Positions 1 through 42,055 of a DNA stretch of 42,055 nucleotides are shown one piece after another; positions within the stretch are counted from its first letter, which is position 1, and each line of letters starts with the position of its first letter. The notes beneath the pieces were generated by a model. The model worked only from the letters and a program-made list of their open reading frames with translations, searched no databases and was not told the origin of the DNA. This DNA comes from an uncultured bacterium (GTDB taxonomy: Bacteria > Zixibacteria > MSB-5A5 > CAIYYT01). The DNA lies in contig CAIYYT010000080.1 of assembly GCA_903930455.1 (NCBI GenBank), positions 1 through 42,055 of the forward strand, written 5' to 3'. A program made the translations under genes and the position numbers.

Positions 1-2
1 GT

Positions 3-263
3 GTCAGCGCCAGCCGCGATGCTCAGGGTGGTTCTGATTCAACACGAGTCCGGTTGGAAATCAAGGGAGACTCCAGTGTCGGCTTCAATATGATGGCATT
101 CCAAATCGATTCAACCATGACCGATGCCGAGGCCAAGGCCGTCGTTGAGGCCAAGCTGGCAGCGCAGGGCATGACCAATGCTCATGTCGTCGTGACCATG
201 GATGCACAAGGCAAGCGAAAGATCGAAATCAATGGCAACTGTACAGAACCCTGTACCCACTGA
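3..263 (+). CDS. C-terminal fragment of an unidentified protein (5' end outside window)
   Basis: The frame is open from the left edge to a TGA at 261-263, giving at least 86 residues, so this is most likely the 3' end of a longer gene. A TTG at 54 could serve as a start but has no convincing ribosome binding site. The visible part has an Ala/Glu/Lys-rich helix (around MTDAEAKAVVEAKLAAQG) followed by a strand-like stretch and a short tail with two cysteines (NCTEPCTH). I recognise no family. It ends just before a hairpin with a T-rich tail (357-388) and is followed by the phospholipid operon, so it is probably a separate transcription unit. Confidence 0.5.
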   Translation, partial: VSASRDAQGGSDSTRVRLEIKGDSSVGFNMMAFQIDSTMTDAEAKAVVEAKLAAQGMTNAHVVVTMDAQGKRKIEINGNCTEPCTH

Positions 264-356
264 TGCCGAAGACAAGCGTCGGGTCACAGCACTGAGATAG
301 AATTCTCGATTGCGACCGTGAGTTGTCGCAGACATAATCCTAAATTGCAGACCCAG

Positions 357-388
357 TCGGGCATTCATGAGAGTGCCCGATTAATATT
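357..388 (+). terminator. Candidate rho-independent terminator
   Basis: A 7-bp perfect stem (TCGGGCA at 357-363, TGCCCGA at 374-380) closes a 10-nt loop and is followed by the T/A-rich run TTAATATTT. It lies about 100 nt after the partial upstream gene and before pgsA, consistent with ending the upstream transcript. The long loop and interrupted T-run keep confidence moderate. Confidence 0.45.
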
Positions 389-476
389 TCCCCTTAACAT
401 TCCGAGGTACTCCCCGACGTTTAGAGGTTGACCCTGCGAAGCTCAAGTGGTACATTCCCCCAATCGCGGGAGGAAC

Positions 477-1064
477 TTGAATCTACCTAACGCCCTGACA
501 CTCTTAAGGATTGCCCTTTCACCTATCTTTATGGGGCTGTTCATCATCGACAATCTCTGGACCCGGTTCTGGGCCATGGTGATCTTCATTATCGCGGCGT
601 TGACCGATCTCTATGATGGCTACTATGCCCGCAAGTATGGCATTACCACCAGCTTCGGCAAATTCGTCGACCCGCTGGCAGATAAGATTCTGGTATCAGT
701 AGCTTTCGCCTCTTTCGTGACGCTCGGCTATGTAGCCATGTGGATGGTGCTCGCAATCATCATTCGCGAGTTTTTAATTACGGGGTTACGTTCGCTGGCA
801 GCTTACAAGGGGGTCGTTATCGTGCCAACACGTTGGGCCAAGGTCAAGACGTTTATGCAGATGACCGCCATCGCTGTAATTCTCCTGTTGATCAATCTCA
901 AAACCTTCTCCAAACCGATCGGCATCGAGATGCCGTGGCTTGCATCAGCGCAAACCGCTGAGTTTATCAAATGGATGATGCTGGTGACCGTCATGGTGAC
1001 GTGGGGTACTGGCATTGACTATCTGGTCAAGAGTTATTATCTTCTCAAAAACGCATTGAAGTGA
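477..1064 (+). CDS. pgsA: CDP-diacylglycerol--glycerol-3-phosphate 3-phosphatidyltransferase
   Basis: This integral membrane enzyme transfers the phosphatidyl group from CDP-diacylglycerol to sn-glycerol-3-phosphate, giving phosphatidylglycerophosphate. The CDP-alcohol phosphatidyltransferase signature D-G-x2-A-R-x8-G-x3-D-x3-D is complete: D47, G48, A51, R52, G61, D65, D69. Several hydrophobic segments follow, as expected for the family. I chose TTG at 477 because GGGAGG lies just upstream (spacing is short) and the protein then begins MNLPNALTLLRI, the usual family N-terminus. A GTG at 447 would add 10 residues (205 aa instead of 195). The stop overlaps the pgpA start by 4 nt (GTGA), indicating translational coupling with the next enzyme of the same pathway. 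Confidence 0.93.
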   Translation: MNLPNALTLLRIALSPIFMGLFIIDNLWTRFWAMVIFIIAALTDLYDGYYARKYGITTSFGKFVDPLADKILVSVAFASFVTLGYVAMWMVLAIIIREFLITGLRSLAAYKGVVIVPTRWAKVKTFMQMTAIAVILLLINLKTFSKPIGIEMPWLASAQTAEFIKWMMLVTVMVTWGTGIDYLVKSYYLLKNALK

Positions 1065-1525
1065 CGCCTTTGAAAAAAACACTGATCAAAACTCTCGCAA
1101 CCGGCTTCGGCTTTGGATTGTCGCCGCTAATTCCCGGCACCACCGGCACGATTCCCGGCGTGATTATCGCCTGGTTTCTTTTTCCATACGGCTGGTGGCT
1201 GGCTGTAGCCATGACGTTGGCTGCGCTGGCTGGTGGAGTCTGGCTGGCTGGTGAAGCCGAAAACTACTATGGCCATGACGGCAAACCAATCGTCATCGAC
1301 GAGATTGCTTGCATCATGTTGTCATATCTCTGGGTGCCACATCAGGTCAATTACTATGTCATCGGCTTTGTGCTGTTCCGCTTGCTCGATATCTGGAAAC
1401 CATATCCGGCGCGCCAGTGGGAGAGTCTGCCGCGTGGTTGGGGTGTGATGGGGGACGATTTCGCTATTGGTGTCTACACCAATGTCTTCCTGCAAATGCT
1501 GGTGCTGTTCAGGATTGGGATGTGA
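1061..1525 (+). CDS. pgpA: Phosphatidylglycerophosphatase A
   Basis: This enzyme dephosphorylates phosphatidylglycerophosphate to phosphatidylglycerol, the step after PgsA. The 154-residue length fits the PgpA family. Visible family marks are the glycine/proline-rich N-terminal segment (GFGFGLSPLIPGTTGT), an acidic VIDEIACIM segment in the middle, a KPYPARQWE stretch and a terminal GDDFAIG motif; the conserved acidic residues probably bind Mg2+. Three or four hydrophobic segments indicate an inner-membrane protein. It starts with GTG overlapping the pgsA stop, and its own stop overlaps the cinA GTG start in the same way, so the three genes form one translationally coupled unit. Confidence 0.9.
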   Translation: MTPLKKTLIKTLATGFGFGLSPLIPGTTGTIPGVIIAWFLFPYGWWLAVAMTLAALAGGVWLAGEAENYYGHDGKPIVIDEIACIMLSYLWVPHQVNYYVIGFVLFRLLDIWKPYPARQWESLPRGWGVMGDDFAIGVYTNVFLQMLVLFRIGM

Positions 1526-2760
1526 ACGCAGAAATCATTACCATCGGCGAAGAGATCATCTCCGGCCATACGCTCGACACCAATTCGGCCTATATCGCCA
1601 GCAAGCTGTCGGAGATCGGCATTGCGGTGCGGTATCGAGTCTCGGTCGGTGATCGTGTGGAGGACATCGAGGAAGCCATACTCGCGGCATGGAATCGCTC
1701 GGCGGTGACTATCGCCACCGGCGGACTGGGACCCACTACAGATGACATCACAAAGAAAGCGATCTGTAATGCCTTTGATCGCAAGCTGGTATTCCATGAT
1801 GATCTGCTGAAGCTCCTGGAAAACCGCTTCCGTAATTTGAATCGCAAATTGCCCGCCATGGCACAAAATCAGGCGCTTCAACCGCAAGGCGCCGAGTTGC
1901 TGGACAATCCGATTGGCTCGGCTCTGGGAATTCTCTTTCAGGAAGACGAACGCTGTTTCATCTCACTTCCGGGTGTGCCATCCGAGATGGAAGCAATCAT
2001 CGACCAGTCGGTGCTCCCGCTTCTGCTCAAGCGAGAGGGACGCAAGCACATTGAGATTCGTCGGATCCGCACGACCGGTATCACTGAGTCGGAGTTGGCA
2101 CAGGCCATTGCCGATCTGGAGCCGATTCGAGAGAACATGTGGCTGGCGTATTTGCCTGGCCATCAGGGCACCGATCTGCGTGTGGTGTGTCGGTCCGAAA
2201 ACGAAGCGGAAGCCAAAGCCGAGGTGGACAAACTGTCTGAGGCCATTGTCGGACGTGTGGGGGAGTTCATTTACACGATCGGTGATCAGACCATTTCCGA
2301 GGTCGTGGGATCGTTGCTCAAGAATGGTGGCAAGACTATTGCCACGGCAGAATCGTGCACGGGTGGTCTGATGGCCAAGTATTTGACTGACGTGCCGGGG
2401 AGTTCAGAATACTATCGCGGATCGGTCGTTGCCTATTCGAACGAGATCAAGCAAAGTGTGCTCAAAGTGCCACCGGAAATGTTAGAGCAATACGGTGCGG
2501 TCAGCGCACAGGTTGCTGAGGCGATGGCGACCGGTGTACGGAGCCTGATAGGGGCAGACTTTGGCTTGTCATCGACCGGTATCGCCGGTCCGGATGGCGG
2601 GACACCTGAGAAGCCAGTGGGGTTAGTATATATCGGTTGCGCACAGGCAAGTGGTGTTGTGTCGAAGAAGGTTAACCTCTTTGGGACGCGACACCGTGTC
2701 CGGGAGCGTAGCGCGACTATGGCACTGGATATACTTCGCAAAATCATGATAGGCAGGTAA
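1522..2760 (+). CDS. cinA: CinA family protein (competence/damage-inducible; NMN deamidase-type C-terminus)
   Basis: The protein has two domains. Residues 1-170 form a MoCF-biosynthesis-like (COG1058) domain, with IITIGEEIISGHTLDTNS and ATGGLGPTTDDIT. Residues about 255-410 form a PncC-like domain with ATAESCTGG and STGIAGPDGGTPEKPVG; in characterised relatives this domain hydrolyses nicotinamide mononucleotide in NAD salvage. The length of 412 aa is normal. The start is GTG at 1522, overlapping the pgpA stop; an open frame extends back to 1309, but that stretch is the out-of-frame reading of pgpA. The cinA-thpR-recA order is common in bacteria and supports the call. No truncation is seen. 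Confidence 0.93.
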   Translation: MNAEIITIGEEIISGHTLDTNSAYIASKLSEIGIAVRYRVSVGDRVEDIEEAILAAWNRSAVTIATGGLGPTTDDITKKAICNAFDRKLVFHDDLLKLLENRFRNLNRKLPAMAQNQALQPQGAELLDNPIGSALGILFQEDERCFISLPGVPSEMEAIIDQSVLPLLLKREGRKHIEIRRIRTTGITESELAQAIADLEPIRENMWLAYLPGHQGTDLRVVCRSENEAEAKAEVDKLSEAIVGRVGEFIYTIGDQTISEVVGSLLKNGGKTIATAESCTGGLMAKYLTDVPGSSEYYRGSVVAYSNEIKQSVLKVPPEMLEQYGAVSAQVAEAMATGVRSLIGADFGLSSTGIAGPDGGTPEKPVGLVYIGCAQASGVVSKKVNLFGTRHRVRERSATMALDILRKIMIGR

Positions 2761-2762
2761 CA

Positions 2763-3314
2763 ATGCGACTTTTTGTAGCAGTCAAGATTTCGGATGCGGT
2801 TCGCTCGGAACTGACGGAATTCGTCGATCAGTTCTTGCAGTTCCCCGGCAAGGTCAAATGGGTCGAACCGCAGAATATACATCTGACCCTGAAGTTCCTT
2901 GGCGAAACTGACTCCAAACTGCTCGATAAAGTCAAATCGGCGACAGTAGCGGCGGCAAAGGGGCTCGGCGCATTTGACATTACACTCTCCGGTTGCGGAG
3001 CGTTTCCCAATCTCAGGGCGCCAAAGGTATTCTGGGTCGGCATTGTCGACGATAAAATGCGATTGCGTACTTTGGCACAGCAAATTGATTCCAATATGGT
3101 CGAACTCGGGTATGAGCGGGAAAGCCGCCCGTTTTCGCCGCATCTGACACTGGGGAGGGTGAAAGAGCCAGAGAAGTTGGAGTTGATCAAGGACGTTTTC
3201 GGCAAAGCCAAGTTTCCGCCGCAGATACTTGCGGTCAAGGCGATCTATTTGATCGAATCACGTTTGCGCCCCAGCGGACCGGTGTACACCGACGTGGCGG
3301 AGTTCCCGCTGTAG
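2763..3314 (+). CDS. thpR: RNA 2',3'-cyclic phosphodiesterase (2H phosphoesterase, LigT family)
   Basis: This is a 2H-superfamily enzyme that opens 2',3'-cyclic phosphates on RNA ends; archaeal and bacterial members also show 2'-5' ligase activity. Both catalytic HxTx motifs are present: H40-L-T42 in NIHLTLKFLG and H127-L-T129 in PHLTLGRVK. The 183-residue length matches the family. The ATG at 2763 is two bases after the cinA stop, and an AGGCAG sequence in the end of cinA can act as ribosome binding site, so it is co-transcribed with cinA. The physiological substrate is not evident from the context. Confidence 0.92.
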   Translation: MRLFVAVKISDAVRSELTEFVDQFLQFPGKVKWVEPQNIHLTLKFLGETDSKLLDKVKSATVAAAKGLGAFDITLSGCGAFPNLRAPKVFWVGIVDDKMRLRTLAQQIDSNMVELGYERESRPFSPHLTLGRVKEPEKLELIKDVFGKAKFPPQILAVKAIYLIESRLRPSGPVYTDVAEFPL

Positions 3315-3336
3315 TGCATCGTCAGCGAATGTTGGC

Positions 3337-3362
3337 GCCGTCAGGAATCCTTTCCTGACGGC
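3337..3362. repeat. 11-bp perfect hairpin after thpR
   Basis: Arms 3337-3347 and 3352-3362 pair perfectly around a TCCT loop. No T-tract follows on either strand, so a rho-independent terminator is unlikely without help. It could be an mRNA 3'-end stabiliser for the pgsA-thpR transcript or an interspersed palindrome. Confidence 0.5.
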
Positions 3363-3412
3363 TCAATGAAAACCGGTGGGGAGTGACCCGGTCGCTCAGG
3401 GGAGAGCAGAAA

Positions 3413-3486
3413 GTCGCGGCTAAAGCCGCTCCTACAACGTGTACAAACACGACTGCAGGTTTTGTAGGAGCGACTTTAGTCGCGAC
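3413..3486. repeat. REP-like paired palindrome in the recA leader
   Basis: Two 24-nt arms (3413-3436 and 3463-3486) are inverted copies with only two mismatches. Each arm also contains its own small hairpin (GCGGCT/AGCCGC and GCGACT/AGTCGC), and the two differences are compensatory, so each small stem stays paired. Arm tips carry the GTAGGAGCG core well known from gammaproteobacterial REP elements. The pair ends about 70 nt before the recA start. No RAYT (REP-associated) transposase gene is visible in the window. Confidence 0.75.
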
Positions 3487-3554
3487 CGGCAAATGAAGAA
3501 TGCGTCGCGACGTTAAGAAGAAAACAACAAAACACGAATGTGAGGTAACCATAC

Positions 3555-4607
3555 ATGGCACAGACTGATGGCAAACAGAAGGCATTGGATGCGGCGTTGT
3601 CGCAGATTGAAAAACAATTTGGCAAGGGTTCGATTATGCGGCTGGGAGCATTCGACACCGGCGAACGGATTCCGGTCATCTCCACCGGCTCGATAGCGCT
3701 TGATATCGCGCTCGGCACCGGTGGCGTGCCGCGTGGACGCGTGGTTGAATTATTCGGGCCCGAATCCTCCGGCAAAACCACGCTGGCGCTGCATATCATC
3801 GCCGAGGCGCAGAAAGCCGGCGGCATTGCGGCGTTTATCGATGCCGAGCATGCACTGGATGCTTCCTATGCCCGCGCGCTGGGGGTTGATATCGACAACC
3901 TGCTCTTGAGCCAGCCCGATACCGGCGAGCAGGCGCTGGAAATTACCGAAACGCTCGTTCGTTCCGGCGCGATTGACTGCATAGTGATCGACTCGGTGGC
4001 GGCGCTCGTTCCCCGTGCGGAAATCGACGGCGAAATGGGTGATCAGCACATGGGGTTGCAGGCGCGGTTGATGTCGCAGGCGTTGCGCAAACTGACCGGT
4101 AGCGTCTCCAAATCGAGGACCACGGTCATTTTCATCAATCAGATTCGCATGAAAATCGGCGTGATGTTCGGCAACCCGGAAACCACCACCGGCGGCAACG
4201 CGCTGAAATTCTATTCCTCGGTGCGGTTGGACATCCGCAAGGTGTCGTCGCTGAAAGAAGGCGATGATATGATCGGCAACCGCGTGCGCGTCAGAGTCGT
4301 CAAGAACAAGGTCGCGCCGCCGTTTAAGGATGCCGAGTTTGATATCCTGTTTGGCAAAGGTATCAACTACGAAGGCGAACTGCTTGACCTCGGCACCGTG
4401 CACGGCATGATCCAGAAATCGGGCACCTGGTTCTCCTACGGCGAAGAACGCATGGGTCAAGGCCGCGAAAATGCCCGCGGATTCTTGTTGAGCAACCCGG
4501 AGATCAAAGAGAAACTCAAAATCGCGATTATGGAGAAGGTGGGATTGGGCAAGGAAGAACATAAAGACGCTAAGGAAGCTAAGGAAGGGAAGAAGGAGAA
4601 GGAGTAG
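3555..4607 (+). CDS. recA: Recombinase RecA
   Basis: RecA is the ATP-dependent strand-exchange protein that also triggers SOS autocleavage of LexA-type repressors. The 350-residue protein is full length. Walker A is GPESSGKT (68-75); the [14 protein letters not shown] Walker B region, the loop around [20 protein letters not shown] (L2) and the [15 protein letters not shown] strand are all present. The C-terminus is a charged Lys/Glu tail, as in many bacteria. The ATG start follows TGAGGTAAC at a good distance. No intein interrupts it. I looked for a LexA box in the leader and found neither a CTGT-N8-ACAG nor a Bacillus-type site, so SOS control is not shown by the sequence. Confidence 0.98.
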
Positions 4608-4615
4608 CTGAGCAT

Positions 4616-4638
4616 GTCGAAACCCTTGCGGTTTCGAC
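4616..4638. repeat. GTCGAAACC palindrome after recA
   Basis: Perfect 9-bp arms (GTCGAAACC 4616-4624; GGTTTCGAC 4630-4638) enclose a 5-nt loop. It sits 9 nt after the recA stop. It may act as a weak terminator, but no T-tract follows. The same GTCGAAACC core returns in a larger inverted repeat at 6007-6066. Confidence 0.6.
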
Positions 4639-4769
4639 GAATGGAATCGACAGGGCGAGCTACTCTACCTACTTGACTGATGCGTGTGAGTTATGGAGCG
4701 GAAGCAGGTGCATGGCCGGGTTAACTATATGCAGCTGGCGCAAACCGAAAACAAGATCGGAGACGCAGC

Positions 4770-5285
4770 ATGATAAATTTGGGCATAGAACTCTGTGACG
4801 ACGGGATACGTGGAACCAGTCTTTCTCTTGAGCAAGTCGTTTCAAAAGAACTCATGGCACGGCTTAAATTCAGAAAGCTCGGTCTTTGGCATCGCCTATT
4901 CATGCGGGCATGCCGAATAACACTTCCAGGCTCGAGAATCTATCACAAAGGTAACTGCGACTTTGAGTTCTTCAATGGAAGATGTGCAAGGTGTGCAATC
5001 TTCCCCACTCTGGATGATCCAATGCCAGGTCGGCGAGTTGGTACATCCCTGTATCTCTTCACGCTGTGGAATAGAGTCTATATGATTGTTGGCCAAGTCC
5101 TAACGCCAAATGAGATCAGGGCAGCTAGCATTGGCAAGGATATCAGAATGAGCTGTATAGAGCAACTTGGAATGCAGACGCATCGGGACGAACGCTTCGA
5201 CGTCTGGGAAGATGACGAAAGCACGGTTCTATTGGAGATTAGCAAGAACCTTAAGGATGTGCATATCTATTGGCGACTGAAGTAG
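4770..5285 (+). CDS. Hypothetical protein with a C-x8-C-x2-C cluster
   Basis: I do not recognise this 171-residue protein. It has no signal peptide or membrane segment. A central stretch carries C63, C72 and C75 (GNCDFEFFNGRCARCAIF), which could be a partial metal site, followed by an alternating strand-helix C-terminal half (VYMIVGQVL, VLLEISKNL, HIYWRLK). The ATG at 4770 has GGAGACG upstream. Codon use looks more AT-rich and less biased than recA, which suits an accessory gene. It stands alone with the next gene between two GTCGAAACC palindromes (4616 and 6007), in the gap between recA and recX. Confidence 0.6.
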   Translation: MINLGIELCDDGIRGTSLSLEQVVSKELMARLKFRKLGLWHRLFMRACRITLPGSRIYHKGNCDFEFFNGRCARCAIFPTLDDPMPGRRVGTSLYLFTLWNRVYMIVGQVLTPNEIRAASIGKDIRMSCIEQLGMQTHRDERFDVWEDDESTVLLEISKNLKDVHIYWRLK

Positions 5286-5345
5286 TTAATCAGAAGGAGC
5301 CCGTACGATCTGTTCTAGGATCAGGATGGAGGTAGAGCCAAGTGT

Positions 5346-5963
5346 TTGTCCCTCCCGACTATGACTATGAAGAAACGTAATAGGAAAATCGAGCCAGAAA
5401 AGACGATTGCCTACGATCCGTCTGCTCCCTTGCCGGATGATCTCGTCAAGTTGATGAACGAATACCGCTCCCTATCGGATAAGGCACAGAGAACAAAGCA
5501 TATCTACGCATGTGTTGGACTTGCGCTCTATTGGGCTCAGTGTTTCGAAGTTGAAATGCAGCTATCACTCATATTCCGCAGGAAAGCAGAAGGCGAGCTT
5601 TCCTCAGGTAAAGAACATGATGACTTCAACCAACAACTGTCTGACATGACCCAGGGCAAGCTCATCCGACATTTCGAGGAGTTTGTTGAACTGGACGATT
5701 GCGGTAGGGATTTGTTGAAGGCGGCTCTCAGAGCTCGCAATTCACTTGCGCACGGGTTCTTTGAGAGACACAGCGAGGATTTCCTGCACGCCAGCGGGCA
5801 GGAGCGAATGCTTGACGAGCTGTTGGAATGGATTAGGCTGTTCCAACTCGCTGAAGGCCTATCGCAAGTTGTGACGAATGCACAGATTCCACTTTTTGGC
5901 AAGACCCGAGAGGAAATGGAGGCGGAAGCGCAAAAGTACCTAGAGAGTAAGCTGGACTTGTGA
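5346..5963 (+). CDS. Hypothetical protein with an R-x4-H (HEPN-like) motif
   Basis: This predicted all-helical, soluble protein has about 205 residues and no family I can name with certainty. The segment ALRARNSLAHGFFERH contains R131-x4-H136, the arrangement seen in HEPN nucleases and related helical proteins, preceded by long helices (about 55-115). The HEPN assignment is inference. TTG at 5346 is 12 nt after GGAGGT; ATG codons at 5361 and 5367 are alternative starts and would remove only 5-7 residues. It follows the 4770-5285 gene by 60 nt in the same direction and may be co-expressed with it. It could equally be a plain DUF with a chance R-x4-H. Confidence 0.65.
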   Translation: MSLPTMTMKKRNRKIEPEKTIAYDPSAPLPDDLVKLMNEYRSLSDKAQRTKHIYACVGLALYWAQCFEVEMQLSLIFRRKAEGELSSGKEHDDFNQQLSDMTQGKLIRHFEEFVELDDCGRDLLKAALRARNSLAHGFFERHSEDFLHASGQERMLDELLEWIRLFQLAEGLSQVVTNAQIPLFGKTREEMEAEAQKYLESKLDL

Positions 5964-6006
5964 AGGTGCATCTGTCAGAGAAGAACCGATCCAACCAGGT
6001 GAGTAG

Positions 6007-6066
6007 GTCGAAACCACCGATGGGATAGCGTCTCTTTTTTCGACACGCCTCTTCGGTGGTTTCGAC
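6007..6066. repeat. 14-bp perfect inverted repeat with GTCGAAACC core
   Basis: Arms at 6007-6020 and 6053-6066 are perfect inverted copies (GTCGAAACCACCGA and its complement) around a 32-nt spacer that contains a T6 run. It lies 43 nt after the HEPN-like gene. Its outer 9 bp equal the arms of the palindrome after recA, so the two orphan genes at 4770-5963 are bracketed by related elements. It may be a terminator-like structure or an interspersed repeat family. Confidence 0.7.
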
Positions 6067-6166
6067 ACTCTTGCTGCTTCGAAGTTTGCAGACTTGAGGT
6101 CACAATCTGCAACCTCAAGTTTCGTGTGCAATGCCGCCGCTCGTCAAAACCTCAAGAGGATGCAAA

Positions 6167-6433
6167 ATGATTTACATGCTGTGTCGAAATCGCGTGGCTG
6201 ATTATCAGACATGGAGGCGAATCTTCGATTCCCATAAGGAAGCCCACTTCGAAGCTGGGCTAACTCTGGTCAACCTCTGGCAAGGTCTCGAAGATCCGAA
6301 CAACGTATTCTTTCTCTTCAAGGTTGGCAATCTGGAGAAGGCCAAGGCCTTTGTCACGGCGCCGGGAAATCCGGAAATCGCCAAAGCCGCCGGCGTGCTG
6401 GATGGCGAAATCCACTTCATTGACGGCGCCTAG
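6167..6433 (+). CDS. Small hypothetical protein, probable dimeric alpha-beta barrel fold
   Basis: The 88-residue product reads as a ferredoxin-like/ABM-type fold: strand (MIYMLCRNRV), helix (YQTWRRIFDSHKEAHFEAG), strand (TLVNLWQGLED), strand (NVFFLFKV), then helix (LEKAKAFVTA) and a short end. This resembles stress-responsive or monooxygenase-like dimeric barrels, but no catalytic residue can be named. I chose ATG 6167 because AGAGGA lies 6 nt upstream; an in-frame ATG at 6131 would add 12 residues that look non-conserved. It is a single gene between the 6007-6066 inverted repeat and the methyltransferase. Confidence 0.65.
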   Translation: MIYMLCRNRVADYQTWRRIFDSHKEAHFEAGLTLVNLWQGLEDPNNVFFLFKVGNLEKAKAFVTAPGNPEIAKAAGVLDGEIHFIDGA

Positions 6434-6550
6434 TCAGGTAGGTCACACAATTTTTCGGCGTGATCCGGGGGACAGGTAACCTCTGCGTCACGAAAAAGCT
6501 CGTCAAAAGAAGATGCCCTTCGACTGTCCAGATCGTACATTCAGAATTGC

Positions 6551-7267
6551 ATGACCGATCACAACGATCTTGAATACGCGCGCGGGACACATGCGCACCA
6601 GCGCGGCCTATTTCGGCTTTCACATCGGAGAAGATTCAACTACGCCATCGAGTTGCTGGACCTGCGGCCAGATTGCCGCGTGCTTGATTTCGGTTCGGGC
6701 GACGGCTACCTGCTGGAGTTGCTATCCGCCAAATCTCCATACGACAACTTGACAGCACTGGAGCCGCTGGGGTATCTGCAGGAGGAAATCAAAGCGCGCT
6801 TTGTTGCCAACCCGATCAGGATCATCACGTCAACAACCGACCTGCCCGATCACAGCTTTGATCGTATTGCCTGCCTTGAGGTTCTCGAGCACCTTCAGCC
6901 CGACGACGTTGCGAAAACATTGGCAGAGTTAAGACGATTAGTGACGCCCGACGGCATTGTGGTAATCAGTGTTCCTATCGAGATCGGTCCGTCGGCGTTG
7001 CTGAAATATCTGGCGGCGCGGCTGCTGACCGGTTCCGATCGTCGGCACACTTTCCGCGAAGTCCTGAAAGTGACATTTGGATTGCCGATCGCGCGTGACC
7101 GGGAAAACAAGTACATACCACATAAGGGTTTCAACTTCCGCCGGTTGAAGGAGCAGGTCGAAAGCCACTTCACCATCGAAAGAGAGTTGTTCTCGCCCAT
7201 GCCGATCTTGCGCAGCACTCTCAATGCGCAGGTGATCTGGAAGCTAAGAATCCCGGCAATACGCTAA
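6551..7267 (+). CDS. Class I SAM-dependent methyltransferase
   Basis: This is a Rossmann-fold methyltransferase of 238 residues. Motif I is VLDFGSGDGYLLELL (about 44-58), followed by TALEP (end of strand 2), a TTDLPDHSFDRIACLEVLEHL stretch around the motif II/III region, and LVTPDGIVVISVP (post-motif strand). The C-terminal part (HKGFNFRRLKEQVESHFTIER) matches the usual UbiE/type-11 layout. The substrate is not evident. The nearest forward-strand coding region is the small barrel protein upstream; the next gene is on the opposite strand, so this is probably monocistronic. Sugar or lipid methylation is possible given nearby glycosyltransferases but is only inference. Confidence 0.85.
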   Translation: MTDHNDLEYARGTHAHQRGLFRLSHRRRFNYAIELLDLRPDCRVLDFGSGDGYLLELLSAKSPYDNLTALEPLGYLQEEIKARFVANPIRIITSTTDLPDHSFDRIACLEVLEHLQPDDVAKTLAELRRLVTPDGIVVISVPIEIGPSALLKYLAARLLTGSDRRHTFREVLKVTFGLPIARDRENKYIPHKGFNFRRLKEQVESHFTIERELFSPMPILRSTLNAQVIWKLRIPAIR

Positions 7268-7377
7268 TTTGCAGCAGATCCGTCTTGGCTCTTCGAGCTG
7301 AAATTTCGATGGGTGAGAACCAACTCTGAGGTTACAAAATGCGCCCTCAAGTTAGTCTGCCGCTCAGTTCGTTATTT

Positions 7378-8358
7378 CTAAATTTGCGCGTCCTTGCCTA
7401 TTCCTGCTTTGACCGCTTTGTCATAAACCAGCTTCGCGGTGGCGACGTCCTGAATCGCCAGACCGTTGGACTTGAACAGCGTGATCTCGGCAGCATCTTT
7501 GCGCCCCGGTTTGCGATCGAGGATGATCTCGCCCAGTTCGGCATAAATGTGATCCGCGGTGATAGTGCCTTCTTGCATTGGAATCATGATGTCCCCTGCT
7601 TCTTTCAGGCAGGCCTCATTGGAATCGGCGACAAGCTTGGAACGCTTGACAATGGCTGTGTCCAATTCGCGCGCGCCGGGAGAATGGCTGCCAATGCCGT
7701 TGATATGCGTTCCGGGTCTCACCTGCGAACCGTCGAATAACGGTGTGGCGGACGACGTAGCCGTGCAGATGATATCGGCCTCGGCCAGAATCTGACTTGG
7801 CGAATCAGCGGCCACAACTTCAATGTTCAACTTGGCGCTCATTTCCTTTACAAATGCTGCCACGGCTTCAGGGAAGAGATCGTAGACATACGCGCGAGCA
7901 AGCTGGCGCGCGGTGGCGACTGCCCAGAGTTGGGTTTTGGCCTGAACACCGGCGCCGAAGATTCCGGCAATCTGTCCTTTGTCGGCGCGGGCGAGGAACT
8001 TGGTCGCAACACCACTGGCAGCGCCGGTTCTGACTGCGGTTAGATAGCCGCCATCCATGATGCAGATAACATCGCCATTTTCGGGATTCTGCAACAACAC
8101 CTTGCCGATCGTAGTGGGAATGTTGAATTTCTTCGGGTTGTTCTTGTAGACAGTAACGACTTTGCAGGCGAGCGCGCCCATTTCTTTGAGATAAGCGGGC
8201 ATATATAGTGCCAGGCCGTCTGGTGATGTGATACCGATACGCAACGGCAAGACTGCCGTGCCGTTTGCCATCTCGGCAAACGCCTTCTCCACAACGGTCA
8301 TACAATCAGCCATATCAAGCACGCGGATAACATCATCTCGAGTCAAAAGCAGCGGCAT
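7378..8358 (-). CDS. Ornithine cyclodeaminase / mu-crystallin family dehydrogenase
   Basis: This NAD(P)-dependent enzyme belongs to the family that includes ornithine cyclodeaminase, alanine dehydrogenase (archaeal type) and ketimine reductases. Substrate-pocket features are visible: PLRIGI, KVVTVYKNNP (conserved lysine), GGYLTAVRTGAASGVAT. The Rossmann segment is GIFGAGVQAKTQLWAV, and INGIGSHSPGARELD follows. I use ATG at 8358 (326 residues) because GAAAGGAAGG precedes it by a few bases; a GTG at 8385 would add 9 residues. It is transcribed away from the glycosyltransferase at 8508, with a 149-nt divergent spacer. Whether it acts on ornithine, alanine or a ketimine cannot be read from sequence alone. 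Confidence 0.9.
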   Translation of the reverse strand: MPLLLTRDDVIRVLDMADCMTVVEKAFAEMANGTAVLPLRIGITSPDGLALYMPAYLKEMGALACKVVTVYKNNPKKFNIPTTIGKVLLQNPENGDVICIMDGGYLTAVRTGAASGVATKFLARADKGQIAGIFGAGVQAKTQLWAVATARQLARAYVYDLFPEAVAAFVKEMSAKLNIEVVAADSPSQILAEADIICTATSSATPLFDGSQVRPGTHINGIGSHSPGARELDTAIVKRSKLVADSNEACLKEAGDIMIPMQEGTITADHIYAELGEIILDRKPGRKDAAEITLFKSNGLAIQDVATAKLVYDKAVKAGIGKDAQI

Positions 8359-8507
8359 AAATTCCTTCCTTTCAGTGTCGGTCACCAGCAGTATATCGAA
8401 TTGGTGAGGTGCGCAGCAAGGGTTTCGTCCTGGTGAGAGCGAAAATCACGCCTTGCGCCCCGTGAAATCAGGTTGTCGATTATTTTGTGTCAGACTAACT
8501 TTGGGCC

Positions 8508-10055
8508 ATGACTGATCTGATCACTGCTACGGAGCGAAAATGGCAGGACAAACCGTGGGTGCTTGTCCTGCTGGCCTTCCTGATCAATGGCGTCGCGTTG
8601 GTACTGTCGCACAACTACCTGGATGGCGACACACATACGCGCACGTTCATGGCGCTGCAATGGTTAAAGCATCCGTTCTTTATCTATCTCCCCAATGACG
8701 TGACCTGGGTTTTTGCCCCCATGCACTGCTATCTGAACGCGATAGCTCTCGCTATCTGGAATAACCCAAGCTTGACTACGCGACTGCTGTCGCTGATTCT
8801 GACCAGCTTGACCATATTCCCCCTCTATCATTCAGTCCGCCTCCTTTTCGATGAGCGCGCAGCCTTCTACTCTGCATTGTTCTGTTGTTTCTGCACGCTC
8901 TTCATTCATCCGGCAGCTATCGGTGCAAGTGAAGGAATCAACCTGTTCTTCCTCTACACAGCGCTCTTCTTCTTCCTGCGCTACCGCAAGTCATCCCGCT
9001 GGCGTGATATGCTGCTGTCCGCCTTTGCGGCATTGGCGGCGGACATGATGCGTTATGATAGCTGGCCGTTTGTATCGATGCTGACACTGCTATTGCTGAT
9101 CTTCGCCTTCACCGATACGCGCAAGGTGAGCTTTTCTGTGCGGCTCACGGCCATCTTCAAGGCGATCGTTTTCGGCTTTATCAGCCACCATTTCGTCTTC
9201 GTCTGGATGGGGGCACAATGGATCAAGTTCGGAAATCCGACGTACATGACGGTCAACGAGCTCGATGCGCCTCAAATAGCGCAAAACATCGAACGGTACG
9301 GACGGCTTATGGTAAATCTGTATCAGCTCGGCTTCCTGCCGGGAGTCATGTTTCTGAGTGCGCCGGTGGCATTTGCCTTTGCTGTAGTTGGCTTCTATCG
9401 TGTTGTCCGATCGAGGAGATTAAATGTCCTGTTTTGGGTGTTTGCAGTCATGATCTTCTACTACCTTCAAACCTTCGTGATTACTCTGTCTCGCTATCCC
9501 TTGGCGCGATTCACGACGATTCCGGCGATTCTCTTCATCTGTTTCTCTGGCGTTGGCGTGGTCCATGTGCTCGAACGCTGGCCGACATTCCGCCGTGTGA
9601 TTCCGGTGTTGGCAATGATTACGGTTCTGGTTCCGGTCGGTCTTGGTTTTTTCTCCCACCCCAGCGAGAATGCTATCGCCGAAAAGCTCCGCGCAGTCAG
9701 CCCGATGACCAATCCGCCGACCTACTACTTTGACTTCGTAGCCGACTGCCGTAAGACACTCGCTGGTGGAAGTCGCTTGCTGCTTGATACACGCAACTAC
9801 AATCATCGGCTACTATACCTCGACCTATACCAATACCGTGACCAGATCGATTATTACTGGCCCTCAACCGACTCGCTTTTAAGTTTCATCGGCGTGACGC
9901 ACCCTCCATTTGTGGTTCGGACAGACTTTCCGCGTCCCGACAAGCCGATCTTTGATACCGCAAATGGCTCCGTAAGTATTACTGCAACAGGTGTGAAATA
10001 TCATCTGCTTGCGCGTAGAGGGATTTACTGCCTTTACACACTCGATCAGTCCTGA
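8508..10055 (+). CDS. GT-C fold membrane glycosyltransferase (ArnT/PMT-like)
   Basis: The 515-residue polytopic membrane protein has about ten to twelve hydrophobic segments. After the first one comes a periplasmic loop NYLDGDTHTRTFMALQW, whose acidic residues are in the place of the catalytic Asp/Glu of GT-C enzymes that use polyprenyl-phosphate sugars. The PLYHSVRLLFDERAAFYSA and ADMMRYDSWPF stretches are typical of the GT39/ArnT-like families. The C-terminal 120 residues are soluble (periplasmic). The likely role is transfer of a sugar from a lipid carrier to a surface glycan or protein; donor and acceptor are unknown. Two further membrane proteins of this general type lie at 15699-19276. 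Confidence 0.75.
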   Translation: MTDLITATERKWQDKPWVLVLLAFLINGVALVLSHNYLDGDTHTRTFMALQWLKHPFFIYLPNDVTWVFAPMHCYLNAIALAIWNNPSLTTRLLSLILTSLTIFPLYHSVRLLFDERAAFYSALFCCFCTLFIHPAAIGASEGINLFFLYTALFFFLRYRKSSRWRDMLLSAFAALAADMMRYDSWPFVSMLTLLLLIFAFTDTRKVSFSVRLTAIFKAIVFGFISHHFVFVWMGAQWIKFGNPTYMTVNELDAPQIAQNIERYGRLMVNLYQLGFLPGVMFLSAPVAFAFAVVGFYRVVRSRRLNVLFWVFAVMIFYYLQTFVITLSRYPLARFTTIPAILFICFSGVGVVHVLERWPTFRRVIPVLAMITVLVPVGLGFFSHPSENAIAEKLRAVSPMTNPPTYYFDFVADCRKTLAGGSRLLLDTRNYNHRLLYLDLYQYRDQIDYYWPSTDSLLSFIGVTHPPFVVRTDFPRPDKPIFDTANGSVSITATGVKYHLLARRGIYCLYTLDQS

Positions 10056-10125
10056 CCGCCAATTTCCACTGGCACACTCCCTTTCCGTAACGTAACTTGC
10101 ACCCGGACGAAAGGTGTTTAGAGAT

Positions 10126-10875
10126 ATGAAAAAAATCGCATTGGTAACGGGAGCTTCATCGGGGATTGGCGAAGCCACTGCGCGCAAGCTGGCTGCTGCA
10201 GGATACGATTTGATCTTGGCGGCGCGTCGACTTGACCGGCTGCAGCAACTAGCCAAGACTCTATCCGTGGAGTCACATTTGATTCAACTTGATGTGCGTG
10301 ATTGTGAGGCCGTGAATAAGGCAATCGCCGGTCTGCCGCAGCGCTGGCAGGGGATTGATTTGTTGGTCAACAACGCCGGTCTAAGTCGTCATCTCGAAAA
10401 GCTGCACGAAGGACATACAGAAGCCTGGGATGAGATGATCGACACCAACGTAAAAGGGCTGCTGTATGTAAGTCGCGCTGTGATTCCCGGCATGGTGGCA
10501 CGCGGCAAGGGACATGTTATTAATGTCGGTTCGATTGCCGGGCATGAAGTCTATCCCAACGGCAATGTTTACTGCGCGAGTAAGTTTGCGGTCGATGCTC
10601 TAACAAAGGGCATGATGATCGATCTGGTGGATACGCCGGTGCGGGTGTCAACGGTTGATCCCGGTATGGTCGAAACCGAGTTTTCGAAAGTGCGCTTTTA
10701 CGGAGATAGCGAGCGCGCCAAGAAAGTCTATCAGGGTGTAAAGCCGCTGACGGGGGATGATATCGCTGACACGATCGTCTGGATTGCCTCGCGACCGGAG
10801 CATGTTAATGTCGCGCAAGTGATCGTCATGCCCAAGGCGCAGGCGAGCGCGATGGTTCTGCATCGAAAACAATAG
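10126..10875 (+). CDS. Short-chain dehydrogenase/reductase (YdfG-like)
   Basis: This is a classical SDR with all marks: TGASSGIGE cofactor site at the N-terminus, AARR after strand 2 (favouring NADP), NNAG, INVGSIAG with the catalytic Ser, and VYCASKFAV giving Y-x3-K. Length (249 aa) and the C-terminal DIADTIVWIASRPEHVNVAQVIVMP block closely resemble E. coli YdfG, an NADP-dependent 3-hydroxy acid dehydrogenase. I chose ATG 10126, which follows AAGGTG; an in-frame GTG at 10114 adds four residues. It lies 20 nt before recX in the same direction and may share its transcript. Confidence 0.88.
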   Translation: MKKIALVTGASSGIGEATARKLAAAGYDLILAARRLDRLQQLAKTLSVESHLIQLDVRDCEAVNKAIAGLPQRWQGIDLLVNNAGLSRHLEKLHEGHTEAWDEMIDTNVKGLLYVSRAVIPGMVARGKGHVINVGSIAGHEVYPNGNVYCASKFAVDALTKGMMIDLVDTPVRVSTVDPGMVETEFSKVRFYGDSERAKKVYQGVKPLTGDDIADTIVWIASRPEHVNVAQVIVMPKAQASAMVLHRKQ

Positions 10876-10895
10876 GGCGCTTGGTAGACTCTCAA

Positions 10896-11549
10896 ATGCC
10901 GAAGATCACCGCCATTACTCAGCAGAAAAAGAACGATAGTCGCTGGTCGATCTTCGTTGACGGCGAGTTTTTTATCGGCTGTACAGCAGAGTTCTTTGCC
11001 ACAGTCAACCTGCATGAAGGGGATGAAGTATCTCCCGAGCAACTCGACCGATTGGTAACCGAAGTTACCGGCAGCAATATCCGGCAGAAAGCGTTGGGAT
11101 ATTTGAGCCGCCGGGCAAGATCAATTGCCGAGATGCGGAAATATTTGGCCGGAAAAGAGTTCTCTGCGGAGTTGATTTCGGAGACGATTGAATGGCTTAA
11201 GGGCAAAAGATATCTCGATGATCAGCAATTCGCTGACGATTGGGTCAAAATGCGACTGCGATTGGCGCCGCGCGGTAAGCAGGGTTTGCTGATGGAGTTG
11301 TATCAGAAAGGCATCGACCGCGCCACGGCAGGCCAGGCGATCGAAGATAACCTCGAATCCGGCGCTGAATCTGAGGTCGCCTATCAAATCATCGTACAGC
11401 GCAAAAATCGCTGGAAGGGCGCGGAATGGCTTGAAATCGAGCGTAGAATATATAACTTCTTGAGTTATCGGGGATTCTCCGGCGAAGCGATTGTCGCGGC
11501 GGCGCGGAGATACCGGGAGGAACTCAAACAGGCAGGAAAGGGTTCCTAA
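10896..11549 (+). CDS. recX: Regulatory protein RecX
   Basis: RecX binds RecA filaments and modulates their growth and activity. The protein is built from the usual three-helix RecX repeats: IRQKALGYLSRRARSIAEMRKYL, then IEWLKGKRYLDDQQFADDWV with the characteristic LDD-x2-FA-x2-W, then a third repeat ending in FLSYRGFSGEAI. An N-terminal extension of about 60 residues (strand-rich, WSIFVDGEFFIG) is common in Firmicutes- and FCB-type RecX. ATG 10896 is used; TTG 10881 in frame would add five residues. In many genomes recX directly follows recA, but here 6.3 kb of other genes lie between them. alaS follows, as in many bacteria. Confidence 0.88.
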   Translation: MPKITAITQQKKNDSRWSIFVDGEFFIGCTAEFFATVNLHEGDEVSPEQLDRLVTEVTGSNIRQKALGYLSRRARSIAEMRKYLAGKEFSAELISETIEWLKGKRYLDDQQFADDWVKMRLRLAPRGKQGLLMELYQKGIDRATAGQAIEDNLESGAESEVAYQIIVQRKNRWKGAEWLEIERRIYNFLSYRGFSGEAIVAAARRYREELKQAGKGS

Positions 11550-11642
11550 CCGCGCAGAGAAGTTAAAATCGGTTTCGAACCTGTGACAGTCGGGTGAAAT
11601 CCATCACATTTCGACTGGCTCAATGCAAGATTAGAGGGTAAT

Positions 11643-14300
11643 TTGAAAGCCGCTGAAATTAGAGAATCGTTCCAACAGTATTTTGAATCGAAGGGGCACA
11701 AGCGTGTCGCCAGTTCGTCATTGATTCCGCTAGATGATCCGACACTGTTGTTCACCAATGCCGGTATGAATCAGTTTAAGGATGTGTTTCTCGGCCAGCG
11801 CAAGGTGCCCTACTCCCGCGCAACCAGTTCGCAGAAATGTATTCGCGCGGGGGGTAAGCACAACGACCTCGAAAACGTCGGGGAGACGGCACGGCATCAC
11901 ACTTTTTTTGAGATGCTGGGCAACTTCAGCTTCGGCGATTACTTCAAAGAGGATGCGATCACCTTTGCCTGGGACTATGTTCATAACATTCTCAAGCTAC
12001 CGACCGATCGGCTGTATGCCACGGTTTATACCGATGATGATGAGGCCTTCGAGCTCTGGGGCAAAATTGCGCCGGAGCTTAAGAACGGGCGCATTCTACG
12101 CTTCGGCGAGAAAGACAATTTCTGGTCGATGGGGGAAACCGGCCCGTGCGGACCTTGCTCGGAATTGCATTTTGATCGCGGTGCTCAATATTCCTGCGGC
12201 AAACCAACATGCGGTGTCAACTGTGAGTGCGACCGATTTATGGAACTCTGGAATCTGGTCTTCATGCAATTCAATCGCGACGCTGAAGGCAAGATGACAC
12301 CGTTACCAAAGCCGTCGGTCGATACCGGCGCCGGGCTTGAACGAATCGCTATGGTGATGCAGAAGGTTGATTCCAATTACGATACCGATCTGTTCACGCC
12401 GATTCTCAAAACTATCGAACAGATGTCGGGGAAGGAATACTTCGAAGACAAGCGCGGGACTTCACACCGCGTGATTGCCGATCATATCCGCGCATTGACC
12501 TTTGCCATTGCCGATGGCGCAATGCCCTCCAACGAAGGACGCGGTTATGTGCTCCGGCGGATTTTGCGACGCGCATCGCGGCATGGACGGCTGCTCGATC
12601 TGCACGAGCCGTTCATTTACAAGCTGACCGCGACATTGGTTGATATCATGGGCAACAGCTTCCCCGAGATCAAGCAACAGGCCGAGCACGTGGCATTGGT
12701 GATAAAGTCGGAAGAAGAGAGTTTTGGCGAGACGCTGGACCGGGGGATGGAGATGTTTGATTCAATAGTCGAACTGCTGCCTGCTCTGAAAGCGAAAATC
12801 ATTTCTGGCAGAAATGCTTTCAAGCTTTACGACACATTTGGGTTTCCTATAGACATGACACAACAGATGGCGCGTGAGCGTGGACTGAGTGTTGATATGA
12901 AGGAGTTCGAGGTTGAGCTTGAGAAGCAAAGGACGAGGTCACGCCATATCGCGCATTTGGATGCAGTTGCGGACGGAATTCATCCCCCAACAAAGTTTGT
13001 TGGGTACGACGACCGATTCGTTTATGATACGTCGGTGAGCCAATCCTATCTCATCTCCAAAGGAGCCAATAGGTGGATTGAGTTGTCACTCGATGAGACG
13101 CCATTCTATGGAGAAGCGGGCGGACAAGTTGGAGACAAAGGTACTATCGTAGTTGATGGGATGAACTACCACGTCGAGGACACAATAAGGATAAACGATA
13201 CGACTATTCATTTCCTTGGAGTGCCGACTGTGTCTCTGAAAGTAGCGCTCATGGACAGACCTATAAGCGACATCCCTGCATCTGGGTCGCAGGCCAAAGC
13301 GACTGTCGATGGTGTCCGCCAAAAACACACCCAGCGCAATCACACCGCAACACACCTTCTGCACCAAGCGCTACGCTCCATGTTTGGAAACCACGTTCAG
13401 CAGAAGGGTTCACTCGTCGATCCGGATCATCTGCGGTTTGATTTCTCGTACTATAAGCATCTCAGTGAAGATGAACAAAGAGAAATCGAGCGACTGGTGA
13501 ATGAGCAGATACTGCTCAATCGGAGAGTGAAAACCGAGCCAGATATTCCTATAGAAGAAGCTAAGTCTACTAGAGGAGCAACAGCATTGTTCGGCGAGAA
13601 GTACGGTGACAAAGTCCGCATGGTTAGCGTGATGGAAGACGAAGAAACCGACCGTTTCTATTCGCGTGAATTGTGCGGCGGTACACACGTACAGGCAACC
13701 GGTGAGATCGGGTTGTTTGTGATCACTGCCGAGTCGGCAATTGCCGCTGGTATTCGTCGTATTGAAGCGCTTACCGGCAAGGGCGCGCTTGACTATATAG
13801 GCAATCTCAAAAATCAGTTTGACTATACGGCACGGCTCCTAAAGCAGCCGCAGGAAAAAGTGGTCGAGCGGATAGAAGAACTGCTCGAAGAATCAAGGCG
13901 ATTGAAGAAAGAACTCGATAAGTCGCAGGCGCAGTCGGCAGCATCGGGAATCGCCGATCTGTTTGCACACAAGATCAAGAAGATCAAAGGTGTGACACTG
14001 TTGGTAAACAAGTTCGAATCGAAAGAACAGCTCAACACTTACGCAGACGTGACGCAGACGATTACCTATCCGGCAATCGGCGTATTCTTCAACGATGCCA
14101 ACCAATATGCAGTGACTTCATCAAAACCGGCTATTGCAATAAAGCTATCGGCGCGCGACATAATCAATCATCTTAATAAGCAACTATCCGGCAGAGGTGG
14201 CGGCCGCGAGCACTTTACGCAAGGTGGCTGTGAGCAACCATTGACAGAGCAGTTGCTGGAATCAACCGTCGTCAGCCTTATTGAAGGAACTGTCAAATAG
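11643..14300 (+). CDS. alaS: Alanine--tRNA ligase
   Basis: AlaRS charges tRNA-Ala and edits mischarged Ser/Gly. It is full length at 885 residues. The class II catalytic domain is clear (FTNAGMNQFKDVFLG; RHHTFFEMLGNFSFGDYFKE; GAGLERIAMVMQ), the editing domain has HTATHLLH and CGGTHVQATGEIG zinc-ligand motifs, and the DHHA1-type C-terminus ends with GRGGGREHFTQGG. The insert GAQYSCGKPTCGVNCECDRF adds four cysteines in the catalytic domain, a possible extra zinc site. The start is TTG 11643 after AGAGGGT. The part at about 12840-13620 uses AGA/AGG arginine codons much more than the rest of the gene. The stop is immediately followed by the next ATG. Confidence 0.97.
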   Translation: MKAAEIRESFQQYFESKGHKRVASSSLIPLDDPTLLFTNAGMNQFKDVFLGQRKVPYSRATSSQKCIRAGGKHNDLENVGETARHHTFFEMLGNFSFGDYFKEDAITFAWDYVHNILKLPTDRLYATVYTDDDEAFELWGKIAPELKNGRILRFGEKDNFWSMGETGPCGPCSELHFDRGAQYSCGKPTCGVNCECDRFMELWNLVFMQFNRDAEGKMTPLPKPSVDTGAGLERIAMVMQKVDSNYDTDLFTPILKTIEQMSGKEYFEDKRGTSHRVIADHIRALTFAIADGAMPSNEGRGYVLRRILRRASRHGRLLDLHEPFIYKLTATLVDIMGNSFPEIKQQAEHVALVIKSEEESFGETLDRGMEMFDSIVELLPALKAKIISGRNAFKLYDTFGFPIDMTQQMARERGLSVDMKEFEVELEKQRTRSRHIAHLDAVADGIHPPTKFVGYDDRFVYDTSVSQSYLISKGANRWIELSLDETPFYGEAGGQVGDKGTIVVDGMNYHVEDTIRINDTTIHFLGVPTVSLKVALMDRPISDIPASGSQAKATVDGVRQKHTQRNHTATHLLHQALRSMFGNHVQQKGSLVDPDHLRFDFSYYKHLSEDEQREIERLVNEQILLNRRVKTEPDIPIEEAKSTRGATALFGEKYGDKVRMVSVMEDEETDRFYSRELCGGTHVQATGEIGLFVITAESAIAAGIRRIEALTGKGALDYIGNLKNQFDYTARLLKQPQEKVVERIEELLEESRRLKKELDKSQAQSAASGIADLFAHKIKKIKGVTLLVNKFESKEQLNTYADVTQTITYPAIGVFFNDANQYAVTSSKPAIAIKLSARDIINHLNKQLSGRGGGREHFTQGGCEQPLTEQLLESTVVSLIEGTVK

Positions 14301-15080
14301 ATGACTGTCTTCGATTACCTGCTTAAGACAGCGCGAGACCGAGGCGCCGGTTTTCTGGTGTTGATCGATCCGGATGAACAACCGCACCAACGGCTGGTTG
14401 ACTGCGCTCAGCAGGCTCAAGAAGGTGGCGCCGATGCGGTAATGATCGGCGGCTCAGGGGTGCTATCGGCGCGCATGGAGCAAGTAGCGCACGACATCAA
14501 GCGGCAAATTACAATCCCTCTGATCATCTTTCCCGGCGGAGCCAATCAACTTTGTCGCTTTGCCGATGCGGTGTTGTTTACGTCGCTCTTGTCGGGGCGC
14601 AATCCTGAGTACCTGATCGGCGAGCAGGTTAAGGGTGCTCCGTTGGTGAAGGAATATGGATTGGAGGCGATTCCGACCGCATATTTGTTGATTGAATCAG
14701 GCGCACGAACTTCGGTGGAGTCCTATTCACACACGCATCCGATTCCTCGGCACGAAACCGAATTCCTCAAAGCGCACGCGCTGGCGGCGCAGTATCTCGG
14801 AATGAAAATGGTCTATCTGGAGGCCGGTTCGGGAGCTGTGTATACGGTGCCGGAAGAGATGATCACTGCCGTGAAGGAGACGGTCTCGCTACCGATTATT
14901 TGCGGCGGTGGTATCCGTCATCCGGAAATGGCGGCACGCAAAGTGACAGCGGGCGCGCAGTTTATCGTCGTCGGCAATCGCTTTGAGGAAAACAGTAATC
15001 GCTCACTATTCGCAGAGTTCGCCGATGCCATTCATCAGAGATCATCTCAATTAGTAGACAGAACCAATGACCGACCGTAA
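14301..15080 (+). CDS. Geranylgeranylglyceryl phosphate synthase family (GGGPS/PcrB)
   Basis: This family of TIM-barrel prenyltransferases joins a polyprenyl diphosphate to sn-glycerol-1-phosphate, the first committed step of archaeal-type ether lipids. Visible signatures are FLVLIDPDE near the N-terminus (Mg/diphosphate Asp), AVMIGGSG, SGRNPEYLIGEQ, PTAYLLIESG, MVYLEAGSGA, IICGGGIR and VVGNRFEE. The length (259 aa) and the YLIGEQ/YLEAGSGA pattern fit group II enzymes, which occur in archaea and in FCB-group bacteria. The ATG directly follows the alaS stop, so translation is probably coupled. The stop overlaps the gmhA start by 14 nt. Chain length of the substrate and product fate are unknown; no G1P dehydrogenase is in the window. 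Confidence 0.9.
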   Translation: MTVFDYLLKTARDRGAGFLVLIDPDEQPHQRLVDCAQQAQEGGADAVMIGGSGVLSARMEQVAHDIKRQITIPLIIFPGGANQLCRFADAVLFTSLLSGRNPEYLIGEQVKGAPLVKEYGLEAIPTAYLLIESGARTSVESYSHTHPIPRHETEFLKAHALAAQYLGMKMVYLEAGSGAVYTVPEEMITAVKETVSLPIICGGGIRHPEMAARKVTAGAQFIVVGNRFEENSNRSLFAEFADAIHQRSSQLVDRTNDRP

Positions 15081-15648
15081 GGATATAATCGCCTCGGCTG
15101 TTCGCGATGCGGTCGCGCTCAAAACCGCCTATACCCGGCATCGTGAGGAATGGTTGCTGGTGGCTTCTGACCGTCTTGCCGATGCTTTCCGCAAAGGCAA
15201 CAAAGTTCTGATCGCCGGCAATGGTGGTTCGGCGGCGGATAGTCAACATTTTGCAGCAGAGTTGGTCGTGCGGTTGTCATCACAGCTTGATCGACAAGCG
15301 TTACCTGCTATTGCTCTCACCGTGGATACTTCGGTGTTGACGGCAGCGACGAATGATTTTGGCTTCAAGCGAATTTTCAGCAGACAGATAGAGGCACTCG
15401 GCAACGCGGGAGATGTGTTTATCGGCCTGTCGACATCCGGCAAGTCTGAGAACATCATCGAGGCGTTTCGCATTGCCAAAGCGAGATCGCTGGTAACTCT
15501 TGGTTTGTTTGGTGAAATGGGACTGTCTGATGCGACGCTATGCGATTTGTCGCTGTGTGTGCCCTCCTCCTCCACAATGCGTATCCAGGAAGAGCATATC
15601 TTTGCGCTGCATTTGTTGGTGCAGTTGACAGAAAGCCTGCTCTACTAG
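15067..15648 (+). CDS. gmhA: Phosphoheptose isomerase (SIS domain, GmhA-type)
   Basis: GmhA converts sedoheptulose-7-phosphate to D-glycero-D-manno-heptose-7-phosphate, the first step to ADP- or GDP-heptose for LPS core or other glycans. The SIS-domain marks are GNGGSAADSQHFAAELVVR near residue 50, DVFIGLSTSGKSENII and the C-terminal QEEHIFALHLL, which supplies the conserved Glu/His pair of the active site. Length 193 aa is normal. It starts inside the end of the GGGPS gene (14-nt overlap), so alaS, GGGPS and gmhA form one unit. Other SIS proteins such as DiaA share the fold, but the QEEH motif favours GmhA. Confidence 0.88.
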   Translation: MTDRKDIIASAVRDAVALKTAYTRHREEWLLVASDRLADAFRKGNKVLIAGNGGSAADSQHFAAELVVRLSSQLDRQALPAIALTVDTSVLTAATNDFGFKRIFSRQIEALGNAGDVFIGLSTSGKSENIIEAFRIAKARSLVTLGLFGEMGLSDATLCDLSLCVPSSSTMRIQEEHIFALHLLVQLTESLLY

Positions 15649-15698
15649 CCATCCGTACAACCAGCTTCTCTCACTAGAAGTCGCGAACACCAAAATGT

Positions 15699-17210
15699 CT
15701 ACAGACTATCGTTGACGAGCAAGTAGCACTCGAGTTCAGGCAGCATTTTCAAAGAGTGATATCTCTTGAAACCGGTGCCACCGTCGCGCATGTCAAAATG
15801 CCAGTCGCGCATAACTTCCTGATCGATGATCAGGTACCTGACGCCAAGCTTTGCCGCGTAGTCTTCAAGAAACTGACAGGTTCTTGTTGGACCTGCAGTG
15901 GCATGTGCGCCCCAGTATGACTGAATCGTGAACGAATCAATCTCGGGAAAGATGAATTTGGGAGGCGCCATCACCAGCGTCCCTTTGACCATGTTCTCAG
16001 CAAAAGTGCAATGCGTCCGTATTTCCAGGGGCGCCTGCTTGTCGATTAACGCCGCAAAAGCCAAGGCGTAAGCATTGTAACAAAGGAATAGAGCAATCCA
16101 GGCGGCAAAGATCACTTGGAGAGCACGATGGTGGCGTATCGTGCCGGCAATCATACCGTCGATTATTCGCGCACAGGCAATCGCAAAGAAGGGTACCAAC
16201 GGCAGCATGTAGCGCGTGATTTTGGGAAACGGCAGCACTGCGCCGCAGAGGAACAGAGTCGTCAGGTAGATCCAGAAGAACTTGCGTTGTTTGAATTCAC
16301 TCCTTCCGGCAAGGAACAGGGAGAGTATGAACATGACGGAAATGCCGATCACCATCGGCTGCCGGAAAATTCGTTTATGTTCTTCGAGAAGGTTAACAAT
16401 TGGGCTCCACCACGGGTACTTGACCATCGCCGACATTGTGTCGTTGTGAAATATCTGCCGCATTGCCAAGGCGTTATCGGTAACAAAACCAGACAGGTAA
16501 GGGGCGAAGCCGAGCAGTGCCGCAGTCACAAAAATGATTGCGTAGCGAAGCCGCCCATCGAGCAATAAGGCAATAAATCCTGCCGCCGCAAATGCCATTC
16601 CCGCCGGATGTGCCGAGCCAGACAGACCGGACAGAAGTCCGGCAAGCAATACGAGCCAAGTGTCGCTGCGTGACCTTGCATGATGTAGTACAACATAGCC
16701 GGCAAAACCAAGACAGGTTACCAGCATCTCGGGACGGTAGATACGCATCATTTCCCAGAAAAGAGGTGTCCAAAGCAGGAGCAGCAATCCGATTGTAGCC
16801 ATCCGCTGCGATTCGGTTCTCCGCAAATGGAGATAGAACATGCAGGCGGTGACTATCCCCGCGAGAGCTGAGACGAGTCGCAACGAATATAGTCCCCAGC
16901 CGAAAATCGCCGAGCTGACCACGCCAAGCCAGACCAGCAGTTTATGAGTAACTACTATCTGTTGGTCAAGCGGCGGGAAATCGCGAAACAGATTGGTAAC
17001 AATTGTTCCGTGATCAAGAAGCGCCTTGACCTGCTCGCCGATCCAGGCTTCGTCGATCATGATTGTACGGTTGAGGAAAGCGAGCGGAAAGAAGACAACG
17101 AAGATCAAACCCATTGCGGCGCCGAGGATCATCCGCAGTCTGGGTGGCCAGTGAGTGATGGTCTTCGTTGCATGTTGAACAATTGTCACAGTCAAATCTC
17201 TCGTCTTCAA
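15699..17210 (-). CDS. Polytopic membrane protein, GT-C/GT39-like glycosyltransferase
   Basis: The 503-residue protein has about eleven hydrophobic segments and a soluble C-terminal region of about 110 residues. The first periplasmic loop contains IMIDEAWIGEQVKALLDHG, where the DE pair takes the place of the catalytic acid in ArnT/PMT-type enzymes; IYRPEMLVTCLGFAGYVVL and HPAGMAFAAAGFIALLL are typical of GT39-like proteins. It starts with TTG at 17210, overlapping the stop of the upstream membrane protein by 4 nt, so the two are translationally coupled. The likely role is transfer of a lipid-linked sugar on the periplasmic side; donor and acceptor are unknown. Confidence 0.75.
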   Translation of the reverse strand: MKTRDLTVTIVQHATKTITHWPPRLRMILGAAMGLIFVVFFPLAFLNRTIMIDEAWIGEQVKALLDHGTIVTNLFRDFPPLDQQIVVTHKLLVWLGVVSSAIFGWGLYSLRLVSALAGIVTACMFYLHLRRTESQRMATIGLLLLLWTPLFWEMMRIYRPEMLVTCLGFAGYVVLHHARSRSDTWLVLLAGLLSGLSGSAHPAGMAFAAAGFIALLLDGRLRYAIIFVTAALLGFAPYLSGFVTDNALAMRQIFHNDTMSAMVKYPWWSPIVNLLEEHKRIFRQPMVIGISVMFILSLFLAGRSEFKQRKFFWIYLTTLFLCGAVLPFPKITRYMLPLVPFFAIACARIIDGMIAGTIRHHRALQVIFAAWIALFLCYNAYALAFAALIDKQAPLEIRTHCTFAENMVKGTLVMAPPKFIFPEIDSFTIQSYWGAHATAGPTRTCQFLEDYAAKLGVRYLIIDQEVMRDWHFDMRDGGTGFKRYHSLKMLPELECYLLVNDSL

Positions 17211-19276
17211 TAGACCTTGAAGACCATTCCCTCGTCATCCTCGAAAATCTTCTCGTACTGCACCGAGTAAATACTCGGATCGACTGAAGCGCGCGGCAGA
17301 AACTGTTTATGAATCACGACATATTTGACCTTGGCGTCAATCAGCTGTTCTCTCTGCTTGTTCAGGTCTTTGAATTCCAGCCGGTCGATTAGCGACTTGC
17401 CTATTTTGCGTGAAGCCCAGCCTTGCACGATCGGGAGTCTGTGCATCGACTGATACATCATGTAACGATCAACTTCAGCATATCCAGACGGCAGGTCGAG
17501 TACACCATAGAGCTCGCCGCCGCGTTCCATCATCTCGTAGCATGCTGGAACTGACACCGCAGTGGTCGTGTCGCGTATGAAAGAGTAGTCAAGCAACAGT
17601 AACGCAACAATGGACACTGCCAGCATGATACTCTTTCGCCTTGTCTTCGATGCCCGCAGAATCCAGTCCAGCGAAAGAACGACCACTATGCTCCAGAAGA
17701 GATAGGCATACACGATGAATCGTGATGGTGAGCGAGCGTTACCGAGAAAGGGCAGTACCATTACAATGCGATCGGGAAGGGGGACCGGCAGCACTTCACC
17801 AAGGAAGTGAGGCTGTGCTCCCAGCGTCATCAAAAGAAACGCCAATGCACCTACAATGTACTTCGCCGCCTGCCTCAGTATTTGGCGGCAAGCTACGATG
17901 AAGATGACAATCGCGACGATACCCAAATAGACAGTGGCCTCCCAGAGATTGCCCGTGTAGGTCGCGTTGATAGACTTGACCAGATCAAGCCCGCCTGTCA
18001 GGTGAGTTACAGGAGGCACAACCAAGCCCGCCAAATCCCCAACGAACGAGTTGTGTCCGAAGGTTGCCGTACTGGGGTCACTCAGTCCCAAAACAATCAT
18101 CGGAAAAAACCAGGGCGAAAGAATCACCATGGTGGTTCCAAGAATGGCACCGCCTTTGAGTGCCATGTCGGGTAGCCAGAATCTCCGGCGCCTTATTGCG
18201 AGATAGGTGTAACTGAAGATCATGAACCAGAAGGCCATGATCATGTAGTTCCAGTCGCAGAGAGTATTGAGCAGGAAAAACAGTGCGGCGAGCACAAGAT
18301 TCGTCCTGGCACCTTCGCGAACTGCTCTAATGAAGAACAGCACAAAAAACGGAACGAACTGAATAGAAGCGATGTTCAAATGATGCTGGGCATGCGCGAA
18401 GTGGGATGGGTTGAAGGCAAAGAGAAACCCTCCGAGTAGAGCCAAATATGGTTTGCCGATAAGATACCTTATCAGCAGAAATGCCCCGATCCCTGCCAAT
18501 GGAAATGTCAGCAAGATCAACAGATTATAGCACGCCACCTGATTGCAGAACTGGCGAAGAAAGGCCGAGACGACTTGATTGTAGAATGACCACGAATGAT
18601 AGTAATATGAACACCCTTCGGGGTAGAACAAATCAGTGACGTAGTTGAAGCTTCCAGTGCCATGCAGCACTCGATCGTATCCCCACGACAGTCCCCAGTA
18701 GGTCTGCATGTTATCCTCGGCTCTTCCAATGAGAGACGTGTCGATTGTCGCGAGACAGGGGTAGAAGTAGGCGATCGTGATCAGGCAGTACACTAGGGCG
18801 GCAACCCACCAACTCTGGGCAGCCTTTGGATAGGCCTTCGGGATGTCCGACCTTTCCTCCTGGCCAATTTGGCGTATAAGCAGTCTAAACAGCTTGAAAA
18901 AAAGGAAGGAGACAATGATCGTTGCCGGAATGCCAATCACGATGTAGGTCAAGAATCGGCTGTCTGCTTCCCGCAGGAGGTCAGGGAGACTCTTCTCGGC
19001 GTGATGGAGTTGGAAACCGAGGAAGCTCGCACGCTGTCCTGAGCAAAGGTCGGTTATGATCCGTTCACCGAACAGCAGGTAGAGAATCGTCAGCACGGCG
19101 ATTAGAATGAACGACGCCAGCAGTACTCTAACAAAGATTCTGGTTTCTCGGCGGCTGTCCCACATGGTTTGTCTATCCGCAGTTATCTCGGTTGCCGTAG
19201 TTCGGTTATGCCCGGGAATGCTGGCTTTGCGCCGCGGCCCTCCTGTGAGCTGTTGCGCTGAATCGATCCCAAGCAT
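17207..19276 (-). CDS. Large polytopic membrane protein, probable GT-C superfamily (YfhO-like layout)
   Basis: The 689-residue protein has about thirteen hydrophobic segments. After the third comes a periplasmic region SLIGRAEDNMQTYWGLSWGY followed by TDLFYPEGCSYYYHSWSFYNQ; this acidic loop plus FYPEG pattern is typical of YfhO-like and related GT-C proteins that process lipid-linked sugars. FNPSHFAHAQHHLNIASIQFVPFF and LGNARSPSRFIVYAYLFWSI match conserved parts of that group. A soluble C-terminal domain ends VFKVY. ATG 19276 gives the longest form but has no clear ribosome binding site; ATG at 19165 (MWDSRRETRIF) just before the first membrane segment is an alternative. It is coupled to the membrane protein at 15699-17210. 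Confidence 0.65.
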   Translation of the reverse strand: MLGIDSAQQLTGGPRRKASIPGHNRTTATEITADRQTMWDSRRETRIFVRVLLASFILIAVLTILYLLFGERIITDLCSGQRASFLGFQLHHAEKSLPDLLREADSRFLTYIVIGIPATIIVSFLFFKLFRLLIRQIGQEERSDIPKAYPKAAQSWWVAALVYCLITIAYFYPCLATIDTSLIGRAEDNMQTYWGLSWGYDRVLHGTGSFNYVTDLFYPEGCSYYYHSWSFYNQVVSAFLRQFCNQVACYNLLILLTFPLAGIGAFLLIRYLIGKPYLALLGGFLFAFNPSHFAHAQHHLNIASIQFVPFFVLFFIRAVREGARTNLVLAALFFLLNTLCDWNYMIMAFWFMIFSYTYLAIRRRRFWLPDMALKGGAILGTTMVILSPWFFPMIVLGLSDPSTATFGHNSFVGDLAGLVVPPVTHLTGGLDLVKSINATYTGNLWEATVYLGIVAIVIFIVACRQILRQAAKYIVGALAFLLMTLGAQPHFLGEVLPVPLPDRIVMVLPFLGNARSPSRFIVYAYLFWSIVVVLSLDWILRASKTRRKSIMLAVSIVALLLLDYSFIRDTTTAVSVPACYEMMERGGELYGVLDLPSGYAEVDRYMMYQSMHRLPIVQGWASRKIGKSLIDRLEFKDLNKQREQLIDAKVKYVVIHKQFLPRASVDPSIYSVQYEKIFEDDEGMVFKVY

Positions 19277-19453
19277 AAGCTGGCAACCAATTTAGCGATT
19301 TGACGTTGGAAGGCAAGTATCGTTGCGTATTTGTCGGGAACGACCCCCCGCTGCTTCCCAGCAACTCCCATATCTTATGAGGCGCACCGGACAACTTTTT
19401 CGCTTGACGCGAGACTGGAATAGTATAAGTTGAGTAACTCTAGGAGTGATACT

Positions 19454-19690
19454 ATGGCGCAGATAAAGAAAATCAAGACGGGTCGCAAAATTGAGCAATC
19501 GGTTTTCGGCAAAAGAAACTGGATCGTACTCGGATCAGGCATTGGCGCGATTGTACTCGGCTTTATTGCTCTCGCTTCCGGTTCGATCACGCTGGCGCCG
19601 ATCCTGCTGGTTCTGGGCTACTGCGTTCTGATTCCGGTAGGAATAATGATCAGGGACAAGGATGGGGAGAGCAAAGTCGAGGGCGGTTAG
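19454..19690 (+). CDS. Small membrane protein with two transmembrane segments
   Basis: The 78-residue protein has a basic N-terminus (AQIKKIKTGRKIEQSVFGKRN), two hydrophobic segments (WIVLGSGIGAIVLGFIALAS and ITLAPILLVLGYCVLIPVGI) and a charged cytoplasmic tail. Similar short DUF-type proteins are often found near tRNA genes in FCB genomes, but no function is known. ATG 19454 follows AGGAG at 7-8 nt; a TTG at 19430 would only add non-conserved residues. TTGACG (19404) and TATAAG (19424) upstream look like promoter boxes but are only 14 nt apart. Its last codons and TAG stop lie inside the tRNA-Val gene (10-nt overlap). Confidence 0.65.
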   Translation: MAQIKKIKTGRKIEQSVFGKRNWIVLGSGIGAIVLGFIALASGSITLAPILLVLGYCVLIPVGIMIRDKDGESKVEGG

Positions 19691-19754
19691 CTCAGCTGGT
19701 TAGAGCACCTGCCTTACACGCAGGGAGTCACTGGTTCGAATCCAGTATCGCCCA
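19681..19754 (+). tRNA. tRNA-Val (anticodon UAC)
   Basis: A complete cloverleaf can be drawn: acceptor GGGCGGT/ATCGCCC (one G-T pair), D arm GCTC/GAGC, anticodon stem CCTGC/GCAGG with loop CTTACAC giving anticodon TAC, a 5-nt variable loop, and T arm ACTGG/CCAGT with TTCGAAT. The discriminator is A and no CCA is encoded. The first 10 nt also encode the end of the preceding small membrane protein, so processing of one transcript would destroy the other's end. Confidence 0.95.
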
Positions 19755-19883
19755 TTTTATCGCCGGGCGATCGGAGCAGAAAACTGAGGAGAAGGAACAG
19801 TCTGAGGCCTCCAGGGTTTCGACGACACAAAGACGACGCAAAGCCCTTGATGGGTTATATACATAGATTTCCCGCATTTAGTC

Positions 19884-19958
19884 GGGGCCGTAGTTCAGTT
19901 TGGTTAGAACGCCTGCCTGTCACGTAGGAGGTCGCGAGTTCGAGCCTCGTCGGCCCCG
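19884..19958 (+). tRNA. tRNA-Asp (anticodon GUC)
   Basis: The acceptor stem GGGGCCG/CGGCCCC is perfect; D arm GTTC/GAAC, anticodon stem CCTGC/GTAGG with loop CTGTCAC (GTC), and T arm GCGAG/CTCGT with TTCGAGC complete the cloverleaf. The discriminator is G; no CCA is encoded. The 3' half is also read in antisense as the C-terminus of a serine recombinase remnant, which marks this tRNA as the target of the adjacent island. Confidence 0.96.
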
Positions 19959-20620
19959 CTTTTCTTTCCCATAGCAAGAACTTCCCTGTTTGCCATCGTT
20001 CTCGGATCAAGGGGAAACGTATACTCAATTTGGACTTGGGGGAAACCATAGTCGATGCGTTTGACAAACGATCTCAGGAAGGTTTTTTGCTCAAAGAACT
20101 CTCCCTCAAGCAGCAACGCTCTCAAATCGGTCACATACCGCTTGAGTTCCGACTTTGAGATTGCTTTGACGGGCTGTCTCCGTTCTCTATCTGATTCACA
20201 GACCGAGATTCTCGACTGGAGATCGTTCATCTGCTGCTTCAACTTCTCTATTCTTGGTGCAACCGTGGCGGCAGACAAGTGGCCCTGCTCTATTGCGTCG
20301 TACAGCCGTTCAAGCTTATCCTGAATCTTCGGCAGCTGGAGTCTACAAGCTTCAAGGTCTTTGCTTAACTTCCTCGACTGGTCTGCGAGCTCGGCGTTCG
20401 TGAGTCTCAGCAGCTCGCTCAAATTTTCCTCAGTGAGAACGTGCTCCTTGAGCTTGTCTACAACCATGGTTTCGAGCTTATCAGAATTGATGGGCTTACA
20501 TTTGCAGCAGTCAAGGTCGACACGAGATCGACTGTAGCAGGCATAATAGCGGTATTTTCCAGACTTCGCAGTAGCTCCAAGCATTGCCTTTCCGCACTGT
20601 TCACAATAGAGGAATCCACT
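19904..20620 (-). pseudogene. Large serine recombinase, C-terminal fragment
   Basis: Only the C-terminal part of a large serine recombinase remains. It begins with a zinc-ribbon segment (FLYCEQCGKAMLGATAKSG, then YYACYSRSRVDLDCCKC), followed by a long coiled coil with DLEACRLQLPKIQDKLERLY and the C-terminal FVKRIDYGFPQVQIEYTF block. The resolvase catalytic domain is missing and an in-frame TAG lies directly before the homologous part (20621-20623). An ATG at 20584 could express 226 residues, but without the catalytic serine domain. The last residues (ADEARTRDLLRDRQAF) are the antisense reading of tRNA-Asp, as expected for an integrase gene abutting its attachment site. Confidence 0.8.
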
Positions 20621-20672
20621 CTAAAGGGAGAGCAATTAGGCTTCGTCTTCACTGACTTCGAAGGGTAACGGT

Positions 20673-21779
20673 ATGACAAGAATCAATGTCGGCAATGTCA
20701 AGATCAAGCGGCGATATCTGGACCGGCTCAAGCAGGCAAAAGGGCTCTCCGAATCTTCCATCGTGTCGATTGAGCGTGCCCTTAACAAGTACGATGAATT
20801 CGCAGACGGCCTTGACTACAGAGCCTTCACGAGCTCGAAAGCTGTTGCTTTCAGGAAGTGGCTCACGGAGCATCAAGGCAAAGACAAGCCGGTCTCAGCG
20901 GCTACCGCCTACTACGTGATCCGGCAGGTGCGCGGCTTCTTCATGTGGTTGTCAGGGGAGCCGGGCTTTAGATCAAAAATCACTGCTGATTCGGTGACGT
21001 ACTTGTCACTCGATCTAAAGACAGTGCGGGCAGCGACTTCCCCGAAGTTCACGAGCTCCCCGACTTTGGACTATGTCCTGAAGCTCGTCCAATCCATTGA
21101 GCCGGTGAATGAAATAGACGTGAGAGATCGGGCGCTCATAGCATTTTTGCTATTGAGTGGCATGCGTGTCCTGGCCATAGCGACGCTGCCTCTCGGGTGT
21201 TTTGATCCGGAGACAAACTTGATTGACCAAGACCCTGCTAAGGGCGTTCACACCAAATTTGGAAAAACGATAATCACTAAGCTTCTACCCTTTGATCGTC
21301 AGCTACTGGATTACGTCCTGGAATGGCACAAGTATCTGGCAACCACGAGGCTTTTCGGGCAGACTGATCCATTCTTCCCGAGCACGAAGATGCAGCAATC
21401 CGACGACGGCTTCTCCTTTGAGGCGGTTGGAGTCGAGCCGGTCTTCTGGTCGACCGCTTCGCCTATCCACAGAATCCTGCGAGAGCGTTCTGAGCACGCC
21501 CGGCTACCCTACTTCAAGCCTCACGCGTTCAGGCACGCGGCTATTCACCTTGCCATGCGCTTCAGTAGAAATGCAGAGGAAACCAAGGCGCTTAGCCAGA
21601 ATTTCGGCCACGAGAACATCGGAACGACTCTCTTGACGTACGGCAACCTTGACACTTACCGGGTTATCGAGGTAATCAAAAAGATGGATTTCGGTGGGAA
21701 GGCGGCAGGTGCTCTCAGTACTGACCAAATCAACGAGATGATCGGTATGCTGGAGAGCCTTAAAGACAAGACAGATTAG
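20673..21779 (+). CDS. Tyrosine recombinase / site-specific integrase
   Basis: This is a phage-integrase family protein of 368 residues. The N-terminal SAM-like DNA-binding domain spans about 10-100. The catalytic domain has the first Arg in LLLSGMRVLAIATL, the HAFRH box in KPHAFRHAAIHLA, a GH in NFGHENIGTTLLTYGNL and the nucleophile Tyr probably in that last segment (TYGN), with R-H-R-H/Y order as usual. It starts at ATG 20673 shortly after the broken serine recombinase and points into the island, so it could be the enzyme that mobilises the module. It does not closely resemble XerC/D housekeeping recombinases in layout (extra insert at about 255-285). Confidence 0.88.
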   Translation: MTRINVGNVKIKRRYLDRLKQAKGLSESSIVSIERALNKYDEFADGLDYRAFTSSKAVAFRKWLTEHQGKDKPVSAATAYYVIRQVRGFFMWLSGEPGFRSKITADSVTYLSLDLKTVRAATSPKFTSSPTLDYVLKLVQSIEPVNEIDVRDRALIAFLLLSGMRVLAIATLPLGCFDPETNLIDQDPAKGVHTKFGKTIITKLLPFDRQLLDYVLEWHKYLATTRLFGQTDPFFPSTKMQQSDDGFSFEAVGVEPVFWSTASPIHRILRERSEHARLPYFKPHAFRHAAIHLAMRFSRNAEETKALSQNFGHENIGTTLLTYGNLDTYRVIEVIKKMDFGGKAAGALSTDQINEMIGMLESLKDKTD

Positions 21780-22055
21780 GCCTGGGGCTACTGCAGAAGA
21801 CGACTGGGTTTTCTGTATCATCTCTCTGGAACTGAGTGCCTCGGCTATCCTCACCGCCATGATCTCACTTATGGACAAGCTCATCGGTAAGGGGCAATCG
21901 AGACAGTTGATCAAGCGCTCGAACAGAGCCGATCCGCTCCACAGCAAACCATCATCCTTAATCAGCAAATCGTGAAAGTAGTTGACAATATAGCCAAGCT
22001 TCACATACTTACGAGCAGTAACCCGATTCAAATCACTGGGAAGGGCAGCAATCCT
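21780..22055 (+). other. Gap between integrase and hsdR; no gene assigned
   Basis: A forward frame running on from the end of the integrase in another phase is open to about 21974 and reads as helix-like protein around 21829-21910 (ELSASAILTAMISLMDKLIG). It has no good start or ribosome binding site, so it may be a decayed remnant or chance. No promoter or terminator stands out. GTG 21972 is the alternative hsdR start. Confidence 0.4.
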
Positions 22056-24587
22056 TTGAAAGAAGCCGCAGCACGAATCAAGATCAATAAGCTACTCGAA
22101 ACAGCAGGGTGGCGTTTTTTCCCGGAGGGAAACTCTCCTGCAAACATCCAACTAGAACTGCATGTTAAGTTGAAACCAGCCGATCTTGAAGTACTGGGAG
22201 ACAATTTTGAAAAAGCGGGTGGCGGGTTCGTTGACTTCCTCCTGCTCGACTCCAAAGACTTCCCGTTCATCGTTCTTGAGGCAAAGTCAGAGGACAAGAG
22301 TCCACTCGTCGGCAAGGAGCAGGCTCGCAAGTATGCCCGCTCCCAGAATTGTCGCTTTGTGATCTTGTCAAATGGCAACCTGCACTACTTCTGGGACCTC
22401 GAACGTGGCAATCCTTACATAATCACCTCTTTCCCGACGCCGAACTCGGTCATGGGCTACCAGAAAGTTGCCCCTGATCCGAAGCGCCTTATTGAAGAGC
22501 CGATTGGCGATGACTACACCGTGCTGACCCAACGCCCGAACTACCAATCCGAAGCGGCGTGGCGCAACGAGGCGGAACGACCCGGCTACATACAGGCCAA
22601 CAAGCTTCGCTTTCTCCGGCCGTATCAACTGAATGCCATCCACGCTCTTCAGCGGGCGGTTAAGGACGGGCATGATCGTTTCCTCTTCGAAATGGCTACT
22701 GGCACTGGCAAGACGCTCACTGCAGCGGCAGTTATCAAGCTGTTTCTGCGAACTGGTAATGCCCGGCGTGTGCTGTTTCTGGTGGATCGTCTGGAACTGG
22801 AGGACCAAGCCAAGAAGGCCTTCGCCGCACTTCTGTCGGCTGACTTTCAGACGGTCATATACAAGGAAAACCGGGACGACTGGCGGCGCGCGGAAATCGT
22901 TGTCACCACCGTGCAGTCCCTGCTCTTCAACAACAAGTATCAGCGACTCTTCTCGCCGACCGATTTCGATCTGGTGATCTCCGACGAAGCGCACCGCTCC
23001 ATTGGCGGCAATGCAAGAGCCGTCTTTGAATATTTCATCGGCTACAAGCTGGGTCTAACAGCCACGCCTCGCGACTACCTGAGAAGATTTGACAACACGA
23101 ATCCTTCTACACGGGATCCGCGCGAATTCGAACGACGACTGCTTCTCGACACCTACAAAACCTTCGGTTGCGAGAATAGTCAGCCAACATTTCGCTATTC
23201 GCTGCTGGACGGTGTGAAAGAAGGGTATCTGATCAATCCGACGGTAGTAGATGCCCGAACCGAGATAACCACAGAGTTGCTCTCCGAGGAGGGGTTTGTC
23301 GTTTCGTTCACCGACGATGCAGGCGAAGATCAGCAGGAGGCTTTCAAGCAGCGGGAGTTCGAGAAACGCTTCTTCGCCGATGCCACCAACCAGCTCTTCT
23401 GCAAGACCTTCCTCGAGAACGCTCTGCGCGACCCTGTCAGCGGCGAGATCGGGAAGTCGATCATTTTCGCCGTCAGCCAGAAGCACTCTACCAAACTCGT
23501 AGAAGTCCTCAATAAGATGGCCGACCGCATGTTCCCCGGCAAGTATCAGTCCGACTTCGCCGTGCAGGTTACTTCGCAGATTTCCGACGCCCAACAGTTC
23601 ACTATCAATTTCGCCAATAACAATCTTCTCGGATCGGCTAACTTCTTGCCAGCCTACAAAACGAGCAAGGCGCGCGTCTGTGTGACTGTAGGTATGATGA
23701 CGACTGGCTACGACTGTACGGACATCCTAAACCTCGGCCTCTTCCGTCCGATCTTTTCCCCCACTGACTTCATCCAAATCAAAGGACGCGGCACCCGCAA
23801 TCACAATTTTCTTGAGCAACTCTTCGATGACAGCATTAGAGAGAACGTGACAAAACCTCGGAAGACCGCCTTCAAGCTTTTCGACTTCTTCGCCAACTGC
23901 GAATATTTCGAGGAAGATTACAACTACGACGAGGTGCTGAAACTCCCCCGGCCACAGATAGGTGGTGGTGGCGACGGTGGTGGCACTGGTCCTGTCGTGA
24001 AGGGAACCTATGAGCATCTGGGCGCGGACATCATTGCATCGATGAAGGTAGAGGAAATCGGTCTCGAGGGGATGAGGATTGATCGCATGTTCTTCGAGAA
24101 GTTCGAGGACACCGTGCGCGAGAACGACTTCATCGCAAAAAGCGTCCAAGCCGGGCAGTGGGACCGCGTCATCGACTATGTCAACCGCGAGGTCTTTGAC
24201 AAACCCGAGGAATACTATAATCTCGATAAACTGCGAAAAGCCGCCGTCGTGGATCGCCGTCTAACCCTGCGTGAAATTCTGGAGAAGATATTCGGCCTCA
24301 TCCCACGTTTCAAGTCCAAGGATGAGCTGCTTGAGGAAGAGTTCGCCAAGTTCGTCGCGGACTTCAAACCGGAAGAGGCGGAGGCCATCCCGGCCATCAA
24401 GAACTACTTCAAGGCCTATATCACCAGCGACCAAGTCCGTCACATTATCGAAAGCAAGCAGTTCACCGACTTGGCAACCAACCCGATCTTTTCTACCCGC
24501 GACTTCCGGGCTGTGCCACAGAAGTACCGCACTATCATCCCGGAATATGTCAAGGACTACGTCTCCTTGAATCAGTTTGCCGCATAG
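22056..24587 (+). CDS. hsdR: Type I restriction enzyme, R subunit
   Basis: HsdR is the motor-nuclease subunit that translocates and cuts unmodified DNA. The N-terminal PD-(D/E)xK nuclease has D60, E75 and K77 (VDFLLLD...VLEAKSED). The SF2 helicase core has Walker A GTGKT (216-220), DEAH (310-313), GLTATP and the QIKGRGTR motif VI. A glycine-rich linker (GGGGDGGGTG) separates the C-terminal helical domain that docks to the methyltransferase. TTG 22056 is chosen because AAGGG lies 10 nt upstream and homology begins right there (KEAAARIKINKLLETAGW); GTG 21972 gives a form 28 residues longer. It is intact at about 843 residues. Three genes and 0.9 kb separate it from hsdMS. Confidence 0.93.
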   Translation: MKEAAARIKINKLLETAGWRFFPEGNSPANIQLELHVKLKPADLEVLGDNFEKAGGGFVDFLLLDSKDFPFIVLEAKSEDKSPLVGKEQARKYARSQNCRFVILSNGNLHYFWDLERGNPYIITSFPTPNSVMGYQKVAPDPKRLIEEPIGDDYTVLTQRPNYQSEAAWRNEAERPGYIQANKLRFLRPYQLNAIHALQRAVKDGHDRFLFEMATGTGKTLTAAAVIKLFLRTGNARRVLFLVDRLELEDQAKKAFAALLSADFQTVIYKENRDDWRRAEIVVTTVQSLLFNNKYQRLFSPTDFDLVISDEAHRSIGGNARAVFEYFIGYKLGLTATPRDYLRRFDNTNPSTRDPREFERRLLLDTYKTFGCENSQPTFRYSLLDGVKEGYLINPTVVDARTEITTELLSEEGFVVSFTDDAGEDQQEAFKQREFEKRFFADATNQLFCKTFLENALRDPVSGEIGKSIIFAVSQKHSTKLVEVLNKMADRMFPGKYQSDFAVQVTSQISDAQQFTINFANNNLLGSANFLPAYKTSKARVCVTVGMMTTGYDCTDILNLGLFRPIFSPTDFIQIKGRGTRNHNFLEQLFDDSIRENVTKPRKTAFKLFDFFANCEYFEEDYNYDEVLKLPRPQIGGGGDGGGTGPVVKGTYEHLGADIIASMKVEEIGLEGMRIDRMFFEKFEDTVRENDFIAKSVQAGQWDRVIDYVNREVFDKPEEYYNLDKLRKAAVVDRRLTLREILEKIFGLIPRFKSKDELLEEEFAKFVADFKPEEAEAIPAIKNYFKAYITSDQVRHIIESKQFTDLATNPIFSTRDFRAVPQKYRTIIPEYVKDYVSLNQFAA

Positions 24588-24597
24588 AGGAGGATCC

Positions 24598-24858
24598 ATG
24601 AGCAAGACCAGAAAATCAATCATAGCGGTTCAAGGAACAGAGATAGCGGTCATGTCGCACCCACAGGGAGACTATATTTCCCTGACGGATATGTTGAAAG
24701 CGAAAGACGGCGATTATTTCATCTCGGACTGGCTGAGAAATCGCAACACGGTCGAGTTTCTTGGTATATGGGAACGCATCTACAACCCCGATTTTAATTA
24801 TGGCGAATTCGCCACAATTAGAAGTCAAGCAGGACTCACAATAGGACGAATGGGATGA
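24598..24858 (+). CDS. KilA-N domain protein, truncated
   Basis: The 86-residue product starts at ATG 24598 after a strong AGGAGG. It matches the N-terminal part of KilA-N domain DNA-binding proteins (SLTDMLKAKDGDYFISDWLR, RNTVEFLGIWERIYNPDF, FATIRSQAGL). Full-length relatives continue for about 180 residues after the QAGL point with the core KilA-N segment; here the frame ends nine codons on, so the gene is cut. Its last 4 nt (ATGA) overlap the next start. The strong ribosome binding site suggests it is still translated, perhaps now serving mainly to couple the next gene. Full-length relatives are common companions of Type I modules. Confidence 0.75.
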   Translation: MSKTRKSIIAVQGTEIAVMSHPQGDYISLTDMLKAKDGDYFISDWLRNRNTVEFLGIWERIYNPDFNYGEFATIRSQAGLTIGRMG

Positions 24859-25496
24859 CCGCCAACGAGCCTCTGATCCAGGCACATGGTGGCTACCGAA
24901 AACTCAAGAGTTTTCAGGTGGCCCAGATGGTTTTCGACATCACGGTCCGTTTTTGCGACCGCTACATCGATAAGCGCAGCCGCACCTGCGATCAGATGGT
25001 ACAGGCGGCGCGGTCCGGCGTGCAGAACATCGCCGAGGGTAGTCAGGCCTCGGGAACCTCAAAAAAGACCGAACTTAAACTCACCAATGTCGCGCGGGCC
25101 AGTCTGGAAGAACTGCGACTCGACTACGAGGATTTCCTGCGTCAGCGAGGGCTGACGATCTGGGCCAAGGCCGATCCCCGGCGAACGCATCTCGTCGCGC
25201 GCCGCTGCGCGACTGCGGACGATGTGGCAAGATGGGTGAAAGAAGTGCGTGATGGACTGGATGGACACGATGGACTTGATGGACAGGACCCGTCCATATC
25301 GTCCATCAAGTCCATATCGTCTATAAATCCCTCCTATTCCGAAATCGCCGCCAACGCGGCTCATATCCTAATTGGCGTCGCCTGCGCCCTGCTCGACCGT
25401 CAGATTGCCGCTCAGGCGAAGGCGTTTGAGGCCGATGGCGGCTTCACCGAGCGCTTGTACCGCGTGCGCTCCAAGAACCGCAACAAGCAACAGTAG
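24855..25496 (+). CDS. Four-helix bundle suffix domain protein
   Basis: This 213-residue protein of the four-helix-bundle (23S rRNA-IVP-related) type has a 'suffix' domain. The bundle core is visible in KSFQVAQMVFDITVRFCDRY, DQMVQAARSGVQNIAEGSQA and KLTNVARASLEELRLDYEDF; the suffix helix is ILIGVACALLDRQIAAQAKAF. Between them lies a low-complexity insert (DGLDGHDGLDGQDPSISSIK region) caused by a DNA repeat at 25251-25325. It overlaps the truncated KilA-N gene by 4 nt and precedes hsdMS by 14 nt, so it is part of the restriction operon. The role in restriction is unknown. Confidence 0.82.
   Translation: MTANEPLIQAHGGYRKLKSFQVAQMVFDITVRFCDRYIDKRSRTCDQMVQAARSGVQNIAEGSQASGTSKKTELKLTNVARASLEELRLDYEDFLRQRGLTIWAKADPRRTHLVARRCATADDVARWVKEVRDGLDGHDGLDGQDPSISSIKSISSINPSYSEIAANAAHILIGVACALLDRQIAAQAKAFEADGGFTERLYRVRSKNRNKQQ
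25251..25325. repeat. GATGGAC-type tandem and inverted repeat inside a coding region
   Basis: Short units of GATGGAC(T/A) recur at 25251-25284, and the complementary GTCCAT units recur at 25291-25316. The segments 25270-25284 and 25301-25315 are perfect 15-bp inverted copies with a 16-nt spacer. The whole is a multiple of three and is translated as an Asp/Gly-rich run followed by a Ser/Ile-rich run. Confidence 0.85.
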
Positions 25497-25510
25497 CCCC
25501 AAGGAGATTC

Positions 25511-27919
25511 ATGCTCGACACAGATACAAAACGCCGCATCGATACCGCCCGCGACATCCTGGTCGGCAAGGTTCCCGATCCCAAATCCCAGGTTGAGCAG
25601 ATCACCATCGCCCTCATCTACAAGTTCATGGATGACATGGATGCTGAGGCAGAGGAACTCGGTGGAAAGCGCAAGTTCTTCGCCGGGGAATTCGCCCGAT
25701 ACGGTTGGGCCAAGCTCATGCGCTCCGGACTGGGCGGCCACGAGACCCTAAACCTTTACGCCGAAGCCATCGCCAAGATGCCGGAGAACCCCGGCATTCC
25801 GTTGCTCTTCCGCGACATCTTCAAAAACGCTTACTTGCCGTATCGCGATCCCGAAACGCTCAAGATGTTTCTCAAAGTCATTGACGAGTTCAGCTACGAC
25901 CACTCCGAGCGACTCGGCGACGCGTTTGAATACTTGCTTTCCGTTCTTGGTTCCCAGGGGGACGCCGGGCAGTTCCGTACGCCACGACACATTATTGATT
26001 TCATGGTCGCGGTCGTCGATCCCAAGAAGAATGAGACCATTCTTGACCCCGCCTGCGGTACCGCCGGGTTCCTCATCTCCTCCTACAAGCACATCGTGCG
26101 TGCCAATTCTGACGCCAAGGGCAACAGCACCCTGACCCCGGAAGAAAAAGGCCGCCTCGCCCGAAATCTCAAGGGCTACGACATCTCGCCAGACATGGTG
26201 CGCCTGTCGCTGGTGAATATGTATCTTCATGGTTTCAGCGACCCGCACATCGCCGAATATGACACGCTCTCTTCACAGGACAAATGGAACGAATACGCCG
26301 ACGTGATCCTCGCCAATCCGCCCTTCATGTCTCCGAAAGGGGGCATCAAGCCGCACAATCGTTTCTCAGTTCAGTCCAAGCGGAGCGAAGTGCTGTTCGT
26401 GGACTACATGGCCGAGCACCTCACCCCCAGCGGCCGCGCCGGTATCATTGTGCCGGAAGGCATCGTCTTCACGAGCCAAACCGCCTACACGCAACTGCGA
26501 AAGATGCTGGTGGAAGAATACCTCGTCGCAGTAATCTCTCTTCCGGCAGGCGTGTTCAATCCGTATTCTGGTGTCAAGACCTCGATTCTGATCCTCGACA
26601 GGTCGCTGGCCAAGAGGGCCAACACTATCGCCTTCTTCAAGGTTGAAAACGACGGTTTCGGACTCGGTGCCCAGCGGCGCGAAATTGACAAGAACGACCT
26701 GCCAGCTGCTTTGTCCGCAATTAAGAAGTGTGAATCTGGAATAATAAATGGTGAGGATGTTCTGTCTCCTGACTTCATAATTCATCCTTCAGCCTTCATT
26801 ATTGTGCCAAAGGAAAAGATCGCGGCGAATGGGGACTACAACCTGAGTGGGGAGCGGTATCGGGAGGGGGCTCCAGTATCAACGATGCAATGGCCAAGGG
26901 TGCATTTGTCCGACGTTACCGTGTATTCGAAGGCAGGCGAGGTAATCGACCGAGGCTATTGGGGAAAGGGTACGGAGTTGCTGTATACGTGTGCTGAAGC
27001 GCCAATACGATGCGATTTCCCAGGATTTCCAGCCGACAAGCGCACTGTCGATGGCGACATTCTGCTTGCTCGCAACGGTTATGGGTACGCTCATTTGGCG
27101 TTACCTGATGCGATTTACACCAACGTCGTACAACTTGTGAAGGTTGATCGCGAACGCGCCGTTCCGCCGTACATAGTTAGGATTCTGCAGTCGCAGATCA
27201 GTCGTCTTCAAGCGGTCGGACAAGGCATCCCAAGTCTGAACATGGCGGTATGGAATGAACTCCAAATCCCCCTGCCGCCGCTGGAGGTGCAGAAAGAGAT
27301 CGTGGCGGAGATCAAGGGCTATCAGAAAGTCATCGATGGTGCGCGCGCGGTCGTCGACAATTACCGCCCCTACATCCCCATCCACCCAGACTGGCCGATG
27401 GTGGAGTTGGGAGACGTTTTCAAACTGTCAAGCGGGCGGGGCCTCACGCAATCGAACATGAATGAAGGCCCATATCCCGTTTACGGCGGAAACGGGAAGA
27501 CAGGAACTCATTCAGAATACTTCTTGGAAGCGGCGAATATAGTCATTGGTCGTGTCGGCGCTTATTGTGGAGTCGTCCACATCACGGAACCAAATGCATG
27601 GGTGACAGATAACGCGCTCTACGTTACTGAATTCAAACAAGAGGTTGATTTGGGGTATTTGGCCCAACTACTGGTTCAGTTGGACTTGAATCAATTCGCC
27701 AAGGTCGGTGGCCAACCTTCTATCTCACAGACGACTGTCTGTGAGAGGGCAGTCCCCCTCCCACCTCTCGCCACCCAACAGGCCATCGTCGCCGAGATCG
27801 AAGCCGAGCAGGCGCTGGTCGCCGCCAACCGAGAGCTAATCGAGCGCATGGAGAAGAAGATTCAGGCAACTCTCGCACGGGTTTGGGGAGAGGACGAAGC
27901 CGCCCCGGTAAAGGCCTAA
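25511..27919 (+). CDS. Type I restriction-modification M-S fusion (N6-adenine methylase plus two target-recognition domains)
   Basis: One 802-residue chain carries both HsdM and HsdS functions. Residues 1-150 are the HsdM N-terminal helical domain; the methylase has motif I DPACGTAGF (179-187) and motif IV NPPF (269-272), so it is an N6-adenine enzyme. A first target-recognition domain spans about 457-600 and closes with IPLPPLEVQKEIVAEI; a second spans about 627-765 and closes with VPLPPLATQQAIVAEI, each followed by a helix that serves as spacer. An AT-rich inverted repeat encodes part of the junction at 410-432. ATG 25511 follows AAGGAGA. Normally M and S are separate genes; here S is fused and only R is separate. 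Confidence 0.92.
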   Translation: MLDTDTKRRIDTARDILVGKVPDPKSQVEQITIALIYKFMDDMDAEAEELGGKRKFFAGEFARYGWAKLMRSGLGGHETLNLYAEAIAKMPENPGIPLLFRDIFKNAYLPYRDPETLKMFLKVIDEFSYDHSERLGDAFEYLLSVLGSQGDAGQFRTPRHIIDFMVAVVDPKKNETILDPACGTAGFLISSYKHIVRANSDAKGNSTLTPEEKGRLARNLKGYDISPDMVRLSLVNMYLHGFSDPHIAEYDTLSSQDKWNEYADVILANPPFMSPKGGIKPHNRFSVQSKRSEVLFVDYMAEHLTPSGRAGIIVPEGIVFTSQTAYTQLRKMLVEEYLVAVISLPAGVFNPYSGVKTSILILDRSLAKRANTIAFFKVENDGFGLGAQRREIDKNDLPAALSAIKKCESGIINGEDVLSPDFIIHPSAFIIVPKEKIAANGDYNLSGERYREGAPVSTMQWPRVHLSDVTVYSKAGEVIDRGYWGKGTELLYTCAEAPIRCDFPGFPADKRTVDGDILLARNGYGYAHLALPDAIYTNVVQLVKVDRERAVPPYIVRILQSQISRLQAVGQGIPSLNMAVWNELQIPLPPLEVQKEIVAEIKGYQKVIDGARAVVDNYRPYIPIHPDWPMVELGDVFKLSSGRGLTQSNMNEGPYPVYGGNGKTGTHSEYFLEAANIVIGRVGAYCGVVHITEPNAWVTDNALYVTEFKQEVDLGYLAQLLVQLDLNQFAKVGGQPSISQTTVCERAVPLPPLATQQAIVAEIEAEQALVAANRELIERMEKKIQATLARVWGEDEAAPVKA
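26740..26803. repeat. AT-rich imperfect inverted repeat inside the M-S gene
   Basis: The segments 26740-26759 and 26783-26803 are imperfect inverted copies (AATAAT...GGATG against CATCC...ATTATT). This part is visibly richer in A+T than the rest of the gene and encodes the hydrophobic run GEDVLSPDFIIHPSAFI at the methylase end. It looks like a small mobile repeat inserted in frame. Confidence 0.6.
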
Positions 27920-27922
27920 GCC

Positions 27923-28090
27923 ATGGAAGAAGCCGCCGAACTGGAAAGCTACTTGCCGCTTTCGTACAAGAGCCCAAAGGAGCAAGAATATATCGCATTC
28001 CTCCGGGACGCTTTCGAGTCGAACTATCAGAATGAGAAATACCAGTTCGCCTTCCTCGCATACCACATGCTCACGATGTGGTGTATCTGA
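27923..28090 (+). pseudogene. Truncated restriction-module accessory gene
   Basis: A 55-residue frame starts with ATG three bases after the hsdMS stop. It reads ELESYLPLSYKSPKEQEYI, then FLRDAFESNYQNEKYQFAFL and AYHMLTM. From memory this resembles the N-terminus of a conserved protein often coded after hsdS in Type I loci. In this locus it breaks after HMLTM and ends five residues later (WCI) in sequence that belongs to a dockerin gene in another frame. It is therefore a gene cut by recombination at about 28075. Confidence 0.6.
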
Positions 28091-28140
28091 TTGCCTACAT
28101 CTTTAGCGGTGGACAAGCGCCGTGTGCGGAATGTAAGTAA
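28075..28140 (+). pseudogene. Orphan 3' tail of a dockerin-like gene
   Basis: The frame 28075-28140 encodes DVVYLIAYIFSGGQAPC and then AECK before a TAA. It aligns without gaps to the last 66 nt of the dockerin gene ending at 35054, with 12 mismatches, nearly all silent or conservative. No start or upstream dockerin sequence exists; the 5' part was replaced by the restriction island. It is a scar of an insertion or deletion. Confidence 0.8.
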
Positions 28141-28228
28141 CTTAAGACGGAATCATCTGGCATTCGCCTTCCAAGATCGTCAGAAAGATCGGCGAAGCAC
28201 GCCCGATCATACGTGGAATTAGTCAGAC

Positions 28229-30625
28229 TCAGTCGCGAAAGAGCTTTGCTCCAAAATGGGGATCAAATTCCAGTTCCTTTAGCGAAGGACCGGCGTGATG
28301 CTCGACCGCTTTTGCCTTGAATATCTCGACATGAGGCCTATCTCCGAGGAGGGCATAGCATCGCGCTATGTTGTGCAGTAGATCTCCCTGGCATTCGGGG
28401 TCTGCCATCAGCTTCACCAGAATAGACAATGCTTCCGTCTTCTTTCCAGCGGCCGCGAGCGCCAGGGCTCGATAGCTTGCTAGTTGGCAATTAGCCGGAT
28501 CGCGACTCAGGTAGTCCTCCGCCGACTGGCAGGCCTTTTCAAAGTTGATCCTCGCGTGATCCGAGTTATCCTGAAGGATATCAATAAGCCCGAGTAGATA
28601 GTATGCAATGAAAGGCAGATATCCGCGTTCAAGCGACTCTCGAAGTAGTGACTTCGCTTCTTCGTAGTTTCCCGTTGCCAGTTGAGCATACCCGGCTTCA
28701 ATGTGACTATTGGGGTCTCCTTTGTACTTGATAGCAAGCTGAAAATTGTCGATGGCAAGCTCTGGAACCCCCAATTTCATATATACGATGCCCAGATAGT
28801 AATAAGCACGCCCATAGTCGGGACCCAATTCCACCGCACGCTGCAAGGTTGCCATTGCCAAGGTGAATTTGCGCATGTCAAGATACAGTAGACCCAAAAG
28901 GAGCAACGTCTCCAGATCAGTAGGTGATAGTTCAAGGGCTTTCTTGGCCCAGATCAACGCTGCCTCATCGTCCCCCGCCATATCTTTCAACCATGCCAGC
29001 GCCCGATAGCCCATGGCAAACTTCGGCGAGATGTTTACGGACGCCTTGAGGGACCTCTCAGCATTCTCCAAGTCTCCCATAAACATATAGCATCGCCCCA
29101 ACGCGCGATGCGCTTCCGGTAACAGCGGGTCGATTGCCAATGCCTGGCGAGCTTCCTCAATCGCCAAAGCGATTTTCTCTGGGCGCCTGTCATAATAGGC
29201 GTTGTACTGGAACGCATGGACGTCGGAGAGTCCCGTCATGGCCAGAGCAAAACTAGGGTCGAGTTCGAGAGCCTTTGCAAACATATTGATTGCGAATTCA
29301 AGGTCTTCTGGTTTGCTAGTATGGTAGTAGCTTCTTCCCTTTAGATAAAAGTCATAGGCCGTCACGTCGGTGTTCATGAGACGATCGACATCGACAATAG
29401 CTACGCCACTGGCTTTGGCCAATGCCTCGGAAGCACTACGAGCGGCACCAGAAAGCAGTTCGAACAACTGTTTCACCTCGCCGCGAAACTGCTCGCCATA
29501 AATCAGCTTGTTGCCATTCTCTCCGTAGACACTTAAACCCAGCTTAATCTCCTCCTGCCACCGCATCAGTGTCCCTGTGATCACATAGTCTGGTCGACAT
29601 CTCCGGAAAATGCTTGTGATCTCTCCCTGGGCCGAACCGGCAGGTTCAACCGACACCACTGCGTCGATACGCAGCGAAATTTCTCGAATCAGATCATCGG
29701 TAAAACCTACACAGAAGTAGTTCCAAGATTCATCACCGGATAGGTTTCTGAGATGCGTGACCGTTATCGTTCGTCGCCTGGCCCTATAAGTGCCGACGCC
29801 GGCAATTGTAGCATCTGCGGTCTGTGTCGCATCAAGATAGTCGATTACCGAGCCCATGTCCGGGAAGCGGTCGATCGCGTTTTTTTTTAGGAGCTTTAGC
29901 ACCAGTTCATCAACCCAAGCCGGCAACGAGGTGTCTCGCTCGCAGGGAGGAGTCGGATCTTCATGCAGTATTGCGTAGACAATTGCTGCGGAATACTCAC
30001 CATCAAATGGTTTGTGACTGGTGAACATTTCATAGAGGATCACGCCGTAGCTGAAAATATCAGTGGACAAGGACTGCTTGGCGCCCGCCACCTGCTCCGG
30101 TGACATGTAGAAAAGAGTCCCCTCGATGTTCCCCTGACTGTCAATGGTGTCAGCACTGATGATCTTGGCCAGACCGAAGTCAAGGATCTTGATTGAACCA
30201 CCATCGGAAACTATAATGTTCCCCGGCTTCAAATCGCGATGAATGACCCCTGAGGAATGTGCGATTTGTAAGCCTTCTGCCAGTTCACGGGCAATTCTCA
30301 CTTTCTCCTCGAAAGTGAGTTCCGGCATGACTTCGTCCAAACCGCGGCCGGAGACATACTCATACGAAATGAAAGGGGTGCCCTCAAACTCCGAGCATTC
30401 CCAGATCTTCACGACCTGTTTTGTATTGATCTTGCCGGCACTTCTGGCTTCCTGAAAGAGCCTGGTGCGATACTCCGGATCACCCGCGAACTTGTCCGAG
30501 ATTACTTTGAGTGCCACGGTTCGATCAAGTCGCTCGTCAACGGCCTTATAGACGACCCCCATGCCACCTTCGCCAAGTCGCCCAACGATTCGATAGCTAC
30601 CTACATGGGATCCAATACTAAGCAT
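28229..30625 (-). CDS. Ser/Thr protein kinase with TolB-like and TPR regions
   Basis: The 798-residue cytosolic kinase has a PknB-type N-terminal domain: glycine loop GEGGMGVVYKA, catalytic K40, HRDLKPGN (H129-D131), DFG (149-151) and SPEQ. Residues about 285-400 form a TolB/FlgO-like domain (LRNLSGDESWNYFCVGFTDD...), also seen in adenylate-cyclase-type sensors. Residues about 415-790 are TPR repeats for protein binding. No membrane segment is seen. ATG 30625 follows TGAGGAAATC. A run of nine adenines at codons 246-249 (29880-29888) lies in the kinase C-lobe and could allow slippage. The upstream phosphatase on the same strand is the likely antagonist or partner. Substrates are unknown. Confidence 0.93.
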   Translation of the reverse strand: MLSIGSHVGSYRIVGRLGEGGMGVVYKAVDERLDRTVALKVISDKFAGDPEYRTRLFQEARSAGKINTKQVVKIWECSEFEGTPFISYEYVSGRGLDEVMPELTFEEKVRIARELAEGLQIAHSSGVIHRDLKPGNIIVSDGGSIKILDFGLAKIISADTIDSQGNIEGTLFYMSPEQVAGAKQSLSTDIFSYGVILYEMFTSHKPFDGEYSAAIVYAILHEDPTPPCERDTSLPAWVDELVLKLLKKNAIDRFPDMGSVIDYLDATQTADATIAGVGTYRARRRTITVTHLRNLSGDESWNYFCVGFTDDLIREISLRIDAVVSVEPAGSAQGEITSIFRRCRPDYVITGTLMRWQEEIKLGLSVYGENGNKLIYGEQFRGEVKQLFELLSGAARSASEALAKASGVAIVDVDRLMNTDVTAYDFYLKGRSYYHTSKPEDLEFAINMFAKALELDPSFALAMTGLSDVHAFQYNAYYDRRPEKIALAIEEARQALAIDPLLPEAHRALGRCYMFMGDLENAERSLKASVNISPKFAMGYRALAWLKDMAGDDEAALIWAKKALELSPTDLETLLLLGLLYLDMRKFTLAMATLQRAVELGPDYGRAYYYLGIVYMKLGVPELAIDNFQLAIKYKGDPNSHIEAGYAQLATGNYEEAKSLLRESLERGYLPFIAYYLLGLIDILQDNSDHARINFEKACQSAEDYLSRDPANCQLASYRALALAAAGKKTEALSILVKLMADPECQGDLLHNIARCYALLGDRPHVEIFKAKAVEHHAGPSLKELEFDPHFGAKLFRD

Positions 30626-30866
30626 CTGATTTCCTCAAAGGATAGTATCGGTGTTTTCCTCACTTCGCGGATCGCAAATCGTAAGACATGCCGCTATCCC
30701 CTACTGACAAAATAGGCCGAAGGTGCCTGGCAAACAAGAGCATTTTCGAGATGTTGAACGAAAGACGCGACGAGGAGAGAGGGGGGGGTTGGCTTCTGGG
30801 CGCGACTTGGCTGATTACCGCAGGAGTCGGCATGTGTCCGCCATTGCCTTTGCGAACGCTTGATCC
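30626..30866. other. Spacer between phosphatase and kinase genes
   Basis: A 241-nt stretch with no gene. A run of eight G (30781-30788) stands out. Neither a convincing promoter nor a terminator is seen. Forward frames here are open only because they are antisense to the phosphatase. Confidence 0.5.
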
Positions 30867-32144
30867 CTACACCGGATTTCTCACGGCAACAAGCGTGATA
30901 TCATCGCTTTGCGGAACGTCACCCTGGAAGCGTACTACAGAATCCTTGATCAGGTACACAAGTTCAGCGGCGGATAGCGACCGATTTGTTCTCACTAGAT
31001 CAAGAAGCCGTGATTCTCCGTACTGCTCCTCAGAAGCGTTGGCGGCTTCTGTTATGCCATCGGTGTAAAGCAAGATCGATTCACCTGCCCGAAGCGAGAC
31101 CTCAGATTCCGTGTATTTGGAGTCAGGGGAGAAGCCCAGGACGATGCCGCCTTCCTCCAACTCAACTATCCTGTCGCGGCCGACAAAGATCGGGTAGCAG
31201 TGTCCGGCGTTGACGTAGGTGAAGATGCTCCGGCGCACGTCGAGGACGCCATAGATCAGCGTGATAAATCGTCCTTCGACCAGAGATCGGGAAAGCATGA
31301 AATTGAGGTTGTTGATTGTCTCCTTCGGGCTTCGGTCAAGTATTGCCTGTCCCCGCAGACACGATTGCAGGTTTGCCATCAGGAGCGCCGCTGACGTGCC
31401 TTTTCCCGACACGTCGGCGATAGAGATTCCGAGGTGATTTTCATCGATAGGAATGAAGTCGAAATAATCACCCCCAATCATCTGCGCCGGTTCATAGAGC
31501 CCCGCAATATCAAAGTGATTTGCTCGCGGCTTTTCGCGCGGAAGCAGGGAAAACTGAATCACACGCGCTGCAAGCATTTCCTTATCCAGAGATTCCAGCC
31601 GGCGTTCTTCGTCATAAAGGCGTGCGTTTTCGATGGTCTGCGCCGACTGCGTTGCCACGATGGTCAACAACCGAGCATCATCATTCGAAAACTCCTGGCC
31701 ATCGGTTTTGTTCAGCAAGCAAATAACGCCGATCAGCGTATCCTTAAGTTGCAGCGGCACCGCCAACAAACGGCGAAGGTTGGAATACTCGCCAGCCAGA
31801 TCGACAAATCTCTTGTCGCCGACAACGTCATTCACTATCAGGGGATTTCGATTTTTGATGACCCATCCCATCAGACTGGCGCCGACCTTGAAGGGTATGG
31901 TACTGACATCGGAGTCCATTACTCTAAGAAAGGTCTTCGGGGGAGCCGTCTTATCTATCCGATCCAGCAGCCAGATTGCTCCCTGCTCGGCGCCGGCGTG
32001 CTCGACGCACTTCCTGACAATCAGGTTCGTAACGGCATCGACACCGACCGCACTACTGATCGCCACGCTGACCTCATTTAGAATCCTTAGCTCTGCGATG
32101 GCTCGTTTGAGCCTACGATTTTCCTCTCTGATTTCGTCCGACAT
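30867..32144 (-). CDS. GAF domain-containing SpoIIE-type PP2C phosphatase
   Basis: The 425-residue protein has an N-terminal coiled start (ENRRLKRAIAELRIL), a GAF domain at about 30-178 and a PPM/SpoIIE phosphatase domain at about 190-422. Metal-binding motifs are intact: GGDYFDF (224-230), DVSGKGTSAALL (244-255), YVNAGHCYP, LLYTDGITEA and SDDITLVAV. This RsbU-like layout typically dephosphorylates an anti-anti-sigma factor after a signal to GAF. ATG 32144 follows GAAGAGGGCAA. It is 241 nt upstream of the kinase on the same strand, so the two may share a transcript or have separate promoters. No RsbV/RsbW genes are in the window. Confidence 0.92.
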   Translation of the reverse strand: MSDEIREENRRLKRAIAELRILNEVSVAISSAVGVDAVTNLIVRKCVEHAGAEQGAIWLLDRIDKTAPPKTFLRVMDSDVSTIPFKVGASLMGWVIKNRNPLIVNDVVGDKRFVDLAGEYSNLRRLLAVPLQLKDTLIGVICLLNKTDGQEFSNDDARLLTIVATQSAQTIENARLYDEERRLESLDKEMLAARVIQFSLLPREKPRANHFDIAGLYEPAQMIGGDYFDFIPIDENHLGISIADVSGKGTSAALLMANLQSCLRGQAILDRSPKETINNLNFMLSRSLVEGRFITLIYGVLDVRRSIFTYVNAGHCYPIFVGRDRIVELEEGGIVLGFSPDSKYTESEVSLRAGESILLYTDGITEAANASEEQYGESRLLDLVRTNRSLSAAELVYLIKDSVVRFQGDVPQSDDITLVAVRNPV

Positions 32145-32291
32145 TTGCCCTCTTCGATCTGCGCGATCTCTTTGTCCTGAAGACCACGATTCTTTGAGTC
32201 ACAGGCAATAAACTGAAAGTCGGCCAAAGAGCAAGTTTGAAAATAGAAGGATCTCCCTAGCAGCTAAGGGCTCTTCTGTAGCGAAAAGCTC

Positions 32292-32320
32292 TTGACAAAT
32301 CACGGGAAATCGGATATATT
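32292..32320 (+). promoter_or_regulatory. Near-consensus sigma70-type promoter
   Basis: TTGACA (32292-32297) and TATATT (32315-32320) are separated by exactly 17 nt. It lies 77 nt upstream of the ATG of the dockerin protein, and predicts a leader of about 70 nt. An in-frame TTG within the -35 box at 32292 is not a start for this reason. Confidence 0.85.
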
Positions 32321-32396
32321 TAGCCACAAGCTGAATACGGAATCAGGGGATCTACTCCCTAGTAATAATAGATTACTTACCAGACTGGAGACGACA

Positions 32397-35054
32397 ATGA
32401 AAAGGGTGCTCTTGCTTTTAGTCAGCATCGTTCTGTGTTTGCTCGTTGCAAATCCTGGGCAGGCCACGGCTGAAGAACTCCATTTGTTGTGGGCTTGCGG
32501 GGACGCCAACGGCGATATGACCTTAAATTTTTCTGACGCGTATTACTTATTGTTCTATATCTTCTCTGGCGGCCCAGATCCTATTCCGCTGGAAGCAGGA
32601 AACGCCGACGCTGGATGCAGAATAAATCTTTCCGATGTGGTGTATCTCTGCAATTATTTCTTCAGCGGAGGATGGCCGCCGTACGACTGCCCGCTACCCT
32701 CAGCATGCACCTATGGGACTCTTGCAGGAAACAGTATCAACATGGGCTGCAAACCGTATACAGGCAATAATGATTCCATTGCCATCCCAATCTATATGAG
32801 CAACAATGTAAGCATCAAAGGGGTATCGGTGGGATTTCACTATCCGTCAAACAGCATTGAAATCACCAGTATTGACTTCAGTGGTTCGATCATGCCCGGC
32901 AGCTGGGATAAGCGGGCGCTCTTTAAGCCGGCGCAGAACCAGGTGCTCTTGGGCGGACTGGACTTCTTCGGCTCAACTATAGGTCCACAGACAGGCGGCC
33001 TCTTGTGCAAACTCAACGTCCGTATTCTCTCCGGCGGTCCGGACCAGTTTATCGACCTCGACACAAGTTTTGTCGGCCCGGGTGGCGATTTCATGTTTGC
33101 TTACCCCCCCAGCAACATCTGTCCGGAATACGTCAAGTGCAGCCCAGCAGATTTTAGCGTAGCTCAGACTGCAGATACAGCCGATGTCTTTTACATCAAG
33201 CAGGCGGACATTGACGGTGACAACTATACTGATGTAGTCTACACCGGCAACACGGCAGACAGCCTCTACATTGCCTATGGCAGAGCCGATGGGACGTTGG
33301 AGACTCCGCGTAACTATCTGAAAGTGACCAAGGCTGCGCTGGCGGTTGATTTCGTCAACGGTGACTCTCTGTTGGACATCGTCGCCCATACCGCGGGGAA
33401 GGTCTATGTCCTGCTCAATACGGGCAACCGCAATTTCAGCATCGATTCGCAGGGTGTCAGTCTGTCGAGCCGGGGATCGGACGCTGGTCGTAGCAGCGTT
33501 TTTCCATCGATCGCAACCGGATACTTCGACAGCGATGCGCATCTGGATGCGGTGGTCGGCGACAGCACGATTCTTTTTGGCAACGGCAGTGGGGAATTCC
33601 CCACTTCGACGACACTGCCGTTTTTGTTTGATGCTGTCGATGTTAGCGACTTTGACCGCAATGGGACTGATGATATTGTAGTTACGTCAGGTGATTCCGC
33701 CTTTATCTATCTGAACGACGGTAGTGGCAATATGACTCGGTCGGCGGCATTGCGCATCGGCTATCTCACTCACGATTTCACTAGTGTGGTCGCCGGTATG
33801 GACTTGAACGGTGATGGCAAGACCGACTTTGTAACAGTGACCGGCAACACGGTCGGGACAAATGACACCAGCGTCGTGACAATTGCACTAGGGGATGGCA
33901 GTGGTGGAGTCACCAGCAATGACACCCTTCGTATTGTCGGCACGGCGCTCAACCTGGCATTAGCGGATGTTGACAAGGATCATGACCTCGATATTAGTTT
34001 AGTGAATGTTACAACTCGTGCTTTATTGATTACGACCAATGATGGCGCCGGCAACTTTGCTACGCCCAAGAGCATCTCGTTGGGCAGTGGCACGAATCCC
34101 CTCTATGCACTGATCAACGTCGATGTTGACCGCAACGGCGCACCCGATTTCGTGATCGGTGGAGAAGCCGGTAACCCCATACTGTTAGCCGTCAATCAGA
34201 TTCCGAATGACCCCATTCTTTCTGACGAGATGGTGACTACCGCGTACAATTATGTAACGCTTCGAGTGGAGAACCCTTTGGGACTGGTGATCTCACGACC
34301 ACTGCGCACGGTTGCCGGATCAGCGTACTGGCGTATGGATGCCGACGATAACAACGTGTTGGATGAAAGCGCCTACGACTACAACCTGCAATATGGGGAG
34401 TATCGCGTGGTGATTACACCTCGGATGAATCTTCCCACCGGTCCCCTCTTCAGCATCGGTATCCGCATTGACGGCACGGCAGAATACTCGGCATTCCGGC
34501 AATATTCGGTTCCGCCACCGGGCGACAGTATCGTCTTTTACTATCGAGTGGAGCCGGTATCATCGATCTATCCGGCCAATGGACACCCAACAGCTAATCC
34601 ACAACCGACTTTCAACTGGAGTGGTCTGGTCACCAAAGGACTCGCTGCTGATAGCTATGAGTTCCAGTTGGATCGCTACTATGATTTCCATTCGCTGATC
34701 TTTAGTGTGACTGGTCTGACATCACCCCAGTACCATATCCCGCACTCGCTGGGAGCGGATTCGGTGTTTTACTGGCGGATCCGCCCTGTCAAGGGGGGAA
34801 TTCCCGGTGACTACTCACGGACGTTTGCGGCTTACCTTCTGGACTATCTCTGCGGCGACGCTAATGGTGATGCCGCTGTCGATATCTCTGATGTGGTCTA
34901 TCTGATCGCCTATATCTTCTCCGGAGGTTCAGCACCATCGCCATTGCTCGCTGGTGACGCGAATTGTGATAAAGCGGTTGATATCTCGGATGTGGTATAT
35001 TTGATTGCATATATCTTCTCCGGTGGGCACGCGCCGTGTACGGGGTGTAAGTAA
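32397..35054 (+). CDS. Secreted double-dockerin, cohesin-like, FG-GAP propeller protein
   Basis: An 885-residue exported protein. Residues 1-27 are a signal peptide (MKRVLLLLVSIVLCLLVANP then a QATA/EE-type cut). Residues about 34-110 form a first dockerin-like module (ACGDANGDMTLNFSDAYYLL; INLSDVVYLCNYFFSGG). A cohesin-like beta domain follows (about 115-255; VSIKGVSVGFHYP, GGLLCKLNVRI). Then about seven FG-GAP/VCBS repeats (DIDGDNYTDVVY; DLNGDGKTDFVTVTG; DVDRNGAPDFVIGG) form a probable calcium-binding propeller, then a fibronectin-like region. The C-terminus is a second, canonical dockerin pair (DISDVVYLIAYIFSGG twice). ATG 32397 follows CTGGAG. It is likely surface-located; the ligand is unknown. 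Confidence 0.88.
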   Translation: MKRVLLLLVSIVLCLLVANPGQATAEELHLLWACGDANGDMTLNFSDAYYLLFYIFSGGPDPIPLEAGNADAGCRINLSDVVYLCNYFFSGGWPPYDCPLPSACTYGTLAGNSINMGCKPYTGNNDSIAIPIYMSNNVSIKGVSVGFHYPSNSIEITSIDFSGSIMPGSWDKRALFKPAQNQVLLGGLDFFGSTIGPQTGGLLCKLNVRILSGGPDQFIDLDTSFVGPGGDFMFAYPPSNICPEYVKCSPADFSVAQTADTADVFYIKQADIDGDNYTDVVYTGNTADSLYIAYGRADGTLETPRNYLKVTKAALAVDFVNGDSLLDIVAHTAGKVYVLLNTGNRNFSIDSQGVSLSSRGSDAGRSSVFPSIATGYFDSDAHLDAVVGDSTILFGNGSGEFPTSTTLPFLFDAVDVSDFDRNGTDDIVVTSGDSAFIYLNDGSGNMTRSAALRIGYLTHDFTSVVAGMDLNGDGKTDFVTVTGNTVGTNDTSVVTIALGDGSGGVTSNDTLRIVGTALNLALADVDKDHDLDISLVNVTTRALLITTNDGAGNFATPKSISLGSGTNPLYALINVDVDRNGAPDFVIGGEAGNPILLAVNQIPNDPILSDEMVTTAYNYVTLRVENPLGLVISRPLRTVAGSAYWRMDADDNNVLDESAYDYNLQYGEYRVVITPRMNLPTGPLFSIGIRIDGTAEYSAFRQYSVPPPGDSIVFYYRVEPVSSIYPANGHPTANPQPTFNWSGLVTKGLAADSYEFQLDRYYDFHSLIFSVTGLTSPQYHIPHSLGADSVFYWRIRPVKGGIPGDYSRTFAAYLLDYLCGDANGDAAVDISDVVYLIAYIFSGGSAPSPLLAGDANCDKAVDISDVVYLIAYIFSGGHAPCTGCK

Positions 35055-35078
35055 ACAGGGACGCTAAGTGAACCTATG

Positions 35079-35105
35079 ACCGGGAGTCAAGAGACTCCCG
35101 GTTTT
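35079..35105 (+). terminator. Rho-independent terminator of the dockerin gene
   Basis: A perfect 10-bp stem (35079-35088 with 35093-35102; ACCGGGAGTC against GACTCCCGGT) around an AAGA loop is followed by a T-run (TTTT) and a further TTTTT. It lies 25 nt after the stop and gives a strong end to the transcript. Confidence 0.88.
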
Positions 35106-35232
35106 ACTACGCTTTTTGGAGTGGCGAGCTTCTCAAGGCCAAGATTGAACCGGAAAGTTCTGGTTACCGAATAGCCAACCCCGCTTTTCTTTTGCCTCCT
35201 TAGGATGCCAGCGTTTTCGGCTCGCCCGACAG

Positions 35233-35703
35233 TTACTTCAGAGGTTTGTGGCTGACAGTGCGTAAGTACTTGCCGTCCTTCCGGCTCATCATCCGCTCAT
35301 CCACAAACTCACGCCTTACGCGGCAATAGTCATCATGGAATCGTGCGATTATCTCGTTGACTTCCTTTTCGGGATAGACCTTGCCGAGCTCGAATTGACT
35401 GAGGATATACTCGATGATGTACCTTCTTTTCTTGCGTTGAACGGGAAGCACGTCGAATCTCCCATCTTTCATGAAGCGATTCACGATTTTCTGGCCCGGA
35501 TGCAGAGCATTTTGGTTTGAATGCTTCTCCAACCATTGCAGCAAGTCGGATTCCTTCACCCGCCAATCCTTGCCAATCTTGTACCCGGGCAGTTCAGCAT
35601 ATTTCAGCTTTCTGGCGATAACCTGAACATTCATTTTCAGCAGTTCGGCGATTTCATTGGTGCTGTAGAACTTCAGTTTCGATTGATCATCGATTTCCGA
35701 CAT
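35233..35703 (-). CDS. Excisionase-type HTH plus DUF2087 DNA-binding regulator
   Basis: A 156-residue protein. Residues about 13-60 form a MerR/excisionase-like winged helix (YSTNEIAELLKMNVQVIARKL, GYKIGKDWRVKESDLLQWLE). Residues about 75-150 match DUF2087 (MKDGRFDVLPVQRKKRRYII, GKVYPEKEVNEII, DYCRVRREFVDERMMSRKDG), a domain known from transcriptional regulators. The start ATG 35703 has GTGAGG at proper distance; ATG 35706 and GTG 35715 are alternatives. The promoter has a perfect inverted repeat over the -10 box, so autoregulation is likely. It is not an integrase partner here, as no recombinase is adjacent. Confidence 0.83.
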   Translation of the reverse strand: MSEIDDQSKLKFYSTNEIAELLKMNVQVIARKLKYAELPGYKIGKDWRVKESDLLQWLEKHSNQNALHPGQKIVNRFMKDGRFDVLPVQRKKRRYIIEYILSQFELGKVYPEKEVNEIIARFHDDYCRVRREFVDERMMSRKDGKYLRTVSHKPLK

Positions 35704-35727
35704 CATTAACCTCACAATATCACATTT

Positions 35728-35749
35728 TATACTACTGTGTGATAGTATA
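35728..35749. promoter_or_regulatory. Palindromic operator candidate
   Basis: TATACTA (35728-35734) and TAGTATA (35743-35749) are perfect inverted copies with an 8-nt spacer. One arm covers the -10 box, the other lies downstream near the transcription start. This is the place expected for an autorepressor site; the HTH protein encoded next is the obvious candidate. Function is inferred. Confidence 0.6.
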
Positions 35750-35771
35750 ACGGATAATAACGTATTGTCAA
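35744..35771 (-). promoter_or_regulatory. Promoter of the HTH/DUF2087 gene
   Basis: Read on the minus strand, TTGACA (35771-35766) and TATACT (35749-35744) are 16 nt apart, close to consensus. The transcript would start about 30-40 nt before the ATG at 35703. Confidence 0.8.
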
Positions 35772-35906
35772 GTACTTATTTCTGCATTTCGACAACCGAA
35801 TTGTGAGGTCTTGTCCTTCATCCTGATTCCCCTGTGTCGCAACCTCATGCAAGGACATCCGTAGAATTCACTTGTGGTGCGGACAATCCGGGACGAGGTT
35901 GACTTG

Positions 35907-36392
35907 GTGCAAACTATACAAGTGGTTAAAGAGACAGAGATTGAGACAGCGCGCGAGCTATTCACTGAATATGCCGCTTCTCTTGGATTAGACCTTTGCT
36001 TCCAGGACTTTGATAAAGAATTGCGGAGACTGCCGGGTGAGTATGCTGCTCCTGACGGATGCCTGCTGTTGGCGCACGATGGAGAGAAGGCGCTGGGTTG
36101 TGTGGCGTTCAGAAGGATCGATAAGCAGACTTGCGAGATGAAACGACTCTATGTGCGACCGGAAGCACGTGGACAAAGACTGGGCAGGAAGCTGGCTGAG
36201 GCAATTGTTGCCGAAGCACGTCGGATCGGCTATCATCGCATGCGGCTGGACACGCTGCCCGAAATGGGCAAGGCGATTACGCTTTACCGGACACTGGGAT
36301 TCAGAGAGACGGCAGCGTATCGCTACAATCCGATGCCTGGCGCAATTTTCATGGAATTGGAGCTTGTGGCAGAAAATGATTCTGCACGGTGA
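35907..36392 (+). CDS. GNAT family N-acetyltransferase
   Basis: This 161-residue GNAT protein transfers an acetyl group from acetyl-CoA to an unknown amine. Motif A is MKRLYVRPEARGQRLGRKLAE-like with R-x2-G-x-G-type pyrophosphate loop (ARGQRLG), preceded by ALGCVAFRRI and followed by motif B (LYRTLGFRET). GTG 35907 is chosen, 8 nt after GAGG; GTG 35874 would give 172 residues. It is followed by the PhzF gene 25 nt later, so both probably form an operon. Similar GNATs are often listed as 'putative acetyltransferase'; no specific substrate is implied. Confidence 0.85.
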   Translation: MQTIQVVKETEIETARELFTEYAASLGLDLCFQDFDKELRRLPGEYAAPDGCLLLAHDGEKALGCVAFRRIDKQTCEMKRLYVRPEARGQRLGRKLAEAIVAEARRIGYHRMRLDTLPEMGKAITLYRTLGFRETAAYRYNPMPGAIFMELELVAENDSAR

Positions 36393-36417
36393 CAGAAACT
36401 GACTCGAGGAGAAAATA

Positions 36418-37305
36418 ATGGCTAGGGCGACATTCTACATTCTCGACGTATTCGCCGAGAAGCGGTATGCAGGCAATCAACTGGCGGTATTTCGGCATGT
36501 CGAGGGAATAGATGATGCCGAGATGCAACAAATTGCTCGTGAAACCAACTTCTCAGAAACGACGTTCATCATGTCGGATCAGCCAGAGAATAGCGGCTTC
36601 CGTGTACGGATATTTACGCCCGGAGAGGAAGTACCCTTCGCCGGACATCCTACGCTAGGGACAGCCTTTGTGATTCAGCAGGAAATCATTCGGCAGTCGG
36701 TAGAGAAAGTTGTGCTCAATCTGAAAGTTGGACTGATACCGGTTTTGTTTAACTATGTCGACGGCAATCCGGACATCATGTGGATGCGGCAACAGCCCCC
36801 GACATTTGGAGAGATTTTCAGGGCTGCTGAAATAGTGAAAGCAATTGGTCTGTCTGTAGATGACGTTGATCAACGATTCCCGATCCAGGAAGTCTCGACC
36901 GGAATGGCAGCAGTGATTGTGCCGTTGAAGAACCTTGAGTCGCTTCAGAAGGCCAGAGTTGATCGGAAGCAGTTTCTTGAGGTAGTGGCCAACATCGATG
37001 CCAAGAACATTTTCATTTTCTGTCCAAAATCACACGGTGGAGGGAGCGATTTCAGCGTTCGCTGTTTTGCGGAATTCTATGGCATTACGGAGGATCCCGC
37101 GACGGGTAGCGCCAACGGCTGTTTCGCCGGCTACTTAGCGAAACACCGCTATCTCGGCAGTGAGAGAGTCAGCGTACGAGTCGAGCAGGGATACGAGATC
37201 GGGCGTCCTTCGCTGCTCTATCTCGAATCCTCGGCACAAGGCGAGAAGGTAGACGTATCTGTTGGCGGCAGGGCCGTGATGGTAGCACGAGGCGAGTGGC
37301 TGTAA
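36418..37305 (+). CDS. PhzF family isomerase/epimerase
   Basis: The 295-residue protein has the two-domain diaminopimelate-epimerase-like fold of the PhzF/YddE family. Marks are DVFAEKRYAGNQLAVF at the N-terminus, ARETNFSETTFIM (catalytic Glu), TPGEEVPFAGHPTLGTA and EDPATGSANGCFAGYL. The family isomerises or epimerises small carboxylic compounds; the phenazine enzyme is only one member and no other phenazine genes are near, so it should not be named as phenazine biosynthesis. ATG 36418 follows GAGGAGAAAATA. It converges with the histidine kinase gene 20 nt downstream, with no terminator between them. Confidence 0.92.
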   Translation: MARATFYILDVFAEKRYAGNQLAVFRHVEGIDDAEMQQIARETNFSETTFIMSDQPENSGFRVRIFTPGEEVPFAGHPTLGTAFVIQQEIIRQSVEKVVLNLKVGLIPVLFNYVDGNPDIMWMRQQPPTFGEIFRAAEIVKAIGLSVDDVDQRFPIQEVSTGMAAVIVPLKNLESLQKARVDRKQFLEVVANIDAKNIFIFCPKSHGGGSDFSVRCFAEFYGITEDPATGSANGCFAGYLAKHRYLGSERVSVRVEQGYEIGRPSLLYLESSAQGEKVDVSVGGRAVMVARGEWL

Positions 37306-37324
37306 CCGATCAATGGCCGTCCTT

Positions 37325-39538
37325 TCAGACCATGGCCTTCTCGGCGGTCGGCACAGTGGGAACCGGAGCGTCTCCGATTGTCAGGTAGAACGTAGCGCCC
37401 TTGTCAGGTTCCGATTCCGCCCAGATTCTCCCGCCATGACGTGCAATAATGCGATGTACGATTGCCAGGCCGACACCGGTACCCTCGTATTCATCCGGCC
37501 GATGCAGTCTCTGGAACACTCCAAACAGCTTGCCCGCAAATTGCATATCGAAGCCGACTCCGTTGTCCCTGACGAAATAGACATTCGTCGCCGGCGCTTC
37601 CCCAGCCCTGACGACCTGTGGCAGAAAGCCAATCTCAATTCTCGCGTCGGCGGTGAGACGTGAGTATTTCAGGGCATTGCCCAAAAGATTGAAGAAAACT
37701 TGCCTCAACAGCGACGGATCACCCTGACACTCGGGCAAAGAGCCGATCACCCAGTCCACCTGCCGCCCCTTGCGTTCGCTTTCCAGAGCACTCCAGATTT
37801 CCTCCACTAGCGCGGATAGATTAACCGGCTGTTTCTCAAGGGGCTGTCTGCTGAGTCGGGAAAAGCGTAGGAGGTCATCAATCAAGTGCCCCATGTGCGA
37901 GGCGCCGTTGCGCACTCGATTTAGGTGTCCCACAGCCTCTTCTGGTAGTTGCGCTGCATAGTCCTCTATCAGGATTCGCGAGAAACCGTCAAGCGCTCGC
38001 AGGGGCGCCCGTAGGTCGTGGGAAACGGAGTAGGAGAATGCCTCCAATTCCTTATTGGCCGCTTGCAGTTGTGCAGTACGATCAATAACTCGCTGCTCCA
38101 GCTCTTCATTGAGTTGGTGAATTTCCATTTCGGCCTTTATCCGACCGGTGACATCCTCAAGGGTCTCAATTGCGCCAATAATATTGCCTTCTGAGTCTTT
38201 GATTGACGCGGCCGTGAAGAATAGCCATTTCCCGCCCTCACCCAAGTGAGGGAAGAAGTCAGTGACTTCAAATGCTTCGGCCACAAGACGGGACTCGCGA
38301 CATTGGTCGCCATACCACTCAGGAAAGGAACCAGCGTTTCCATCGACCAAGAGGTCACACATGCAGGGTCGTTTTTCCTTGTAGAAGGCCGACCAGTGAT
38401 TGCTCGTACCCACCATCTCTTCCGCCTTGCGTCCGCTGATATCCTCAAGGGCTTTGTTCCAATAGACAACCCGATGGTCGCGGTCAATGACGAATTGTGG
38501 AATCGGAGAACCATAGACTGTGGCTTTCAACTTCTGTTCGCTCTCTCGAAGCCCTGCTTCTGCATGCTTGCGGTTGGTAACATCATGAACCGCACCGACA
38601 AGATGCGTACAGCGTCCTTTGTCGTCAACAACAGGGGCAATACTTACTTCACCAGTTAATCGTCCGGTTGGGTAATCAGAAATTTCTTCCCATCGGATAA
38701 TTGAATTCTCTTCAATTGCCCGTCGGTATTTTTCAAGCGCCATCGAAAGGGAGGGTTCGGGAATGACTTCGTTCACCAACTTGCCGACCACCATTTCCTC
38801 GCTCAGTCCTGTGACATTACGGAACGCCTGGTTGACCGAAACAAAGCGATAACTTCCATCGGCCTCAACCGCTAAATGAAAGACCGCATCCCCGACGGTA
38901 TCGTAGATAGAGGTAAGCCGGCGTTTGCTTTCCTGAAGCGCCTCCTGGACCCGCTTGCTCTCCGTGATATCGCTCATCACGGCGCGGCAGACCGGTGCGC
39001 CGTCAACGTCCTGCGTCGCGGTCGCCGCCAGACTTGCCCAAAATGCCGTCCCGTCTTTTTTGACCATCCTTAGTTCGCACGTTTGCGGTTCACCGATCCC
39101 AAAGAGCTGTTTGCGGTATAGGTAGTAAATATTCTGGTCTTCTGTAAGGATGAATCGGGATAAAACCTGGTTGACCAAAGCTCCTCTCGGCACGCCCAGC
39201 AACCCGGCGGCGGTGAGATTAGCTTCCAGAATCAGTCCCTGCTCGCTGATGGCGAAATAGCCCACCGGCGCCAAGTCATACAGGTCGAAATACCGAGCCC
39301 GCGAGGCTTCGAGTTCATCCTGCGTGCGGCGCAGCTCCTCGTTCTGCATCTCCAACTCGATCTGATGCACCCGCAGTTCGTGGAGCAGAAGACGGGCACC
39401 CTCGGACGACAGCGCCGTGAGATTTTCCGGCAACAGGGGAGCCTTTCCCAGAGCAATCTCTTGCGCCTGCTGGCGCAGAGCCTGCCCCGAACTTGTCGAA
39501 GGGTATGCGTCGCCGGGTCGATTACCCTTGTCTGTCAT
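37325..39538 (-). CDS. PAS-domain sensor histidine kinase
   Basis: The 737-residue soluble kinase has a coiled N-terminus, three PAS domains (about 80-195, 205-325 and 335-465), a HisKA domain with the phosphoacceptor H507 (SYSVSHDLRAPLRAL) and a HATPase domain with N621 (NLLGNALKYS), DNGVGFD (G1) and GTGVGLAIVHRI (G2). No membrane segment is seen, so the signal is cytosolic. No response regulator gene is in the window. ATG 39538 follows GGAGGCACAC and overlaps the upstream CheB-CheR gene by 17 nt, implying coupled translation and joint function. A REP-like DNA repeat is inserted in frame at residues 11-22. Confidence 0.93.
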   Translation of the reverse strand: MTDKGNRPGDAYPSTSSGQALRQQAQEIALGKAPLLPENLTALSSEGARLLLHELRVHQIELEMQNEELRRTQDELEASRARYFDLYDLAPVGYFAISEQGLILEANLTAAGLLGVPRGALVNQVLSRFILTEDQNIYYLYRKQLFGIGEPQTCELRMVKKDGTAFWASLAATATQDVDGAPVCRAVMSDITESKRVQEALQESKRRLTSIYDTVGDAVFHLAVEADGSYRFVSVNQAFRNVTGLSEEMVVGKLVNEVIPEPSLSMALEKYRRAIEENSIIRWEEISDYPTGRLTGEVSIAPVVDDKGRCTHLVGAVHDVTNRKHAEAGLRESEQKLKATVYGSPIPQFVIDRDHRVVYWNKALEDISGRKAEEMVGTSNHWSAFYKEKRPCMCDLLVDGNAGSFPEWYGDQCRESRLVAEAFEVTDFFPHLGEGGKWLFFTAASIKDSEGNIIGAIETLEDVTGRIKAEMEIHQLNEELEQRVIDRTAQLQAANKELEAFSYSVSHDLRAPLRALDGFSRILIEDYAAQLPEEAVGHLNRVRNGASHMGHLIDDLLRFSRLSRQPLEKQPVNLSALVEEIWSALESERKGRQVDWVIGSLPECQGDPSLLRQVFFNLLGNALKYSRLTADARIEIGFLPQVVRAGEAPATNVYFVRDNGVGFDMQFAGKLFGVFQRLHRPDEYEGTGVGLAIVHRIIARHGGRIWAESEPDKGATFYLTIGDAPVPTVPTAEKAMV
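39473..39508. repeat. Interspersed repeat fragment translated as PSTSSGQALR
   Basis: On the coding strand of the kinase the sequence CCCTTCGACAAGTTCGGGGC is a variant of the CCCTTCGACAAGCTCAGGGC-type interspersed repeat known from many bacteria. It is read in frame as YPSTSSGQALRQQ near the N-terminus, a peptide often seen in proteins that carry this repeat. It lies in a non-conserved linker. Confidence 0.7.
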
Positions 39539-42055
39539 TGTGTGCCTCCGTTGTTCGACCCATCACTGATCCTATCGTCCGTTCCGTTGTCGCAATCGCA
39601 TACATTTGCCCGGCCTCATTCACCAAAGCTGTGGAGATCATCGAAACCTCCACGACGGCACCCTCTTTGGTGATCCGTTGTGTACGATACGGCTCCAGAA
39701 TTTCAGCGAGGCTAAGCTGATGTACCCTGGCTAACGCTTTTTCTCTCAACTCCTCCGGGATCCGATCGCGGACGTTCATCACCAGCGCCTCGGCTTCACT
39801 CCAGCCATACATCCGCACCGCACCCGGATTCCAAGCCAGAATGCGGCCTTCCAAGTCCTGTACGGTGATGGCATCGTTAGCATCGCGCACCACCACAGCC
39901 AGACGGAGCTGCTCATTGGCTTGCTGCAGCGCTTCTCGCGTCCGCACCATCTCTGTGATGTCGAAAAAGGTGATGACCGCCCCCTCGATCACGTTGTCAA
40001 GCGTGCGATAGGGCTGGATGTGCATCGTGTATGACTTTCCTTCCGTGGTCTGCACGTCCACCTCTTTGGGAACCAGTGTGTTCAGTACCTCCTGCGCGTC
40101 TGCGACCAAGTTGGCGTAGCCCGCCAGGTTGGAGACGATGTGCCCCACTGGCCGTCCAACGTCGCTCAGAATCAGGTTGGTGATCGCGCTGGCGGTGGGG
40201 GTGAAGCGCAGGATGCGCAGTTGATGATCCACAAAGACGGTGCCGATGCCGGTGCCGGATAGTAGGTTGTTCATGTCGTTGTTGGCCCGCGACAAATCCA
40301 GCACCTTGGTTTGCAACTCGGTGTTGACCGTAGCCAGTTCCTCGTTGACCGACTGCAATTCTTCCTTGGAGGTTTCCAGCTCCTCGTTGGTGGATTGCAA
40401 TTCCTCATTGACCGACTGCATCTCCTCGTTGGAGGATTTGAGCTCTTCGTTGGAGCTTTCCAGTTCCTCATGAGTGGTCTGGAGGTATTCGTCCTTGGCC
40501 CGCAATTCCTGTTTAAGCAACGCGATGCGCGCGTCGGTGTCCATGTCGGGGCCGTCCGCCCCTGCGATGGCATGCAGGGCGGCCTGCTGCGCCTGTTTGG
40601 GATCGACGGGCAGCGCTTCTTCCAGCGTGACCAGGAACAGAGGCGCCTCGGGCGTTGCGGCAGAGCCTATCACCACCGGACGGACAGTCAGGTTGACTAT
40701 GGTGAAGTTGCCGTTGGTTTTGATGCGCAGGCCCGGGCAGCGCACGATCTCCCTTGCCCTCGCGGCTTTACGTAGGGTCGTGGTCAGGTCGCTTCGCAGC
40801 CCTTCACGGGCCATCTTCAGGATGTTATTGATTCCGGTTTCTCCCGGAGTCGGTTCCAGATACATCCCCGTGCGGCCATGCAGGTAGAGGATATCGCCTT
40901 GGCCGTTGACTAGCGCGCCAGCCGGGGCGACCTGCTGCAAGAGCGTCTGTTCGGTCAGCTCGCGCAGCAGCAGTTTTCCGGCGGCGGCCGTCTTTCCGGC
41001 GAGCCGTGGGAGCGCCCCATCGATCCCCGTCATGGACGGGAGAAACCGGCCAAGGGCCACGCGCTGCGCGCCGTGAACATCTTCTTTGCGCTCATACAGC
41101 TTCGATTTGCGGTCCCCCACGGCAAACAGATCGCCAAACTCCCCCACAGTCTCCGACGTTCCCAGGAAGAGAATGCCGCCCGGGTTCAGCGCGTAGTGGA
41201 ACAGAAGAAGGAGCTTCTTCTGCAGGTCCAAGCCCAAATAGATCAGGAGATTGCGGCAACTGACGAGGTCGAGTTTGGAGAAGGGGGGATCTTTGATTGC
41301 GTCCTGCTCGGAAAAGACCAGCATGTCACGGATGCTTTTATGAATGCGGTACGCGCCGCCGCCCGGCTCGGCTGTGAAAAAGCGCGCCAGCCGTTCCGGC
41401 GAGACGTCGGCGACGATGCTGGCCGGATAAACGCCGATGCGGGCCGTGGCAATCGCCTGGCTGTCAATGTCGGTGGCAAATATCTGCACCATGGTGCTTT
41501 GCTTCCGCGATTGCATGTGTTCCTGCATGAGCATGGCGATGGAATAGGCCTCCTCGCCGGTAGAACATCCCGGCGACCAGATGCGGATCACGCCGTCCGC
41601 GGGCTTGCTCGCAAAGAGCTTCGGGATGACCTCTTCCTCAAGCGCCTTGAAGGCCTCCGGGTCACGGAAGAAATTGGTCACGCCGATCAACAAGTCGCGA
41701 AAGAGCGCCTGGGCTTCGGCCGGAGTCTGCTGCAAATATTTGACATACTCGTCTGTCGTTTTGATCCGGTGAACGGCCAGGCGCCGTTCGATGCGACGAT
41801 TGACGGTGCTCGGTTTGTACTGAGAAAAGTCGTGACCGGTCTGAGCACGCAGCAGGATGAAGATCTTCTTCAGCGCGTTCTCGGTCTTGTGCGCCGGGAC
41901 GATTGCCCCAGTGGGCTTGCCGAAGATGTGAGCGGCGTAGGCGATGAGTTGGGCGGGCATCTCGGCCGCCGGAAGCTCGTAATCCACCAGGCCGGTGGCG
42001 AGAGCGCTGCGCGGCATGCCGTCGTACTCGGTAGATTCAGGGTTCTGCGCCATTA
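39522..42055 (-). CDS. CheB-CheR-PAS fusion protein (5' end beyond window)
   Basis: The frame reaches the right edge. The first residues (AQNPESTEYDGMPRSALATG, then VDYELPAAEMP) are the C-terminal end of a CheB methylesterase domain, so the true start lies outside and at least 843 residues are seen. Next is a CheR methyltransferase (about 60-320: RRIERRLAVHRI, IWSPGCSTGEEAYSIAML, SCRNLLIYL). Then come a long heptad coiled coil built on repeats of SxNEEL (about 515-580) and two PAS domains (about 590-705 and 715-830). Such fusions sense signals through PAS rather than acting on classical chemoreceptors. It is translationally coupled to the histidine kinase. Confidence 0.93.
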   Translation of the reverse strand, partial: MAQNPESTEYDGMPRSALATGLVDYELPAAEMPAQLIAYAAHIFGKPTGAIVPAHKTENALKKIFILLRAQTGHDFSQYKPSTVNRRIERRLAVHRIKTTDEYVKYLQQTPAEAQALFRDLLIGVTNFFRDPEAFKALEEEVIPKLFASKPADGVIRIWSPGCSTGEEAYSIAMLMQEHMQSRKQSTMVQIFATDIDSQAIATARIGVYPASIVADVSPERLARFFTAEPGGGAYRIHKSIRDMLVFSEQDAIKDPPFSKLDLVSCRNLLIYLGLDLQKKLLLLFHYALNPGGILFLGTSETVGEFGDLFAVGDRKSKLYERKEDVHGAQRVALGRFLPSMTGIDGALPRLAGKTAAAGKLLLRELTEQTLLQQVAPAGALVNGQGDILYLHGRTGMYLEPTPGETGINNILKMAREGLRSDLTTTLRKAARAREIVRCPGLRIKTNGNFTIVNLTVRPVVIGSAATPEAPLFLVTLEEALPVDPKQAQQAALHAIAGADGPDMDTDARIALLKQELRAKDEYLQTTHEELESSNEELKSSNEEMQSVNEELQSTNEELETSKEELQSVNEELATVNTELQTKVLDLSRANNDMNNLLSGTGIGTVFVDHQLRILRFTPTASAITNLILSDVGRPVGHIVSNLAGYANLVADAQEVLNTLVPKEVDVQTTEGKSYTMHIQPYRTLDNVIEGAVITFFDITEMVRTREALQQANEQLRLAVVVRDANDAITVQDLEGRILAWNPGAVRMYGWSEAEALVMNVRDRIPEELREKALARVHQLSLAEILEPYRTQRITKEGAVVEVSMISTALVNEAGQMYAIATTERTIGSVMGRTTEAHNDRQG

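Follow-up and report, generated by a model that had tools for sequence, protein, structure and literature searches.

The change of sequence at position 28075 probably marks a deletion or rearrangement, joined at a microhomology without RecA, in a decaying tRNA-associated defence island. In the window, by which we mean the whole 42,055-nt stretch analyzed from an uncultured bacterium of the Zixibacteria (contig CAIYYT010000080.1), the accessory gene behind a type I restriction-modification (R-M) operon is truncated at an exactly located position, overlaps by 4 nt with the orphan tail of a dockerin gene, and has lost a 3' part that is absent elsewhere in the assembly. To within a few bases, the scar records the loss of the last gene of the restriction module and the reduction of an adjacent surface-protein gene to 22 codons. 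Scars of such type are common; this one is ordinary, but the decay of a bacterial defence island can be read from it cleanly. The parts worth following are the HEPN-like partner of HsdMS and the family of tRNA-integrated islands found in relatives.

Sequence homology at the junction

The initial annotation had matched the DNA from 28075 on to the end of a dockerin gene, and this was confirmed exactly: 28075-28140 differs from 34989-35054 by 12 mismatches in 66 nt, and both copies end in the same TAA stop. Seven of the 12 mismatches occupy third codon positions, and the translated tails, DVVYLIAYIFSGGQAPCAECK and DVVYLIAYIFSGGHAPCTGCK for 28075-28140 and 34989-35054, respectively, represent the last 21 residues of the dockerin pair. 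The match (54/66) excludes chance when compared with the second-best ungapped position in the window (37/66) and with shuffled windows (31-33/66). The break in homology was sharp, as nearly all matches of paralogues from the same genome began at 28074 or 28075. None of these matches extended beyond the stop of the tail, and no dockerin similarity was detected left of 28075 in the window. The join was not marked by a change in composition. A search for the exact junction pattern in viral contigs gave no match, a result that is uninformative on the reality of the join.

Two unrelated sequences thus meet at one point and have a few bases in common there, GATG (28075-28078, + strand), as in a microhomology-mediated rearrangement junction. 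The overlap was placed by the codons of intact accessory homologues and by the dockerin paralogues. Its ATG is certain, while the G follows from ACG being the codon in most intact homologues. That GATG is a shared microhomology was borne out, because in the unrelated intact homologues ACG ATG is followed by AGC and in the window by TGG. The accessory frame had been described as ending in HMLTM at 28075; the junction site is upheld but the exact end is not, since the ATG of HMLTM is 28076-28078 and accessory-derived sequence reaches 28078.

The restriction module and its truncated accessory gene

The module comprises a tyrosine recombinase gene (20673-21779), an HsdR-like type I restriction subunit (21972-24587), a four-helix-bundle protein resembling the 23S rRNA IVP (24855-25496), an HsdM-HsdS fusion (25511-27919) and the accessory remnant, all on the + strand. 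A scan for HsdMS relatives over 84,980 genomes yielded 80 loci from many phyla, with HsdMS proteins 55-73% identical. HsdR homologues (67-88% identical) were present in most of the 80 loci, and about 12 other loci also encoded the four-helix-bundle protein between HsdR and HsdMS.

The accessory remnant (27923-28078, + strand) starts 3 nt after HsdMS and encodes 52 aa, the first fifth of a HEPN-like gene of about 240 codons. Accessory homologues were found in 28 of the 80 loci, and 17 of them were intact, with 240-248 aa and 45-76% identity to the reference copy. These intact copies, which the initial annotation had proposed to look for in related genomes, bear out its reading of the gene as truncated. 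All 17 read on as MSF or MSS (e.g., MSFVYFNIWQI) where the window copy diverges. Six of them have TAC CAC ATG CTC ACG ATG (or TAT/TAC variants) followed by AGC TTC, whereas the window has CAC ATG CTC ACG ATG followed by TGG TGT ATC TGA, indicating that the accessory gene was cut after codon 52. Past the join its frame reads W-C-I and stops at 28088-28090. The lost 3' part was not found in the genome itself or in 57 relatives.

Loss or truncation of the accessory gene is common and recurrent beyond the window genome: among 71 informative loci, the gene was full or nearly full in 21, truncated in seven and absent in 43. In the accessory remnant of a gammaproteobacterial genome, an inverted-repeat-like insert, tgtcccgcagggacggtatcccttgggaca, was observed in frame (L094:12100-12145).

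The dockerin tail and the kinase flank

The right partner (28075-28140, + strand) consists of the final 21 codons and the stop of a dockerin gene, an orphan 3' end recognized by its match to paralogues. Its dockerin frame is open from 28036 and has no ATG, GTG or TTG start, and therefore the tail is not a gene. An intact gene encoding an FG-GAP/dockerin protein, a paralogue of the tail's donor, occupies 32292-35054 (+ strand). Another 38 places in the genome match the tail, several of them at 85-89% and thus closer than this gene. The window gene is therefore just one of many paralogues and no obvious donor, and the earlier derivation of the tail specifically from it is not supported.

To the right of the tail, a protein kinase-TPR gene of the host backbone (28229-30625, - strand; 87% identical in a congener) and a GAF-SpoIIE phosphatase gene (30867-32144, - strand) follow. 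Similarity with the congener contig G001:C283 starts at 28208-28231 (+ strand), 20 nt past the kinase stop, and spans the kinase and SpoIIE genes at 87%. The segment 28141-28207 had no match in the same genome or in four relatives that would point to the donor of the tail, so that the tail and the kinase flank may have come together in a separate event.

In relatives, a dockerin/FG-GAP gene next to the kinase is the usual state. The gene adjoins the kinase 3' end on the same strand in G001, G024 and G046 and convergently, as here, in G031; in G001 it is the 5' end of the orthologous gene that does so. This outcome, which answers the suggestion to look for the dockerin gene in related genomes, makes a bystander loss plausible, and judged from these neighbourhoods the tail is plausibly the leftover of such a gene. 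We infer that the donor lay beside the kinase. The initial annotation also stated that the event destroyed a surface-protein gene. An orphan tail separated from its 5' part agrees with the loss of such a gene, which may have happened in the same event.

A further fragment of a surface-protein gene (L053:5880-6246), located in G001 between SpoIIE and a C10-peptidase-like gene, recurs with 75-80% identity at several other places of the congener and of the genome itself. A region upstream of a congener gene was considered as a dispersed repeat. This was rejected, since one frame is open through most of it, as in a shared coding fragment, and no Rfam family matched.

The left edge and the tRNA-Asp gene

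The left scar of the module is at 20617, a second scar that lies in a serine recombinase gene. Homologue alignment identified 19904-20617 (- strand) as a C-terminal remnant of this recombinase, from the zinc-ribbon part on. Intact copies in relatives have about 500 aa, and six intact copies and one shorter copy stop aligning at exactly 20617. The N-terminal half was not found in the window.

The remnant overlaps tRNA-Asp(gtc) (19884-19959, + strand; ARAGORN and Rfam), the presumed integration site. An exact 14-nt direct repeat links 19954-19967 (the last 6 nt of tRNA-Asp and 8 nt downstream) with 35179-35192, 15.2 kb apart, and was not reproduced in any of 1000 first-order shuffles; the host-like kinase block lies between the copies. 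The second copy, CCCCGCTTTTCTTT (35179-35192, + strand), is a candidate right attachment site, recognized by the repeat as a copy of the tRNA-Asp 3' end. In G036, the tRNA 3' end sequence repeats 29 kb on, over 53 nt at 85%. The right flank (35055-42055) showed no synteny with the four closest relatives.

Were 35179-35192 the right attachment site, the element would include the kinase block, and 28075 would be a scar within it; but this block looks like host backbone, so that 28075 is a candidate internal scar. The join is the right edge of the restriction module, but its reading in the initial annotation as the right limit of the island is not established, given the copy of the tRNA-Asp 3' end at 35179-35192; the integrated element may be larger.

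tRNA-integrated defence islands in relatives

A recombinase gene beside a tRNA gene, as in tRNA-integrated islands, is found in the window and likewise in seven relatives (L200-L206), where a homologue of the tyrosine recombinase lies by tRNA-Asp (four), tRNA-Arg, tRNA-Ser or tRNA-Gln. Next to the tyrosine recombinase homologue stand a serine recombinase-like ORF, terminating at or within the tRNA 3' end, and an HTH gene; QatC-like, HEC-05, type IIG and methyltransferase genes are among the cargo. Compared with all seven, the tyrosine recombinase of the window is flipped relative to the serine recombinase. The arrangement of tRNA and recombinases in the relatives suggests that the island in the window belongs, in rearranged form, to a family of tRNA-integrated defence islands, and this family provides a frame for the origin of the module.

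Four of the seven islands carried the QatC-like gene together with a partner of about 260-290 aa without a PADLOC family. tRNA-Asp-like pseudogene copies (L057:5033-5125 and L055:6490-6535) contained palindromic TCCCG...CGGGA inserts that replace part of the anticodon arm.

Origin of the junction

We propose that a type I module (tyrosine recombinase, HsdR, four-helix protein, HsdMS and the HEPN-like gene) sat in a tRNA-Asp-associated defence island. One break would have fallen in accessory codon 52, the other 66 nt short of the end of a dockerin gene facing the kinase. The broken ends would then have been joined at GATG, removing the last ~190 accessory codons and the 5' part of the dockerin gene. 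That a single event made the join, and that it did so by end joining, are both inferred.

The initial annotation described a restriction island spliced as a unit into a dockerin gene, with the tail as the right remnant and 28075 as the island end. The module end and the start of the dockerin tail do coincide at one point, and the congener and the relatives are without this R-M subfamily. However, such an insertion should leave both halves of its target flanking the island, and no dockerin 5' half exists at the other end of the module, where the left edge cuts the serine recombinase instead. Moreover, no target-site duplication or repeat links the two module edges, and the module, with its accessory gene cut, is incomplete. 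Interruption of a dockerin gene by an inserted island is therefore not borne out and is improbable. With only the truncated serine recombinase at the left end of the module, a deletion or rearrangement junction is the better reading of the join. An assembly chimera of two places in this metagenome-derived genome is equally unlikely. The assembly consists of 266 contigs, dockerin tails form a repeated family, and the longest exact run between the tail and the paralogues compared is 28 nt, enough for a small k-mer; but only 4 nt are common at the join itself, an overlap too short for misassembly by k-mers. Were sequences misjoined within the tail, the join between accessory and dockerin sequence would still be real, and the tail differs from every paralogue compared.

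A serious alternative to a deletion, though a somewhat unlikely one, is an inversion or translocation that moved either the kinase-SpoIIE block or the restriction module and has the scar as one of its ends. In the congener the block runs opposite to its dockerin gene, the breakpoints (28208 and 32243-32266) are near the scar, and the orientation of the tyrosine recombinase, opposite to that in all seven island relatives, points the same way. The reciprocal junctions, with the rest of the accessory gene and the N-terminal half of the serine recombinase, were found neither in the window nor in the genome, which argues against it. The opposite orientation of the congener block does indicate more than one rearrangement here. 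Dockerin tails being the most repeated sequence in this region, homologous recombination between dockerin repeats was also considered. For the join itself it is contradicted and highly improbable, as the left partner is not dockerin DNA and only 4 nt are common to both sides; it could apply only right of 28078. A microhomology-mediated deletion or rearrangement thus remains the probable origin of the join.

HEPN-like features of the lost protein part

The intact homologues contain an RNxxAH (Rx4H) motif at 126-131, of which R126, N127, A130 and H131 are invariant in all 17, in agreement with the Rx4-6H motif of HEPN proteins. As this motif lies in the lost part, the accessory gene probably encoded a HEPN-like protein, judging from sequence motif and structure model together. 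The intact homologues matched Pfam PF18735 (RiboL-PSP-HEPN) with E-values of 0.0016-0.034, below the cut-off, and no PADLOC or NCBIfam family was assigned to the intact protein. Its structure model was confident (pLDDT 91.5) and all-helical. In Foldseek searches with this model, only the HEPN proteins 2hsb and 2q00 exceeded a probability of 0.5, both with E > 1, and no match had a significant E-value.

HEPN genes linked to R-M operons have been proposed to form a second layer of defence (PMC3710099). The window copy ends at codon 52, upstream of the motif, and therefore cannot act in this way. The intact form of the lost gene could matter more than the scar, as a conserved HEPN-like protein of about 240 aa is encoded directly after HsdMS in distant phyla; L096:11577-12299 and the 16 other intact homologues (alignment A1) were observed close after HsdMS-fusion genes in many phyla. 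We tentatively suggest that it might be a HEPN-type partner, so far undescribed, of an HsdMS-fusion type I system that is widespread. Its carriers would be tRNA-integrated defence islands of a likewise undescribed family, in which serine and tyrosine recombinases are paired, and it would be lost repeatedly as costly or dispensable.

Comparison with known systems

At junctions made by illegitimate recombination or microhomology-mediated end joining in bacterial chromosomes, one sequence gives way abruptly to an unrelated one, a few bases are common to both, and each gene has lost an end. The join in the window has the same pattern and nothing distinctive, and the enzymology is not readable from the sequence.

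The window resembles tRNA-integrated islands of the Islander type (PMC4383910) in the order of tRNA-Asp, recombinase genes and defence cargo, with a short repeat of the tRNA 3' end, the candidate attachment site, farther downstream. It differs from them in its truncated serine recombinase and a repeat of 14 nt only, and the relatives differ in pairing a serine recombinase that overlaps the tRNA 3' end with a tyrosine recombinase.

Unlike PrrC of the PrrC-PrrI system (PMC3710099), the accessory protein has no ABC ATPase part; its PF18735 match is sub-threshold, the motif is lost from the window copy, and a HEPN role here is putative. It shares with PrrC and other R-M-linked HEPN genes the last position among the cistrons of a type I R-M operon and the Rx4H motif, and a HEPN-like partner after HsdMS fits the two-layer defence proposed for such genes (PMC3710099).
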